From contig NZ_AULU01000012.1 of NCBI RefSeq assembly GCF_000422445.1, forward strand, positions 1 through 64,000: DNA of 64,000 nucleotides. Direction: 5' to 3'. The notes beneath the pieces are model-generated. The model did not search any database. It saw nothing but the letters and a program-made list of their open reading frames with translations, and was not told the DNA's origin. Positions within the stretch are counted from its first letter, which is position 1; every line of letters starts with the position of its first letter. The translations under genes were made by a program, and so were the position numbers. This document shows, piece after piece, positions 1 through 64,000 of the stretch. The stretch comes from Paenibacillus assamensis DSM 18201. GTDB taxonomy: Bacteria; Bacillota; Bacilli; Paenibacillales; Paenibacillaceae.

Positions 1-296
<296 letters not shown>

Positions 297-352
297 TAAT
301 GAATATGAAGAAGCGTTTTAAACACTTTGCGATCAGTTTTCAAGGTATAACC

Positions 353-381
353 TTGATTATCAATTAAGATTCACGTATAAT
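353..381 (+). promoter_or_regulatory. Promoter of the tRNA cluster
   Basis: TTGATT and TATAAT are separated by exactly 17 bases, a strong sigma-A-type match, about 38 bases before the first tRNA. The -35 box overlaps the right arm of a short hairpin (TCAAGGT-ATA-ACCTTGA). This suggests that the tRNA genes can be transcribed independently of the rRNA operon. Confidence 0.7.
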
Positions 382-418
382 ACGGTGGACAAGCCTTAAT
401 TAAGCCTTACCGATTTGT

Positions 419-507
419 GGGGAGATACCCAAGAGGCCGAAGGGGACGCTTTGCTAAAGCGTTAGGGTGTTACAGCCGCGAGGGTTCGAATCCCTCTCTC
501 TCCGCCA
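419..507 (+). tRNA. tRNA-Ser (anticodon GCU)
   Basis: 89-nt class II tRNA with a long variable arm. The acceptor stem GGGGAGA pairs with TCTCTCC (one G-U pair). The anticodon loop is TTGCTAA, the T arm is GAGGGTTCGAATCCCTC, and CCA is encoded. Confidence 0.95.
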
Positions 508-537
508 GTGATTTCTAATTTGATATGATATTGATAT

Positions 538-614
538 GGCGGTGTAGCTCAGCTGGCTAGAGCGTACGGTTCATACCCGTGAGGTCGGGGGTTCGATCCC
601 CTCCGCCGCTACCA
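538..614 (+). tRNA. tRNA-Met (anticodon CAU)
   Basis: 77-nt tRNA with anticodon loop TTCATAC and encoded CCA. The acceptor GGCGGTG pairs with CGCCGCT and has a paired first position (G-U). This fits elongator Met better than initiator tRNA, which has an unpaired first position. Confidence 0.92.
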
Positions 615-638
615 TATTACCTTTCTTTCACAAAACAT

Positions 639-714
639 GGACGCTTAGCTCAGCTGGGAGAGCATCTGCCTTACAAGCAGAGGGTCGGCGGTTCGATCCC
701 GTCAGCGTCCACCA
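639..714 (+). tRNA. tRNA-Val (anticodon UAC)
   Basis: 76-nt cloverleaf with acceptor GGACGCT/AGCGTCC, anticodon loop CTTACAA and encoded CCA. Confidence 0.95.
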
Positions 715-720
715 TAATAT

Positions 721-796
721 GCCGGTGTAGCTCAGTTGGTAGAGCGGCTGACTTGTAATCAGTAGGTCGTGGGTTCGACTCCTATCGCCGGCACCA
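721..796 (+). tRNA. tRNA-Thr (anticodon UGU)
   Basis: 76-nt cloverleaf with acceptor GCCGGTG/CGCCGGC, anticodon loop CTTGTAA and encoded CCA. It lies only 6 bases after tRNA-Val. Confidence 0.95.
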
Positions 797-805
797 TCGT
801 AATGC

Positions 806-882
806 GGAGCTGTGGTGTAGAGGCCTAACATGCCTGCCTGTCACGCAGGAGACCGCGGGTTCGAATCCCGTCAGCTCCGCCA
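806..882 (+). tRNA. tRNA-Asp (anticodon GUC)
   Basis: 77-nt cloverleaf with acceptor GGAGCTG/CAGCTCC, anticodon loop CTGTCAC and encoded CCA. Confidence 0.95.
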
Positions 883-940
883 TTACATCCCAAATGAATG
901 AATCATAAGGGAATTGGTGTTTAAGACAATTGCATATTAT

Positions 941-1016
<76 letters not shown>

Positions 1017-1026
1017 TTGTAAATAT

Positions 1027-1112
1027 GGAGGATTAGCGAAGTGGCCAAACGCATCAGACTGTAAATCTGCTCCCATCCGGGTTCGGTGGTTCGAATCCAT
1101 CATCCTCCACCA
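1027..1112 (+). tRNA. tRNA-Tyr (anticodon GUA)
   Basis: 86-nt class II tRNA with a long variable arm, acceptor GGAGGAT/ATCCTCC, a GTA anticodon flanked by the stem CAGA/TCTG, and encoded CCA. Confidence 0.95.
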
Positions 1113-1117
1113 TTTAC

Positions 1118-1193
1118 GAGCCATTAGCTCAGTTGGTAGAGCACCTGACTTTTAATCAGGGTGTCGTAGGTTCGAGTCCTACATGGCTCACCA
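1118..1193 (+). tRNA. tRNA-Lys (anticodon UUU)
   Basis: 76-nt cloverleaf with acceptor GAGCCAT/ATGGCTC, anticodon loop CTTTTAA and encoded CCA. It is the last tRNA of the cluster. Confidence 0.95.
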
Positions 1194-1207
1194 GTTTTAT
1201 CATTAAC

Positions 1208-1235
1208 AACTTCAGTGAATAACTGAAGTTTTTTT
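1208..1235 (+). terminator. Rho-independent terminator of the tRNA cluster
   Basis: A 9-bp perfect stem (AACTTCAGT / ACTGAAGTT) with a 5-base loop is followed directly by a T run, 14 bases after tRNA-Lys. Confidence 0.9.
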
Positions 1236-1389
1236 GTGTATATTAAATTTTATTATATTTACTATACTATTATAAAAATAGCTGATGAATTATTTTACAT
1301 GGGATACGTGATATATGAATGCTAGTTACTTGATATGCTACAATGAATGTAGATATAGATAGAACAGGATGAATGGGCGGAGTGATCAA

Positions 1390-2517
1390 ATGATGATAGA
1401 GAAGCCATCTTTGCATTTGCATATCGAACGTATTCTCGGTAGAACCTTGGAAAAGATATCAGTTCCAACCTCACTATGGAAGGAATGGACTCAACCTTTC
1501 ACTAGGGACGTTCATTTAATAGGTCCTTCTGTAGTTGTCATGCATCACAATGATGGTGATTGGTACTTGCTCTGGGAGATGGGAAGCGAACAGTCTACTT
1601 TGATGAAGCTGGAGTCTAGTCCATTAAGTATTCAGGAGCAACAGTGGATTGAGCTTGTTTTGATGCTAGAACACGGTGAAAAGCTTGAACAAGATATGCT
1701 GACTGTAAGTGAAGAACAAGAAGCGGAACAAGTCGGATCATGGATATTATCCGCTATACATGAGCGAGACTGGAAGGTAGAAATCCCTGAGCATATTCCT
1801 TGGAGTAAGCAGCTCTCAGGTATGGTGACACCGTTCCTTCTTGTTACAGAGCATATTCATCGGGAAGGCCCACGATATCAGCTGTTGAAGAAACTAGTAG
1901 ACTCTTATTTTGACGGCCATACTTTTCTCATACCATTAACGGAACAGGAATGGCTTATTCTTGTCCCGTCGTCCTTAACTGTTACGGAGTTAGATGATGA
2001 TGCAGGCAGTGATGAAACTCAGGAAGAGTTATTAACCTCATATTGTCTAGGGCTGTATGAACTTTTAACTGCTGAGTGGATTGGGGAAAGTCATATGACG
2101 GTAAATTACTCCTTTATTGGTCAGAAGGGTATTCCTGCAACAGTAGCTCATATGAGAGAATCGGTATTTTTAGGACGTACCTTCCATGTAACGGAACATA
2201 TTCATTTGCCATGGGAACTTCATATAGAGCATCTTGCATACAGTATACCTGATCATGTACGAGCGGAATACTTAAAACGAATTGTGAAAAAGACAGAAGT
2301 GTTCCATGATGCAGAAACGATGGCGACCTTGGAAATGTTTTTTCAGCAAAATTGTAGCGTTAGTGAAACTGCGAAGCGTTTATATATTCATCGTAATACG
2401 CTGTTGTATCGACTTGATAAAATTAAGCAGGAAACAGGACTTGATATTCGTTCATTTTCTGATGCCGTACTCATAAAGCTTGTACTATTGCTGTATAAGG
2501 TGGCTCATCAGCAATAG
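1390..2517 (+). CDS. CdaR/PucR-family transcriptional regulator
   Basis: A probable DNA-binding regulator of about 375 residues. The last 60 residues carry the PucR/CdaR C-terminal helix-turn-helix (ATLEMFFQQNCSVSETAKRL, then IHRNTLLYRLDKI), which in this family recognises targets in sugar-acid or purine catabolism. The N-terminal two thirds has no domain I recognise; it may hold a degenerate sensory region. An in-frame ATG at 1369 exists, but it has only AGG touching the start. The ATG at 1390 has GGCGGAG seven bases upstream, so I prefer it. The gene stands alone between the tRNA terminator and a structured intergenic region before an MsmX-type ATPase. Its target is unknown; control of the adjacent sugar-transport ATPase is possible but only inferred. 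Confidence 0.8.
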   Translation: MMIEKPSLHLHIERILGRTLEKISVPTSLWKEWTQPFTRDVHLIGPSVVVMHHNDGDWYLLWEMGSEQSTLMKLESSPLSIQEQQWIELVLMLEHGEKLEQDMLTVSEEQEAEQVGSWILSAIHERDWKVEIPEHIPWSKQLSGMVTPFLLVTEHIHREGPRYQLLKKLVDSYFDGHTFLIPLTEQEWLILVPSSLTVTELDDDAGSDETQEELLTSYCLGLYELLTAEWIGESHMTVNYSFIGQKGIPATVAHMRESVFLGRTFHVTEHIHLPWELHIEHLAYSIPDHVRAEYLKRIVKKTEVFHDAETMATLEMFFQQNCSVSETAKRLYIHRNTLLYRLDKIKQETGLDIRSFSDAVLIKLVLLLYKVAHQQ

Positions 2518-2525
2518 TTGGTGAA

Positions 2526-2594
2526 GCATTGGGATATGTGTGTTGTACAAAAATAGTTTGTAATCGCCTTCATTTTTGTGAAGGTATCCAATGC
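2526..2594 (+). other. Candidate structured RNA segment (three-way junction)
   Basis: An outer helix GCATTGGgATA / TATCCAATGC (one bulged G) encloses two hairpins, ACAAA-AATAG-TTTGT and CCTTCA-TTTTTG-TGAAGG. A T run follows at about 2614-2621. The segment lies just after the CdaR-type gene. It could be an unusual 3' end of that transcript or a small structured leader. It matches no riboswitch class I know. Confidence 0.35.
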
Positions 2595-2635
2595 AGGATA
2601 GACAGTTAGGGGTATTTTTTTGTGCACGATGACTA

Positions 2636-2690
2636 TAGTCAATGGCCCGGCTGTCAATTATGATAGAAATATAGTAAGAAACCGATTACA
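2636..2690 (+). promoter_or_regulatory. Promoter and cre-like site of the MsmX-type gene
   Basis: TAGTCA and TATGAT (2659-2664) are separated by 17 bases. At 2676-2690 the sequence AAGAAACCGATTACA matches the Bacillus catabolite-responsive element consensus WTGNAANCGNWNNCW at all but one fixed position. It would lie just after the predicted transcription start, where CcpA bound to HPr-Ser-P typically blocks transcription. This is a sequence match only. Confidence 0.45.
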
Positions 2691-2716
2691 TTGACAATCG
2701 TAAGGAGGAAATAATC

Positions 2717-3838
2717 ATGGCAGGCGTACGTTTAGAACATGTTTATAAGAAATACCCAGGATCTGATAAACCAACTGTAGTGGATGTTAACCTTGATATT
2801 AAGGATAAAGAGTTCCTCGTATTGGTAGGTCCATCCGGTTGTGGTAAGTCCACAACGCTTCGTATGATCGCAGGTCTTGAAGAGATCTCTGAAGGGCAAC
2901 TCTATATCGGTGATAAGCTGGTGAACGATGTTGCACCTAAAGATCGCGATATTGCCATGGTATTCCAATCTTACGCTTTGTATCCACATATGAACGTGTA
3001 TCAAAACATGGCTTTCGGTCTTAAGCTTCGTAAAGTTCCGAAAGATGAGATCGACAAGCAAGTTAAAGAAGCTGCTCGCATTCTTGATATCGAGCATTTG
3101 CTTGAGCGTAAGCCAAAAGCTCTTTCCGGTGGTCAGCGTCAGCGTGTTGCACTTGGTCGTGCAATCGTTCGTAACCCACAAGTATTCTTGATGGACGAAC
3201 CGCTTTCCAACTTGGATGCGAAGCTTCGTGGTCAAATGCGCTCCGAAATTACAAAGTTGGCTAAGCGTCTTGAGACGACAGTTATCTATGTAACGCATGA
3301 CCAAATTGAAGCGATGACGATGGGTGACCGTATCGTTGTTATGAAAGACGGCTTTATTCAACAAGCTGCTTCTCCAGATCAATTGTACAATCATCCGGTG
3401 AACTTGTTCGTTGCGGGCTTCATGGGCTCTCCAACAATGAACTTCATCCATGGTAAACTAAGTGAAGAGTCTGGTGAGATTCGTTTCAAGACTGAGGGCT
3501 TGAACGTTGTAATCCCGGCAGGTAAAGCACAAGCGTTGAAAGATAAAAACTACATCGGCAAAGAGGTTATCCTCGGCGTTCGTCCAGAAGATATTCATGA
3601 AGAGCCTGTATTCTTGGAAGCTTCTCCAAACAGCATCTTCTCTGCTAATATCGACGTAACAGAGAACTTGGGTCATGAAATGCTCTTGTACTTGAAAGGC
3701 GTTGGCTCTGAGAATGTTATCGGTCGTGTAGACGGTCGTTCTAACGCTCAAGAAGGCCAAAACGTGAAATTGGCTATCGATATGAACAAAGTTCATGTAT
3801 TCGACAAAGAGTCCGAATTGAACGTTTTCGAAAACTAA
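2717..3838 (+). CDS. msmX: MsmX/UgpC-type sugar ABC transporter ATP-binding protein
   Basis: A 373-residue ATPase that energises carbohydrate importers of the MalK/UgpC/MsmX class at the inner face of the membrane. It shows Walker A GPSGCGKST (about residues 39-47), a Q-loop in AMVFQSYALYPHM, the signature LSGGQRQRVALGRAIVR, Walker B VFLMDEPLSNLD, a switch His in YVTHDQ, and a C-terminal MalK-like TOBE region with GVRPEDIHEE. The RBS AAGGAGG precedes the ATG. There are no permease or binding-protein genes nearby, which fits MsmX, a shared ATPase serving several sugar importers in Bacillus. A preceding cre-like site suggests catabolite control. Which importers it serves cannot be read here. 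Confidence 0.85.
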   Translation: MAGVRLEHVYKKYPGSDKPTVVDVNLDIKDKEFLVLVGPSGCGKSTTLRMIAGLEEISEGQLYIGDKLVNDVAPKDRDIAMVFQSYALYPHMNVYQNMAFGLKLRKVPKDEIDKQVKEAARILDIEHLLERKPKALSGGQRQRVALGRAIVRNPQVFLMDEPLSNLDAKLRGQMRSEITKLAKRLETTVIYVTHDQIEAMTMGDRIVVMKDGFIQQAASPDQLYNHPVNLFVAGFMGSPTMNFIHGKLSEESGEIRFKTEGLNVVIPAGKAQALKDKNYIGKEVILGVRPEDIHEEPVFLEASPNSIFSANIDVTENLGHEMLLYLKGVGSENVIGRVDGRSNAQEGQNVKLAIDMNKVHVFDKESELNVFEN

Positions 3839-3847
3839 TTTTTAAGG

Positions 3848-3885
3848 TAAAGCCCAGGGTGTGAATCACTCTGGGCTTTATTTTG
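3848..3885 (+). terminator. Rho-independent terminator after msmX
   Basis: An inverted repeat TAAAGCCCAG / CTGGGCTTTA, with an inner GTG/CAC extension, is followed by TTTTG. It begins 9 bases after the stop codon. Confidence 0.85.
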
Positions 3886-4043
3886 TTTGTATTCATTTTA
3901 TAGCAGCAAGTTAAATGATAAGACAGAAAACAGCATAACCACATTTGCCATTGCCAGGGGCTGAATGAAATAGCGGCTTAGGCTAAATCGAATTCAATAG
4001 AAATTAATTGTAAATTAACGGTTTGGAAACGAAATCTGACTAG

Positions 4044-5840
4044 TTAGTTTAAAGAATTCAAGGAAGCACGTACTGGGTTGGAGAAGCCGAAGTTAGCTAC
4101 TTTGTCCCAGTTAATTGACCAAGTCATAACACCACGGAAGTTAGGATAGCCAGTTGGCTTTCTTAATACATAACTGCCGCCATAGCTAATACCTTTCGTA
4201 ATGTATTTCAAGGCCTTGTCGATATCTGCTGGATTGGTGTAGCCTCCGCCAGCGGCGCTTTGATTGGCAGGAAGCCCTATAGCAACTTGATCTTCACGTA
4301 AAGCAGGGAACATATTGTTCGGATTGTTGCCAATAGGGAAGCCAACTAGCAGCATTTCAGCCATTGCAACTTGGAAGTCTGTTGTACCTTGAGAATAAGA
4401 ACGGCCATCTAAGGCTGTCATGGAACCTGTATTATAGTGCTGCACATGAATAAAGTTCATACGGTCTCTAAATGCATGAATGACAGGGAGATAAGCACCC
4501 CACGGGCCGCCATAAGCAACTAGCCCTCCTTGGACATAGGCTGTTTCAGGTGCCATCGTTAGTTGGAAGGTAGCGCTTTTGGTAGATAGAATCTCTCTTA
4601 CTGCGGCTATAAGATTGACGATCTTAGGTGTAGTCGGACTTCGGAAGTTGGTATCTCCTCCAGCAAGCGCAAGGGAGCTCCCTTCTAGGTCGATATCAAG
4701 TCCGTCAAAGTTATATTCCGCAATAATCGCATTCATGGTGCGAATGAAGTTTTGCTTGTCTGCTTCGGTATTCAATTCGACCGTACCTTCAGCACCGCCG
4801 ATCGATATTTGAACTTTCTTTCCTTTGGCGCGGAGTTCAGCGATATCGGTTTTGAATTGTTCTTTAGTGGCGTTATAAGGAGTAAATGCCATCGTGGCGC
4901 GGTCCCCGACTGGTTCAGCGAACGCTACGTTAATCACATCATAGTTTGGAGATATGTCCCGTAAACGAATGTTTGTAGAGCCATTGTTGAAGTTATGCCA
5001 ATACCCAACAAGAACTTTTCCTGCTACAGCAACCGTATCTTTTGTTGTAATAGAAAGGATCGTACTGTTAGCAGAGCGATTATTTGCCTCGTCTACGGCG
5101 CGGACAGCAACGGCATAGGTGGTGCTAGCAGCAAGTCCAGTGATCATAAAGGTCGTTTGCGCCGTTGTGCCTGCAACCTGCCCGTTAACGATTACCTCAT
5201 ATTGACTGACGCCGATGTTGTCTTGGCTTGCATCCCAGGCAAGACTGATCGTGGTATTCGTGGTGTTGGAGCTGCGTAGATTAGTTGGTACGGTAGGTGG
5301 TTGGTTGTCCACGACAGGCACGGCTGTACGCACTTGAATGGTATTGCTGTCAGTGGATACATTGCCAGCAGCGTCCGAGGCTCTGACGGTGTATGAGTAA
5401 AGGGTATTAGGGGATAAGCCAGTTATTTGATAAGGTGAGTTAGTAGCAGTCCCCACTTGCGTCGTGCCGCTGTATATACGGTATTGTGTAACACCTATAT
5501 TATCAGTTGCGGCTTGCCAAGCAAGTGTAATCGTTGTGGATGTTTGTGTAGGTGATACGAGCGATGCAGGTGCAGATGGTGGCGTGGTATCGACAGGAGC
5601 AGTGGACAGTTTCCATAGTGCAGGTGTGTTAGGTGGCTCCCATCCATTTAATGAAGTGTGCGCTTGCGTACATTCGTAATTGATATTTTGATACGTGACG
5701 ATGGCTCCCTTTTGATAAGAAGTATTTGGCGCCCATGCTGATGCACCGAATACCTGAAAGGGGATTAACAAAGCTACAAGTACAGCGACAAGCATAACAG
5801 AGAGTGGCCGAATGGCTCGGCGATGGATAGATGAATACAT
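4044..5840 (-). CDS. Secreted chitinase: CBM5/12, two FN3 domains, GH18
   Basis: An exported enzyme of 598 residues that probably hydrolyses chitin. In order: an Arg-rich N-terminus and hydrophobic signal peptide (about residues 1-32), a carbohydrate-binding module of the ChiC/CBM5-12 type (WAPNTSYQKGAIVTYQ with aromatic residues to ALWKL), two fibronectin type III domains separated by a short linker, and a GH18 barrel. The barrel carries the catalytic DGLDIDLEG motif (DxxDxDxE, last E the acid). The start at 5840 is chosen because AAGGAGG lies 7 bases before ATG; the frame stays open to 5909 without a better site. It is a single gene on the opposite strand to its neighbours. The architecture resembles chitinase D-type enzymes of Bacillus and Paenibacillus. 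Confidence 0.9.
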   Translation of the reverse strand: MYSSIHRRAIRPLSVMLVAVLVALLIPFQVFGASAWAPNTSYQKGAIVTYQNINYECTQAHTSLNGWEPPNTPALWKLSTAPVDTTPPSAPASLVSPTQTSTTITLAWQAATDNIGVTQYRIYSGTTQVGTATNSPYQITGLSPNTLYSYTVRASDAAGNVSTDSNTIQVRTAVPVVDNQPPTVPTNLRSSNTTNTTISLAWDASQDNIGVSQYEVIVNGQVAGTTAQTTFMITGLAASTTYAVAVRAVDEANNRSANSTILSITTKDTVAVAGKVLVGYWHNFNNGSTNIRLRDISPNYDVINVAFAEPVGDRATMAFTPYNATKEQFKTDIAELRAKGKKVQISIGGAEGTVELNTEADKQNFIRTMNAIIAEYNFDGLDIDLEGSSLALAGGDTNFRSPTTPKIVNLIAAVREILSTKSATFQLTMAPETAYVQGGLVAYGGPWGAYLPVIHAFRDRMNFIHVQHYNTGSMTALDGRSYSQGTTDFQVAMAEMLLVGFPIGNNPNNMFPALREDQVAIGLPANQSAAGGGYTNPADIDKALKYITKGISYGGSYVLRKPTGYPNFRGVMTWSINWDKVANFGFSNPVRASLNSLN

Positions 5841-6288
5841 AACAAACCTCCTTCGTAAATTGAAATCAGGGAAAGATTTGATAACGATCCCTTCTGTTCG
5901 TACAAACAAGGAGTCAGGTCATTATCCTGTTCTCGTGCTCTCACCACCTTTCATTCAGCCCAAGGCATAGTTGGATTCGAGATTTGTGAGGTTTGATCCT
6001 GCAAATGTCTGAAAAATAGGGCTTACGTAGGAAGTGGATGTGGGGGTATGCGTTGATTTCGATGCTATTTTCCATTACGATGGTTACATTGGCAGCTGTT
6101 AGTTGCTTCTATTTGAGAAAGTTTGCAGTATGAATAAGATGAGATCGTACATACCAGATAGAGCTCACAACTTTAGCTTTTGGGCGAAATGATATTCGAA
6201 ATAAAGAACGATATGGTCTTTGTAAGCAGAAATAAATATTTCGTTCAAGTTATATAGATGTTGAGCAAGAGATAAGGAGTGAAAGTCT
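5841..6288. other. Intergenic region between divergent chitinase and hprK
   Basis: This 448-base stretch holds the upstream regions of two divergent genes. Apart from the chitinase RBS (minus strand) and the hprK RBS AAGGAGTG just before 6289, I see no convincing promoter, repeat or small gene in it. Confidence 0.5.
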
Positions 6289-7227
6289 ATGGCTAAAAAG
6301 GTGAAAGTGTCTGAGCTAGTAGAACAATTCCAAATGGAAGTGCTTGCTGGTGAACAAGGCATGAAGCGCCTTATCACGGTGGATGATTTGCACCGCCCTG
6401 GATTGGAAATGGCAGGGTACTTCGATTATCATCCAACTGAGCGTATACAGTTGATGGGCAAGACAGAGCTCACTTTCTTAGAAACGCTACCAGAAGAAAC
6501 AAGATTAGAACGCTTAAGAAGATTTATATCTCCAGAACTCCCAAGCATCATTATTACACGTGGTCTAGATGTACCAACGGAGTTAGTGCAAATCTGCGAA
6601 GAGAACGAGGTTCCATTGCTGCGTTCCCCGCTTGCATCAACTACCCTAGTAAGCCGAATTACGGGTTTCCTTGAAAGAAAGTTGGCACCAACTGCAACGA
6701 TTCATGGTGTTTTGGTAGACGTCTATGGTGTTGGTATGCTTATTACAGGAGGAAGTGGAATTGGTAAAAGTGAAACAGCACTTGAGCTGGTAAAGCGCAG
6801 TCACCGTCTTGTAGCTGACGATGCTGTAGAAATTCGTCAAACCTCTGATAACCAGTTGCATGGTACGGCTCCAGATTTAATTCGTCATCTTTTAGAAATT
6901 CGCGGTATCGGAATTATTAATGTGATGACGCTGTTCGGGGCGGGTGCAGTTCGCAATAACAAGCGAATTAGCGTTGTCATTAAGTTGGAAACATGGCAGC
7001 AGGATAAACAATATGATCGTCTCGGGCTAGATGAGGAGACGACTCGTATTTTGGATACCGATGTGCCGCTAGTTACGATTCCAGTTCGCCCAGGTCGAAA
7101 CTTAGCTGTTATTATTGAAGTGGCGGCAATGAATTATCGCTTGAAACGTATGGGTTACAATGCAGCATTGCAGTTTACTAACAAACTGACAGAGCAAATT
7201 AATGAAGATAGTGAAGACTTCGATTGA
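6289..7227 (+). CDS. hprK: HPr kinase/phosphorylase
   Basis: A bifunctional 312-residue enzyme that phosphorylates HPr (and Crh) on Ser46 when glycolytic intermediates are high, and removes the phosphate when they are low. It is the sensor of carbon catabolite repression in Firmicutes. The N-terminal domain covers residues 1-130. The kinase domain follows, with the conserved His in [11 protein letters not shown] (about residue 138), Walker [10 protein letters not shown] (154-162), and the C-terminal signature region around [18 protein letters not shown]. Length is normal for the family. It leads the conserved Bacillus order hprK-lgt-ppaX-yvoF. The matching HPr-like substrate gene lies at 26.1 kb. 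Confidence 0.97.
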
Positions 7228-7333
7228 TTAATCTTGAATGGTTAGGAGAAATACAGTGAGGTTAGTACGTATTCCTAGTTGGAGAAGTCAATCGAAATGA
7301 TTTGCAAGGGACTGAATCGAGGGAGAGTGAACA

Positions 7334-8380
7334 ATGGATACGATCGCATCAACACTGCTAGATCCAATTGCCTTTAAGCTCGGACCAATTTCGGTATACT
7401 GGTATGGCTTAATTTTGGGCTCAGCAGCGCTAGCAGGTTTGTTAATTGCTATGCAAGAAGGCAAGAGATTTAAAATTCCTCAAGATTTCTTTATGGATTT
7501 ACTGTTGCTTGGTGTTCCATCGGCATTGGTCGGTGCGAGAGCCTACTATGTGGCGTTTAAATGGGATGAGTATAAGCACGATCCGATCAAAATGTTTGCG
7601 ATATGGGAAGGTGGTATTGCAATATACGGTGCGTTGATTGGTGCTGTTATTTGTGCGGTTATTTATGTGCGTCGAAAAGGATATAATTTCTGGCGTATTG
7701 CCGATATTTGTGCCCCAGGGCTTTTACTCGGACAGGCAATCGGACGTTGGGGGAACTTTATGAACCAGGAAGCTTATGGCGGCCCGGTTTCAGAATCGTT
7801 CTTACGCGACACCCTGAACTTGCCAAACTTTATAGTTAATCAGATGAATGTCGATGGGTCGTTCCATCATCCGACGTTTCTGTATGAATCTATATGGAAC
7901 ATCGTAGGAATACTGCTTATATTGGTCATTCGTCGCCTTCGTTTCGTAAGAGCTGGCGAGATTTTTATCGGCTACTTAATGTGGTATTCGATCGGTCGTT
8001 TCTTCATTGAAGGCTTGCGTACAGACAGTCTTGCTTACCAAGGCTCAGAATGGATGGCTTCGATAATGAATGCGTTGTGGCAGCCAATGACAGCTGTGTT
8101 TGAAGCAGGTTATCTTGATCCGAGCTATGGAAATATACGCATTTCACAATTAATAGCTGTACTCCTTGTTCTCGTCGGTATTGTATTCATTATTTTCCGT
8201 CGTGTGACAGGGCGTGCACAGACACGTTATCTTGATCCGATCGTTTCAACGAAGGCAGATGCGGGAACTAGTACTGCTGAAGACAAGTCATCAGCTGGAA
8301 GTGCGGTTCAAAGTTCGGGTTCAGCAGTTGCTGAGGACAAGGTAAATAAAAAAAAGCAAAAAGATGAGCAAAAACAATAG
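7334..8380 (+). CDS. lgt: Prolipoprotein diacylglyceryl transferase
   Basis: An integral membrane enzyme that transfers a diacylglyceryl group from phosphatidylglycerol to the lipobox cysteine of prolipoproteins. The 348-residue protein has seven or so membrane spans. It has the family signature GRWGNFMNQEAYG (about residues 138-150) and HHPTFLYES further on. The C-terminal 50 residues (from about 300) form a charged, Ala/Ser/Lys-rich tail not required by the family. GGGAGAG lies before the ATG. At least two predicted substrates occur in this window, the PotD-like and 47.8-kb lipoproteins. The gene follows hprK by 106 bases. Confidence 0.96.
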   Translation: MDTIASTLLDPIAFKLGPISVYWYGLILGSAALAGLLIAMQEGKRFKIPQDFFMDLLLLGVPSALVGARAYYVAFKWDEYKHDPIKMFAIWEGGIAIYGALIGAVICAVIYVRRKGYNFWRIADICAPGLLLGQAIGRWGNFMNQEAYGGPVSESFLRDTLNLPNFIVNQMNVDGSFHHPTFLYESIWNIVGILLILVIRRLRFVRAGEIFIGYLMWYSIGRFFIEGLRTDSLAYQGSEWMASIMNALWQPMTAVFEAGYLDPSYGNIRISQLIAVLLVLVGIVFIIFRRVTGRAQTRYLDPIVSTKADAGTSTAEDKSSAGSAVQSSGSAVAEDKVNKKKQKDEQKQ

Positions 8381-8436
8381 TGTATGAGCAAGTTGCGTAA
8401 GGTGGAATAGAGAGTAAAAAAGGAGAATGAAGCAGC

Positions 8437-9099
8437 ATGATACGAACAGTTCTGTTTGATTTGGATGGTACGATTATTGATACGAATGATCTTATTATTG
8501 AGACATTTATCGAGATCTTGAAGGATGTCGTACCGGCTCCGTTCAACAGAGAGCATATCATCCCTAGTATGGGATTGACGCTTGAGCAGCAGCTTCAAAT
8601 CTTCACGAAGCAGGATGATGTAAGTGACTATGTAACGGCATATCGAACGTATAACCGTACTCGTCATGATGAGATGGTTAAGCCCTTTCCTCATGTGAAT
8701 GAAGTTGTTCACACACTAGCAGAAGCGGGTATTCAGCTTGGTGTAGTAACGACCAAAGTACGTGAATCCACTGGCCGTGTACTGCGTATGTTTGAGTTAT
8801 GGGACAAGATGGGTACTGTCGTAACCGTACAAGACGTTACGCATGCGAAACCTCATCCTGAGCCGGTCCTAATGGCGATTGAAGCTTTGGGGGCGGACCC
8901 TGCGACTACGATAATGGTGGGCGACAGCCCTGCTGATATCCAGTCTGCAAATGCCGCGGGAGCCATTTCATGTGGTGTTGCTTGGTCTTTAAAGGGAGAA
9001 GCGGTACTGAGAGAGTACGAGCCGCGTCATATCATTCATGACATGCGCGACTTATATGCGCTTGTTGGATTGGAGCGTAGCGCAGGTGAGAAACGTTGA
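8437..9099 (+). CDS. ppaX: Pyrophosphatase PpaX (HAD family)
   Basis: A 220-residue haloacid-dehalogenase-type phosphatase. The catalytic motif [11 protein letters not shown] (residues 7-17), motif II VTTK (Thr and Lys) and the acidic motif [12 protein letters not shown] are all present. In Bacillus, PpaX hydrolyses the pyrophosphate released when HprK dephosphorylates HPr-Ser-P. The location, two genes after hprK, supports this assignment over a generic phosphoglycolate phosphatase. AAGGAG precedes the ATG. The 3' end overlaps the start of the acyltransferase gene by 14 bases. Confidence 0.93.
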
Positions 9100-9652
9100 G
9101 CGTTATCCAGTAGAAGGTCCTAATAGTTTGTGGCATATTTATCGTACGGTTAGTCCATGGAAGGGCGTTAAAAATTTCATTTTCATTCAGTTGGCGAGAT
9201 ATTGTCCTATTTTACCTTTAAAAAATAGTATTTATCGTCGTATGTTAAAAATGAAGGTTGGTCAGCATTCCGCATTTGGGTTAATGGTGATGGTAGATGT
9301 ATTTTTCCCAGAACGTATATATGTAGGACGTAATTCGATCATCGGATACAATACGACGATATTAGCGCATGAATATTTGATAAAAGAGTATCGTCTTGGG
9401 GATGTTCGGATTGGTAATAACGTGATGATTGGAGCCAATTGCACCATTTTACCGGGTGTTACGATTGGAGATAATGCTGTTGTAGCAGCGGGAACTGTTG
9501 TTCATAAAGATGTTCTTCCAGGTCAAATGGTCGGAGGTAATCCGATGAGAGTGATACGTGAAGTGGCTGCGCAGGAACAAGAGGCATCCATTGAGCATAA
9601 TGATTCTACGGGATTTATTAATATCACATCTGACCCAAAACAACCAAACTGA
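9086..9652 (+). CDS. yvoF: Left-handed beta-helix acyltransferase (YvoF-like)
   Basis: A putative O-acetyltransferase of 188 residues. It has hexapeptide-repeat sequence ([20 protein letters not shown], then [11 protein letters not shown]) typical of the LbH family and a conserved His in ILAHEYL. The closest remembered relative is Bacillus YvoF, which sits at the same place after ppaX. I place the start at GTG 9086 because it gives the short N-terminus of YvoF ([10 protein letters not shown]) and has GGAG ten bases upstream. An in-frame ATG at 9038 would run far into ppaX. The acyl acceptor is unknown. The tight overlap implies translational coupling with ppaX. Confidence 0.85.
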
Positions 9653-9665
9653 TGAGTATAAAGGA

Positions 9666-9697
9666 AAAGACGTTTGCGAAAGCAAGCGTCTTTTTTG
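9666..9697 (+). terminator. Rho-independent terminator after the acyltransferase
   Basis: An 11-bp stem AAGACGTTTGC / GCAAGCGTCTT with a GAAA tetraloop runs into a T run. It closes the hprK-lgt-ppaX-yvoF group. Confidence 0.9.
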
Positions 9698-9835
9698 TAC
9701 CTTTCATACCCTAAACAAGGATGATGAGGTATAGCCGGTTTCTATTTTCAATATGATAAGTAGCAGATGTAAAATAATCTCGAAATCCAATGGGGTATTG
9801 TGGTAAATTTTATATAATGCTGACTATGAGAGAAG

Positions 9836-11107
9836 ATGGGGAAGTTTGAGAAGATGAAGATAAAGCATATCGTTGCTGTATTCCTTGTATTTTTACTTTT
9901 TACATTCGGATGTGCGTATCCACTGAAAGCCTACACCGAGTATAACATTGAGTTGACTGGCCTTAATTATGCAGCGGACAAGGCTATACAAAGGGATGGT
10001 GAATGGTATATCCCTAGTCGCTTGTTGCTGCAAGCATTTGGGACACAAACAATAAAGACGGATGATGGCGAATTGTTGCGCACATATACGGCTGATGCGA
10101 ATGGAATGCAGCGGGTTGAAAAACCTATTTATTATCGGGATGAAGTCGTTGTGTTAATGTACCATCACATTACTTCGAAACCTAGACGATCTTGGGTCAT
10201 TACACCCGAACAATTTGAAGTGCAAATTCAAGAAGTGCTGCGTGCAGGATTTGAATTCATAACGATCGATCAATACATAGATTATATGTTGGATAATAAA
10301 CCAGTCCCACCTAATGCAGTGCTTTTAACTTTTGATGATGGATATGCTTCGTTTTATACCGATGTGTTTCCCATTTTAAAAACGTACGGTATCAAGGCGA
10401 CTAACTTTGTTATCATCAATACAATTGGGAATGACAAAAACGACAATGTTAAAAAACTGACGTGGGACCAAATGCGCGAGATGAAAAAAGCAGGGATGAG
10501 CTTTTATAGCCATACTTACGATTCTCACAAATATGTTCCATTAAACAGAGAAGGAACGAAGGAGCGTCCAATGCTCATTCGACCTATGTATCGCGAGGAG
10601 TGGAAGCGTGTAGAAACACGCAGTGAATATTTAGCTCGCGTCAAACAGGACTTGCTTAAGGCAGAACAGACATTGAAGAAAGAACTAGGCAATACCAACA
10701 GCTTGATTGCATTTCCATACGGTGCTTACAATCAGGATGTACTAAACATATGTAAACAGATTGGTATCGAAATATCTTTCACGGTTAAGCCCGGCATTAA
10801 CAATCGTAAGCAGCGCAACGGATTCCGAATTAATGGTGGCGATCAAAAGATTGAGGTAAATGAGTTGATTGAACGGATGGCGCATCGCGGAGAAGAGCGT
10901 GCAGAAGACAAGAAAGATGTAGTATGGCGAAATAGTATAAGCCGTGAAAGGATTGCTTTTAAAAAGTCCACTATTTCACAGAACAATCAAGTGTTTGTTC
11001 CGATGAATGAAGTTGTGGAGCTGCTAAATATAGAACCATCGATTGATCATAGCGATCGAACGATTAAGCTGTCGATGTCATCTGATGATAAGCGTCTTTC
11101 ACCGTAA
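9836..11107 (+). CDS. Exported polysaccharide deacetylase with split copper-amine-oxidase-like domain
   Basis: A 423-residue membrane-anchored or secreted protein. Residues 7-30 form a hydrophobic export signal. The NodB-type carbohydrate esterase 4 core shows LTFDDGY (motif 1, about residue 164; Asp base plus metal Asp), SHTYDSH (motif 2, two metal-binding His) and FPYGAYN (motif 3). It probably removes acetyl groups from peptidoglycan or another GlcNAc polymer at the cell surface. Sequences before (GEWYIPSRLLLQAFG) and after the catalytic domain (NNQVFVPMNEVVELLNI) look like two pieces of a copper-amine-oxidase N-terminal-type domain, common in Paenibacillus exoproteins. A second start (ATG 9854) would fit the signal peptide better. 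Substrate is not determined. Confidence 0.85.
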   Translation: MGKFEKMKIKHIVAVFLVFLLFTFGCAYPLKAYTEYNIELTGLNYAADKAIQRDGEWYIPSRLLLQAFGTQTIKTDDGELLRTYTADANGMQRVEKPIYYRDEVVVLMYHHITSKPRRSWVITPEQFEVQIQEVLRAGFEFITIDQYIDYMLDNKPVPPNAVLLTFDDGYASFYTDVFPILKTYGIKATNFVIINTIGNDKNDNVKKLTWDQMREMKKAGMSFYSHTYDSHKYVPLNREGTKERPMLIRPMYREEWKRVETRSEYLARVKQDLLKAEQTLKKELGNTNSLIAFPYGAYNQDVLNICKQIGIEISFTVKPGINNRKQRNGFRINGGDQKIEVNELIERMAHRGEERAEDKKDVVWRNSISRERIAFKKSTISQNNQVFVPMNEVVELLNIEPSIDHSDRTIKLSMSSDDKRLSP

Positions 11108-11130
11108 ATAAAATGAGTTCTGACTACGAA

Positions 11131-11161
11131 AAGAATCAATCGTCAAGGTTGGTTCTTTTTT
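11131..11161 (+). terminator. Rho-independent terminator after the deacetylase
   Basis: A stem AAGAATCAA / TTGGTTCTT (one G-U) with a 9-base loop is followed by TTTT. Confidence 0.75.
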
Positions 11162-11254
11162 AGTAGTAACACCTTACATGTAAGGTTCGGATGGTTTACT
11201 TTAAGAGATACATAAATAGTAATCTGAATAGGTAAAATTTGTGTCTGGAAAGGA

Positions 11255-11293
11255 TTGACGGTACATAGGGAAAGTGATAAGATTATCGATAAT
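11255..11293 (+). promoter_or_regulatory. Promoter of the his operon with palindrome near +1
   Basis: TTGACG, a 17-base spacer and TAAGAT (11278-11283) form a good sigma-A-type promoter. The perfect 12-base palindrome ATTATCGATAAT (11282-11293) overlaps the -10 box and the likely start, a position typical of repressor operators. The leader to hisZ is about 135 bases and contains no T-box that I can see. Confidence 0.55.
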
Positions 11294-11426
11294 TTCCTTT
11301 TGTTTGCTAATAAATTAACTTGGTAGTACATTAACCCACTAAAGGATTCTGCTCGTTTAAAGATGGTTAGAGATACAATCTGGAATCCTGATCATAGTAG
11401 GGATTGAACGAACGGCGGTGAAGCGT

Positions 11427-12641
11427 ATGACGAAGCCTAAAATGTTTGAGAAACCTTCTGGTGTACGAGATTATTTACCTGAAATGGTGCAGAAGCTGCG
11501 CTACATGGAGCAACAAACCCTTCATTGTATGTCACGCTGGGGGTATGCTCAGCTCATTACACCTACAATGGAGTTCTATGATACGGTCGGTACGGCTAGT
11601 TCAACATCCGATCATAAATTGTTTAAATTGTTAAATCAGCGAGGCACGACGATGGTGCTTCGTTCAGACTTGACGGCACCTATTGCACGTGTAGTCTCTT
11701 CTTTACTAGTAGATGAGCCGCTACCGATCAGACTGTCCTATCATGCGAATGTATTCCGCTCGATGGAGGAAGAGGCAGGCCGTGAAGCTGAATTCTATCA
11801 AACAGGTGCTGAGCTAATTGGCGATAGTTCTGCTGAAGCAGATGCAGAAGTGATTGCGTTGTCGATCGCTTGCTTGCAATCGATAGGAATCGAGGCATTT
11901 CAAGTAGCTATCGGACATCATGGCTTCTTACATGCTTTGTTTGAGCATTTATTGCCTGGTGAGATAGAAGTTCAACAAGATTTGAAGCAATGCCTTCTTC
12001 AGCGGGACGTTGTTGGCTACCGAGAACATGTCCAGACGTTATCTATTGAACTAGAGCGCATTGAGAAATTGGAAGCTGTGCTGCGACTGCGTGGCAAGCG
12101 AGATGTTATCGAGCAAGCGCGACAACTTGTTCCCGCAGAGCCTGCGGCGCACGCGGCACTTCACCATCTTGAACAACTCTGGAATGTGCTGGAGTCTTAC
12201 GGTGCTGATTCTCATTTAATGCTCGATCTGACGATGGTTGGAGATTTTACTTATTACACTGGAACGATATTTGAGGGATATGCAGCCGATCTCGGTTCGC
12301 CTGTTATGAGTGGTGGCCGATATGACAATCTTTTGCAGCAATTTGGTCGACCTGCACCTGCTACTGGATTTGCGATTAAGACGACGAGAATGCTGGATAT
12401 GATCACACTGCAAGCAGAGAATGAGGAACTCCCTATTCTTGTGCAGTATGACGAAAGCCATCGCTCTGAAGCCATCGCAGAGGCAACTCGATTGCGGAAT
12501 GAAGGGGCATGTGTCATCACTCGCCGGATAGAACGGGAGGAACAGCTTGCAGAAGTGAAGCAGCAGAACACAGATGGATTCCATTGGAATGGTCGGCGTT
12601 TGAAGCGAGTATTGACGTTTGCTGATTGTGCAGTGAGCTAA
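11427..12641 (+). CDS. hisZ: ATP phosphoribosyltransferase regulatory subunit
   Basis: A paralogue of histidyl-tRNA synthetase (about 404 residues) that lacks tRNA charging and instead activates the short form of HisG and confers histidine feedback control. The class II synthetase fold is visible: PSGVRDYLP near the start, motif 2 region RLSYHANVFRS, and SGGRYDNLLQQFG late in the protein. It is the first gene of the operon. ATG 11427 is chosen over GTG 11418 because GGCGGTG lies 6 bases before it. HisG downstream is the short form, which requires HisZ, so the two assignments support each other. Confidence 0.95.
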   Translation: MTKPKMFEKPSGVRDYLPEMVQKLRYMEQQTLHCMSRWGYAQLITPTMEFYDTVGTASSTSDHKLFKLLNQRGTTMVLRSDLTAPIARVVSSLLVDEPLPIRLSYHANVFRSMEEEAGREAEFYQTGAELIGDSSAEADAEVIALSIACLQSIGIEAFQVAIGHHGFLHALFEHLLPGEIEVQQDLKQCLLQRDVVGYREHVQTLSIELERIEKLEAVLRLRGKRDVIEQARQLVPAEPAAHAALHHLEQLWNVLESYGADSHLMLDLTMVGDFTYYTGTIFEGYAADLGSPVMSGGRYDNLLQQFGRPAPATGFAIKTTRMLDMITLQAENEELPILVQYDESHRSEAIAEATRLRNEGACVITRRIEREEQLAEVKQQNTDGFHWNGRRLKRVLTFADCAVS

Positions 12642-12667
12642 CTTTTTGATAAGAAAGGGAGAGCGTT

Positions 12668-13306
12668 ATGAATGATTGGTTGAAGGTAGCGATGCCGAAG
12701 GGGCGCATCTATAAGCAGGCTTCGACCTTATTCCGAGAAGCGGGACTGCTCGTACCTGAAGATGAAGATCAGTCTCGCAAGCTGATTATTGATATTCCTG
12801 AAGTGAAGATGCAATTTATTATGGCAAAGCCTGTAGACGTGCCTACTTATGTAGAGTATGGCGCTGCTGATATCGGAATTGTAGGTAAAGATGTGCTGCT
12901 TGAAGAGAAACGAGATGTGTACGAATTGTTGGATCTAGGCATTGCTCGTTGCCGGATGTCGGTAATTGGCCTTCCTGATTGGAAGCCGCTAACGAATCCT
13001 CGTGTAGCTACAAAGTATCCCAATGTGGCTTCTCAATATTTTCGTGAGCGTGGACAACAGGTTGAAGTGATTAAGCTGAATGGCTCTATTGAGTTAGCGC
13101 CGCTCATCGGTCTAGCGGATCGAATTGTTGATATGGTGGAAACAGGAAAGACATTACAGGAAAATGGACTGATCGAACTGGAAGAAATGTTCGGTATTAC
13201 AAGTCGTTTGATTGCCAATCGAGTCAGCTATCGTATGAAAAACGAAGTGATTCAGCAGTTGTGTGATCGGCTGCAGGTACATCGTAATGTACAGGCCAAA
13301 GGATAA
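12668..13306 (+). CDS. hisG: ATP phosphoribosyltransferase, short form
   Basis: Catalyses the first step of histidine biosynthesis, joining ATP and PRPP to phosphoribosyl-ATP. At 212 residues it is the short form, which lacks the C-terminal ACT-like regulatory domain and works in a complex with HisZ. Characteristic segments are [12 protein letters not shown] at the N-terminus, [13 protein letters not shown], and the PRPP-site region [18 protein letters not shown] (about residues 152-169). AGGGAGAG precedes the ATG, 26 bases after hisZ. Confidence 0.97.
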
Positions 13307-13365
13307 TTTCCATGGCGCAGTGACTGCCCATGTTCAAGGGCTTACATGTGGGGAGGGCAAGAAGG

Positions 13366-14658
13366 ATGCGGATTGTTAAGGCGAGTGAATTTCAGTTGGA
13401 GCGAGAAGTGGACTATGGTACAGCAGAGCAAGTGGCTGTTGTAAAACGAGTCGTTCAAGACGTACGCCAGACTGGCGATGATGGACTGCTTCGCTATACG
13501 GAGCAGTTTGATAAGATGGTACTCTCTACAGAGCAATTACGAGTCAGTGAGGCGGAAATTCAAGCTGCTTACGATACAGTTGAGCCTTCGTTCGTCCAAG
13601 CCATTCGTGAAGCATCGGCTAACATTCGTGCCTTTCACGAAAGGCAGAAACGAACGTCTTGGATGGATGTACAACCGGACGGAACACTGCTGGGACAAAT
13701 TATTAAGCCTTTGAAGCGTGTCGGTGTGTATGTTCCAGGTGGGAAGGCAGCGTATCCTTCCTCCGTACTTATGAATGTAATCCCCGCACAAGTGGCTGGG
13801 GTAAAGGAGATTGTAATGGTCACCCCACCGGCTACTGGCGGTGTTGCAGGAATCGATCCTTATATTCGGGTCGCGGCTGCTGAGGCTGGGGTAAAGGAGA
13901 TGTATCGCGTAGGCGGTGCGCAGGCGATTGCTGCGCTTGCCTATGGTACAGAATCGATCGCTAGGGTCGATAAAATATGCGGCCCCGGTAATATTTATGT
14001 CGCACTGGCGAAGCGAGAAGTATATGGCACGGTCGATATCGATAGTATGGCGGGGCCTTCCGAAATTGTAGTGCTGGCTGATGGAAGTGCCAATGCTGCG
14101 TATATTGCAGCGGACTTGTTATCGCAGGCGGAGCATGATGAGATGGCGTCTGCTGTATTGGTGACAAGCTGCGCAGAGTTAGCAGTGCGTGTACAAGCGG
14201 AGGTCATTGCACAGCTAGCCTCGCTGCCGCGGCAAGTGATTGCTGCCAAGTCGATTGAGCAGCATGGCGCAATTATTGTGGTCGATAACTTGGAGCAGGG
14301 AGTCGACTTCGTAAATGATTTGGCGCCTGAGCATCTAGAGATTATGACGGAAGATCCGATGGAATGGCTGGGACGTATTGAGAATGCAGGGGCTATATTC
14401 ATTGGTCCCTATAGCTCTGAGCCTGTTGGCGATTATTTTGCAGGACCTAATCATATTATCCCTACAAATGGAACGGCGCGCTTCTCTTCGCCTGTAGATG
14501 TAGATATGTTCTTGAAGAAATCTAGCTTGATTCGCTATAGCAAAGAAGCGCTATTGCAGCATGGGGAAAAAATCATGACGATTGCTCGTCATGAAGGATT
14601 AGAGGCACATGCACGTGCGATCGAAATTCGGTTGAAACAAGAGCGGCTACAGGATTAG
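13366..14658 (+). CDS. hisD: Histidinol dehydrogenase
   Basis: Carries out the last two steps of the pathway, oxidising histidinol to histidine with NAD and a zinc ion. 430 residues is normal for the family. The signature region IARVDKICGPGNIYVALAKR and a later SQAEHDEMASAVLVT with the metal-ligand Gln/His are present, as is LAPEHLEIM with a catalytic Glu/His pair. The frame is open to an ATG at 13330, but 13366 has a GGGAGGG box and gives the usual N-terminus (RIVKASEF). It follows hisG by 59 bases. Confidence 0.97.
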   Translation: MRIVKASEFQLEREVDYGTAEQVAVVKRVVQDVRQTGDDGLLRYTEQFDKMVLSTEQLRVSEAEIQAAYDTVEPSFVQAIREASANIRAFHERQKRTSWMDVQPDGTLLGQIIKPLKRVGVYVPGGKAAYPSSVLMNVIPAQVAGVKEIVMVTPPATGGVAGIDPYIRVAAAEAGVKEMYRVGGAQAIAALAYGTESIARVDKICGPGNIYVALAKREVYGTVDIDSMAGPSEIVVLADGSANAAYIAADLLSQAEHDEMASAVLVTSCAELAVRVQAEVIAQLASLPRQVIAAKSIEQHGAIIVVDNLEQGVDFVNDLAPEHLEIMTEDPMEWLGRIENAGAIFIGPYSSEPVGDYFAGPNHIIPTNGTARFSSPVDVDMFLKKSSLIRYSKEALLQHGEKIMTIARHEGLEAHARAIEIRLKQERLQD

Positions 14659-14713
14659 GTAGAGGTTGGGCATAGTACGATGATTTGCAAATAGGTCACA
14701 GGGGTGAGGAACG

Positions 14714-15337
14714 ATGAGTCAATCAGTATCAGGAGCCGAGACGGTAGAGCGTCAACGTACAGCATCTATTGAACGAGTCACAAATGAGACGGATATTAAA
14801 TTGCAATTGGCTGTCGACGGAGAAGGTAAAAGTGACTTTCATACAGGCGTACCTTTTTTAAATCATATGCTTGATTTGTTTACGAAGCATGGTCAGTTCG
14901 ATCTTAGTGTGCAAGCAAAAGGCGACATAGAAATTGATGATCACCACACTGTAGAGGACATCGGTATTTGTCTGGGGCAGGCCTTGTTGAAGGCACTTGG
15001 TGATAAGCAAGGCATTAAGCGTTATGCATCCGTATATGTGCCTATGGATGAAGCGTTGGCTCAAGTAGTAATTGACCTGAGCAATCGTCCTCACTTGGAG
15101 TACCGTGCACAGTACCCATCTAGTCAAGTTGGTACGTTCCAGACAGAGTTGGTGCATGAGTTTCTGTGGAAGCTCGCGCTGGAAGCGAGAATGACGTTGC
15201 ACGTAATTGTTCATTATGGCCACAATACGCACCATATGATCGAAGCAGTATTCAAAGCGCTTGGACGAGCGCTTGATGAGGCAACTTCCATTGATCCGCG
15301 TGTGAAGGGTGTTCCTTCCACGAAAGGGGTGCTGTAG
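14714..15337 (+). CDS. hisB: Imidazoleglycerol-phosphate dehydratase
   Basis: Converts imidazole glycerol phosphate to imidazole acetol phosphate. The 207-residue monofunctional enzyme contains the paired manganese-binding motifs of the family, DIEIDDHHTVEDIGICLGQ (about residues 72-90) and HYGHNTHHMIEAVFKALGRA (about 170-189), and FLNHMLDLF near residue 50. Unlike the enterobacterial HisB it has no fused histidinol-phosphatase, and none is found elsewhere in this operon. The hisH start lies 4 bases after the stop. Confidence 0.97.
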   Translation: MSQSVSGAETVERQRTASIERVTNETDIKLQLAVDGEGKSDFHTGVPFLNHMLDLFTKHGQFDLSVQAKGDIEIDDHHTVEDIGICLGQALLKALGDKQGIKRYASVYVPMDEALAQVVIDLSNRPHLEYRAQYPSSQVGTFQTELVHEFLWKLALEARMTLHVIVHYGHNTHHMIEAVFKALGRALDEATSIDPRVKGVPSTKGVL

Positions 15338-15340
15338 CAC

Positions 15341-15976
15341 ATGATAGCAATTGTCGACTATGGCATGGGCAACTTGCATAGCGTCAGCAAAGCGATAGAA
15401 CGTCTAGGCAGAGAGGCGACCATTGTTTCAGATGCCAAGCAATTGCATCATGCGTCAGGCATTATTTTGCCTGGTGTCGGGGCGTTTGGGGACGCGATGG
15501 ATGCGCTGCATGCAACTGGTTTAGGCGAGGAGCTGCGAGAACTTGTACAGCAGGGGAAGCCTTTGCTTGGCATATGCCTTGGTATGCAATTGCTGTTTGA
15601 TAGCAGTGAGGAATACGGTCGGCACAAGGGCCTAAGTCTACTGCCTGGCAAGGTAGTGAGATTTCCGCAAACCGGTTATAAAGTACCGCATATGGGATGG
15701 AACTCATTGACTTGGAAAAATCCGCAGCACAGTCTTGTAAAAGAGCTGAATGAGGATTATGCATACTTCGTGCATTCCTATCATGTAGAAGTGGAAGAGC
15801 CTTCTGATCTGTTAGCTACAACGGAATATGCTGATCGTGAAGTGACAGCTATAGTTGCCCGTGACAATGTGTATGGCATGCAGTTCCATCCGGAAAAGAG
15901 TGGATCACTTGGTTTGAAGTTACTGGAGCAATTTCTAACAAAAGTCGTAGCGATGCCAATATCAAATAAGCAATGA
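15341..15976 (+). CDS. hisH: Imidazole glycerol phosphate synthase, glutaminase subunit
   Basis: A class I glutamine amidotransferase of 211 residues that supplies ammonia to HisF. The nucleophilic Cys is in LLGICLGMQLLFD (about residue 80), the catalytic His in GMQFHPEKSG, followed by the Glu. MIAIVDYGMGNL is the usual N-terminus. It works as a heterodimer with HisF, whose gene lies two genes downstream. Confidence 0.97.
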   Translation: MIAIVDYGMGNLHSVSKAIERLGREATIVSDAKQLHHASGIILPGVGAFGDAMDALHATGLGEELRELVQQGKPLLGICLGMQLLFDSSEEYGRHKGLSLLPGKVVRFPQTGYKVPHMGWNSLTWKNPQHSLVKELNEDYAYFVHSYHVEVEEPSDLLATTEYADREVTAIVARDNVYGMQFHPEKSGSLGLKLLEQFLTKVVAMPISNKQ

Positions 15977-16028
15977 ATAAGCGAGTCATCTTATAGATGA
16001 ATGGGCTGAGAGGCGAGGAGGAGCAAAT

Positions 16029-16775
16029 ATGTCTGCTGCATTTACGATATATCCTGCAATTGATATTCGCGGTGGGAAGTGCGTACGTCTTATCCAAGGG
16101 GATTATGGACAAGAGACGGTATACAACGAGCATCCAGCTGAAGTGGCGCTCAAATGGAAAGCAGAGGGCGCTTCATGGATTCATTTAGTTGACTTGGACG
16201 GAGCTAAGGAAGGCAAGCCGATTAATGATAACGTAATCGGGGAGATTGCTCAATCTGTAGATATTCCTGTACAGGTTGGGGGAGGATTGCGTACGGAAGC
16301 AGACGTAGAACGTTTGCTTGAACTTGGTGTTCGTCGAGTTATTCTTGGAACGGCTGCAATCGAGGACCGTGTATTTGTACAGAACGTATTGAAACGTTAT
16401 GGCAGTCAGATTGCAATTGGACTGGACGCGCGTGATGGCTATGTAGCGACACGTGGGTGGTTGGAGACTTCTACTGTCCGTGCGGTTGAATTGGCGCAGG
16501 AACTTGCAGGTGAAGGTGCGGAAACCTTTATTTTCACGGATATCTCACGGGACGGTATGATGCAGGGTCCTAATGTCGAGGCAATTGTAGAGCTTGCTCG
16601 TGCATCCGGACAGCAAGTCATTGCATCTGGTGGGGTAAGCAGCTTGGCTGATGTTGAAGCACTTGCTGCATTTGCGGATCAAGGTGTTAGTGGTGCGATT
16701 ATTGGTAAGGCGTTGTACACAGGCGCGGTTGATCTATCGCAAGCGTTGAATGTGACAGTTGTCCAAGGTAGTTAA
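16029..16775 (+). CDS. hisA: ProFAR isomerase
   Basis: Phosphoribosylformimino-5-aminoimidazole carboxamide ribotide isomerase, a TIM-barrel enzyme of 248 residues that opens the aminoaldose to the aminoketose. The two half-barrel phosphate motifs are visible: VQVGGGLRT near residue 80 and IASGGVSSLAD near 200. The catalytic Asp residues are in YPAIDIRGGKCVRL and FTDISRDGM. GAGGCGAGGAG precedes the start. It is homologous to HisF, from which it can be told by its DIRGG N-terminus. Confidence 0.97.
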   Translation: MSAAFTIYPAIDIRGGKCVRLIQGDYGQETVYNEHPAEVALKWKAEGASWIHLVDLDGAKEGKPINDNVIGEIAQSVDIPVQVGGGLRTEADVERLLELGVRRVILGTAAIEDRVFVQNVLKRYGSQIAIGLDARDGYVATRGWLETSTVRAVELAQELAGEGAETFIFTDISRDGMMQGPNVEAIVELARASGQQVIASGGVSSLADVEALAAFADQGVSGAIIGKALYTGAVDLSQALNVTVVQGS

Positions 16776-16884
16776 GAGATAACAAGAATATGAGATCTGG
16801 TCGTTAATGAACACTGCTTGTTAAATAGATGAATGTTTATACAGTTATTGAATTGCTGTGCCTAGAGGGGAGGAGAAGCGGGAG

Positions 16885-17643
16885 ATGTTAGCGAAGCGAA
16901 TTATACCTTGTCTAGACGTGAAGGATGGCCGTGTAGTGAAGGGAGTTAACTTTGTTCAGCTTCGAGATGCGGGTGATCCAGTACAATTGGCTGCGCTATA
17001 TGATGCTGAGGGTGCAGACGAGCTTGTTTTTTTAGATATATCAGCCTCTGTTGAGGGTAGAGCCACGATGATTGATGTAGTACGCGAAACAGCGGGGAGT
17101 ATTTCGATTCCTTTCACTGTGGGAGGAGGCATTTCGACGACAGACGATATGATGCGTTTGCTGCGGGCAGGAGCAGATAAGATTGGTATTAATACTGCTG
17201 CGGTGCGCAGACCGGAACTTATCGCTGAAGGGGCAAAGCGGTTCGGCAGTCAGTGTATTGTTGTAGCAATTGATGCAAGATTTAATGAGGAGTGGCAGGA
17301 CTGGGAAGTGTACACACATGGAGGACGCACACCGACTGGAATTCGAGCTCTTTCATGGGCGCAGGAAGCTGCTCAGCTTGGAGCTGGAGAACTGCTGCTA
17401 ACGAGTATGGATGCGGATGGAACGAAGGATGGCTTTGATGTGAAGCTTACTCAGGCAGTATCGCAAGCCGTTACGATTCCTGTCATTGCCTCTGGAGGTG
17501 CAGGGGCAGTGGAGCATTTCGATGAGGTATTAACTTCGGGTGGAGCCGATGCAGCCTTGGCCGCATCTATTTTCCATTACAAAGAGATCTCGATTGCACA
17601 AGTGAAAGGACGTTTGCGCGAAAAGGGAGTGACTGTGCGATGA
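16885..17643 (+). CDS. hisF: Imidazole glycerol phosphate synthase, cyclase subunit
   Basis: The synthase half of the HisHF complex. It uses ammonia from HisH to close the imidazole ring and releases AICAR to purine synthesis. The TIM barrel of 252 residues starts [19 protein letters not shown], with catalytic Asp in CLDV and in [11 protein letters not shown], and phosphate loops TVGGGIST and [12 protein letters not shown] 16885 is preferred over GTG 16858 because it matches the family N-terminus and follows a GGAG box. The stop overlaps the hisIE start by four bases. Confidence 0.97.
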
Positions 17644-18437
17644 AGCTTCAGCAGATAGCATTAATCGAAGATAATGAGGCTTGGGTGCAATCCCTCCGTT
17701 GGAATGAGCAAGGCCTTCTGCCTGCCATTGTACAAGATGCAGAAACGAAAGCCGTACTGATGATGGCTTACATGAATCGCGAATCATTGCAGTTGTCATT
17801 GGAGCGGGGAGAAACGGTCTTTTGGAGCCGCTCTAGGAAAGAGCTGTGGCACAAAGGAGCTACCTCAGGCAATACGCAGCGTATTGTGGAACTTGCAATA
17901 GACTGTGATCGTGACACATTGCTCATTCAAGTAAATCCCAAAGGGCCGGCTTGTCATACGGGTACGTATACTTGCTTTGATGAGGAAAACGGGACTGATT
18001 CTGGTCAATTGAGGCAAGCTGTAGTCGAACAGGAAGAACTCGTTAAGCAGCTAAAGGTACAAGTTCAACCAGTTGTAGCTGACGCTGTTGAAGAGAGAAA
18101 TGTATCTGTTCATGTTCTGGACCAGTTGGCTCAAACGATTGCGGAGCGGGATCGTGAACGTCCAGAAGGAGCATATACGACGTATTTGTTCAATCAAGGG
18201 CTCGATAAAATATTGAAAAAAATCGGTGAGGAAGCATCCGAAGTCATTATTGCAGCTAAAAATAATAATGCCGAAGAGCTAACTAGTGAAGTTAGCGATT
18301 TGATGTTCCATTTGCTTGTGCTGTTGCAAGACCGTACAGTAAGCTTGGATACAGTGTTATCTGAATTATCCCGTCGGCATGCGAAGCCTCGTCGTGACGA
18401 CTATAACCAATTGGGTAAGGTGAAGAATAAAGAATAA
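17640..18437 (+). CDS. hisI: Bifunctional phosphoribosyl-AMP cyclohydrolase / phosphoribosyl-ATP pyrophosphatase
   Basis: HisI-HisE fusion catalysing steps 2 and 3 of the pathway. The N-terminal HisI part has [26 protein letters not shown] and the metal-binding region with DCDRDTLL and GPACHTG (about residues 94-105). The C-terminal HisE part (about residues 160-250) has [16 protein letters not shown] and the helical [11 protein letters not shown]. At 265 residues it is longer than usual fusions because of a linker of about 45 residues rich in Gln, Val and Glu between the halves. It is coupled to hisF by an ATGA overlap. The operon has no hisC or histidinol-phosphatase gene, so these must be elsewhere, as in Bacillus subtilis. 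Confidence 0.96.
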
Positions 18438-18488
18438 GTTGAGTAGAAGGAAGCAGCTATGATTGTCACTGTATATAAGCAACGCTTA

Positions 18489-18547
18489 ACAAACACAGAC
18501 CTTTCGCCGTTACAAAACGGCTAAAGTGAATCTGTGTTTTTTTATCT
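18489..18547 (+). terminator. Rho-independent terminator of the his operon
   Basis: An outer stem AAACACAGA / TCTGTGTTT and an inner stem CTTTCGCCG / CGGCTAAAG (one mismatch) form a long hairpin that ends in a T run. Confidence 0.85.
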
Positions 18548-18804
18548 ATAAAAACTTCAAATGACCGATCGCTAATAAATAGGGTGAGGGGGTATAATGA
18601 TGATAATAATTATAAATTAAAAGTAAGTATCAGTTAGCCGTGTCATTTTGCGAATATTCGATGTCTGGATGAAGTGAAGTAAAGGGGTGAAGTACCGTCC
18701 TCACTGCTCCCTTATAGTAATTGAGGGAAATAACTGTCGTTGTGTTATACTGGAGATTGTACTATCCAAATTAACACTAGTTATAGTTAGGAGGTGCCTT
18801 GGCG
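18548..18804. other. Intergenic region before the TPR gene
   Basis: About 257 A/T-rich bases. A TATACT box follows GTTG at about 18747 and may be the -10 of the TPR gene, but no good -35 is found at 17 bases. Nothing else is recognised. Confidence 0.35.
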
Positions 18805-20712
18805 ATGGCAGATAATAAGCCACAATCAACCGGAACTGACCTTGTTTCAACTGCGAAGATTGTTGCGTTTCCGGTGGATGGCGCAGCGTATGCGGAACGT
18901 GGAATGAAGGCGTTAGAGCGGCTGCGTTACGACAAGGCGTTAACATATTTTCGTAAGGCCGTACAATGTGAACCAGACAACCCTATACATCAATGTAATT
19001 TAGCAGGCGTTCTTGCTGAAAGTGGACAGTTCGAAGAGTCGAATCAAATTCTTGAACATGTTGTCCACCATGTTGAGCCTGAAATGACAGATTGTTTTTA
19101 TTATATGGCAAATAACTGCGCTTATTTGGAGCAGTTTGAGCAAGCAGAAGCGCTGCTGCGGCATTATCTGAAGGAAGATCCGTATGGAGCTTATGCGGAA
19201 GAAGCAGAAGAAATGCTTCAAATGCTGATGAATGATATGCACCATTCTAACCAGCCTGTGCGCTCGAAGGCAGAACGTCTTAAAGAAAAGAAGGAGCAAT
19301 TATCTGAATCATTCTCGTCTAAAGAAGTAGAAGATGATGTGGTTGAGGAACAAGAGCACTTCAATTCTGATGATGAGTCTGAGATCAGTCATGAGCGAGC
19401 TCGTGCTTTATTAGAAGAAGGCAAGTTCATCGAAGCGGAACGAATGCTGCTTGAAGTTCTTGAACAGGATCCAGATTATCTGGCGGCTCGCAACAATTTG
19501 GCCCTTGCTTATTACTATATGGGGCGTTTTGATGAGGCTGTCAGCACATTGGAAAATGTACTAGAGCGAGATAGCGGCAATCTGCATGCACTGTGCAATC
19601 TTGTTATTTTCGAAAAGCATGCGGGTAATGATGTTCGTGTAGCTGATCTTGTGCAAGTCCTATCTAAGACAGAGCCATTCCATCAAGAGCACGCATTTAA
19701 GTTGGCCACTACGATGGGAAGTTTAGGTGAGCATAGCGAAGCTTATCGTCATTTGAAACGACTTATTGTAAAAGGTGCGGTTAGCGATGCGAGTGTATAT
19801 CATTACGCAGCAGTAGCAGCATGCCACGTGAATCGTTATGATGAGGCTGGGCGTTGGTGGGCAACTTGCCGAAGGTTGGATAACGAATCAGGCGTAGCTG
19901 CTTATTATATTGAACAGTTGCAGCAAGTTGTGGATGGTAAGTTGGATCCTATGCCAAGCTATCATTATCGTATCCCTTATGAGGAAGAAAGACGTCGGCA
20001 AGAGCAGAAGCTGAAGCGCCATATGAATACGGTAAATTTCAAGTCGTCAGAAGGACTGCAAGCTGTTAGAGAGGATGATCCGGCTGCACTTGAAACAGCG
20101 GCTTGGGAGCAGCAGTTGAAAACCGATCCGCTCGTGCGTTCTTCCTTGTTCTGGGCGTTACGTTTTGGTGAAACAGGAACGAAGCTGCAAGCCTTGCAGG
20201 CGATTCATTTGCTTCATGATGAAGAAGCCAAGGAAGCATTGCACAATTTGCTGCTTGATCCGGCACAGGAGTTATATTTGAAGCAGGTTGCTTTTTATAT
20301 GCTGCGTAAGATGGGCGTTGAAGGACCGATTACATTTGAGATGCAGGGTGAAGAGCTTAGTCAGTCGAGCAATCATTTAGCTAATCATCTACCAGAGTGG
20401 AAAGAGGTATGGCAGAAGGTTCTCACGACTACAGAGTCGCACATGCAGGGACGGTACAATGTATTTATGCTGCATGATATTGAGACGATGTGGATTGAGT
20501 TCCTGACGCAGCTGTATCCTGACGTTCCTCGACTTCAAAAAGCGGAAGCATGGTCGGCAGCGCTAGAGTATCGAGTAGCGAAGCTTTATCAATGCGACGT
20601 TACTTTGGAACAATTGGCAGAGCGTTATGGCACATCTTCAGCTACAATTAGCAAGCATGTGAAGCGTATGGATGAAGTAAGCGAAATTGACACAATGGAT
20701 ATTACACAATAG
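18805..20712 (+). CDS. Tetratricopeptide-repeat protein (YvcD-like)
   Basis: A cytoplasmic protein of about 635 residues. TPR motifs are seen near residues 30-125 (ALERLRYDKALTYFRKAVQC) and 195-300 (ALLEEGKFIEAERMLLEVLE, then ARNNLALAYYYMGRFDEAV), separated by an acidic, Lys/Glu-rich linker. The middle is helical. The last 60 residues carry a probable helix-turn-helix (VTLEQLAERYGTSSATISKH). It occupies the place of Bacillus yvcD, between the his operon and trxB, whose job is not established. TTG 18799 is an alternative start only 4 bases from AGGAGG; ATG 18805 has a more usual spacing. A scaffold or regulator role is possible but not shown. Confidence 0.85.
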   Translation: MADNKPQSTGTDLVSTAKIVAFPVDGAAYAERGMKALERLRYDKALTYFRKAVQCEPDNPIHQCNLAGVLAESGQFEESNQILEHVVHHVEPEMTDCFYYMANNCAYLEQFEQAEALLRHYLKEDPYGAYAEEAEEMLQMLMNDMHHSNQPVRSKAERLKEKKEQLSESFSSKEVEDDVVEEQEHFNSDDESEISHERARALLEEGKFIEAERMLLEVLEQDPDYLAARNNLALAYYYMGRFDEAVSTLENVLERDSGNLHALCNLVIFEKHAGNDVRVADLVQVLSKTEPFHQEHAFKLATTMGSLGEHSEAYRHLKRLIVKGAVSDASVYHYAAVAACHVNRYDEAGRWWATCRRLDNESGVAAYYIEQLQQVVDGKLDPMPSYHYRIPYEEERRRQEQKLKRHMNTVNFKSSEGLQAVREDDPAALETAAWEQQLKTDPLVRSSLFWALRFGETGTKLQALQAIHLLHDEEAKEALHNLLLDPAQELYLKQVAFYMLRKMGVEGPITFEMQGEELSQSSNHLANHLPEWKEVWQKVLTTTESHMQGRYNVFMLHDIETMWIEFLTQLYPDVPRLQKAEAWSAALEYRVAKLYQCDVTLEQLAERYGTSSATISKHVKRMDEVSEIDTMDITQ

Positions 20713-20862
20713 TAAATTTACAAGACAGTCTGTTGTATTGAATACGCTAATTGGGTGGATTGCGTTGAACCATTAATCATCAAGCTAGCTTTACGAAAAT
20801 GCCTTTTATTTGATAAAGATGATATATATGCTGAACATTATGTTATATAGGAGGAAGTTACA

Positions 20863-21822
20863 ATGGAGAAAAAAATACACAAAGTTGTCGTAATCGGAAC
20901 AGGTCCTGCTGGCTATACAGCGGCTATCTACTTGGCACGTGCCAACATGGAGCCACTCGTTATCGAAGGTCCTCAACCAGGTGGACAGCTGACTACAACG
21001 ACAGATGTTGAGAACTTCCCTGGCTTCCCTGAGGGCATTATGGGTCCAGAATTGATGGACAATATGCGCAAGCAAGCGGAGCGTTTCGGAACGACTTTCA
21101 AAACAGGTTGGGTTACAAGCGTAGATGTGTCTGAGCGTCCATTTAAGCTGCAAGTTGAAGGAATTGGCGAAATCGTAGCGGAGGCTGTCATTGTAGCGAC
21201 AGGTGCTTCTGCTAAATATATGAACATTCCTGGTGAGCAAGAGAACTTGGGTAAAGGGGTTAGTGCATGTGCAACATGTGACGGTTTCTTCTTCCGTAAT
21301 AAGAAGATCGTCGTTGTTGGTGGTGGAGATTCCGCTATGGAAGAAGCTAATTTCTTAACTCGTTTTGGTTCTGGCGTAACATTGGTGCACCGTCGCAATG
21401 AACTGCGCGCATCGAAAATTATGCAGGATCGTGCTCGTGAGAACAGCAAAATTAGCTGGGATCTTAACGTAACGCCAATCGAAGTAGAGGCAACAGGCAT
21501 GGGTGTTACGGGTCTTCGTGTTAAGGACAACGAGACAGGTGAAGAGCGCGTTATTGAGACGGATGGTCTATTCGTAGCAATCGGTCACAAGCCGAATACA
21601 GACTTCTTGCGTGGTCATGTGAATCTTGATGAGAACGGCTATATCGTAGTTACTCCAGGTACAACAGAAACTAGCGTTCCAGGTATTTTTGCTGCAGGCG
21701 ATGTATTCGATACGAAATATCGTCAAGCCATTACAGCTGCGGGTTCAGGATGTCAGGCTGCATTGGATTGTGAGAAATATCTTGAAGGCAATATGGTGCA
21801 TGACTGGAGCAAAAGCCTTTAA
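20863..21822 (+). CDS. trxB: Thioredoxin reductase
   Basis: A flavoprotein of 319 residues that passes electrons from NADPH to thioredoxin in the cytoplasm. The FAD site VVIGTGPAGYTAAIYLARA (residues 8-26), redox pair CATCDG (about 134-139), NADPH site VVVGGGDSAMEEA, and FAD-binding FAAGDVFDTKYRQ near the C-terminus are all intact. AGGAGG precedes the ATG. Gene order after the TPR gene is as in Bacillus. Confidence 0.98.
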   Translation: MEKKIHKVVVIGTGPAGYTAAIYLARANMEPLVIEGPQPGGQLTTTTDVENFPGFPEGIMGPELMDNMRKQAERFGTTFKTGWVTSVDVSERPFKLQVEGIGEIVAEAVIVATGASAKYMNIPGEQENLGKGVSACATCDGFFFRNKKIVVVGGGDSAMEEANFLTRFGSGVTLVHRRNELRASKIMQDRARENSKISWDLNVTPIEVEATGMGVTGLRVKDNETGEERVIETDGLFVAIGHKPNTDFLRGHVNLDENGYIVVTPGTTETSVPGIFAAGDVFDTKYRQAITAAGSGCQAALDCEKYLEGNMVHDWSKSL

Positions 21823-21895
21823 TGGCATAACTCGCGTTAGTAGGTAATATCCATATTATAAATATGTTTTTCATTGATAGATGACAACCAAGTTT

Positions 21896-21920
21896 AGACG
21901 GAGTCGCAATGGCTCCGTCT
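21896..21920 (+). terminator. Weak terminator-like hairpin after trxB
   Basis: A perfect 8-bp GC-rich stem AGACGGAG / CTCCGTCT with a 9-base loop lies 73 bases after trxB. There is no T run behind it, so it may be an RNA 3'-end stabilising hairpin, not a true intrinsic terminator. Confidence 0.4.
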
Positions 21921-22019
21921 CTATGTGTTCAGCCAGTGGGTTCTCTTGACCTCACTAGTGGGTTCGCGTATATTGGGTACAGAAGTACCATACGATTATG
22001 AATAAAAGGTGGATGACGC

Positions 22020-22973
22020 ATGTCTGAGCAAATCTACGTGGGTGTCGATTTGGGAGGAACGGCAATTAAGGTCGGACTCGTAAGTACAGAAGGAAATCTA
22101 TTGCAAGTTTTTGAGGGTCCAACCGAGGTGCCGAAAGGTCCTGAAGCGGTAATCGATAACATCGAGAAATATGTACGTCATATCGTAGAGGAATCATCCT
22201 ACGATTGGAGTCAGGTTGCTGGAGTCGGCGCAGGTGTTGCTGGGTTCACGAATGTGAAGGAAGGCGTTATCTTGCTAGCGCCCAATGTAGGATTTAAGGA
22301 TGTGCCGATTCGTTCCATATTAGAAGAACGTTTGGGCAAGCCGATTAAGATTGACAATGACGCGAATGTAGCAGCATTGGGTGAAGTATGGAGCGGAGCA
22401 GGCAAAGGCATCGATTTCTGCGTGTGCTATACGCTTGGAACAGGTGTAGGCGGCGGAATCATTATCGATGGCAAGATTGTACAAGGATTTAACGGACTTG
22501 CTGGAGAGCTTGGACATATGTCGGTTATTCCAGATTTGGAAGCGATTCAATGCGGCTGTGGCAAGATGGGATGCTTGGAAACGGTGTCTTCCGCAACAGG
22601 CATTATTCGCATGGCTAATGATGCAGTTGAACGCGGAGATCGCACATCCTTGTCCTTGCTTGAAGAAGCGATTACAGCAAAAGATGTATTTGATGCTGCT
22701 AAAGCAGGAGACGAAGTGGCAATCCGCATCGTAAGTCGTGCTGCTTACTATATCGGCAAGTCGATGGCTGCTGTAGCAGTGACATTGAATCCGCAGCGCT
22801 TCATTATCGGTGGCGGCGTATCGAAGGCAGGCGAATTCTTATTCGAGCAGATCAGAGAATCGTTTATGAAATTGTCGCCTGAACCTGTCACGCTTGGTGT
22901 TACTATTGAAGCAGCTCAACTAGGCAACGATGCAGGAATGATCGGTGCAGCAGGGTTGTTTATTCGTTCGTAG
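22020..22973 (+). CDS. glcK: ROK-family glucokinase
   Basis: Phosphorylates glucose to glucose 6-phosphate in the cytoplasm. The 317-residue protein has the ATP-binding motif GVDLGGTAIKVGLV at the N-terminus, the catalytic DNDANVAALGE region, GTGVGGGI, and the ROK zinc site with His in GELGHMSVI and the cysteines CGCGKMGCLE (about residues 178-187). The zinc-motif and length fit Bacillus GlcK more than a ROK repressor, since no N-terminal helix-turn-helix is present. Several other carbon-control genes (hprK, rapZ-yvcK, crh-like, cggR) lie in this window. Confidence 0.93.
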   Translation: MSEQIYVGVDLGGTAIKVGLVSTEGNLLQVFEGPTEVPKGPEAVIDNIEKYVRHIVEESSYDWSQVAGVGAGVAGFTNVKEGVILLAPNVGFKDVPIRSILEERLGKPIKIDNDANVAALGEVWSGAGKGIDFCVCYTLGTGVGGGIIIDGKIVQGFNGLAGELGHMSVIPDLEAIQCGCGKMGCLETVSSATGIIRMANDAVERGDRTSLSLLEEAITAKDVFDAAKAGDEVAIRIVSRAAYYIGKSMAAVAVTLNPQRFIIGGGVSKAGEFLFEQIRESFMKLSPEPVTLGVTIEAAQLGNDAGMIGAAGLFIRS

Positions 22974-23076
22974 TATGATGTGTTCCAGTTGTATGTTGAA
23001 TACAATTTAGTAGGCTATAGGTACGAGTTGAAACAGATTCGGTTCGTAATCGATTCGGACAAGGAGGGGACGAACG

Positions 23077-23973
23077 ATGAATGAATCAACGGAAACATCC
23101 GCATTGGCGAAGCTCGTCATTATTACCGGCATGTCTGGTGCAGGGAAGACGATCGCGGTGCAGAGTCTAGAAGATTTGGGTTTCTTTTGTGTAGATAATT
23201 TACCCCCTGTCTTAATTCCGAAGTTTGCAGAACTTATCGAGCAATCAAAAGGAAAAATCGGCAAGGTGGCGCTCGTAATTGACTTGCGCGGACGGGAATT
23301 TTTTACGGCCTTATCGGAATCATTAAATCATATCCGAGATCATTATACGATTAGTTGTGAAATCTTATTTTTGGATGCAACAGATGGTGTGCTTGTACGT
23401 CGCTACAAGGAAAGCCGTCGTCGTCATCCCCTTGCTCCAGATGGCATGCCGCTTGATGGTATCCATCAGGAACGTAAGTTGCTTGAAGAATTGAAAGGTT
23501 GGGCGACACAAGTTATCGACACGAGCAACTTGAAGCCTGCACAGCTTAAAGAGCGTATTATCTCACGCTTCAACCACACCAATCAGCAAATTATGCCGAT
23601 TAACGTAACTTCGTTCGGATTTAAGTATGGAGTGCCGATAGATGCAGACCTCATATTTGATGTGCGATTTTTACCTAATCCTCATTATGTAGATGCTCTT
23701 CGCCCTCGGACGGGGCAGGATGCTGAAGTGTATGATTATGTGATGAAATGGCCTGAAACCCAAGCTTTTCTGCAGAAGCTGTTGGATATGCTTAATTTCT
23801 TAATTCCACAGTATCAGAAAGAAGGCAAGGGACAAGTAGTCATCGGTATCGGTTGTACAGGCGGCAAACATCGTTCAGTGGCTATTGCTGAATACTTGGG
23901 ACGCATGATTGGTTCAAGTGATACGGAAGTCGTACGTGTGAGCCATCGTGATTCTGAGAGGGATCGTCACTAA
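23077..23973 (+). CDS. rapZ: RapZ/YvcJ nucleotide-binding protein
   Basis: A P-loop ATPase/GTPase of 298 residues with Walker A GMSGAGKT (about residues 14-21) and the family segment [15 protein letters not shown]. The C-terminal part has [18 protein letters not shown] and VRVSHRD, the region implicated in RNA and nucleotide-sugar sensing in the enterobacterial RapZ. In Bacillus, YvcJ affects competence; its biochemical role there is less clear. It starts the conserved rapZ-yvcK-whiA string, with 15 bases to yvcK. GGAGGGG precedes the ATG. Confidence 0.96.
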
Positions 23974-23988
23974 CAGGAGGTCGCAGCG

Positions 23989-24987
23989 ATGACGCATAAG
24001 GATGCAGACTTTGAAGGAACGCACAATCGACCGCGTATTGTCGTTATGGGTGGAGGAACGGGCCTATCTGTTATGCTGCGTGGGCTGAAAGAGAAACCAC
24101 TCGATATTACCGCTATCGTAACAGTAGCTGACGATGGAGGCAGTTCGGGGATTTTACGCAGTGAACTGCATATGCCCCCGCCAGGCGATATACGCAGCGT
24201 ATTGACGGCACTGGCTGATGTGGAACCTTCTTTGTCTGAAATGTTAAAATACCGTTTTCATCAGGGTAGTGGCCTTGCAGGACATAGCTTGGGCAATTTA
24301 ATTTTGGCTGCGATGACGGATATTACGGGTGACTTTGTTGCTGGTGTTAGAGAGCTAAGCCGCGTCTTAGCTGTTCGGGGCCGTGTGCTGCCTGCTGCCA
24401 ATCAAGCCGTGTTATTAAAGGCGGAGATGGTAGATGGAACCATTGTAGAAGGCGAGTCCAATATTCCTAAGGTAGGCAAACGTATCAAGCGTGTATGTAT
24501 AGAGCCGCATGATGTTCGGGCACTGCCGGAGGCAGTTCAGGCCTTGAAGGAAGCGGATGCCATTCTGATTGGACCTGGCAGTTTGTATACAAGTATTATG
24601 CCCAATTTATTAGTACCGGAATTGGCGGAAGCCGTATTAAATTCTAAGGCGGTAAAGCTGTTTGTGTGTAATGTGATGACTCAGCCTGGCGAGACCGACA
24701 ATTACACAGTAGGTGATCATCTGGATGCAATTCAAGAACATATTGGTCACCAGTTATTTGACTATATCATCGTGAATGATGGTGAAATTCCACCTCAAGT
24801 ACAGGATAGGTATGCAGAGAAAGGCGCTCGCGCCGTTCATTTGGATCTTGAAGAAGTGAAAAGCCGAGGGTATAAAGTGATTGCCGATTCCTTAGTGCTG
24901 TTCCGTACGTATTTGAGACATGATGCGGATAAATTAAGCCACCATATCTATCAGTTGGTGGAAAATTGGATGTTACGAAAGAGGTGA
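23989..24987 (+). CDS. yvcK: Gluconeogenesis factor YvcK
   Basis: A 332-residue protein of the CofD-like family that binds UDP-sugars and is needed for growth on gluconeogenic carbon and for normal cell wall synthesis and shape in Bacillus. The N-terminal [17 protein letters not shown], the [11 protein letters not shown] motif, [12 protein letters not shown] and [17 protein letters not shown] are family hallmarks. AGGAGG precedes the start. The cytoplasmic protein is encoded between rapZ and whiA as in most Firmicutes. No sign of truncation. Confidence 0.97.
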
Positions 24988-24994
24988 ATGGACG

Positions 24995-25927
24995 ATGTCT
25001 TTCGCGGCACAGACCAAGAAGGAATTAACGTTAATTGAAGGGGACGGGTGCTGCGAGAAGGCGGAACTATCTGCGCTTATGCGTATGAACGGTTCGGTCC
25101 AGTTATCTTCTAACCGTAAAGTAATACTTGATGTGTCGACAGAGAATGCTGCAATTGCGCGGCGTATTTATAAACTAGTAAAGGCGCATTATCAAGTGCA
25201 TACGGAGTTGCTGGTACGCAAGAAGATGCGCCTAAAGAAAAACAATGTTTATATTGTGCGCATACCTGCCTATGTGCAGGAGATGCTAAAAGATCTGCAT
25301 ATCGTCTCGGAAGGTTTTATGTTCACGGATGGTATAGATAAGCGAGCATTGGCAAACAATTGCTGTAAGCGAGCTTACTTGCGAGGAGCGTTTCTTGCAG
25401 GAGGATCGGTGAATAATCCTGAAGGATCATCCTACCACCTAGAGATCTACTCGATGTATGAGGAGCATTGCAAAGCGCTTGTCGATCTGGCAAATGAATT
25501 TGACTTGAATGCTCGGTTTATTGAACGGAAGAAAGGCTTTGTACTGTACCTCAAAGAAGGCGAGAAGATTATCGAATTCTTGAACATTATTGGTGCTCAT
25601 CAAGCCTTGTTTAAGTTTGAGGATGTGCGCATTATGCGTGATATGCGCAATTCGGTTAACCGGATCGTGAACTGTGAGACGGCCAACTTAAATAAGACGA
25701 TTGGCGCAGCCGTTCGTCAAATTGATAATATCAAGTTGATCCAGAGTAAGGTAGGGCTCGACAGCTTGCCAGATAAATTGAAGGAAGTAGCAGAGGTTCG
25801 TTTGGCACATCCGGATATTAATCTAAAAGAAGTCGGGGAACTACTGAAAGGGAAGGTAAGCAAATCGGGCGTTAACCACCGATTGCGCAAGCTTGATGAA
25901 TTAGCAGAGCGTATTCGCAATAGTTAG
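24995..25927 (+). CDS. whiA: DNA-binding protein WhiA
   Basis: A 310-residue protein with an N-terminal LAGLIDADG-like domain that has lost endonuclease residues ([20 protein letters not shown], about residues 123-142) and a C-terminal helix-turn-helix ([20 protein letters not shown]). It is a sporulation regulator in actinobacteria. In Bacillus it affects cell division and chromosome segregation and is not clearly a transcription factor. It ends the rapZ-yvcK-whiA string, 7 bases after yvcK. Confidence 0.97.
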
Positions 25928-25988
25928 CGACTTAACGCTAGTGAAAACGCTATAATAATGCTATAATGTGATAAATTGAACAGAATTG

Positions 25989-26017
25989 TTGCAAGAAAAG
26001 TAACATTTAGGTATGTT
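25989..26017 (+). promoter_or_regulatory. Candidate promoter of the HPr-like gene
   Basis: TTGCAA, a 17-base spacer and TATGTT lie about 50 bases before the HPr-like start. Two further TATAAT boxes stand just upstream (about 25951-25968) without a good -35. Confidence 0.4.
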
Positions 26018-26066
26018 AGAATAAAGATTACAAATACACGGAATCTAAGTAGGGGGTATAGTACGC

Positions 26067-26333
26067 ATGGCTCAACAACCAGTTGTTGTACGACTGAAGA
26101 CAGGCTTACACGCTCGACCTGCAGCTTTGTTCGTTCAAGAGGCTAACAAATATTCCTCTGATATTTTTGTTGAAAAAGAAGATAAGAAAGTGAACGCGAA
26201 GAGCATCATGGGTATCATGAGTCTCGCGATCAGCTCTGGAACTTCTGTTACGATCACTGCTGATGGTGCTGATGCAGACCAAGCGGTAGCTGCTTTGGTT
26301 GCTTTGGTAAGCAAGGAAGAATTAGATAACTAA
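26067..26333 (+). CDS. crh: HPr-family phosphocarrier at the crh locus
   Basis: An 88-residue HPr-fold protein. By position after whiA and by its start (AQQPVVVRLKTGL) it corresponds to Bacillus Crh, the catabolite-repression HPr. Ser46, the HprK target, is present in VNAKSIMGIMSL. Unlike Bacillus subtilis Crh, which has Gln at residue 15, this protein has His15 in GLHARPAALF, so it could also accept phosphate from PTS enzyme I. It may therefore be a dual-function HPr; no ptsH or ptsI is found in this window. GGGGG precedes the ATG and a terminator follows. Confidence 0.85.
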   Translation: MAQQPVVVRLKTGLHARPAALFVQEANKYSSDIFVEKEDKKVNAKSIMGIMSLAISSGTSVTITADGADADQAVAALVALVSKEELDN

Positions 26334-26350
26334 TAGAACGATGAAATAGG

Positions 26351-26380
26351 CCCGTCTGTCTTGTGCAGGCGGGTTTCTTT
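26351..26380 (+). terminator. Rho-independent terminator after the HPr-like gene
   Basis: A stem CCCGTCTG / CAGGCGGG (one G-T pair) with a 7-base loop is followed by TTTCTTT. Confidence 0.85.
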
Positions 26381-26680
26381 ATATTCATTATTCATATCGT
26401 AATCGCTGTGATGAAACTGGAATATCGGACTTCGTTAGCTTAATCAGATGGCAATGCCAATCGAGGAGTAGGATATAGTCAGTGGAAATCGTAGTTGCAG
26501 GGTAGAACTTGATGTAATTTATACATTATGAAGGTGAAACCTGACGTAAGTGGAACGTTTTCCTATGTATATCATGACCGATTTTATGACCATAATCAAC
26601 CTTCTTTAGAAAAACTTTAGAATACGGCTATTGAATCTTATTGCTGCCATGAAGCCAAACTTCAAGTGTGCATGATGTAT
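26381..26680. other. Intergenic stretch with no recognised feature
   Basis: About 300 bases between the terminator and the trp promoter. I see no reading frame with an RBS, no strong repeat and no hairpin. Confidence 0.4.
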
Positions 26681-26709
26681 TTGAAACTGTATGAAAATTG
26701 ATATATACA
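26681..26709 (+). promoter_or_regulatory. Candidate promoter of the trpE(G) leader transcript
   Basis: TTGAAA, a 17-base spacer and TATACA (26704-26709). A start near 26716 would give a leader of about 210 bases, similar in length to the Bacillus subtilis trp leader, and would put the whole triplet array inside the transcript. Confidence 0.5.
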
Positions 26710-26788
26710 AAGGAATTAATGTGGAAACTGAGAAATGTTTGGTTTAAGCATGTATGGTATTGTGAGTCTGAGTTTGCAATGATATGAT

Positions 26789-26846
26789 GAGGTTAGTTTA
26801 GAATAGTTTAGTTTAGATGAGATGAGACAGGATGAGTTGAGCTGAG
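26789..26846 (+). promoter_or_regulatory. TRAP-type (G/U)AG triplet array in the trp leader
   Basis: Eleven GAG or TAG triplets: eight starting at 26789, 26794, 26799, 26804, 26809, 26814, 26819 and 26824 at an exact 5-base period, then one missing step, then three at 26834, 26839 and 26844 in the same register. This is the geometry bound by the 11-subunit trp RNA-binding attenuation protein (MtrB/TRAP) when tryptophan is present. Two more GAG triplets lie upstream at 26764 and 26770. The array sits 80 bases before the trpE(G) start. No mtrB gene is in the window. Confidence 0.8.
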
Positions 26847-26898
26847 TGAAGAGGTACTACGTTTATCATTTTTTTCTCCACTGAGACTACCCTGTTCT

Positions 26899-26918
26899 CC
26901 TCTGTTCAGAAACGGAGG
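26899..26918 (+). promoter_or_regulatory. Hairpin sequestering the trpE(G) Shine-Dalgarno
   Basis: CCTCTGTT and AACGGAGG form an 8-bp stem with a CAGA loop. The right arm contains the GGAGG ribosome binding site, 8 bases before the ATG at 26927. In Bacillus subtilis, TRAP binding favours a similar trpE SD-blocking hairpin. Part of the left arm could instead pair with GAAGAGG at 26848-26854 when TRAP is absent; that alternative is inferred. Confidence 0.65.
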
Positions 26919-26926
26919 CCAACGTT

Positions 26927-29095
26927 ATGAGTAGTATTTTATCCCACATCACTTACAACCCTAAGCAGCAGTCCTACAAGACGAAAGGCAGTATTCAGGT
27001 GTACCGTACCATTGAGATGGTAGAAGAAGAACAAGCGGTTGATAGTATTTTAAGCCGGATTGATGGTGCAAGAGGTGCGCTATATTCTAGTTCTTATGAA
27101 TATCCTGGAAGGTATTCCCGCTGGGATATGGGGTTTGTTCATCCTTCTTTGCAACTGCGTTCATCAGGTCCACGATTCTACATCGAACCATTGAATGAGC
27201 GCGGTGAGGTGCTTGTACCAGCAATTTATCGAGCGCTATTGCAGCTTGATACAATTGAAGTAATAAGAACGGATGAGCGCATCGAAGGCAGCATACTAAG
27301 AACAGATGCTTCTTTTACCGAGGAAGAGCGAACGAGCCAGCCATCGATTTTTCAGGTGTTGCGACAAATTAAGAACTTATTTTACTCTGAAGAGGATTCT
27401 TTCTTAGGCTTGTACGGTGCTTTTGGTTATGATCTCGTATTTCAACTCGAGCCAGTGGCTAGTAAGCACGAACGCCAAGAAGGCGAATCAGAAATTATTC
27501 TATTTCTACCGGATGAGCTAATTGTCGTGGATCACCAGATGTCTTGTGCCTATCGCATGTCGTATGAATTCGAAGTCGATGGACGTATGACTGCTGGGCT
27601 ACCTAGAATCACACCTGCAGTCGCAACCCAACCCACTAACCCAAATATGAATGTTGAATATAAATCAGGAGAGTATGCGGACTTAGTTCGTGTAGCTATT
27701 GAAGAATTTAGAGTTGGCAACATGTTCGAAGTTGTTCCTTCTCAAACACTATATGAGCCTTGTTATGACAGTCCTTCGCAAATCTTTTTGCGGTTAAAGC
27801 AATTGAACCCTAGTCCATATGGGTTTATCGTAAACTTGGGGAACGAGATGCTTGTTGGTTCTTCCCCAGAGATGTATGTCCGCGTTGAAAATGGTCGTGT
27901 CGAGACTTGTCCGATATCAGGTACAATTAAGCGCGGCGGCAATGCCATTGAAGATGCGAACAACATACGTGAACTTCTCAATTCCGCTAAAGATGAAGCT
28001 GAGCTAACTATGTGTACGGACGTTGATCGCAATGACAAATCCCGTATTTGCAAGCCTGGTTCTGTACGAGTGATAGGGCGCAGACAGCTAGAGATGTATT
28101 CTCATCTGATCCATACTGTAGACCATGTCGAAGGCTATTTGGAGCCGCAGTATGATGCGTTGGATGCCTTTATGACCCATATGTGGGCGGTAACCGTGAC
28201 AGGTGCCCCTAAGCGTGCAGCTATTCAATGGATTGAACAGCATGAACAGACGCCTCGTGGCTGGTATGGGGGTGCTGTAGGTGTATACAGCTTCAATGGT
28301 AATTTAAATACAGGCCTTACACTACGCACCATTCGCATCAGAAATGGAATGGCTGAGATTAGAGTTGGTGCTACGTTGTTATACGATTCTATTCCAGAGT
28401 TGGAAGAGGAAGAAACGTTAACAAAGGCTGCGGCACTTGTGAAAGCAATCCGTGGATGGAATCAGAAGCAGGATGCTCCTCCTGCTGAGATTCAAGTAGG
28501 TAAAGGCAAGCGCATTCTACTTGTGGATCATGAAGATTCCTTCGTGCATACGCTAGGGAATTATTTTAAACAGACGGGAGCGGACGTCATTACGTATCGC
28601 TCTTCGGTAGCAAGAGAGCAGCTAACGAAACAGTCCTTTGATCTTGTTGTCTTGTCTCCGGGTCCTGGTAGACCGGAACAATTTCAGTTAAATGAAACAA
28701 TTGAGCTTTGTTTGCAGCACAACATACCGATATTCGGTGTGTGTCTAGGACTGCAAGGTATTGTAGAGTACTTTGGCGGCTCGTTGGGGACACTAGACTA
28801 TCCACAGCATGGCAAGGGTACGGTGCTGGATTTCGTTAAACCATGCCACCTATGGAATGGCCTTGAGAGCGGTGTTGAAGTTAGCCGCTATCATTCGTTA
28901 TACGCTAGTACTGTTCCAACTTGTTTAGATGTGACGGCAATGTCTGAGGATGGGGTCGTCATGGCGGTGCAGCATCATACACTTCCGATTACAGCGGTGC
29001 AGTTCCATCCAGAATCTATTTTATCGCTGCGTCATAATGCAGGCATTCAGATGATTCAGAATGTGGTGGCTTCGTTGTCGACATGTAAGGAATAA
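26927..29095 (+). CDS. trpE(G): Fused anthranilate synthase TrpE-TrpG
   Basis: A single 722-residue protein that makes anthranilate from chorismate and glutamine, the first step of tryptophan synthesis. Residues 1-510 are the TrpE part: YEYPGRYSRWDMGF near the N-terminus, GNMFEVVPSQT, and chorismate-site motifs VGSSPEMYV, CPISGTIKRGG and TVTGAPKRAAIQWI. After a short linker, residues 525-722 are a glutamine amidotransferase with ILLVDHEDSF, nucleophile Cys in FGVCLGLQGI (about 605) and His in VQFHPESIL. The architecture resembles the rhizobial TrpE(G) fusion, unlike the separate TrpE and TrpG of Bacillus. No trpDCFBA genes follow. Control is probably by the TRAP-type leader and SD hairpin upstream. 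Confidence 0.92.
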   Translation: MSSILSHITYNPKQQSYKTKGSIQVYRTIEMVEEEQAVDSILSRIDGARGALYSSSYEYPGRYSRWDMGFVHPSLQLRSSGPRFYIEPLNERGEVLVPAIYRALLQLDTIEVIRTDERIEGSILRTDASFTEEERTSQPSIFQVLRQIKNLFYSEEDSFLGLYGAFGYDLVFQLEPVASKHERQEGESEIILFLPDELIVVDHQMSCAYRMSYEFEVDGRMTAGLPRITPAVATQPTNPNMNVEYKSGEYADLVRVAIEEFRVGNMFEVVPSQTLYEPCYDSPSQIFLRLKQLNPSPYGFIVNLGNEMLVGSSPEMYVRVENGRVETCPISGTIKRGGNAIEDANNIRELLNSAKDEAELTMCTDVDRNDKSRICKPGSVRVIGRRQLEMYSHLIHTVDHVEGYLEPQYDALDAFMTHMWAVTVTGAPKRAAIQWIEQHEQTPRGWYGGAVGVYSFNGNLNTGLTLRTIRIRNGMAEIRVGATLLYDSIPELEEEETLTKAAALVKAIRGWNQKQDAPPAEIQVGKGKRILLVDHEDSFVHTLGNYFKQTGADVITYRSSVAREQLTKQSFDLVVLSPGPGRPEQFQLNETIELCLQHNIPIFGVCLGLQGIVEYFGGSLGTLDYPQHGKGTVLDFVKPCHLWNGLESGVEVSRYHSLYASTVPTCLDVTAMSEDGVVMAVQHHTLPITAVQFHPESILSLRHNAGIQMIQNVVASLSTCKE

Positions 29096-29195
29096 GAGTT
29101 CTCCTCTCAAACTGCGTTCTCAATATAAGGCGAATTGAGTTGTAGAAGCAGTTTGTAAGTATATGCATGTACATTTGTAAGTTGAAGATCGTCAG

Positions 29196-29246
29196 AGTGC
29201 TGAGGCAAGGGGAACGGAATGAACCTCTTGTTTCAGCACTTTTTTG
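29196..29246 (+). terminator. Rho-independent terminator after trpE(G)
   Basis: An outer stem AGTGCTGA / TTCAGCACT with an inner CAAGGGG / CCTCTTG pairing is followed by a T run. Confidence 0.85.
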
Positions 29247-29328
29247 TTAGTTATTATAGTATATAAGTGTTTAATAAAGTAAAGCTCTCGGCAATATTGA
29301 AATTGTTGAAGGTTAGGAGTGTTTTTAG

Positions 29329-30450
29329 GTGGGGCTGGAGCATGTTCCTTACATTGTAATGGATTTTAACCAAGAAACGTTAGTATTTGAGCATCCTTTG
29401 CAAGTATTGCAAGCTAATCAAATCGAAGAAGTGGAAGCTATTTTTGAGCAAGTGCAATTAGCTATGAAGCAAGAGAAATATGTGGTTGGTTATGTCTCTT
29501 ATGAAAGTTCGCCAGCTTTCCATACACATTATAAAGTAAATGCGACCCATAGCGATTTTCCTTTAGTATGGTTCGGTATATATGACAAACCATCGGTGGT
29601 AAAGCCGCATCAGCAGCAGCCTTATCAGGTGTCAGAATGGAGGTCATCTACAGATTATGGTCGGTATGAGGACGGTATTAAACAAATACATAATGCCATA
29701 GCAAGTGGGGATACCTATCAAGTTAACTATACAATCCGGTTCCACTCTGAATTTGAGGGTGACGACCGCTCGTATTATGAGCATCTGAAGGCGGCGCAAA
29801 ACGGGAATTATTCCGCGTATTTCAATTTAGGACGTTATCGGATTTTATCGGTTTCGCCTGAACTGTTTTTCCGTTGGGACGGAGAAACCATTGTGACGAA
29901 ACCGATGAAGGGAACGGCGCCGCGCGGAATCGGAATAGCTGATGAACAGCAAAAAGAGGAATTGGCTGCTTCTGAGAAGAACCGAGCAGAAAACTTGATG
30001 ATTGTCGATTTACTTCGCAATGATATTAGCAAAATCGCTGCTGTTGGTTCTGTGAAAGTTCCAAAATTATTCGAAATTGAGCCGTATCCAACGGTGTATC
30101 AGATGACATCTACAGTGGAAGCAAAGACAAAACCGAATACAACGTTATTCGAACTGTTTTGCGCGATGTTCCCATGCGGATCGATTACAGGTGCGCCAAA
30201 GATCAGTACCATGCAAATTATTGATTCGCTAGAGGACGAGCCTCGTCATATTTATTGCGGCGCGATTGGGCTGATTACACCTGATCAACAAGTGTTGTTC
30301 AACGTAGCAATTCGTACGGTTTTAATCGATAAGGAGACGCAGCAGGCTGTGTATGGTGTTGGTGGAGGCATCACGTGGGATTCCACGGTGGCAGATGAAT
30401 TCGAGGAAGTTATGACCAAGTCTAAGGTGTTATCTTATCGGAATGAGTGA
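29329..30450 (+). CDS. pabB: Aminodeoxychorismate synthase component I (PabB-like)
   Basis: A 373-residue member of the chorismate-binding family, with GDTYQVNYTIRF, VSPELFFRW, TKPMKGTAPRG, AENLMIVDLLRNDI and CGSITGAPKISTMQII. The TKPMKGTAPRG version, with Lys where TrpE has Thr or Ala, is typical of PabB and indicates 4-amino-4-deoxychorismate synthesis for folate. It is about 100 residues shorter at the N-terminus than Bacillus PabB, like stand-alone or PabC-fused variants. The start is GTG with AGGAG nine bases upstream. No pabA or pabC is adjacent, so the glutaminase partner must come from elsewhere. It has its own intergenic start region after the trpE(G) terminator. Confidence 0.87.
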   Translation: MGLEHVPYIVMDFNQETLVFEHPLQVLQANQIEEVEAIFEQVQLAMKQEKYVVGYVSYESSPAFHTHYKVNATHSDFPLVWFGIYDKPSVVKPHQQQPYQVSEWRSSTDYGRYEDGIKQIHNAIASGDTYQVNYTIRFHSEFEGDDRSYYEHLKAAQNGNYSAYFNLGRYRILSVSPELFFRWDGETIVTKPMKGTAPRGIGIADEQQKEELAASEKNRAENLMIVDLLRNDISKIAAVGSVKVPKLFEIEPYPTVYQMTSTVEAKTKPNTTLFELFCAMFPCGSITGAPKISTMQIIDSLEDEPRHIYCGAIGLITPDQQVLFNVAIRTVLIDKETQQAVYGVGGGITWDSTVADEFEEVMTKSKVLSYRNE

Positions 30451-30567
30451 AGCGGTAAAAAAATGAGAAATTAGAGCAATGATTTTCATAGCTGGGTGCA
30501 ACATTTTCCTTCTTCTCGCGTTTAGGAGACAAGAATTATAAACAATTTACACTTGGAGGGGTTTGTT

Positions 30568-31314
30568 ATGCATCAACTTTGGAAGCGAACTATGGTAGCC
30601 GTGGCACTAAGTGCCGCATTATTTGTAACTTCTGTGCAGCTTCAGCCGGGTACGGCTTCTGCCGCTGTCACTACAGATGCGAACAGAAACGTTATTTCCG
30701 TTACAGGTCAAGCTACGCTTGAGGTAGATCCCGATATTGCGTACGTGATATTGGGCGTAGTTACAAAAGCTAACAAAGCGGACGAGGCTCAGAAGCTTAA
30801 TGCTGAGAAGTTCGACAAAGTGAAAAAAGCACTAACGAGTCATGGTGTAGATAACAAAGATGTTAAGACGGTGCAGTTTAGTGTTCAGCCACAATACTCC
30901 TATAAAGACAATCAGGAACCTAAAATAGTAGGTTATGAGGCGAGACATCAAGTAAAAGTAAACTACCGCAAATTGAATCAATTAGGCGAGCTTGTCGATG
31001 CTGCATCTAAAGCAGGGGCAAATGATATTTCTAATATTTCATTTGGTATCGAGAACACTGAGAGCTTAGAGCTGCAAGCTTTAGAAAAAGCTGTGGCGAA
31101 TGGTACGAAAAAGGCTCAGGCATTAGCAAAAGCGAGTGGTCGTCAGCTTGGCCAAGTAACTACAATTTCAGAATCAGGCAGTGATTTCTCCATACCACGA
31201 ATAGCTGTAGCTGAAATGGCTCATGACAATATGGCTAAGGTGGCGCCAAGTGCTCCTCAAGCAGGTCAGGTCAAAATACAAATAAATGTGCAGTTGCAAT
31301 TCGAGCTCAAATAA
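30568..31314 (+). CDS. Exported SIMPL-domain protein
   Basis: A 248-residue protein with an N-terminal signal peptide (residues 1-36, ending around TASAAVTT) and a SIMPL domain (formerly DUF541), seen in NVISVTGQATLEVDPDIAYV, the region KVKKALTSHGVDNKDVKT, and YKDNQEPKIVGYEARHQVKV. The family is found in outer-membrane or exported proteins, with roles proposed in stress response, but no clear biochemical function. ATG 30568 follows GGAGGGG by 6 bases; a TTG at 30553 would overlap that RBS. It has its own terminator. Confidence 0.85.
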   Translation: MHQLWKRTMVAVALSAALFVTSVQLQPGTASAAVTTDANRNVISVTGQATLEVDPDIAYVILGVVTKANKADEAQKLNAEKFDKVKKALTSHGVDNKDVKTVQFSVQPQYSYKDNQEPKIVGYEARHQVKVNYRKLNQLGELVDAASKAGANDISNISFGIENTESLELQALEKAVANGTKKAQALAKASGRQLGQVTTISESGSDFSIPRIAVAEMAHDNMAKVAPSAPQAGQVKIQINVQLQFELK

Positions 31315-31338
31315 CAAATCCATTACGAATCAAAAAAC

Positions 31339-31379
31339 GAACCGCTTATGAGTGTCAACTCAATGGGCGGTTCATTTTT
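31339..31379 (+). terminator. Rho-independent terminator after the SIMPL gene
   Basis: GAACCGC and GCGGTTC frame an inner TGAGT/ACTCA stem, followed by ATTTTTG. Confidence 0.8.
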
Positions 31380-31493
31380 GGGCATTTTTCCGTTAAAATA
31401 CAGGATAGTTAGCCGTTTTATGGGATAAAAACGTTATTTACGTGAAATTTCACGTATGGATATGTCGAAATTACGTAAAACTAGTTGTAACAG

Positions 31494-31573
31494 TTGTCAA
31501 AACGATGTATATTGAATATGCAAAAAATTAATGTACACTTTGGGAGCCATACCAATGGATATGGCTTTTTTTT
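31494..31573 (+). promoter_or_regulatory. Promoter followed by a terminator-like hairpin upstream of potA
   Basis: TTGTCA, 17 bases, TATGCA (31517-31522) make a good promoter. About 20 bases after the expected start, AGCCATA / TATGGCT with an 8-base loop runs into a T run at 31566-31573. The order promoter-terminator-gene suggests premature termination in the potA leader, or a very short RNA. No ligand-binding fold is obvious between them. Confidence 0.45.
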
Positions 31574-31625
31574 ATGATATAACTATTTACGTTGTCTACG
31601 GATGACGGGAAAGGGTTGATTAATT

Positions 31626-32594
31626 ATGATTCATCTGGAAAATGTAGAAAAGCATTTTGCCGGGCAACCCGTTGTGCATCCCCTGTCTCTGACAATTGAT
31701 GAGGGGGAGTTTCTGACACTGCTCGGTCCGAGCGGATGCGGGAAAACGACGATACTTCGTATGATTGCCGGTTTTGAACAACCATCTTCAGGCGTGATCC
31801 GTCTTGATGGAGAAGATGTAACACAATTGCCGCCGAATAAGCGAAACTTAAACTTAGTATTTCAACATTATGCGCTCTTCCCCCATATGACGGTGGAGGA
31901 GAATATTGCGTTTGGTCTGAAAATGAAAAAGATCGACGCTGCTGAGCAGCGCGTTCGTATAGAAGAGGCAATTCGTCTGACGCAGCTTACAGCTCTTGCA
32001 AAGCGTTATCCGCATCAGCTTTCTGGTGGACAACAACAGCGTGTAGCGATCGCCCGTGCGATTGCGAACAAGCCAAAAGTTCTTTTGCTGGATGAGCCGT
32101 TGGGTGCGCTTGATCTACAGCTTCGCAAAAACTTGCAGGCTGAGCTGAAGCAATTGCAGCGCAGTTTGGGCATTACGTTTGTCTATGTTACACATGATCA
32201 AGAAGAAGCAATGATGATGTCTGATCGTATTGTCATCATGAATGCAGGGCGCATTGAAATGATAGGCTCGCCTCGCGAAGTGTATGAACGCCCGGAGACG
32301 TTGTTTGCAGCTACTTTCATTGGAGAGAATAACATATTCCATGAAGAAGAGCGTTTATATACGGTTCGTCCAGAAAAGGTTCGTGTTAGCGAGCAACTGG
32401 AAGGGGCACGTAAACAAGGCATTATTCAAGATATTTTGTATTTAGGTAATATTCATAAGCTGATTGTTCACTTGGATGATGAGCAAACATCGGTGACTAG
32501 TGCATTAGACTTCACAGATATTCGTGAGTGGAAGCTTGGACAGCAAGTAGGGCTGCACTGGAACGAACAGGATGAGGTGACAGTCGGTCGATGA
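31626..32594 (+). CDS. potA: Spermidine/putrescine importer ATP-binding protein
   Basis: The 322-residue ATPase of a polyamine ABC importer. It has Walker A GPSGCGKTT, FQHYALFPHMTVEENIAFGL with the Q-loop, signature LSGGQQQRVAIARAIA, Walker B VLLLDEPLGALD and the switch His in YVTHDQEEAM. A short C-terminal TOBE-like region follows (TVRPEKVRVSE); it is some 50 residues shorter than Escherichia coli PotA. The stop overlaps potB by four bases. It shares motif style with, but is clearly distinct from, the MsmX-type ATPase at 2.7 kb. The downstream genes for two permeases and a binding protein fix the polyamine assignment. Confidence 0.93.
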   Translation: MIHLENVEKHFAGQPVVHPLSLTIDEGEFLTLLGPSGCGKTTILRMIAGFEQPSSGVIRLDGEDVTQLPPNKRNLNLVFQHYALFPHMTVEENIAFGLKMKKIDAAEQRVRIEEAIRLTQLTALAKRYPHQLSGGQQQRVAIARAIANKPKVLLLDEPLGALDLQLRKNLQAELKQLQRSLGITFVYVTHDQEEAMMMSDRIVIMNAGRIEMIGSPREVYERPETLFAATFIGENNIFHEEERLYTVRPEKVRVSEQLEGARKQGIIQDILYLGNIHKLIVHLDDEQTSVTSALDFTDIREWKLGQQVGLHWNEQDEVTVGR

Positions 32595-33445
32595 ATAAAC
32601 GTACCTTCGGCCTTGTTGCACCTGTCGTATTGTGGCTGTCCTTGTTTCTCATTATTCCGATGGCTGCTGTCGTTGTTGTTTCATTTATGCAGCGGGATAA
32701 TTTGGGGAATATTATTTGGAACTTTAACTTTGATAATTATGCTCGGTTCTTTGATCCGCTGTATTTGGGTATTTATTGGGATACGATCTGGGTATCGCTT
32801 ATATCGACCGTACTCTGTTTATTGTTGAGCTATCCGTTGGCTTACTATATTACGACGGTCAGCGCCCGTGCACAGAAGCTATGGCTTATCGCGATTACGA
32901 TACCATTCTGGATTAACTTTCTTATTCGTACGTATGCATGGGTCATCCTGCTTCGCACGCAAGGTGTAGTGAACTCGTTATTACTTGATATTGGGCTTAT
33001 ACAGGAGCCGTTGCAATTGCTGTACACGGATGGAGCTGTAATTCTCGGAATGGTTTACACCTTCATTCCCTATATGGTACTGCCCATCTATGTTGCGTTG
33101 GAGCAAATGGATAAGCGTTTGTTGGAAGCTGCAAGCGACCTGGGCGCAAGTCGTTGGAAGTCATTCTGGCATATTACGTTGCCACAAACAAAGACTGGTA
33201 TTATGACCGGCAGTGTGCTTGTATTTGTTACGACAACGGGGATGTTTGTTATATCCGATATTCTCGGTGGCGCGAAGTCACAAATGCTTAGTAACATTAT
33301 TCAAAATCAATTTCTTGGGGCGCGCGACTGGCCGTTCGGCTCAGCGCTATCGGTTATTTTTATTATTAGCTCGATGATTATTATCGGTCTCTTTAATCGT
33401 GCGATGCGTTCCAAGTATGATGCGGCGAGGGAGGCGAAAGCATGA
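32591..33445 (+). CDS. potB: Spermidine/putrescine importer permease B
   Basis: A 284-residue integral membrane protein with six predicted helices, starting with LVAPVVLWLSLFLIIPMAAV. The EAA loop ASDLGASRWKSFWHITLPQT (about residues 178-197) is the contact site for PotA. It forms the transmembrane pore with PotC. It overlaps both neighbours by four bases, which implies translational coupling through potA-potB-potC. Confidence 0.94.
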   Translation: MNKRTFGLVAPVVLWLSLFLIIPMAAVVVVSFMQRDNLGNIIWNFNFDNYARFFDPLYLGIYWDTIWVSLISTVLCLLLSYPLAYYITTVSARAQKLWLIAITIPFWINFLIRTYAWVILLRTQGVVNSLLLDIGLIQEPLQLLYTDGAVILGMVYTFIPYMVLPIYVALEQMDKRLLEAASDLGASRWKSFWHITLPQTKTGIMTGSVLVFVTTTGMFVISDILGGAKSQMLSNIIQNQFLGARDWPFGSALSVIFIISSMIIIGLFNRAMRSKYDAAREAKA

Positions 33446-34254
33446 TGACGGCACAGTCGAAAAGGAAACATCCGTTATTGTCGATCCACTCCTTTTTAAT
33501 GCTCGCTTTTATTTATATTCCTGTGCTGCTTATTGTCGTGTTCTCGTTTAACGATTCACGGATGAGCACCAATTGGAGCGGCTTCACATTTGACTGGTAC
33601 ATTAAGTTGTTCCAGAACGATAATGTGATGACGGCTGTAAAGAACAGCCTGTTTATCGCGTTCGTCTCAACAATCGTTTCAACCGTCTTAGGTACGATGG
33701 TCGCGTTGGCGATTCGCAAGATGCAGCATAAGAAGACATTGAACAGCTTGCTGTATTTGCCGATTATCGTTCCTGATATCATTATGGGTTTATCGCTGTT
33801 GATTTTGTTCAGTCAGCTAAAATTTGACCTCGGCAAAACAACAGTTATTATTGCGCATATTACCTTTAGTATCTCTTATGTATATGTTATTGTCAGTTCA
33901 CGCTTAGCGAACTTGGGTAAGCAATGGGAAGAGGCTGCGGCAGATCTAGGGGCAACACCTTGGCAGACGTTCCGTCATGTAACATTGCCAACGATCTGGC
34001 CTGGTATTATTGCCGGAGCGCTCATTGCGTTCACGCTGTCAATCGACGACTTTATGATTAGCTATTTTGTGGCGGGGCCAGAATCATCAACCCTTCCAAT
34101 ATATATTTACAGCTCGGTGAAACGTGGTATCTCTCCGGAGATTAATGCGTTATGTACGATTCTAATCGTACTTAGTGTGACGCTAATTGTTGCGGCGCAA
34201 TGGCTTGTTAACCGTGGTAATGGTGATAAGCGCGGTAATATGCTGCCATTCTAA
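33442..34254 (+). CDS. potC: Spermidine/putrescine importer permease C
   Basis: A 270-residue membrane protein that pairs with PotB. It has the N-terminal helix FLMLAFIYIPVLLIVVFSFN followed by an EAA loop, AAADLGATPWQTFRHVTLPT (about residues 171-190), and an FTLSIDDFMISYFVAGP segment characteristic of the PotC/PotH branch. Its start overlaps the potB stop. The potD gene begins 102 bases downstream. Confidence 0.94.
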   Translation: MMTAQSKRKHPLLSIHSFLMLAFIYIPVLLIVVFSFNDSRMSTNWSGFTFDWYIKLFQNDNVMTAVKNSLFIAFVSTIVSTVLGTMVALAIRKMQHKKTLNSLLYLPIIVPDIIMGLSLLILFSQLKFDLGKTTVIIAHITFSISYVYVIVSSRLANLGKQWEEAAADLGATPWQTFRHVTLPTIWPGIIAGALIAFTLSIDDFMISYFVAGPESSTLPIYIYSSVKRGISPEINALCTILIVLSVTLIVAAQWLVNRGNGDKRGNMLPF

Positions 34255-34356
34255 TACTATGATTAGGTGATTCGAGCTGCTAGTGTATGCAGATGGGAAA
34301 TCATCAGGCACTAAATTAAGTAACAAAAGTTACGGATCAGAAAGGGGTATTTTGAA

Positions 34357-35403
34357 TTGAACAAAAAATGGATTGCACTTTTATTGACAGGAATATTGGC
34401 ACTTACGGTTCTATCCGGTTGTACAGGCGGTTCCTCCCAGCCCACATTGAATTTGTATGGGTGGGCAGATAATTTTGATCCAAAAATGATAGAGAAGTTT
34501 GAAAAAGAAAACAATGTGAAGGTCAACTATACGTACTTCGCAAACAATGAAGAGTTGTTGGCAAAGATCAAAGCGGGTGGTGCTAACTACGACTTGATCC
34601 AGCCATCCGATTACATGGTTGCAACGATGGTGCAGCAAGGTTTGTTGGAAGAGTTGAATAAGGATAACATTCCTAACTTCAAGCATTTGGCTGATAAGTT
34701 CAAGAACCCTGAGTATGATCCAGACAATAAGCATTCGGTAACGTATATGTCCGGTGTTACAGGTATTGCGTACAATAAGAAGTACATCAAAGAGGCGCCA
34801 GATAGCTGGGAAGATCTTTGGAATCCAGCTTACAAAGGAAAAGTGCTATTGCTAGATGACAACCGTGAAGTGATCGGTATGGCTTTGAAAAAAGCTGGCA
34901 AGTCCAACAGCTCTCGCGATGATGCAGAGATCAATGCAGCTGTGGACGATCTGCGTAAGCTCGTTCCTAACGTATTGGCATTCGATACAGACAGCATTAA
35001 GCAGAAAATGATTCAAGAAGAGGCTTGGATTGGAACACTATGGTCTGGTGACGCTGCATTCGCAGCTGCTGAAAATCCAGATATCGCTTATGTTGTACCA
35101 AAGGAAGGCAGCACGATCTTCTCTGATAACTTCGCTATCCCTAAAGGAGCGAAAAATAAAGAGTTGGCAGAAAAATTCATCAACTTTATGATGGATCCTC
35201 AAAACAGTGCAACGAACTATGAAGCTATCGGCTACAGCAATCCAATTGCAGCAGCGAAGCCATATCATAGCAAGGAATACAACGAGAACCCGATGATCAA
35301 CCTAACGGACGAGGAAATGAATCGTACGGAGTGGTTGGCTGACGTAGGCGACAAGATTCAATTGTATGACCGCCTTTGGACGGAATTGAAGAGCGGCCAA
35401 TAA
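34357..35403 (+). CDS. potD: Polyamine-binding lipoprotein
   Basis: The extracellular solute-binding protein of the importer, 348 residues, anchored by a lipidated cysteine. The signal has a lipobox LSGC at about residue 21, so the Lgt at 7.3 kb would act on it. The mature domain starts LNLYGWADNFDPKMIEKFEK and has family segments YDLIQPSDYMVATM, GVTGIAYNKKYI and a late DNFAIPKGAKNKELAEKFIN. The start is TTG, with AAAGGGG upstream; no in-frame ATG is near. Putrescine versus spermidine preference cannot be told. Confidence 0.93.
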   Translation: MNKKWIALLLTGILALTVLSGCTGGSSQPTLNLYGWADNFDPKMIEKFEKENNVKVNYTYFANNEELLAKIKAGGANYDLIQPSDYMVATMVQQGLLEELNKDNIPNFKHLADKFKNPEYDPDNKHSVTYMSGVTGIAYNKKYIKEAPDSWEDLWNPAYKGKVLLLDDNREVIGMALKKAGKSNSSRDDAEINAAVDDLRKLVPNVLAFDTDSIKQKMIQEEAWIGTLWSGDAAFAAAENPDIAYVVPKEGSTIFSDNFAIPKGAKNKELAEKFINFMMDPQNSATNYEAIGYSNPIAAAKPYHSKEYNENPMINLTDEEMNRTEWLADVGDKIQLYDRLWTELKSGQ

Positions 35404-35427
35404 GCTTTGAAGCAAATATAAATAGTG

Positions 35428-35475
35428 AAAGACACATCCGATCAATGGAGAACATTGAAAGGGTGTGTCTTTTTA
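35428..35475 (+). terminator. Rho-independent terminator of the pot operon
   Basis: AAAGACACATCC and GGGTGTGTCTTTT form a stem of about 12 pairs around a 21-base loop, with a T run. Confidence 0.8.
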
Positions 35476-35589
35476 TTTACATGGATATAGAAAAATCCCA
35501 GCAGTGACAATTGTGTGGTTTCATATATAATAGAATGAAAAGGATAAAGTATCCATATTTTTGAAGGTGCTTATGGAAGGAGCGTTACC

Positions 35590-36126
35590 ATGACTCAACT
35601 ATTATTAATATCAGGAAGTCCCCGTAAAGGTTCTAATTCTAGCAAGGTCATACGCCATGTGCAGCAACAATTAGAGGCAGCCGGCGCTACTTGCAAAGTG
35701 TTCGATCTCAACACGGATAAGCTTCCACTTTATGAGTATGATCAGTCTCAGTATGAACTTGAGATCGTGCGTAAGCTGGTACAACAAGTTCATGAGGCAG
35801 ATGGCTATGTTATCTGTACGCCAGAATATCATGGAGCAATGAGTGGAGCTTTGAAGAACGCTCTCGACTTTCTGGGTGGAAAGGACTTTTCCGGGAAGCC
35901 GTGCGCGATTGCTGCGACAGCTGGTGGGGGCAAGGGTGGCATTAACGCATTGAATAACTTGAGAACGGTTCTGCGTTCCTTGTATGTGAACACGCTGCCT
36001 AATCAAATTATCGCTGATCCGAACGTGTTTAACGAAGAGGGTCAAGTTACGGAAGAGCGCACAGCTAACGGGTTAGGTTTGCTTGCAGAGCAATTGATTG
36101 CTGAAGTAAAACTGCGTAAATCATAG
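35590..36126 (+). CDS. azr: NADPH-dependent FMN reductase / azoreductase
   Basis: A 178-residue flavodoxin-fold oxidoreductase. The FMN-phosphate loop is ISGSPRKGSNSS (residues 7-18). The segment TPEYHGAMSGALKNALDFLG and the following TAGGGKGGINALNNLRTVLR match what I recall of Bacillus azoreductase YhdA/Azr closely. It would reduce FMN, azo dyes or quinones with NADPH as a soluble dimer. GAAGGAG precedes the ATG. It stands alone between the pot operon and the lanthipeptide block. Confidence 0.87.
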   Translation: MTQLLLISGSPRKGSNSSKVIRHVQQQLEAAGATCKVFDLNTDKLPLYEYDQSQYELEIVRKLVQQVHEADGYVICTPEYHGAMSGALKNALDFLGGKDFSGKPCAIAATAGGGKGGINALNNLRTVLRSLYVNTLPNQIIADPNVFNEEGQVTEERTANGLGLLAEQLIAEVKLRKS

Positions 36127-36359
36127 AGAAAATAGGGATATAAGTCGTCCAGTCTGATTTTATCTGATTTTAAGGTTTCGCTCAGATTCGTTTAATCTAG
36201 TAACGTTATTCTGATAGTGGACCGAATGACAGATGAGTAGAGCAAAGGAGGGCTGCCGCACGACTTCATAACCTTGACACAACGGCTTGTCCGTTGAACA
36301 AGGAGTATCCGTTTCATCTTTTCTCATGGTTTACAGTTTACCCCTAGAACATATATATG
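36127..36359. other. Intergenic region, possible small RNA
   Basis: No coding frame with an RBS is seen. A nested hairpin at about 36271-36302 (CCTTG / CAAGG outside, AACGG / CCGTT inside) lies ahead of the strong terminator at 36360. This could be the long 3' UTR of azr or a separate small RNA. Confidence 0.3.
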
Positions 36360-36395
36360 GCCGTATTGCCTTATGAGGCGATACGGCATTTTTTT
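36360..36395 (+). terminator. Strong terminator upstream of the lan immunity genes
   Basis: A 12-bp stem GCCGTATTGCCT / AGGCGATACGGC (one T-G pair) is followed by ATTTTTTT. It insulates the lan genes from upstream transcription. Confidence 0.9.
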
Positions 36396-36507
36396 GCTCA
36401 TAGTTGTTTGAAGTGGAATAACCTTACAATAATGAAAGGCTAATCATGTATTTGATCAGTTACAATAGTCGTATAAGTTTTAATTGTGAAGATGAAAGGG
36501 GCACAAT

Positions 36508-37434
36508 ATGAGCGAGCGGCGGGATAGCATTTTGGTAGAAACGTCTAGATTGCGAAAAACTTTTGGGGACTACGTAGCTGTTAATCAAGTCGATATGCAA
36601 ATACAACGAGGTCAAATTTATGGTTTCTTAGGCCCGAACGGTGCTGGTAAGACAACGACGATACGAATGCTTCTTGGTTTGATGAGGCCAAGTTCAGGCA
36701 GTATCAAAATGTTCGGAAAGGACATTCGGACGAATCGAATCGAGATATTAAGTCGAATCGGCTCACTTGTCGAATCCCCTTCGTATTACCGTAATCTTAC
36801 TGGATATGAGAACTTGCAAGCGACTTGTAAATTGCTGCGAGCCAATACATCTGAGATTGAACGTGTATTGAAGATTGTTCGCTTGGAAGAGGCAGCTCAC
36901 CGTCTCGTTAGACAATACTCCCTTGGTATGAGACAACGGCTAGGCATTGCGCTTGCACTGCTAAATAATCCTGATCTTCTTATTTTAGACGAGCCGACGA
37001 ATGGACTTGATCCTGCAGGGATCTTTGAAATTAGGGAACTTATTAAACAATTACCCCAACAATACGGCATAACCGTACTTATCTCCAGTCATAATCTTGC
37101 CGAAATGGAGTTAACTGCAACCCATGTTGGCATTATCGAACAAGGCAGCCTAATTTTCCAAGGGACGATTCAACAACTCCAACAAAAAAACCAACCCACA
37201 TTACACATCCGAGTAGATGAAAATATAAACGAAGCAATTTCGTTCTTGCAAGATACACACTTCCCTGCAATACGGGCTGATGATTTTATTCACATTTCTG
37301 GTCATGAACAATCTGCTGCAAAAATTAATGATCTACTAGTACGCTCAGGGTTTCGAGTATCTCGTCTGCATGTGCAAACGAAATCATTGGAGGATATTTT
37401 CCTAGAACTTACGGGAAGGGAAGGGTCCTTATAA
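36508..37434 (+). CDS. lanF: Lanthipeptide immunity ABC transporter, ATP-binding protein
   Basis: A 308-residue ATPase of the bacitracin/lantibiotic-protection type, which expels peptide from the membrane of the producer. It has Walker A GPNGAGKTTT (about residues 43-52), signature YSLGMRQRLG, Walker B LLILDEPTNGLDP and switch His in ISSHNLAEME. Where most ABC proteins have the Q-loop glutamine it has Glu (RIGSLVESPSYY); this E-loop is known from LanF proteins such as those for nisin and nukacin. AAAGGGG precedes the ATG. The stop shares a base with the next start, so F, E and G form one unit. Confidence 0.9.
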   Translation: MSERRDSILVETSRLRKTFGDYVAVNQVDMQIQRGQIYGFLGPNGAGKTTTIRMLLGLMRPSSGSIKMFGKDIRTNRIEILSRIGSLVESPSYYRNLTGYENLQATCKLLRANTSEIERVLKIVRLEEAAHRLVRQYSLGMRQRLGIALALLNNPDLLILDEPTNGLDPAGIFEIRELIKQLPQQYGITVLISSHNLAEMELTATHVGIIEQGSLIFQGTIQQLQQKNQPTLHIRVDENINEAISFLQDTHFPAIRADDFIHISGHEQSAAKINDLLVRSGFRVSRLHVQTKSLEDIFLELTGREGSL

Positions 37435-38162
37435 TGAATCTGTTACTTGCGACAAGAGTAGAATGGCTCAAGTGCAAGCGGAGTAGAATTATGCTCGTTG
37501 TATTAGGTGCACCTTTGCTTATTTTAATGCTTCAATTTATTAACTTCCGATTGAGGGGTTCCATCCTTCTGAAAAATAGTACATCACCTTGGTGGGAACT
37601 CATTCAGGAGATAGGCTCGTTTTGGGGCGCACTTGTTCTTCCTATATTAGTTGCAATCGTAGCTGGGATGTTGTCGGCTGTGGAGCATTCCAGCCATGCA
37701 TGGAAGTATATATTGACCATGCCTATGCAGCGCAGCACGATGTATCTAGCTAAGCTGCTCTTATGCTGCTGCTTGCTTCTTCTGAGTTCGTTAATTGTAA
37801 CCATTGGAGTCGTAGCAATTGGTTCAACGCTTGGATTTGAAGGAGCAATTCCTTGGGATAGGGTTGGATGGGTATTTATCTATCCGCTGCTTGGCTGTGC
37901 AGCAATTATCTCGATTCAAGTATGGCTAAGTACGAAGTTTCAAAATTTCTCTGTTCCATTGGCGATAGGTATCGTTAGTATTATTGCTTCTTTGTTTCTA
38001 TCTCAGTCCGAAGCAACCCATTGGTTCCCTTGGGTATACCCGTTCTTGACTGCTCCCATTGGCGAGCCGTATGAGCCAGGCTATACAAGTATGATGTCAA
38101 TCACTGTCGCTGTAATGGTTACCGTTGTTGCGCTGTGGGAATTTTCTAGACGAGATGTTTAG
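37434..38162 (+). CDS. lanE: Lanthipeptide immunity ABC transporter permease, LanE-type
   Basis: A 242-residue protein with about six hydrophobic segments, of the ABC-2 type (MutE/EpiE-like). The N-terminal ATRVEWLKCKRSRIM is the usual amphipathic start before the first helix, and HSSHAWKYILTMPMQRSTMY is the conserved cytoplasmic loop (W-K and MP) expected to touch the ATPase. It pairs with the next gene as the heterodimeric membrane part of the immunity pump. It starts within the last base of lanF. Confidence 0.87.
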   Translation: MNLLLATRVEWLKCKRSRIMLVVLGAPLLILMLQFINFRLRGSILLKNSTSPWWELIQEIGSFWGALVLPILVAIVAGMLSAVEHSSHAWKYILTMPMQRSTMYLAKLLLCCCLLLLSSLIVTIGVVAIGSTLGFEGAIPWDRVGWVFIYPLLGCAAIISIQVWLSTKFQNFSVPLAIGIVSIIASLFLSQSEATHWFPWVYPFLTAPIGEPYEPGYTSMMSITVAVMVTVVALWEFSRRDV

Positions 38163-38182
38163 AAAGAGAAAGGATGAGTAAA

Positions 38183-38929
38183 ATGGGGACGTATGTAAGA
38201 GTATTGCGTGTAGAGTTTTTTAAGCTAAGGCGTTCTCTCGTTTGGCTGGTCGTTATCTTAGCGCCTGTTATTATGGTGTTGAATGGAGATATGAACTTTA
38301 TGAGGTTCGAATCCGTGCTGGTCAAAGAAGAGGGAACAGCTTGGCTGAAGCTATATGTTCAAATCGTATTGTGGTACAGTATTTTGCTGCTACCAATGTC
38401 GATTGGAATATTAGGGATATTGATGAGTAGAACAGAGCATGCTGATGGTTCGTGGAAATACTTGCTGAGCCTTCCGATTCCTAAAAGTGTAATCTATATG
38501 GCCAAGATGACAGTACTTATTCTATTGACGGGTGTATCTATTCTGTTGCTATTACTAGGTGTGTTTGTGAGTGGAAAATGGTTGGGTATTGAAGAGGGAT
38601 TTCCGTATTCCGTAATCTTAGTCAAAGGATTACTTGGTTGGTTGATGTGCTGGCCAATCATCGCTATTCAGCAATGGTTGAGCATTCGCTACCCCGGTAT
38701 TGGAATTCCAATGGGAATTAGTGCCGCAACAGCTATTGCAGGTGTATTGATAACTAACTCCCAATATGCTGGTTATTACTTATGGTCATACCCGGCGCTC
38801 AATATGCTGCCCTCTGGAGAGGGATTTGATGTGCTGTCTATAGGTTCAAGTGTAGGGATTGCGATTCCCTTGTTCATCGTATTGGCTGGGTTAGGATTAT
38901 GGAGTTTTATTAGAAGAGATGTTCTTTAA
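38183..38929 (+). CDS. lanG: Lanthipeptide immunity ABC transporter permease, LanG-type
   Basis: A protein of 248 residues with six predicted helices, homologous to the preceding permease: the N-terminus has VLRVEFFKLRRSLVWLVV, and the loop HADGSWKYLLSLPIPKSVIY corresponds to that of LanE. This is the MutG/EpiG type. The frame also has an ATG at 38174, but AGG touches it directly; ATG 38183 has AAAGG nine bases upstream. It ends 29 bases before the convergent response regulator gene. No LanI-type immunity lipoprotein is seen in the cluster. Confidence 0.85.
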   Translation: MGTYVRVLRVEFFKLRRSLVWLVVILAPVIMVLNGDMNFMRFESVLVKEEGTAWLKLYVQIVLWYSILLLPMSIGILGILMSRTEHADGSWKYLLSLPIPKSVIYMAKMTVLILLTGVSILLLLLGVFVSGKWLGIEEGFPYSVILVKGLLGWLMCWPIIAIQQWLSIRYPGIGIPMGISAATAIAGVLITNSQYAGYYLWSYPALNMLPSGEGFDVLSIGSSVGIAIPLFIVLAGLGLWSFIRRDVL

Positions 38930-38958
38930 TCTTTTGAACGATAGGGTAGGTCATGTTG

Positions 38959-39624
38959 TTACGAGGAAGCAGCAGCTTTCAATTTATAACCTTTACCTCT
39001 TATGGTTACTAATATGGATGGGTTGCGAGGATCATCTTCAATTTTATCTCTGATATTTTTAATGTGAATATATAAATTGGATGGACTTATAAGATCGGCC
39101 AAGTCGATGATCTCCTCTGTTGTTAATGTACGGTTAATATGTTTGATCAATAGATAGACGATTTTAAACTCTGTACTAGATAGTAGGATGTGACAGTCGT
39201 TTCGTATAATGCGATGACCGGCTAAATCAAAGATGATTCCTGGAGCTAGCTCATATACATGCGAGGTGGAATGGAAATCGTTATCTAAATACCGAGTGGA
39301 TTGTAACTGCTTGGTTAATACGGCTAATGGAGCAAGTAGCTGTATATGGGCTTGCTGCTGCAAAATAACACGTTTTACTTCGGTATCATTGGTGCTCATG
39401 ATAAAAATAGGAGGCAGTAATTGGTTCATTGCATCTTTCCATAGCTCAAAATGCTCCATATCGGGCTCGGGGAAATCCAAAATAACAGCTATACAATTAG
39501 GAGCAATGGACAACTCATGCAAGCGTTTCCAACAGTTCGTATGTTGAATCTCTATATGATGTTGGCGCAGGATACAGGTAAACAGGGTGACTAGATTGTG
39601 ATTCTCTGTTAATAAAACGATCAA
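38959..39624 (-). CDS. Orphan OmpR/PhoB-type response regulator with degenerate receiver
   Basis: A 221-residue protein transcribed divergently from the lanthipeptide precursor. The C-terminal 95 residues are a winged-helix DNA-binding domain of the OmpR type (TEFKIVYLLIKHINRTLTTE, then IHIKNIRDKIEDDPRNPSIL and TIRGKGYKL). The N-terminal receiver keeps the phospho-acceptor Asp in VILDFPEPD (about residue 50), but the acidic pair is reduced to Glu-Asn (LLTENHN) and the conserved Lys of the KP motif is replaced (LLAPLAV). No histidine kinase is nearby, so it may work without phosphorylation. The start is TTG with GGGAGG nine bases upstream. It probably controls lan transcription. Confidence 0.85.
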   Translation of the reverse strand: MIVLLTENHNLVTLFTCILRQHHIEIQHTNCWKRLHELSIAPNCIAVILDFPEPDMEHFELWKDAMNQLLPPIFIMSTNDTEVKRVILQQQAHIQLLAPLAVLTKQLQSTRYLDNDFHSTSHVYELAPGIIFDLAGHRIIRNDCHILLSSTEFKIVYLLIKHINRTLTTEEIIDLADLISPSNLYIHIKNIRDKIEDDPRNPSILVTIRGKGYKLKAAASS

Positions 39625-39750
39625 AACAGCACGCCTCCCTATAGAAAAAATGACTACAATGGAATAGCAAAGTTTCTACTAAACTACCAAAATAGCTAGT
39701 CATTAACAATAGTGTATATTTACATATATATAAATTCTTATATAGGAAAC

Positions 39751-39816
39751 TTAAGAAAAATTTAGGCTCGTCCTTAACGTTTACTCAAGGTAAGAAGACG
39801 CACGGCCTTTTATAAT
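39751..39816 (+). promoter_or_regulatory. Lan operon promoter with candidate regulator repeats
   Basis: TATAAT at 39811-39816 has no recognisable -35 at 16-18 bases, as for activator-dependent promoters. Three TTA-purine-S repeats, TTAAG (39751), TTAGG (39762) and TTAAC (39774), are spaced 11 and 12 bases, the spacing of OmpR-family operators, and lie 35-60 bases before the -10. The region is between the divergent regulator and precursor genes. Confidence 0.45.
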
Positions 39817-39872
39817 AGGTTATAGGAGATGGCGCCGTTTCCACCAAAACTATGATATGAGGTGAACCTACG

Positions 39873-40013
39873 ATGGAAAATCTCAACAATGTAATCAATA
39901 ACTTATCTGATGAAGAGTTGGCTGATGTAGCAGGTGGTAAAAAAGATGGTTGTGGCTGGGTGTGCACATATACGCTAGATTGCCCTGGTACACGTTGGTT
40001 TAACTGTTGCTAA
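39873..40013 (+). CDS. lanA: Class II lanthipeptide precursor peptide
   Basis: A 46-codon gene. The leader (residues 1-22) has MENLNNVINNLSDEELADV and ends in the double-glycine site AGG, matching the C39 peptidase of LanT. The predicted 24-residue core is KKDGCGWVC followed by TYTLDCPGTRWFNCC. It contains CTYTLDC, the mersacidin/actagardine/plantaricin C-type CTxTx(E/D)C lipid-II-binding motif. It has five Cys (core 5, 9, 15, 23, 24), three Thr (10, 12, 18) and no Ser. At most three methyllanthionines can form, leaving two Cys. GAGGTG lies 8 bases before the ATG, and lanM starts 95 bases after the stop. No second precursor was found. The cut after GG is inferred. Confidence 0.92.
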   Translation: MENLNNVINNLSDEELADVAGGKKDGCGWVCTYTLDCPGTRWFNCC

Positions 40014-40028
40014 TTTAAGAAAGTTTCT

Positions 40029-40058
40029 AAATCGACAGGATTTCGGTCCTGTCGATTT
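40029..40058 (+). other. Hairpin between lanA and lanM
   Basis: A perfect 12-bp stem AAATCGACAGGA / TCCTGTCGATTT with a 6-base loop TTTCGG, followed only by ATTCTG, lies 15 bases after lanA. It could be a partial terminator or mRNA stabiliser that makes precursor mRNA exceed lanM mRNA, as is common in lantibiotic operons. Confidence 0.65.
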
Positions 40059-40108
40059 ATTCTGTATAGAGTCAATTATTATGCCAAACATGGAAGGGAG
40101 TCTATAAA

Positions 40109-43100
40109 ATGGTCAAGACTTCTCTATTAAATAAAAAAAGTTGGTTGCAAGCAGCTTATTTGAATGAACGAAGAGGAGCTGCAAATGCAAATTTAGAAAA
40201 TGATATCGGTCGTCTAAAAGCAGAGAAATGGAGTCAGCGTACAGGTTTGGATCAGCTTGGTTTGTTAACTCGCCGGTTACAGTATGATCATCTTACTGAA
40301 GCGGAGTTTATATCTATTCTTGGACAAGATGTACCTGAGTCTTGCGTGGAAGATGCTGACTGGTTCAAGATTGTGACAGCAATCTTCGATGAACCAATCG
40401 ATGTTGAACTGTTGGATAATGATATCCCCTTCGAACTACGCAATAAAGCCCCATTCTTTTCGTTCGTTATTCCTTTTCTCAAGTGGAGCAAGCATGAGGT
40501 TAATAAACAATTAAAAGAGTTACGTTTGAAAGCGGCTCCCAACCTATATTTATCCGAACAACTTGTATGCAGCCTATTGAAGCCAATTTACGAGTCGCTG
40601 TTAACGTTAGCTTGTCCTACGTTAATTTTAGAGCTGAATGCAGCAAGATTAGCAAATGAACTGCAAGGAGAAACGCGTGAGGCTAGATTTGAACATTTTA
40701 TTGCAACGAGATTGACTCGTCCAGAAGATATTGTGGTTCTCTTGGAGAAGTATCCGGTACTAGGTCGTATGATGTGTACATCCATGAAGTATGTGATTGC
40801 TGCAAGGATGGAAGCAATTGAGCATTTACTACTTGATCACGAGCAAATTCAAACCGTATTCGGATCAGGATGGTCGGAGTGTGTGGAGGTTGATAGTGGG
40901 GGGGATTTGCATAATGGTGGGCGTAGTGTATTGATTTTTACGTTTCAGTCAGGTAAGAAGCTCGTCTATAAACCACGCTCACTCTCTGTCGATGTTCATT
41001 TCCAAAACCTACTATCATGGATCAATGAGAAAGGAATTGAGCCCTCGTATCCTATCCTAAAAATACTGCCTCGCGAACGTTATGGCTGGGAAGCTTTCAT
41101 TTCAAATGCCCCTTGTACAGGTATTGAACAGGTGCAGCGTTTTTATTTGCGCCAAGGCGGCTACCTAGCCTTATTATACTTTTTAGACGCAACGGATTTC
41201 CATTCTGAAAATATTATTGCTGCTGGAGAATATCCTTATCTTATCGACTTAGAATCATTATTTCAAAATCGAATGGTATCAGAAGATGCTACCTTTGCTA
41301 TGCAAATAGCATCGAACAAGCTGATGGAATCTGTGCTTCGTACCGGATTGCTGCCTGTGTCATTGTTTAAGTCGGGAGCTTTTCAAGGTGTTGAGATTAG
41401 CGGTCTTGGTGGTTATGCCGGACAAGCCGTGCCGAAAATTACATATGGGTTTGCCGACGTAGGAACGGATGAAATGAGAATGGTGCGCAAGCAGCTATTT
41501 TTACAAGGAAGCCATAATCGACCTGTCTTTCAGGATCAGTTGATACAGGCGCAAGATTACACGGAAGATATTATGGAAGGGTTTGTTACCGTATACAAAT
41601 TGCTATTAGAGCATCGTGAAGAACTACTGGCGGAGGATGGACCGATATGGGCCTTTTCTAACGATCCCATTCGTGCGATCATTCGCGATACGCAATCGTA
41701 TGCCTCTATGCTTGAAGCAGGTCTGCATCCAAATTATTTAAGAGATGGGCTAGATCGCAATCAGTTATTTGATTTCATGTGGCGCATGGTAGAGCAAATG
41801 CCCGAAATCGTGGACATCGTCCATTCTGAATGCCTCAGCATGCTGGATGGGGATGTACCGATGTTTCATACAAAGGTTGGGTCGGCTAGCTTATGGGATC
41901 AGTGGGGTAAAGAAACGCCATCGTATTATAAGCGGGATAGTATGTCCAAAGTTATAGAACGGTTACTGAAGCTTAGTCACGAAGATTGTCAGCAGCAGCT
42001 CACGTATATTCGGACTTCTATGAGTACGATGATTAAGAAATGGGATGCAAAGCTTTCTCCTCGCGATTCTTCTTTCCGAGATAGGAATGTTACCGCAGCT
42101 CGCGAGCAATATGTAGCCGCGGCCATTCAGATCGGAGATCAACTTGAAAGAAGTGCAATCTGGAATGATGCGCGGACAGAAGTGACTTGGATCGGACTTG
42201 GTGCCAATGAGCATGACCAGTGGCTGTTTACGCCGCTTGATGCCAGCTTGTATGACGGTGTAATGGGAGTAGCCCTTTTTTATGCCTACTTAGCCGATGT
42301 GACGGGTATCGACAAATATAAGTCGATTGCATCAGCCTGTTTAAATACGGGATATCGATTTATACATGCGGAAGGTGCTGTCAAAACGGTTTCTGCATTT
42401 TATGGCTATGCATCCTTTATTTACGTACTGTTGCATCTTGGTCATTTGTGGGACAAGCCTGAGCTAATTCAGCAAGCTGAGCAACTGGTTGAGCGTATGG
42501 AACCTTTGATCGAAAAAGATGTCATGTATGATTTGCTTAGTGGTAATGCAGGAGCTATTGTTGTATGCCTGCGCTTATATAGTATGACAGGTTCTGAAAA
42601 GGCGCTTCGTGCAGCGGTTCGTTGCGGTGAACACTTGCTTTCTGAAGTGAAGGAGCTTGAAGTCGGATGTGGCTGGTCATTTGATATCAAAGCAGGACAT
42701 GAGCCTATCGCGGGCTTATCGCATGGTTCAGCAGGAATAGCTTGGGCGTTGGCGGAGCTCTCTGAAGCCACTGGAGATAAGCGCTATGTAGAAACGGCTG
42801 CGCGCACCATTGAATTTGAAAGAACACTATTTGATGCGAGTATTGGAAATTGGTCGGACACCCGATTTGTTGAGAAGCGCCAAGAATTAGGACTAGGTAC
42901 CCCTGTCCAATGGTGCCACGGAGCAGCTGGGATTGCATTAGGACGTCTTATGTACTATCGCAAATATCCGGATGGAAAAATACGTGAAGAAATTGATATT
43001 GCCGTTCAGACCACTGTTCGCGAAGGTTTTGGTGGTAGTCACTGTCTGTGTCACGGGGATCTTGGGAATTTGGAAGTGCTCTTGTTGGCAGCAGAACAAT

Positions 43101-43348
43101 TTGAAGATGATGAGATGAAAGAGATTGCTATGAAATATGCTGCGAATACGTTGTCAGAGGCAGAAAGCAACGGCTGGTTCTGCGGCATTCCTCAAGAAGA
43201 AGAAACGCCTAGCTTTATGCTTGGCTTAACAGGAATTGGCTATGGCTTGCTCCGGATGGCAAGTATAAATGACAACCCAATTCCATCAGTAGTTGTTCTT
43301 GAAGGGCCGAGTTACAGTGATAAAGAGGAGAAGGGGCTTCAACTATGA
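40109..43348 (+). CDS. lanM: Class II lanthipeptide synthetase LanM
   Basis: A bifunctional cytoplasmic enzyme of 1079 residues that dehydrates Ser/Thr of LanA and adds Cys to form (methyl)lanthionine. The N-terminal dehydratase (DUF4135) shows KLVYKPRSLSVDVHFQNL (about 283-300), DATDFHSENI (360) and YLIDLESLFQ. The C-terminal LanC-like cyclase (about 700-1065) carries the zinc ligands: Cys in WCHGAAGI (about 935) and the Cys-His of CLCHGDLGN (about 980), plus SHGSAGIAWA. Length is at the upper end of usual LanM proteins. GAAGGGAG precedes the ATG. The stop overlaps the lanT start by four bases. Confidence 0.97.
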   Translation: MVKTSLLNKKSWLQAAYLNERRGAANANLENDIGRLKAEKWSQRTGLDQLGLLTRRLQYDHLTEAEFISILGQDVPESCVEDADWFKIVTAIFDEPIDVELLDNDIPFELRNKAPFFSFVIPFLKWSKHEVNKQLKELRLKAAPNLYLSEQLVCSLLKPIYESLLTLACPTLILELNAARLANELQGETREARFEHFIATRLTRPEDIVVLLEKYPVLGRMMCTSMKYVIAARMEAIEHLLLDHEQIQTVFGSGWSECVEVDSGGDLHNGGRSVLIFTFQSGKKLVYKPRSLSVDVHFQNLLSWINEKGIEPSYPILKILPRERYGWEAFISNAPCTGIEQVQRFYLRQGGYLALLYFLDATDFHSENIIAAGEYPYLIDLESLFQNRMVSEDATFAMQIASNKLMESVLRTGLLPVSLFKSGAFQGVEISGLGGYAGQAVPKITYGFADVGTDEMRMVRKQLFLQGSHNRPVFQDQLIQAQDYTEDIMEGFVTVYKLLLEHREELLAEDGPIWAFSNDPIRAIIRDTQSYASMLEAGLHPNYLRDGLDRNQLFDFMWRMVEQMPEIVDIVHSECLSMLDGDVPMFHTKVGSASLWDQWGKETPSYYKRDSMSKVIERLLKLSHEDCQQQLTYIRTSMSTMIKKWDAKLSPRDSSFRDRNVTAAREQYVAAAIQIGDQLERSAIWNDARTEVTWIGLGANEHDQWLFTPLDASLYDGVMGVALFYAYLADVTGIDKYKSIASACLNTGYRFIHAEGAVKTVSAFYGYASFIYVLLHLGHLWDKPELIQQAEQLVERMEPLIEKDVMYDLLSGNAGAIVVCLRLYSMTGSEKALRAAVRCGEHLLSEVKELEVGCGWSFDIKAGHEPIAGLSHGSAGIAWALAELSEATGDKRYVETAARTIEFERTLFDASIGNWSDTRFVEKRQELGLGTPVQWCHGAAGIALGRLMYYRKYPDGKIREEIDIAVQTTVREGFGGSHCLCHGDLGNLEVLLLAAEQFEDDEMKEIAMKYAANTLSEAESNGWFCGIPQEEETPSFMLGLTGIGYGLLRMASINDNPIPSVVVLEGPSYSDKEEKGLQL

Positions 43349-45564
43349 GTAAGCTGACCTCTTGGCTGCTAATGAGAAGAGGTAGCTCTGCTCGTTGGAG
43401 AGTTCCTTTTATAGAACAAATGGAGCAGAGTGAGTGCGGGATATGCTGCTTGGCTATGATCTTGTCTTACTATCAATGTAATGTGCCAATGTCAGATTTA
43501 AGGCAAATGTGCAGCAACGGTAGAGACGGGACCAATCTTCTCGTTCTGCGCAATGTAGCTAGATCGCTTGGTATGGATAGTCAAGGTTCTCGTATATCAT
43601 TGCAAGAGATAAGGCAGAACAAGATACCGCTGCCTATTATACTGCATTGGGGACATAACCATTTTGTAGTATTAGAAAAAATAACAGACCATAAGGCAAT
43701 TATATTGGATCCAGCGGTGGGAAGAAGGAGTGTTGAGCTAACAGAAGCTGTGGAAAAGTATGCAGGGGTTGCTCTTAGCATGACCCCTACCTCAGCTGTC
43801 GTGAAGGTCAAAAAACAAACGATATGGCTGAAGTTCGTCAAAATTATGTCGAAGCAGCGCTGGCTTGTGTCAACGATCCTAGTGTGGTCATTATGGATTC
43901 AGTTTCTTGCGCTTGCCACTCCGATGCTAACACAATATATCGTTGACCAAGTGCTGCTGCCCCGGTCGTTTGATACGCTTCATGTCATAGCTGTGGCTAT
44001 GCTTATACTGGTAGTTTGCCATTCTTTATTTATGTTTCTTCGAAGCAGGTATTTGGTAAAGCTGCAGGTTGCATTTGACTGGCAGTTAATGAGCACGTTT
44101 TTCGGGCATTTGCTGCGCCTGCCGTACTCCTTTTTCCAAGTGAGAACAAGCGGTGATTTATTATTAAGGGCAAATAGCAATTTGGTCATTCGAGAAGTTC
44201 TTTCGAATCGAATGGTAACAGCTGTGCTGGATGGTGGATTCGTACTTGTATTTCTTGTGTACATGTATAAGCAGTCCCCCATGATGACAGGCTGGGTTCT
44301 CTTAATTGGACTAGCGCAGGTTACGGTCCTTCTGGTCGCTAATTCGATGATGAAGCGTTATTCTCAGGAGGAACTGCTGAAGCAGACGGCAGCGAGCAGC
44401 TATTTAACAGAAGTCATTCATGGTATTTCGGTCGTGAAGGCAGAAGGTGCAGAGAAAATAAGTTATCAGCGCTGGACAAATATGTTTCAAGAGCAGTTGG
44501 CGGCGAACAGAAAAAGAGGCTATTTGTCAGGGAATGTAGACACATTGGTCAGTTTTTTATCTTATGCTGCGCCGCTGCTAATTTTGTTGTTAGGCATTCA
44601 GCAGGTATCTTCCAATGTGATGACATTAGGATCGATGTTTGCTTTTTTTACATTAGCGATTGCTTTCCTGACTCCCCTTAGTTCTCTCGTTATGACGCTG
44701 AATCAAATGGTCATCATGGGTGTGTATCTCAATCGTATTATGGATATTATCGAGTCAATCCCTGAACAGGATGAAGATAAGGTTAAAGCACCAGATAAGC
44801 TGAAGGGCAATATAGAGCTGCAAAATGTAAGTTTTCGTTATAGTCCTTATCAGAACAATGTCGTTGAACATATTTCTTTACAAGTCAGTACCGGTCAAAA
44901 AATCGCCATCGTGGGTGCCTCAGGATCAGGGAAAACAACCCTTGCTTCGTTATTGCTCGGGTTATATATGCCTACAGAAGGAGCGGTGTTATATGACGGA
45001 GCAGATCTGGATGCCATCGACAAACGTTTAGTCAGAAACCAGATGGGGATCGTAACACAAAATACGTTCCTATTTAATCGCTCTATTCGTGACAATATTT
45101 CTATTCATAATCCAGAAACCTCGATGGAACAAATTGTGGAGGCAGCTAAAAAGGCTGAAATTCACGATGCGATTATGGAAATGCCTATGAAATATGAGAC
45201 GGTCATATCTGAGAATGGCTCCAATCTTTCTGGTGGCCAAAGGCAGCGAATCGTATTGGCCAGAGCGCTTGTCCATGAACCTGTCGTTCTGTTATTGGAT
45301 GAGGCGACAAGTGCATTAGATACGATAACGGAGACACGGGTAGATAGGAATCTGTCAGAGCTGTCTTGTACTAGAATCGTCATTGCTCATCGCTTAAGCA
45401 CGATACTGAATGCAGATGTTATCGTAGTGCTGCATGAGGGGAGAGTAGTCGAGCAGGGTACTCATGAGGAGCTGATGATGAACGACAATTACTATGCTCG
45501 TTTTTATGAAGCAAAGTCATTGGAAGAACGTATGTGGGAATCAACTCGAATGATTGAGGTGTAG
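43345..45564 (+). CDS. lanT: Lanthipeptide transporter/protease LanT (C39)
   Basis: A 739-residue peptidase-containing ABC exporter. The N-terminal C39 protease has the catalytic Cys in QSECGICCLAMIL (about residue 31), His in GHNHFVVLE (about 105) and Asp in ILDPAVG (about 121). Six membrane helices follow, then the ATPase with Walker A GASGSGKTT (about 524), LSGGQRQRIVLARAL and VVLLLDEATSALD. It should remove the LanA leader after the double glycine while exporting the modified peptide. Its ATGA start overlaps the lanM stop. The following gene is 3 bases away. Confidence 0.97.
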   Translation: MSKLTSWLLMRRGSSARWRVPFIEQMEQSECGICCLAMILSYYQCNVPMSDLRQMCSNGRDGTNLLVLRNVARSLGMDSQGSRISLQEIRQNKIPLPIILHWGHNHFVVLEKITDHKAIILDPAVGRRSVELTEAVEKYAGVALSMTPTSAVVKVKKQTIWLKFVKIMSKQRWLVSTILVWSLWIQFLALATPMLTQYIVDQVLLPRSFDTLHVIAVAMLILVVCHSLFMFLRSRYLVKLQVAFDWQLMSTFFGHLLRLPYSFFQVRTSGDLLLRANSNLVIREVLSNRMVTAVLDGGFVLVFLVYMYKQSPMMTGWVLLIGLAQVTVLLVANSMMKRYSQEELLKQTAASSYLTEVIHGISVVKAEGAEKISYQRWTNMFQEQLAANRKRGYLSGNVDTLVSFLSYAAPLLILLLGIQQVSSNVMTLGSMFAFFTLAIAFLTPLSSLVMTLNQMVIMGVYLNRIMDIIESIPEQDEDKVKAPDKLKGNIELQNVSFRYSPYQNNVVEHISLQVSTGQKIAIVGASGSGKTTLASLLLGLYMPTEGAVLYDGADLDAIDKRLVRNQMGIVTQNTFLFNRSIRDNISIHNPETSMEQIVEAAKKAEIHDAIMEMPMKYETVISENGSNLSGGQRQRIVLARALVHEPVVLLLDEATSALDTITETRVDRNLSELSCTRIVIAHRLSTILNADVIVVLHEGRVVEQGTHEELMMNDNYYARFYEAKSLEERMWESTRMIEV

Positions 45565-45567
45565 CTT

Positions 45568-46101
45568 ATGAAAATGATCAGGAAAGTTGTTGTTTTATGT
45601 TTGTTAGCGATTATCCCCATTGTCGGGATTTACGTTATTAATAATCCGATGATGATTATGGAAGCGTTTGCTGATTTGGGTGGATTCCAAAAAGGAGATG
45701 CATTCCCTGTAGTGAAGGGGGAGGATGTTCATAACAAAGAGTTCAGCCTTGAAGATTATAAAGGAAAGCCCTTCATTATTATGATGGCAAAAATAGATTG
45801 TGAAATTTGCAAGCAATCTTACCCTTATTTAGCCGATTGGGAAAAAAACAATTCTGATATCCCTTTTGTTATGGTAGGACAAGGTGGGAGAGAGCAGTAT
45901 AAGGCCGTTTGGCAGGAACAACAATTTCAATTTCCTATCCTAGATGCAGATAACCAGATACAAGAATCATTAAAAATGAAAATCTTCCCTGTCTTCTATG
46001 CTGTTGATGCTAATGGGGAAATCAAGAAGCGGATGAACGGATATGATGAAGGCGATCTAAAAGCTATGGTAAATGAGGTGCGGCAACTTGCGTACAATTA
46101 A
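45568..46101 (+). CDS. Membrane-anchored thioredoxin-like oxidoreductase (TlpA/BdbA-like)
   Basis: A 177-residue protein with one N-terminal membrane anchor (VVVLCLLAIIPIVGIYVI) and an extracytoplasmic thioredoxin-like domain of the AhpC/TlpA type, seen in GDAFPVVKGEDVHNKEFSLE. The redox motif is CEIC in AKIDCEICKQSYPYL (Cys about 77 and 80). Ala-Asn-Gly follows in the C-terminal half, but a clear cis-Pro is in KIFPVFYAVD. It lies 3 bases after lanT and before a VKOR gene, so I infer that it forms or checks a disulfide in the exported lanthipeptide. A reductase or general-redox role is the alternative. Confidence 0.87.
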   Translation: MKMIRKVVVLCLLAIIPIVGIYVINNPMMIMEAFADLGGFQKGDAFPVVKGEDVHNKEFSLEDYKGKPFIIMMAKIDCEICKQSYPYLADWEKNNSDIPFVMVGQGGREQYKAVWQEQQFQFPILDADNQIQESLKMKIFPVFYAVDANGEIKKRMNGYDEGDLKAMVNEVRQLAYN

Positions 46102-46522
46102 ACGTCTTTGGCTGCTGCAGGTTCTGTCTTTAGCGGGAGTGGCTATCTCTTTGTATATATACGTATTTTCACTCTCGAATAATTTCTTCTGTCCCGTAGG
46201 GGATTGTGCCACAGTGACAAGTAGTCCATTTTCCTATATTGGATCTGTTCCAGTATCCCTGTTTGGTTTTATGTACTACATGCTGCTGCTCTTTATCTTT
46301 CAAATCCTTCGGTGGAGGAGCAATCCATTGCTATTAAAAGCGGTGGGAGCGTTCTGTGTAATTGGCTTGCTGTATTCTATATTCCTTATGTTTGTTCAAG
46401 TTGTTTATATTCAGGCTGTATGCTTCTGGTGTGTATGCTCATTCATATTCATCACGCTGATCAATATGATATATGGTAGAGGAGTGTTTGACTTCAAAAG
46501 ATTTACAAAAAGTTTTAATTGA
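46088..46522 (+). CDS. VKOR-family disulfide-generating membrane protein
   Basis: A 144-residue protein with four predicted helices of the vitamin K epoxide reductase family, which reoxidises thioredoxin-like partners and passes electrons to quinone. Both cysteine pairs are visible: the loop pair in FFCPVGDCATV (residues 35 and 40) and the active-site CFWC (112-115), and the signature VPVSLFGFMYY lies between. The start is TTG, 7 bases after GAGGTG; an in-frame ATG at 46073 would place that RBS inside the gene. It overlaps the preceding gene by 14 bases, so it belongs to the lan operon. It is the probable oxidising partner of the CEIC protein, in place of the BdbB/DsbB type. Confidence 0.9.
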   Translation: MRTIKRLWLLQVLSLAGVAISLYIYVFSLSNNFFCPVGDCATVTSSPFSYIGSVPVSLFGFMYYMLLLFIFQILRWRSNPLLLKAVGAFCVIGLLYSIFLMFVQVVYIQAVCFWCVCSFIFITLINMIYGRGVFDFKRFTKSFN

Positions 46523-46546
46523 ATAGTTATCGGGTAATGAGTAGCG

Positions 46547-46588
46547 GGTGATATTTCACAGTAACAGTGGAGTGTCGCCTGTTTTTTT
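46547..46588 (+). terminator. Terminator of the lanA-lanM-lanT-redox operon
   Basis: A 13-pair stem GGTGATATTTCAC / GTGGAGTGTCGCC with several G-T pairs and a 7-base loop runs into TGTTTTTTT. It places the VKOR gene last in the lan operon. Confidence 0.85.
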
Positions 46589-46682
46589 ATATATAAATAA
46601 TTTGTAATCTTTTTCAAACTATTACAATAACTTTTAAATGATCTCTGGTTACAATTATGTTACTATTTTTGTTGTAAGTAAA

Positions 46683-46788
46683 AACAAGCCGAAGCCCATA
46701 GGCGCGGGGGAACCACCAATGGGGTGAACCGCATAAGCGATAGGGGAGTCTCTTTCCCCGAACCCGACAGCTAACCTCGTAGGCTACA
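46683..46788 (+). promoter_or_regulatory. Cyclic di-AMP riboswitch (ydaO/yuaA class)
   Basis: The conserved blocks of the ydaO-yuaA RNA occur in order: GCCGAAGCCC, GGGGGAACC, GGGGTGAACCGC, AGGGGAGTCTCTTTCCCCGA, and ACCCGACAGCTAACCTCGTAG, with outer pairing AGCC / GGCT. In Firmicutes this riboswitch turns genes off when c-di-AMP is high and often precedes cell-wall hydrolase or ion-transport genes. Here it ends about 15 bases before the RBS of a CAP-domain exoprotein. Whether an expression platform overlaps the RBS GGGAGAG is not obvious. Confidence 0.88.
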
Positions 46789-46803
46789 AAGGGAGAGAAT
46801 ATT

Positions 46804-47562
46804 TTGAAGAAACCATTTAAGCATGTCCATAAACTAGTGGTAGTAGGAGCTTTGGCGCTTACTCCAGTATTGTCTGTAGGTACAGCAGCAGCTGCACCAG
46901 AGTGCCCAGCACCAACTGTTAATACGAATGTAAAGGGTCAGACTATCGTTGTTAACGGTAACTCTACAACTGACTTGAACGAGCTGCTTTCTAAGTGGTT
47001 CCCGAACTGGAATATTGTTGTGAACAAGCCTGAAGCTAAGCCTGAAGCTAATAAGCCAAAACCACAACCGCAACCAGAGAAACCGAAACCACAGCCAGAA
47101 AAACCAAGCAAGCCAGAAACAAAACCGCAACAACCAACTAAGCCAACGACACCAACGAAGCCGGAAAACAACAATGGCAACCAAGGTACACAAGCAAGCA
47201 CTAACGTACAGCAAGTTATTGAATTGGTAAACAAAGAACGTGCAAAAGCGGGCTTGCCTGTATTAAAATATGACGAGAAGTTGTCTCAAGTTGCTCACTT
47301 GAAAGCAAAAGACATGATCGATAACAACTACTTCGATCACAATTCTCCAACTTACGGTTCTCCGTTCGATATGATGCGTTCCCAAGGTGTTTCTTACAAC
47401 ACAGCTGGTGAGAACATTGCTAAAGGTCAACGCTCTGCAGAAGAAGTTATGAAAGACTGGATGAACAGCCCAGGTCACCGTCAAAACATTTTGAAAGACG
47501 GTTACACAAAGATCGGTGTAGGCTACTACAACGGTGCATGGGTACAAATGTTTATCGGCTAA
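46804..47562 (+). CDS. Secreted CAP/SCP-domain protein (YkwD-like)
   Basis: A 252-residue exported protein: signal peptide (residues 1-31, ending TAAAA), a short segment with two Cys-less blocks, a Pro/Lys/Gln-rich linker from about 78 to 125, and a CAP domain (about 138-252) with LVNKERAKAGLPVLKYDEKL, HNSPTYGSPFDMM and AGENIAKGQRSAEEVMKDWM, SPGHRQNI. The His/Glu pair of the CAP cavity is present. Function is unknown, but CAP proteins are found on the walls and spores of Bacillales. The start is TTG with GGGAGAG before it. The c-di-AMP riboswitch upstream indicates control by wall or osmotic state. Confidence 0.9.
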   Translation: MKKPFKHVHKLVVVGALALTPVLSVGTAAAAPECPAPTVNTNVKGQTIVVNGNSTTDLNELLSKWFPNWNIVVNKPEAKPEANKPKPQPQPEKPKPQPEKPSKPETKPQQPTKPTTPTKPENNNGNQGTQASTNVQQVIELVNKERAKAGLPVLKYDEKLSQVAHLKAKDMIDNNYFDHNSPTYGSPFDMMRSQGVSYNTAGENIAKGQRSAEEVMKDWMNSPGHRQNILKDGYTKIGVGYYNGAWVQMFIG

Positions 47563-47601
47563 TTCAGTATTAGCGATGAAATAGGGTTAATTCTAAATGT
47601 A

Positions 47602-47646
47602 CAAAGCGACTTGTTGCCAGTTAGGTAGCAGGTCGCTTTTCTTATT
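47602..47646 (+). terminator. Rho-independent terminator after the CAP-domain gene
   Basis: AAAGCGAC and GTCGCTTT, extended by TTG/CAG pairing with a mismatch, form a stem that ends in TTTTCTT. Confidence 0.8.
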
Positions 47647-47825
47647 TATAAGTGTGCTAAGGCTTGCCGATAAGGTGCAGAAAACTACAACAAACAGTAG
47701 GGAAAGATCTGCTCGGCTATCTTGTGGTAACATTTTACTATTATACACGTCTATATTTATGCATTAGGTGAACAAGATTAACTTGGTTTTGGTGTAGTGC
47801 ATATACAGAGGAGGTGAGTTGTTTT

Positions 47826-48911
47826 ATGGGGATGAACAAATACATACTTTCTTGTATTTTTATAACTCTATGTATGCTCGTAGGATGTGTTGAAAATGGA
47901 GGTGACGGAGCTGGTATTCCTGTAGATGACCAAAATACAGAGACGGTTGCTAATAAAAAAGAGTTTCCCACTTATAGGAATACAAAAAGCGAGACTCCTT
48001 TAAGCAAACTTATCCAGACCCAAAATAACAATGTTGCACAACAAGATATTTTTAAGGATAAGATCGTATGGTCCGGTGGCAATAATAATGTAATGAAAAA
48101 AGATGATATGCACTTAATTGACGGGATTTACTTATATGATCTCCATACAAAGAAACACAAAAAAATTGCGTCTACGAAAGTAAATGGGCAAACAGATGAG
48201 ACACAAATGAATGGAGAGTGGATCTGTTGGACAGATTGGCTTAATCCAAAAGGGACGGATTGGACGATCTATGGATATTCGATGAGGGATGGAAAGGTGC
48301 ATGAACTTGATAAGGCTGAAAAGCATAGCACACTCGAAATTACTCAATTACCGAGATTGGCACTATCGAATTCCAATATTCTCGTATGGATACGTGAAGA
48401 ATTGAATGAGCAAGGTGATATGACAAGAAACCTTATTTCTTATGATTTAACAAAGAAACAGAGTAAAGTGATTAGTCGAATTGAAAGCCCTTTGGCTCTA
48501 CCGTCCATCTCTGATAAATATATTGTATGGAGCGGTAGTGAAAATATATTTGTTTATTCGATTGTGGAAGATAAAATAATAAGCAAAATCAACTTAATTG
48601 AACATGCATTTCCAAGAGTAAATAATGAATATGTAGTATGGAATGAAGATGACAATCTAATGATTCAACATATACAGTCAGAGGAAAAGTATGAAATTGT
48701 AGATGAAGAGCCATTCTTTTATGGAATTGGTCAGGATATTGTTGTTTATCAAATAGATGAATCGATTTTTGCTTATCATATACAAAATAGACATACAAGA
48801 AAGCTTAGTGAGAAGAAAGCCACTCTTCCACATATAAGGAATAACGATGTGGTATGGCAGGAGATTAACGGTAAGGTTACTAATCTGAGAGTAGTGAGTA
48901 TACACGAATAA
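47826..48911 (+). CDS. Lipoprotein with beta-propeller-like repeats
   Basis: A protein of about 361 residues with a lipobox LVGC near residue 24 and no family I recognise. About six spaced segments have the same flavour: DKIVWSGGNNN, GEWICWTDW, SNILVWIREE, DKYIVWSGSEN, NEYVVWNEDDN and NNDVVWQEI, each followed by a short beta strand. This suggests a TolB/Kelch-like beta-propeller. The frame is open to GTG 47814, which overlaps the AGGAGG; ATG 47826 is 11 bases after it, and ATG 47832 is also possible. It is a lone gene between the CAP-domain gene and convergent clpP; no functional context is visible. Confidence 0.75.
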   Translation: MGMNKYILSCIFITLCMLVGCVENGGDGAGIPVDDQNTETVANKKEFPTYRNTKSETPLSKLIQTQNNNVAQQDIFKDKIVWSGGNNNVMKKDDMHLIDGIYLYDLHTKKHKKIASTKVNGQTDETQMNGEWICWTDWLNPKGTDWTIYGYSMRDGKVHELDKAEKHSTLEITQLPRLALSNSNILVWIREELNEQGDMTRNLISYDLTKKQSKVISRIESPLALPSISDKYIVWSGSENIFVYSIVEDKIISKINLIEHAFPRVNNEYVVWNEDDNLMIQHIQSEEKYEIVDEEPFFYGIGQDIVVYQIDESIFAYHIQNRHTRKLSEKKATLPHIRNNDVVWQEINGKVTNLRVVSIHE

Positions 48912-48950
48912 TAAAAAATACCCCCTATACTCCGAAAAGTATAAGGGGGT
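48911..48950 (-). terminator. Terminator of clpP
   Basis: CCCCC-TATACT / AGTATA-A-GGGGG (one bulge) is followed, on the minus strand, by TATTTTTTATT. On the plus strand no T run follows, so I assign it to clpP only. Confidence 0.75.
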
Positions 48951-48967
48951 TAGTGCTTAGATGGGTC

Positions 48968-49567
48968 TTATTTCGTTGGAGCAACTGGCGGCTTGTCGAG
49001 AACTTTATCAACGAGGCCATATTCCAACGCTTCCGCTGCGCTCATGAAGTAGTCGCGATCTGTGTCACGCTCAACACGCTCTAGCGGCTGGCCAGTGCGT
49101 TCAGCCAAAATATGATTCAGCTTATCGCGCATCTTCAAGATACGACGTGCACGAATCTCGATGTCGCTTGCTTGACCTTCTGCACCACCCAATGGCTGGT
49201 GAATCATCACTTCACTGTTAGGAAGTGCGAAGCGTTTGCCCTTCTCGCCAGCAGCGAGTAGGAACGCTCCCATCGAAGCAGCCATACCAACACAAATCGT
49301 CGAAACATTCGGCTTGATGTGCTGGATCGTATCAAATATCGCCATACCGGCTGTAATCGAGCCACCAGGGCTGTTAATGTATAAGTGAATGTCTTTCTCT
49401 GGGTCATCTGCTTCCAAGAACAGCAACTGAGCGATAATCGCGTTCGCTACGACGTCGTTAACACCTGATCCCAAGAAAATAATACGGTCTTTCAACAAGC
49501 GGGAATAAATATCGTAGGCACGTTCTCCTCGATTTGTTTGCTCCACAACCATAGGAATATAACTCAC
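48968..49567 (-). CDS. clpP: ATP-dependent Clp protease proteolytic subunit
   Basis: A 199-residue serine protease that forms the tetradecameric barrel used with ClpC/ClpX/ClpE. The catalytic triad is intact: Ser in [11 protein letters not shown] (about 98), His in MIHQPLGGA (about 123) and Asp in [10 protein letters not shown] (about 172). I place the start at GTG 49567, six bases after GAGGAGGGG; it gives the family's short N-terminus (SYIPMVVEQ). An ATG at 49591 is in frame but would include the RBS. The CtsR box upstream marks it as a heat-shock gene. Confidence 0.97.
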
Positions 49568-49697
49568 GTCTAACCCCTCCTCACAATGCATGTGCCGATG
49601 GCGGCAATATGCTCATTGAATCATTATTAACGAATTGAAGCGTTCATATAAGCGGATGAGCAACAACAATTATGTACCCGTAAACGCCTCTTCACTA

Positions 49698-49737
49698 ACT
49701 ATACTCAAATTCAAATTAAAAGTCAAAGATGGTCAAA
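49698..49737 (-). promoter_or_regulatory. clpP promoter and CtsR operator
   Basis: On the plus strand AGTCAAAGATGGTCAAA (49721-49737) is a tandem heptad with 3-base spacing that fits the CtsR consensus RGTCAAANANRGTCAAA. On the minus strand the same bases supply a -35 TTGACT, followed at 17 bases by TATAGT (49698-49703). The repressor would thus cover the -35 region of clpP. Confidence 0.85.
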
Positions 49738-49747
49738 CTTTTTATAT

Positions 49748-49800
49748 GAAAAAAACATCCTGATTCCACAGCTGTCGTACAGCGTAAACCAAGATGTTTA
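49748..49800 (-). terminator. Terminator of tRNA-Arg
   Basis: On the minus strand, AAACATC and GATGTTT enclose an inner stem GCTGT / ACAGC and are followed by a T run. It lies between the tRNA-Arg gene and the clpP promoter. Confidence 0.7.
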
Positions 49801-49874
49801 TTTCTCTTCTCATATAAGATAGCTCTAATTATGCGTATGCGTACTTCATATCAGGGCTTCAAGTGTTCAAGAAA

Positions 49875-49949
49875 TGGCGCGCCCGCAAGGAATCGAACCT
49901 TGATCTCAGGCTCCGGAGGCCTACGTCATATCCATTGGACCACGGGCGC
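49875..49949 (-). tRNA. tRNA-Arg (anticodon CCG)
   Basis: 75-nt cloverleaf on the minus strand. The acceptor GCGCCCG pairs with CGGGCGC, the anticodon loop is CTCCGGA, the T arm is CAAGGTTCGATTCCTTG, and CCA is encoded. It reads CGG. Confidence 0.95.
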
Positions 49950-49976
49950 TCGCCCTAAAAAATGATGCAAGGAATA

Positions 49977-50240
49977 TTATAAAACAAGATAGTTGATTGC
50001 GCAACTGCTTTCATTTGAAGTTAATAGGGGAAAGGCGTCAAGTAGGAGCTGAGCTTTGAGAGGTTCCATGTAAGCAAGCTTTGCTGCTTTTCTACAAAAT
50101 GGGCTGACACCCGCAGTATAAGCATGCGCACGATGGAGCTCAGTGAGTTCATGAGAGTCTTTCTCAGCATAGATACCTGTAATTGGATTGGTACAAAAAC
50201 ATTTGTTTCGTTTACTAATGTAGATACATGAATGGAACAA
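49977..50240 (-). CDS. Small hypothetical protein (uncertain)
   Basis: An 87-codon open frame with a TTG start and no clear ribosome binding site. The stretch ITGIYAEKDSHELTELHRAH and the following AYTAGVSPFCRKAAKLAYME read like a real protein, with balanced charge, unlike most shadow frames. It is not a family I recognise. It lies directly upstream of tRNA-Arg on the same strand and ends within 30 bases of it. It may be a decayed or non-coding region. Confidence 0.3.
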   Translation of the reverse strand: MFHSCIYISKRNKCFCTNPITGIYAEKDSHELTELHRAHAYTAGVSPFCRKAAKLAYMEPLKAQLLLDAFPLLTSNESSCAINYLVL

Positions 50241-50356
50241 TCCAATTTGAAATGTATTACTTAAGGAAGAAACAACGCTTCGATGTTCTCGAACAAGCCC
50301 AAAGCACGCTATATGTATAAGATCTTGTCCAATTGCCCATTATAGATGCGGGATAC

Positions 50357-50426
50357 TTGCAAGTTGCCGTAATCTTCGGTAAAATGATGGTGGGACGAAA
50401 AACGCGCACGCGGGACGAATGAAGTC
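50357..50426 (+). promoter_or_regulatory. cggR-gapA promoter and CggR operator
   Basis: TTGCAA, 17 bases, TAAAAT (50380-50385) form the promoter. Starting at the expected transcription start, TGGGAC-N6-CGCG-N4-CGGGAC-N6-AGTC (50391-50426) follows the same spacing as the Bacillus subtilis CggR operator (CGGGAC-N6-TGTC-N4, twice). Another TGGGAC lies at 50437-50442. Repression is relieved in Bacillus by fructose-1,6-bisphosphate. Confidence 0.85.
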
Positions 50427-50492
50427 CCGGAAGTGGTGGGACTAGTCTTTTCAACCATCCAACATAGTTCCGAAGAGTACGGAGTGAAAGAA

Positions 50493-51548
50493 ATGCGTGA
50501 ATGGCTAGAAATAAACAGACAACTTCTGCCTGATCTGATGGAACTATTGAAAAAGCGCTACGCGATCCTGCATGAGATTATGATGTCTGATGTCATTGGT
50601 CGTCGAACGTTAGCTTCATCTTTGCAAATGACTGAGCGCGTGCTGAGAGCGGAAACCGATCTTCTAAAGGCACAAGGCCTGATCGAGACGGAAACAGCTG
50701 GTATGCGAATCAGCGAGCAAGGACGCAAGCTCCTTAGACAGATGGAACCATTAATGCGAGAAATTCTCGGTATGAGGCATTTAGAAGAAGCAATTCAGCA
50801 GAAGTTCGGTCTTAGACAAGTTATCGTCATTCCCGGAGACTCCGAACAATCACCTGTAGTGAAGCAGGAATTAGGGCGGGCTGCCTGTGATGTGTTGAAT
50901 CGAGAGATGAGACATGACGATGTCATTGCAGTAACTGGTGGATCAACGCTCGCAGCAGTGGCTGAGCAAATGCCAGGTTCGACATCTCATAAAGGTAATT
51001 GGTTCGTACCAGCCCGAGGTGGCTTAGGCGAGAGTCTGGAATACCAAGCAAATACGATTGCTTCCAAGATGGCGAAGCAGTTCGGAGCACAATATCGATT
51101 GCTGCATGTCCCGGACTTGCTAAGCGAAGAAGCATATCAATCGCTTAGATATGAACCTAACATTCGAGATATTTTAGGACTTATTCGACAAGCGCGAATC
51201 ATTCTTCATGGCATAGGCGATGCCTTAGTCATGGCAAGAAGAAGACGTATGGATGCTGCAGTTATTGAGCAGATTCAGCAAGGCGGCGCATTAGCGGAAG
51301 CGTTCGGTTATTATTTCGATCGTGAAGGTAAAGTGGTGCACAAGATGCTGACATTGGGCTTGCGACTTGAGGATATTTCAAGAACAGAGGTCGTCATCGC
51401 AGTAGCGGGCGGCAAGAGCAAGGCTGATGCCATTATGGCTGTGCTGGAGTTTGGTCACGAAGATATTTTGATTATCGATGAAGCAGCAGCGGCTGCCATC
51501 GTGCAAGCATGTGGTCTCGACGAGCCTAAGAGCCGTCTTGAACAATAG
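50493..51548 (+). CDS. cggR: Central glycolytic genes regulator
   Basis: A SorC/DeoR-type repressor of 351 residues. The N-terminal helix-turn-helix spans about residues 30-65 (IGRRTLASSLQMTERVLRAE). The C-terminal sugar-phosphate-binding domain has VTGGSTLAAVAEQM, ARGGLGESLEYQANTIASKM and VAGGKSKADAIMAVL. It represses itself and the glycolytic operon until fructose-1,6-bisphosphate binds. ATG 50493 follows GGAGTG by 7 bases and matches the family N-terminus; the frame is open to GTG 50433. gapA starts 42 bases downstream. Confidence 0.96.
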   Translation: MREWLEINRQLLPDLMELLKKRYAILHEIMMSDVIGRRTLASSLQMTERVLRAETDLLKAQGLIETETAGMRISEQGRKLLRQMEPLMREILGMRHLEEAIQQKFGLRQVIVIPGDSEQSPVVKQELGRAACDVLNREMRHDDVIAVTGGSTLAAVAEQMPGSTSHKGNWFVPARGGLGESLEYQANTIASKMAKQFGAQYRLLHVPDLLSEEAYQSLRYEPNIRDILGLIRQARIILHGIGDALVMARRRRMDAAVIEQIQQGGALAEAFGYYFDREGKVVHKMLTLGLRLEDISRTEVVIAVAGGKSKADAIMAVLEFGHEDILIIDEAAAAAIVQACGLDEPKSRLEQ

Positions 51549-52595
<1,047 letters not shown>

Positions 52596-52613
52596 TTCCA
52601 TAAGCCATACAAT

Positions 52614-52646
52614 CAAAGAGGAGTAACCGTTTAGGTCTCCTCTTTG
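52614..52646 (+). terminator. Hairpin between gapA and pgk
   Basis: CAAAGAGGAG / CTCCTCTTTG is a perfect 10-bp stem with a 13-base loop, 18 bases after gapA. GTTAATTGG follows, with no T run, so it is probably a partial terminator or a 3' stabiliser that makes cggR-gapA mRNA separable from pgk mRNA. Confidence 0.5.
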
Positions 52647-52699
52647 GTTAATTGGAGCGATTAATTTAAGAAACCTATTTGATACAACCAACCATAAAC

Positions 52700-53100
52700 C
52701 GAACCGTAATACCAAATGACCAAGGATGGGCTGATGAGGCTATCCACTCATAACCTTATATATAGAATGATTATGAATATCGGTCGTGAAGAGAAATAAT
52801 CAGATATAGATATACAGATAGATAAAGATATAAAAGTGTAGAGAAACCATAGAACAGAACGACAAGCAAGAAACCATACTGTGTACCACAACAGATAGAA
52901 CAGAAATAGAGATACAACACTATAGATATAAGCCATGTACATGGCAATAGAGAGCCATATAGAAACCATACAGATAGAGAAAAAATCATAGAACCGTACA
53001 TGAACCGTACAAATAGAAACAATAGAAGCTAGATATAGATACGTCCATTAAAGGACGAACACATAGAACCGTACAAAGTGCAGCAGCTAAATGTTCCTGT
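52700..53100. repeat. A-rich low-complexity leader with short repeated words
   Basis: Some 400 bases with no credible gene. GAACCGTA recurs four times (about 52699, 52991, 53003, 53066), AGAAACCATA twice or more, and ATAGA/AGATA words dozens of times. The only clear hairpin is CGTCC-ATTAAA-GGACG (53042-53057). It ends 20 bases before pgk, whose RBS is AGGAGGA. It may be the 5' leader of the pgk transcript. Confidence 0.5.
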
Positions 53101-53119
53101 GAATTAGGAGGATAAATAG

Positions 53120-54301
53120 ATGAATAAAAAGAGCGTAAAAGATATCGAAGTGAACGGCAAACGCGTATTCGTACGTGTAGACTTCAACGTACCTTTGGAT
53201 AACGGCGTAATTACAGACGATACTCGTGTCCAAGAAACGCTTCCAACAATTAAGTTCTTGATCGAAAAAGGCGCGAAAGTTATTCTTGCTAGCCATATGG
53301 GTCGTCCTAAAGGTGAAGTCGTTGACTCCATGCGTTTGACTCCAGCAGCAACTCGTTTGAGCGAATTGCTTGGCAAGCCAGTTAAGAAGCTTGATGAGTC
53401 TATCGGCGCTAACGTTCAAGCTGAAATTGCTAAAATGGAAAACGGCGACGTTGTTGTATTGGAAAACGTTCGTTTCCACGCTGGCGAAGAGAAAAATGAC
53501 CCTGCATTGGCACAAGAATTCGCAGCATTGGCTGACGTATTCGTAAACGATGCTTTCGGTGCAGCACACCGTGCACACGCTTCTACAGAAGGTATCGCGA
53601 AGCTTCTTCCTGCAGTAGCTGGTCTTCTTATGGAGAAAGAATTGAGCGTTCTTGGTAAAGCTCTTTCTAACCCTGAGCGTCCATTTACAGCTATCGTTGG
53701 TGGTTCTAAAGTTAAGGACAAAATCGATGTTATCAACAAGATGCTTGAGATTGCTGACAACGTAATTATCGGTGGCGGCTTGACTTACACATTCTTCAAA
53801 GCACAGGGTCACGAGATCGGTAAATCTTTGTTGGATGAGAGCAAATTGCAAGAGTCTCTTGGCTTTATCGAAAAAGCTAAACAACTCGGCAAGAACTTGT
53901 ATCTGCCAGTAGACGTTGTCGTTACAGATGACTTCAGCGCAGACGCGAACACACAAATCGTTGATGTAACGGGTATGCCTGCTGATTGGGAAGGTATCGA
54001 CATCGGACCTAAAACGCGTGAAATCTATGCTGACGTTATTAAGAACTCCAAGCTTGTAGTATGGAACGGACCAATGGGCGTATTTGAAATCGAGCCATTC
54101 TCCCACGGTACTCGTGCAGTAGCGGATGCTTGTGCAGAGACAAGTGCATACACAATCATCGGCGGCGGCGATTCCGCAGCTGCAGTTGAAAAGTTCAACT
54201 TGAAAGACAAAATGGACCACATTTCCACAGGCGGCGGCGCTTCCCTTGAGTTCATGGAAGGCAGAGTATTGCCAGGCGTAGTGGCATTGAACGATAAATA
54301 A
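53120..54301 (+). CDS. pgk: Phosphoglycerate kinase
   Basis: Makes ATP from 1,3-bisphosphoglycerate and ADP. The 393-residue two-lobe protein starts [20 protein letters not shown] with the signature RVDFNVPLD. The substrate-site residues are in [10 protein letters not shown] and the ATP lobe has [21 protein letters not shown] and the C-terminal [23 protein letters not shown]. Highly biased codons. AGGAGGA precedes the ATG. It is the first of the pgk-tpiA-gpmI-eno string, all in the same direction. Confidence 0.98.
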
Positions 54302-54385
54302 GACCGTTTAGGGGCAATTAAGCCTTTAAGCCTTGCTAGCTAGACGTTACTTTCTGTAGGCGGTATAGCTTATCCATGTAATTAG

Positions 54386-55171
<786 letters not shown>

Positions 55172-55172
55172 G

Positions 55173-56711
55173 ATGTCCGCACCTAGACCAGTAGCTCTTA
55201 TTATTATGGACGGCTTCGGCCTTCGTGGTGCTGCAGAAGGTAACGCTGTAGCACAAGCGAAGAAGCCCAACTACGACCGTTATATGAGCCAATATCCAAA
55301 CACTACGCTAGTCGCTTGCGGTGAAGCAGTAGGTTTGCCGGAAGGGCAAATGGGTAACTCAGAAGTGGGTCACTTGAATATCGGTGCAGGCCGTATCGTA
55401 TATCAAGACTTGACTCGTATTACGAAGTCCATTCGTGAAGGTGAATTCTACGATAACGGTACGCTTATCGGAGCAGTGAAGCACGCGAAAACAAACAACA
55501 AGGCACTTCATATTTATGGCTTGTTGTCTGATGGCGGTGTTCACAGTCATATTGACCACACGTTCGCAATGCTTGATCTGTGCAAAAAGGAAGGTCTTGA
55601 AGAGGTTTACATTCATGCATTCCTTGATGGCCGTGACGTAGCGCCAGACAGCGCTATTGGTTATCTTGAGCAGTTAAAAGCAAAAATCGAAGAAATTGGC
55701 GTAGGTAAGATTGCTACGGTACAAGGTCGCTACTATGCGATGGACCGCGATAAGCGCTGGGAGCGTTTGGAGAAGTCCTACCGTGCAATGGTATACGCTG
55801 ATGGACCTAAATACCATGATCCAATCGAAGCGGTGAAGAAGTCTTACGAACAATCGATTTTCGATGAGTTCGTAATGCCGACTGTCATCGTAGATGAGCA
55901 GGAACAACCGGTTGGTTTAGTGAAGAGCGAGGATGCCGTTGTATTCTTGAACTTCCGTCCTGACCGTGCGATTCAGTTGTCACAAGTGTTCACGAACAGT
56001 GATTTCCAAGGCTTTGACCGTGGAGAGAATCATCCTACAGGATTGTACTTCGTCTGTTTGACGCTCTTCTCAGAGACTGTCGGTGGATTCGTAGCTTACA
56101 AGCCGAAAGAATTGGATAACACGTTTGGTGAAGTGCTTGTACAGCATGGCAAGAAGCAGCTCCGCATCGCGGAAACGGAGAAATACCCACACGTAACCTT
56201 CTTCTTCAGTGGTGGTCGAGACGTCGAGTTGCCAGGTGAGAAGCGCGTGTTGATTAACTCTCCAAAAGTTGCGACTTATGACTTGCAACCAGAGATGAGT
56301 GCTTATGAAGTGGCGGAAGCTGCTGTAAACGAGATCAACTCTGATGAGTTCGATGCTATCATTTTGAACTTCGCTAACCCTGATATGGTTGGGCATTCCG
56401 GAATGCTTGAGCCAACGATCAAGGCAGTTGAAGTAACAGATGAGTGCATGGGCAAAGTTGTTGAAGCAGTACTAGCTAAAGGCGGCGTAGCAATCATTAC
56501 AGCTGACCACGGCAATGCAGATATGGTATTCGACGAGAATGGCCGTCCTCATACGGCGCATACGACGAACCCAGTTCCGTTCATTCTTACATCTAACGAT
56601 GTAGAATTGCGTGCAGATGGCATCTTGGCTGATATCGCACCAACGATGCTTGAACTATTGAACTTGCCAAAGCCAGTTGAAATGACAGGCAACACGTTGT
56701 TGAAGAAGTAA
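55173..56711 (+). CDS. gpmI: 2,3-bisphosphoglycerate-independent phosphoglycerate mutase
   Basis: Moves the phosphate of 3-phosphoglycerate to the 2 position through a phosphoserine intermediate. The 512-residue, two-manganese enzyme has the metal site [10 protein letters not shown], the phosphorylated Ser in [14 protein letters not shown] (about 62), VHSHIDH, ALDGRD-type segment [20 protein letters not shown] and the second metal site [14 protein letters not shown] with [11 protein letters not shown]. The manganese and pH dependence of this family links it to sporulation in Bacillus. The RBS lies within the end of tpiA. Confidence 0.98.
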
Positions 56712-56811
56712 GCTAAGCAAAAGGGCCCTGATCCTATAGGTATATGCTTTGCTTATATAGATTATGTTACAATATAGATAAATACTATTTCATTGTTAAA
56801 AGGAGATGTAA

Positions 56812-58104
<1,293 letters not shown>

Positions 58105-58138
58105 GGTGCTGCCGCGTTAGCGGCTCATCTATAAATAA

Positions 58139-58192
58139 TAAGGGGCTGTCCCATAAGCAGAGTAATCTGCTTATAGGGATAGCCCCTTATTT
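58139..58192 (+). terminator. Terminator of the glycolytic operon
   Basis: A very long stem: AAGGGGCTGTCCC and GGGATAGCCCCTT outside, ATAAGCAGA / TCTGCTTAT inside, with a GTAA loop. ATTTG follows. It also lies 94 bases from the end of the convergent methyltransferase gene. Confidence 0.88.
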
Positions 58193-58285
58193 GTATACAG
58201 GCCGCAACTGTTTGCTGTTTATAGCCGAAATCAATCGCATTGAGACAATAAGCACACAGCACACAACAGACTTTACTTTTTGCAC

Positions 58286-58981
58286 CTATTTACGTTCTGT
58301 GGATGGATGCTTATTCAAATACTCAATAAGGCGACGCTGCCGACTAGTAGCTCCTGCAACGAGAATGCCTAAGCCATACTGCTTCGCAACATGATAATAA
58401 GACAAAGGAAGCTCAGTTTGGTGAAGGAAATCTTCTACGGCTGTCAGCACACCGTTACGAGGTCCGCCTTCACCAATAGCATTGCAGAAGGATGCGTTCA
58501 TTCCATCTTGCGTAAGTTGGGATTGTTCACGCCTCACACCAAGATTGGCATATTTATGCCGGAATGATTCAGGAATCGTTTCAGGAAAGTAATACATATC
58601 TCTACGCGCATAAGGCCACTCCACATCATGAAAAAGTACAACCGGGAACGGATCTATTTTTGTTAGCAATTGAAGCTCATGATAAACGGTGTACCAGTTA
58701 TGATCACCATCAATAAGCACGACATCACAGTGCTCGATCTTTGGAAGTGCATGCAAACTTATATCTAAAATGGGCTGAAATCGTTCTCCATATTGGTCTT
58801 GCACAGCTTGGACATCGAACATGGGGGATGGATCGATAATCGTGAGGCGACGTCGGCTAAATGACATATAGCGCAGCAAATTGTGCGTATTCCATCCTTG
58901 AGCACTTCCGATCTCCACGATATGGCGTGGACGGAGAAGACGAAGAATTGGATGTATATATCCTTCCCAGAAATATTTCAT
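58286..58981 (-). CDS. Class I SAM-dependent methyltransferase
   Basis: A 231-residue Rossmann-fold protein resembling the Methyltransf_24/CmcI type. Motif I is HIVEIGSAQGWNTHNLL (about residues 20-36), followed by the acidic turn in TIIDPSP and the motif VLIDGDHNWYTVYHEL (about 88-103), then VVLFHDVEWPYAR. The VEIGSxxG and IDGDH pair is common in methyltransferases of surface-polysaccharide and antibiotic clusters, but no such cluster is next to it. GAGGGGAGG precedes the ATG. It is a single gene between the glycolytic operon and a PadR gene. Substrate unknown. Confidence 0.82.
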   Translation of the reverse strand: MKYFWEGYIHPILRLLRPRHIVEIGSAQGWNTHNLLRYMSFSRRRLTIIDPSPMFDVQAVQDQYGERFQPILDISLHALPKIEHCDVVLIDGDHNWYTVYHELQLLTKIDPFPVVLFHDVEWPYARRDMYYFPETIPESFRHKYANLGVRREQSQLTQDGMNASFCNAIGEGGPRNGVLTAVEDFLHQTELPLSYYHVAKQYGLGILVAGATSRQRRLIEYLNKHPSTERK

Positions 58982-59183
58982 GTCACTGCCTCCCCTCTAA
59001 TAATGACTGGCTTGAGAGTTTTGAGGAACGTGTGAGCAAGTACGGCTAATGTTTGTTCAAGGTTAGACCGTACGTAATATCGTATGTGGAAATGCTAGTT
59101 TTGGTGTCAGGCGGTGAAAAGAAGGTGTTGTAGAAGGATTGCTTGGGCAGAGCGACTGCCTGCGTTGGGAATTGTAGAAATAG

Positions 59184-59240
59184 GGTTGTCATTGTGGAAA
59201 TGATGTTGTAAAATAATGACAACCGCTATTATTCTATAAT
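59184..59240 (+). promoter_or_regulatory. Inverted repeat and -10 box upstream of padR-type gene
   Basis: A perfect 10-base inverted repeat, GGTTGTCATT (59184-59193) and AATGACAACC (59215-59224), spaced by 21 bases, lies just before a TATAAT at 59235-59240. The right arm covers the position of the -35. This is a likely operator, perhaps for the PadR-type regulator itself. The rest of the 58982-59285 gap shows nothing else. Confidence 0.55.
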
Positions 59241-59285
59241 TACTACTGAATGATAATGGTATCTGGAATAAGGTTGGAGAAGCGA

Positions 59286-59618
59286 ATGAAAGAAATTGTT
59301 CAATTTAAAAAAGGCGTACTTGGTTTGTGTGCAATGATGCTGATACATAAACGGGATCGATATGGATTTGAGCTGGCTCAAACGATATCTGAGCACGTAG
59401 ATGTGGCAGAAGGGGCTATCTATCCGGTATTACGAAGACTTGTTGCAGATGGCCATTGTTCTACTTACTTACAAGAGTCCACGGAAGGGCCGCCGCGCAA
59501 ATATTATCGTTTAACACCAGAAGGAAAGATCTATATGGAGCAGTTAGTTCATGAATGGGGACGATTTGTGTCCAATATTAATGGGTTGATCGAATCATAC
59601 GAGACGGAGGTTGAATGA
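59286..59618 (+). CDS. PadR-family transcriptional regulator
   Basis: A 110-residue winged-helix protein of the short PadR type. The DNA-binding part has GVLGLCAMMLIHKRDRYGFE, EGAIYPVLRRLVADGH and PPRKYYRLTPEGK; a C-terminal dimer helix follows. The ATG at 59286 is chosen, with TGGAG upstream, because the extra 12 codons from 59250 do not match the family. The stop overlaps the start of the next gene (ATGA). A PadR gene coupled to a DUF1700 gene is a common pair in Firmicutes, where the regulator often controls envelope-stress or drug-response operons. Confidence 0.9.
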   Translation: MKEIVQFKKGVLGLCAMMLIHKRDRYGFELAQTISEHVDVAEGAIYPVLRRLVADGHCSTYLQESTEGPPRKYYRLTPEGKIYMEQLVHEWGRFVSNINGLIESYETEVE

Positions 59619-60955
59619 TGAACAAGCAAGAGTATTTGGCGTTGTTACGATTCTATTCTCAACAGTTGGCACCAGAGGTGCAGTCTGATCTTCTATCTGA
59701 AGTGGAGGCTCATTTTATATACGGTGAGCAGCAGGGCAAGACGGAGGAGCAAATAGCCGAGGAACTCGGCGATCCGATCGAAATAGCAAAGGAAACAGTA
59801 GGTCCTTCCTACAAGGCGCCAGACTTATCTGCCTACCAAGAGAAGTGCCCAACGGATGAATCGTTGAATTATTCTTATTCGCATCCCAATTACGCTGACT
59901 ATTCTGGTTATTCTGAATCAGAGTATCCAACTCAAAGCTCAGGTCTATTCAAAGCCAAGAAATCGTTATTTACGCTCTTATCAGCGTTTACTCTTATAGT
60001 GGTGGGTGGAGGTCTGCTCGTTTCCACTGGTGTTGCATACTTTATAGATGGGCCTGATGAAAAAGTAGCTGCGTCAGCAAGCGTTGAATCGATACTAGAA
60101 AATGTTGATAAGCAATTAGAGCATTTAGAAGACTTGGGAGAGTTAGTGAGTAAAGAAGATATAAAAGATATCGTTGAAGCTTCTACTACTTTCGCATGGG
60201 ATGAGGAATATAGTGAGTTCGAAGGGACTCATTATGAGGGCGTAATCAAAATGGGCAATTCGTCAAAATGGAAGGATCTTATTATTGAAACGGATATCGG
60301 TGAAGTTGACATTGAATTCAAGCAAGGTGATCGCAATGAGATTGCTTGGAAAGCTGTTACAGCCCCTAGTGTTGGAGAGCGAATGGAAGCAACGCAACTT
60401 AAAAATGATCAAATTATTTTTGAGTTGGATGAATCGGATATGTATGCCAATTATCAGTACTCCTTTGTAGTTACGCTGCGAGACAATTATGAGCTCCGCA
60501 AACTACAGTTGGAACAGGAGTTAGGTGAGATCAATGTTAAAGGCGGTAAGTTCGAGAGAGTGGAGATCCAAATGGATAATGGTATATTGCGTGCTAGCGA
60601 TATTTCCAGTCGCTCTATGAACGTAGAGTTAGAAAATGGCTCTACTGAATTTGAAAGAATTGATTCAATAGTGAACGTAGAGTCTGATAATGGTGAAATA
60701 AAAATTTTGGAAACGACAAAGCCTGTAAATATTAAATTGGATCTAGGCAGTGTAAACCTTGAGATGAAGCAGCCCCATAATGTGGATGTGAAAACGAATA
60801 TGGGTGCGATTGAAATTGAAATTCCACAAGGAGCTAAAGGGAAGTACCTGGCCAAATCAGGCTTGGGTGAAGTGGAAGTGCCTGCCTCATACGATAATGG
60901 AACATTCCGTGTAAATGCTAAAACAGATGCAGGGACAATTATTATAAAAGAGTAA
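59615..60955 (+). CDS. DUF1700 (HAAS)/DUF4097 membrane protein
   Basis: A 446-residue protein. Residues 1-70 are the HAAS/DUF1700 helical domain (NKQEYLALLRFYSQQL, then EEQIAEELGDPIEIAKETV). Residues 75-110 are a Ser/Tyr-rich linker. A single membrane helix lies at about 122-147 (LFTLLSAFTLIVVGGGLLVS). The C-terminal half (about 230-446) is a beta-helix-like DUF4097 domain with repeated short strands: LIIETDIGEVDIEF, VEIQMDNGILRASDI, VNVESDNGEIKIL and VDVKTNMGAIEIEI. It is coupled to the PadR gene. ATG 59618 (MNKQ) is an equally good start. Its role is not known. Confidence 0.87.
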   Translation: MMNKQEYLALLRFYSQQLAPEVQSDLLSEVEAHFIYGEQQGKTEEQIAEELGDPIEIAKETVGPSYKAPDLSAYQEKCPTDESLNYSYSHPNYADYSGYSESEYPTQSSGLFKAKKSLFTLLSAFTLIVVGGGLLVSTGVAYFIDGPDEKVAASASVESILENVDKQLEHLEDLGELVSKEDIKDIVEASTTFAWDEEYSEFEGTHYEGVIKMGNSSKWKDLIIETDIGEVDIEFKQGDRNEIAWKAVTAPSVGERMEATQLKNDQIIFELDESDMYANYQYSFVVTLRDNYELRKLQLEQELGEINVKGGKFERVEIQMDNGILRASDISSRSMNVELENGSTEFERIDSIVNVESDNGEIKILETTKPVNIKLDLGSVNLEMKQPHNVDVKTNMGAIEIEIPQGAKGKYLAKSGLGEVEVPASYDNGTFRVNAKTDAGTIIIKE

Positions 60956-61115
60956 GATGGAACACGGGGAATACAGATTATAAACCGAGCATGTGGAATG
61001 TATGGACAAACGGCTTTCATTTTGTAATGATACGTGTATGACAAATACACACCTAGCCATGGTGTGCCTAATACAGCTCGCATTATGACTACATGATTGA
61101 AAGGACGAACGAAAC

Positions 61116-61949
61116 ATGGCAGCAATGAAACCAATTCGTAAAGTACTAACATTAGCAGGTTCTGATACTAGCGGTGGCGCAGGTATTCAAGCTGATTTGA
61201 AAACATTCCAAGAGCGCGGTGTATTTGGGATGACCGCTTTAACAACGGTTGTAACGATGGACCCAGACAAAGAGTGGGCGCATGGTGTGTTTCCAATCGC
61301 GCTATCGACTGTAGAAGAACAGTTGAAAACGATTCTTTCTATCGGGGTAGATGGTATGAAGACGGGTATGCTTGGTTCTATCGACATTATTGAGCTTGCT
61401 GCACGTACTATTGAAAAGCACAATATTCCTAACGTAGTTGTTGACCCCGTTATGATCTGCAAAGGCCAAGATGAGGCTCTGCACCCAGAAACAAATGAGG
61501 CTTTGCGTGATATTCTTGTCCCTAAGGCGACCGTTGTTACGCCAAACTTGTTCGAAGCAGCTCAATTAGCAGGTACAGCACCGATCAAATCACTAGATGA
61601 TATGAAGCATGCGGCTGCGCGTATTCAAGAATTAGGTGCAAAATACGTTGTGGTGAAGGGCGGTTCTAAAATTGGCCTGCCAACTTCAGTAGACGTGGTC
61701 TATGATGGCAGCACATTTGAAATCCTTGAAGCAGATCGTATTGAGACGACGTATACGCACGGCGCAGGCTGCACATATTCTGCGGCCATTGCGGCGGAAT
61801 TAGCTAAAGGCTTCACGGTGCAAGAGAGCATGGCAACAGCGAAGCGTTTCATTACGGAAGCTATTCGTCATTCTTTCGCACTTAATCAGTACGTTGGGCC
61901 ATTGCGTCACAATGCGCTGCGCTTAACTGAGCATGGAGAAGAGCAGTAA
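61116..61949 (+). CDS. pdxK: Pyridoxine/pyridoxal kinase or HMP kinase (PdxK/ThiD)
   Basis: A ribokinase-fold kinase of 277 residues. It has LAGSDTSGGAGIQADLKTF at the N-terminus, VVDPVMICKGQDEALHPE with the substrate-site Cys of the Bacillus PdxK type (about residue 118), TPNLFEAAQL and the anion hole TYTHGAGCTYSAAIAAEL. Members phosphorylate hydroxymethylpyrimidine (thiamine) or B6 vitamers. The CKG triplet and the late LNQYVGPLRHNALRL fit Bacillus PdxK, formerly called ThiD, more than the dual thiamine enzyme. GAAAGGA precedes the start. It is a single gene with no thiamine genes around. Confidence 0.87.
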   Translation: MAAMKPIRKVLTLAGSDTSGGAGIQADLKTFQERGVFGMTALTTVVTMDPDKEWAHGVFPIALSTVEEQLKTILSIGVDGMKTGMLGSIDIIELAARTIEKHNIPNVVVDPVMICKGQDEALHPETNEALRDILVPKATVVTPNLFEAAQLAGTAPIKSLDDMKHAAARIQELGAKYVVVKGGSKIGLPTSVDVVYDGSTFEILEADRIETTYTHGAGCTYSAAIAAELAKGFTVQESMATAKRFITEAIRHSFALNQYVGPLRHNALRLTEHGEEQ

Positions 61950-62060
61950 GAAGCAGAGTGCTTGTAACCTTTTGAGGGATATGGTACAATAAAAGTACTG
62001 TTTTTATAGGCTTATCTCTTTCGAAGTACGATGTGATAGGCAACCTTAGGAGGTGGAAGC

Positions 62061-62297
62061 ATGGAAGGATTTTTGACTGTATTGCTTGTTATTTTTTCAA
62101 TCGGATTGATTTGCACGGTACTCTTGCAACAAGGGAAGAGTGCGGGTCTATCGGGCGCCATCTCCGGCGGTGCGGAACATCTATTCGGAAAGACGAAAGC
62201 ACGCGGAGCTGAGCTGTTCTTACAGCGTTTGACGATGGGATTGGCAGCAGGATTCTTTATTTTGTCGCTTGTCGTTGCTTATTTCATGAAGAACTAA
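62061..62297 (+). CDS. secG: Preprotein translocase subunit SecG
   Basis: A 78-residue protein with two membrane helices (residues 3-20 and about 54-75) joined by a loop containing [20 protein letters not shown] and [10 protein letters not shown], the conserved SecG loop. It is part of SecYEG in the cytoplasmic membrane. AGGAGG lies 8 bases before the ATG. secG precedes rnr as in Bacillus, although the esterase gene found between them in B. subtilis is not here. Confidence 0.95.
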
Positions 62298-62312
62298 TAC
62301 ATGACATATAAG

Positions 62313-62349
62313 AAGCCTTAATCCGATTCGTTCGGGTTAAGGTTTTTTT
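62313..62349 (+). terminator. Rho-independent terminator after secG
   Basis: CCTTAA-T-CCGA / TTCGG-GTTAAGG stem around a TTCG loop, with AA before and TTTTTTT after. Confidence 0.88.
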
Positions 62350-62704
62350 GTGTAATCATGTATGGAGTGGGTTGTGAAGGCTTGAACGAATGGATTTGCT
62401 CCATGTAAATAATGAGTGATTGAATTATTAAGCATTTAAGATAGAATTGATATAATTCTCCTTGAGGTATGATGCGGTGAGTGAATGGGAACAATCATCA
62501 CAGTTGCGTGTGCCACTAGGGGTACATTTTGAATGCTGCATGAATGAATCAAGATAAAATATGGCTAGTTAAACGATCCCGTGCATTCGTCTTTTTATAA
62601 GGTTTATACCATTCGCCGGGATGGCTGCTTTTGATTTCGTGTATACTAGGTTATATATGAATATACTTGTGGAAGTTGATGGAGCAAGTGTGAGGTGAAC
62701 AACA
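62350..62704. other. Intergenic region before rnr
   Basis: 355 bases. A TATAAT at 62451-62456 has only a poor -35 (TTAAGC) at 17 bases. I see no small gene or riboswitch. Confidence 0.35.
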
Positions 62705-64000
62705 GATGATAACGGCACAGCAAATATTAGAGTTTATGCAGGAAACAGCATACAGACCAATGACGTATCAGGAGCTGGAGAAGCATTTTGAGATTGAAGA
62801 TGCACAGGAATTTAAGGCTTTTCTGAAGACGTTGAACGAGTTAGAACATTCCGGACATATCATTCGTACGCGAACAGATCGCTATGGGGTGCCAGAACGA
62901 ATGAATTTGCTGCGCGGCCGCTTGCAGGCCCATGCAAAAGGCTTTGGGTTTTTAATTCCAGAAGAGACAGGCCATCCAGACGTATATATTCATGCGAATG
63001 ATCTTCAATCTGCGATGAATGGAGATACGATCCTTGTTCGTGTGACGAATAAAGGCCATGATGGTGCGCGTTTGGAAGGGGAAATTGTCCGTATTGTAAA
63101 ACGGGCAGTTGAGCAAGTTGTAGGTGTATTTCAGAATCATGAGTCATTTGGTTTCGTTGTACCCGATGATCGTAGGATCAATCGCGACATCTTTATTGCG
63201 CGCGAAGCGATGGCAGGGGCGGTAAGTGGACAGAAAGTCGTTGTCCGTATTGTAAGCTATCCAGAGGGGCGTACAGCAGCTCAAGGCGAGGTTATAGAAG
63301 TTCTTGGTCATAAAAATGATCCAGGCGTAGACATTCTATCTGTTATCCGTAAGCATCAGCTGCCTGAGGCATTCCCAGATGAAGTAATGGCGGAAGCAGA
63401 AGCAGTGCCAGACTCCATTTCGGAAGAGGAAATTATAAGCCAAGGCCGTCGAGATTTGCGCGGATTCAATATTGTGACGATTGACGGCGAAGATGCTAAG
63501 GACTTGGATGACGCTGTTTATGTAGAACAGCTAGAGAACGGAAATTATAAGTTGGGCGTGCATATTGCTGATGTGGGCTACTATGTGCAAGAAGGCTCTG
63601 CCTTAGATCGAGAAGCGTATGCTCGTGGCTGTAGCGTGTATCTTGTCGACCGTGTTATTCCGATGCTTCCGCATCGATTGTCGAACGGGATTTGCTCTTT
63701 GCATCCACATGTGGATCGCTTAACGCTATCCTGTGAAATGGAATTTGATGCACAAGCGAAAGTGGTCCGTCATGACATATTCCCGAGTGTGATTCGCTCG
63801 GTGGAACGGATGACTTATAATAACGTCCGTAAAATTGTTGAAGATCAGGATCCAGAACTGTGTGAACGTTATTCCTACCTTGTCGATAACTTTATGTTGA
63901 TGAAGGAATTGGCGATGAAGCTGCGTGGTAAGCGTATGCGTCGCGGGGCAATCGACTTCGATTTCCAAGAGTCGAAGGTTATTGTAGATGAGGAAGGAAA
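62705..64000 (+). CDS. rnr: Ribonuclease R (partial, runs off the window)
   Basis: The first 432 codons of a 3'-5' exoribonuclease. The N-terminal winged helix (residues 1-65, TAQQILEFMQETAYRPMTYQ) is followed by two cold-shock domains (GRLQAHAKGFGFLIPEETGH at about 77-96, and VGVFQNHESFGFVVPDD near 140), then the start of the RNB domain with the metal-binding motif TIDGEDAKDLDDAVYVEQL (about 260-278). RNase R degrades structured RNA and takes part in tmRNA-linked quality control; smpB and ssrA usually follow. GAGGTG lies 8 bases before ATG. The rest of the RNB and the S1 domain lie outside the window. Confidence 0.96.

Follow-up and report, generated by a model that had tools for sequence, protein, structure and literature searches.

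A salivaricin A-like class II lanthipeptide cluster of Paenibacillus assamensis with linked TlpA and VKOR genes and a candidate N-terminal disulfide

The window, which is the whole stretch of 64,000 nucleotides analysed here, carries a lanthipeptide precursor gene, lanA, on the forward strand (39873-40013; leader 39873-39938, core 39939-40010, stop codon 40011-40013). Its ORF translates into 46 residues, MENLNNVINNLSDEELADVAGG followed by KKDGCGWVCTYTLDCPGTRWFNCC, the first 22 of which form the leader with Gly-Gly at its end. From this type of leader we infer cleavage after Gly-Gly; the double-Gly leader ends in VAGG, and the cluster contains a C39-peptidase exporter (PF03412 in LanT). The 24-residue core KKDGCGWVCTYTLDCPGTRWFNCC has Cys at positions 5, 9, 15, 23 and 24, Thr at positions 10, 12 and 18 and no Ser, and the translation thus bears out the composition given in the original prediction; the only Ser of the precursor is located in the leader. 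The precursor matches the Pfam family of type A lantibiotics (PF04604, 30.4 bits, cut-off 21.7) and stays under the cut-off of the lacticin 481 model of NCBIfam (NF040664, 15.6 bits against 46). At least five Cys codons among 24 are expected from base composition alone with P ~9e-4. Since the precursor matches PF04604, LanM and the C39 exporter lie downstream, and the Cys pattern recurs beside LanM in other genera, lanA is more than a chance ORF, and its sequence confirms 39873-40013 (+) as encoding a class II lanthipeptide precursor. The gene is present in one copy in its own genome and was matched in none of 18 other genomes of the genus at E ≤ 0.05; a single-sequence search for solved relatives of the precursor returned none up to E = 10. 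A two-peptide system was rejected: of six small Cys-rich ORFs listed in 35501-47600, lanA alone has a leader of the lanthipeptide type, and the remaining five either have none or overlap annotated genes.

Upstream of lanA, the forward strand encodes a LanF-type ATPase of a self-protection ABC transporter (36508-37434; PF00005, best NCBIfam model galliderm_ABC TIGR03740 at 3e-76, below cut-off) and two LanE/G-type permeases (37434-38162 and 38174-38929; PF12730 in both, with the MutG/MutE models below cut-off). A divergent OmpR-type regulator follows on the reverse strand (38959-39624), in which PF00486, the DNA-binding domain, is the only Pfam response-regulator domain; its receiver domain is unrecognised by Pfam, and no kinase is seen adjoining. 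Unlike this regulator, the response regulators of the P. hwajinpoensis and Metabacillus clusters described below are accompanied by a kinase.

Downstream of lanA, an attenuator- or terminator-like stem-loop (40028-40059, +; one found against 0.2 expected, fold z-score -4.98) precedes lanM, which starts 95 bases after lanA (40109-43348, +) and encodes a bifunctional lanthipeptide synthetase with WCHG and CHG motifs (TIGR03897, 984.4 bits against a cut-off of 304; DUF4135; LANC_like). The gene for the C39 peptidase/ABC exporter LanT (43345-45564, +; PF03412, PF00664, PF00005) overlaps lanM by 4 bases. It is followed by tlpA (45568-46101, +; PF08534, PF00578), encoding a membrane-anchored ResA/TlpA-like thioredoxin with the motif C78-E-I-C81, and by vkor (46073-46522, +; PF07884), encoding a predicted VKOR-family thiol oxidase and overlapping tlpA by 29 bases. 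Because lanM, lanT, tlpA and vkor overlap or abut, they probably form one transcript, and the operon probably ends at a terminator-like stem-loop 3' of vkor (46543-46583, +; one found against 0.2 expected).

The VKOR assignment rests on a score of 60.8 bits against PF07884 (cut-off 27.5) and on the presence of the CxxC motif and the loop Cys pair (Cys 40, 45, 117 and 120), although the NCBIfam VKOR equivalog models are not reached. Both catalytic Cys pairs are retained in all seven aligned VKOR sequences, and the thioredoxin CxxC in all five aligned. A single-sequence search for solved relatives of the window VKOR gave none up to E = 0.1, and a VKOR search of phage records had no match.

In the core, Cys5 and Cys9 precede every Thr. 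When the thioethers are drawn in the usual direction, T10-C15, T12-C23 and T18-C24, exactly Cys5 and Cys9 are therefore left over, and these three links would reproduce by position the full ring pattern of lacticin 481. In nukacin ISK-1, a member of the lacticin 481 group, ring A comprises residues 9-14 and has been linked to the binding of lipid II (PMC6156582). The three methyllanthionines with a spare Cys5-Cys9 pair had been put forward in the original prediction, and this predicted pattern fits the placement of both Cys upstream of all Thr; the mass shifts expected with it, -54 and -2 Da, are right by calculation. The calculated monoisotopic mass of the core is 2701.116 after three dehydrations with all thiols free, and 2699.100 when one disulfide is added. 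The two Cys (Cys5, 39951-39953; Cys9, 39963-39965) enclose CGWVC (39951-39965, +), the proposed disulfide loop, and the pair is invariant in the CGWxC relatives. The N-terminal disulfide was a plausible idea, and it gains considerably in strength from tlpA and vkor in this operon; these two genes, absent from the earlier proposal, are the chief evidence bearing on the bond.

Relatives were collected along several routes. Scanning genome contigs for the pattern CGWxCTx[ST]x[DE]C gave 24 loci, five of which (L003, L005, L009, L018 and L025) were accepted as precursors on the basis of a precursor-like ORF with a LanM alongside; they belong to Ectobacillus funiculus, Bacillus sp. J33, Pseudalkalibacillus decolorationis, Metabacillus arenae and a planctomycete. 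The other 19 were rejected on reading the ORF, and the L014 genome, the one tested for LanM, lacks it. Five records were returned by a plasmid protein search with the lanA precursor, one from P. hwajinpoensis and four from streptococci, and two of the latter were read (H2 and H3, with H4 and H5 left out). Two Priestia megaterium plasmids with the core AAGCGWSCTITDDCPNSVFVCC came to light when plasmids were searched for LanM and VKOR. Among 320 genomes of the window's family, the precursor profile found matches in four, namely that of the window, G338, G557 and G586, and the G586 precursor reads MEQLTNVIDLLSDEELAEIAGG followed by MRCQDCSMTKNCGSDFTGNAVCQG. Ectobacillus has two precursors, both with CGWIC. 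At class level 12 of 398 genomes matched the profile, with locus L044 unread and L043 a chance match on reading. Order-level searches around G281 (42 genomes) and G313 (59 genomes) yielded three matches and one, respectively, in G228, G397, G109 and G251 (locus L077 of G251 unread). Virus contigs contained 97 pattern stretches for profile A2, none of which was confirmed.

The order lanA-lanM-lanT-tlpA-vkor is the same in eight clusters from seven species, these being the window, P. hwajinpoensis, P. decolorationis, J33, Ectobacillus, the two P. megaterium plasmids and G586. Their nine precursor genes, which represent seven distinct sequences, all encode an N-terminal Cys pair immediately ahead of ring A, spaced as CX3C except for CX2C in G586. 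Four of the eight clusters are not independent tests of this association, since the analysis set out from the window, and J33, P. decolorationis and Ectobacillus emerged from a search for the pair itself; the searches that led to P. hwajinpoensis, P. megaterium and G586 did not require it, and in G586 the VKOR search and the precursor-profile search converged on one locus. The same Cys pair stands in several deposited clusters, three of which are annotated 'type A2 lanthipeptide', and in this respect the impression of novelty in the original prediction is not supported.

Outside such clusters VKOR is rare. It was found above cut-off in three of 398 class genomes (the window's, G155 and G313), with weaker matches under cut-off in seven more, and in two of 320 family genomes (the window's and G586). 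LanM exceeded its cut-off in 35 of the 398 class genomes, and only the window genome among these 35 also has VKOR above cut-off. In 18 control LanM regions, taken from 18 of the 34 other LanM genomes, tblastn at 1e-4 detected neither TlpA nor VKOR. Two genomes of the window's family encode salivaricin A-like precursors without the Cys pair: G338 showed no VKOR in the class and family genome searches, and G557 showed none in its region L085 or among the family VKOR matches.

The remaining VKOR genes have other neighbours. In G155 the gene adjoins a DsbA-like gene and Cys-rich precursors in a cluster that reads as the lasso-peptide type, and the same set of genes occurs in a P. megaterium KF18 cluster annotated as lasso. 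Both clusters (L047 of G155, 9938-16868; L070 of the KF18 plasmid, 211-7574) contain two Cys-rich precursors with leaders of the forms MKKYVSPS... and MKKFSFPT..., and their gene content suggests that the products are likely disulfide-bearing lasso peptides. The G313 VKOR is near genes for a putative thioredoxin-like lipoprotein and a putative secreted protease, and a fifth plasmid VKOR, from Thermomicrobium roseum, adjoins a thioredoxin-domain gene, with no annotated lanthipeptide gene there.

Among the clusters examined, the enzymes imply the Cys pair, but the Cys pair does not imply the enzymes. Metabacillus arenae has a CGWRC precursor, but its cluster lacks TlpA and VKOR and its genome lacks VKOR; since its LanM nests inside the VKOR clade, a loss is the simplest explanation. 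In the LanM tree the seven CGWxC LanMs are grouped with support of 100/98, whereas the group of eight with G586 has only 83/92. Because all VKOR clusters sit in one LanM lineage, the association of enzymes and pair may represent a single gain, retained through long divergence, rather than many.

CGxxC-type precursors also occur with other LanM lineages, in G228, G397, G067 and the planctomycete, and TlpA and VKOR are absent from these clusters. The loci of G228 (L051) and G397 (L053) encode CGNVCTWTKDCSICPSWSCWSWSC-type cores with a longer, different leader and a CX3C before the first Thr/Ser, without VKOR, and belong to a second LanM lineage with the Cys-pair pattern. Cys-rich class II precursors with the common core C-x-C-Y-S-D-x-G-S-C-G-x-x-C-T are encoded in a planctomycete MAG (L034, 606-866) and in G067 of the window's class (L054, about 11041, minus strand); their LanMs are sisters (97/97), which suggests transfer across phyla, between Planctomycetota and the window's class.

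Judging from the core and its gene neighbours, we consider it probable that LanM forms the three methyllanthionines and that TlpA and VKOR then close Cys5-Cys9 outside the membrane, giving a thioether/disulfide hybrid. LanM would act in the reducing cytosol, where it would dehydrate Thr10, Thr12 and Thr18 and close ring A (T10-C15), a ring of the type that binds lipid II, as well as T12-C23 and T18-C24, while Cys5 and Cys9 would remain free. LanT would cleave behind Gly-Gly and export the core. On the outer side of the membrane, the anchored ResA/TlpA-like thioredoxin may oxidise Cys5 and Cys9 to the five-residue CGWVC loop, and VKOR may reoxidise the thioredoxin, with electrons presumably flowing to quinone. 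The product would be expected to have antibacterial activity directed at lipid II. A disulfide made by TlpA and VKOR is favoured because eight clusters keep both the gene order and the pair, VKOR is otherwise rare and the catalytic Cys are conserved, and also because VKOR occurs with a DsbA-like gene in the two lasso-type clusters with Cys-rich precursors.

Alternatively, the Cys5-Cys9 disulfide could form spontaneously or through a general DsbB-type oxidase, with TlpA and VKOR acting as helpers for speed or proofreading or serving another exported protein. The disulfide of bovicin HJ50 is described as spontaneous, and the dsbA gene near that cluster as dispensable for it (PMC4018250). DsbB homologues above cut-off are present in eight of the ten genomes or records searched, that of the window among them, and M. 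arenae retains the Cys pair without TlpA/VKOR, so these enzymes may not be essential. On the other hand, the genes overlap, the gene pair is retained in eight clusters whose LanMs have 46% identity or less to the window LanM, and VKOR is scarce elsewhere, which makes a spontaneous or general route unlikely.

The ring pattern itself could also differ. A Cys of the N-terminal pair might enter a reverse-direction thioether and leave another Cys for the disulfide, in a pattern unlike that of lacticin 481. Five Cys and three Thr permit other pairings, and reverse-direction rings exist in some lanthipeptides; however, the Thr/Ser and Cys positions after the pair in the CGWxC relatives match those of the salivaricin A core, and we hold such an arrangement to be improbable.

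The direction of the redox chemistry is a further point. ResA-type thioredoxins are reductants in the known cases, and the nearest solved relatives of the window thioredoxin are ResA proteins. TlpA and VKOR might accordingly keep exported thiols reduced or reshuffle wrong disulfides, and Cys5 and Cys9 of the mature peptide would then be free or metal-binding. We find this very doubtful: no DsbD/CcdA-type electron donor was seen among the recognised cluster neighbours, and the partner of VKOR in described bacterial pathways is an oxidase, DsbB and VKOR each reoxidising DsbA-type partners (PMC11208910). A silent or decayed cluster without a peptide product is hardly credible, since the ORFs are uninterrupted and the motifs and terminator-like sites are retained, even with a regulator that lacks a recognisable receiver domain and has no kinase alongside.

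As read from the genes, the most likely product is a class II lanthipeptide similar to salivaricin A, with an N-terminal disulfide made by the linked TlpA/VKOR pair. A literature search, whose coverage excludes most subscription journals, found no publication on the Cys-pair/VKOR lanthipeptide clusters. Within the same coverage, no paper combined lanthipeptide, VKOR and disulfide or vitamin K epoxide reductase, bacteriocin and disulfide, and the matches listed contained no mention of lasso peptides; the sole match for vitamin K epoxide reductase with lanthipeptide was an Amycolatopsis species description. Searching by peptide string gave matches that carry salivaricin A sequences (A1, A2). Lantibiotic disulfides have been described as a little-studied feature of minor importance, with bovicin HJ50 and its self-forming bond as the exception (PMC4018250). 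We lean towards a lanthipeptide subgroup that encodes its own TlpA/VKOR machinery for an N-terminal CX2C/CX3C disulfide beside the lipid II ring, unlike the spontaneous bovicin HJ50 type. If this is true, VKOR would be a transferable maturation module for the ribosomal-peptide clusters of Bacilli, lasso-type clusters with Cys-rich precursors included. The oxidase pair is kept inside the lanthipeptide operon, and the maker of the disulfide could be tested directly by gene deletion; the pair could also supply parts for producing peptides with both thioethers and disulfides in expression hosts, and the presence of VKOR next to LanM or lasso genes would serve as a handle for genome mining.

The nearest characterised core is that of the type A(II) lantibiotic salivaricin A, e.g. 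KRGSGWIATITDDCPNSVFVCC, which shares GW-x-x-T-x-T-x-D-C-P...C-C with the window core and likewise belongs to PF04604. In salivaricin A-type cores the place of the first Cys is taken by Ser, Pro or Thr and that of the second by Ala, and both are changed together in the window. The P. megaterium and J33/P. hwajinpoensis cores are identical over TITDDCPNSVFVCC to the S. equinus and streptococcal salivaricin-type cores, whereas the salivaricin A LanM belongs to a distant lineage with 26% identity to the window LanM; SalM groups with the G557 LanM (100/99), apart from the window lineage. No TlpA or VKOR was matched in the two streptococcal salivaricin-type regions searched. The occurrence of TITDDCPNSVFVCC in distant LanM lineages suggests either that cores were exchanged between synthetases or that they converged, and the identical ring region bears on the movement of cores between synthetases. 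The S. salivarius plasmid pSsal-YU10 (L028, 1559-10126) bears three lacticin 481-type precursors served by a LanM of their own and, 7 kb further along, a salivaricin A-type cluster.

Haloduracin alpha has an N-terminal disulfide before a CTLTxEC ring, in a two-peptide system and with a wider Cys spacing, whereas the window has a single Cys-rich precursor with a lanthipeptide-type leader. Plantaricin C has a Lys-rich start and a C-terminal CC, as does the window core. The suggested resemblance to it did not hold, since the plantaricin C family model of NCBIfam gave 18.1 bits (NF000539, cut-off 29) and salivaricin A is closer; kinship with plantaricin C was rejected.

Actagardine starts with SSGWVC, and a six-residue first ring is thus Ser1-Cys6. 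The alignment with actagardine in the original prediction stands as far as the letters GWVCT-x-T-x-(D/E)-C are concerned, which the actagardine/mersacidin group shares with the window core together with a ring-A-type lipid II motif; its placement of the ring Ser at Cys5 was probably one position off, as this Ser aligns with Gly4. A type B Ser-Cys first ring before CT, as in actagardine and mersacidin, does not occur in a core without Ser. The equivalent first ring of actagardine is a Ser-Cys lanthionine of six residues (PMC2706954), whereas the proposed ring of the window is a Cys-Cys loop of five.

The bovicin HJ50-like peptides (perecin, cerecin, thuricin, suicin) are also class II, are related to lacticin 481 and carry a disulfide beside thioethers (PMC4018250). 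In bovicin HJ50 the bond is C-terminal, C21-C29, replaces ring C and forms with no dedicated enzyme, according to the same article. In the window core, it is the two N-terminal Cys, rather than C-terminal ones, that are expected to stay outside the thioethers, and putative disulfide enzymes are linked to this N-terminal pair. The nearest described architecture that we found is that of the glycocin clusters of sublancin and pallidocin, in which an exporter is combined with the thioredoxin BdbA and the quinone oxidase BdbB as presumed disulfide makers (PMC6405829). Those products are S-glycosylated and not lanthionine peptides, and their oxidase is of the DsbB type, whereas the oxidase predicted beside lanA is a VKOR.
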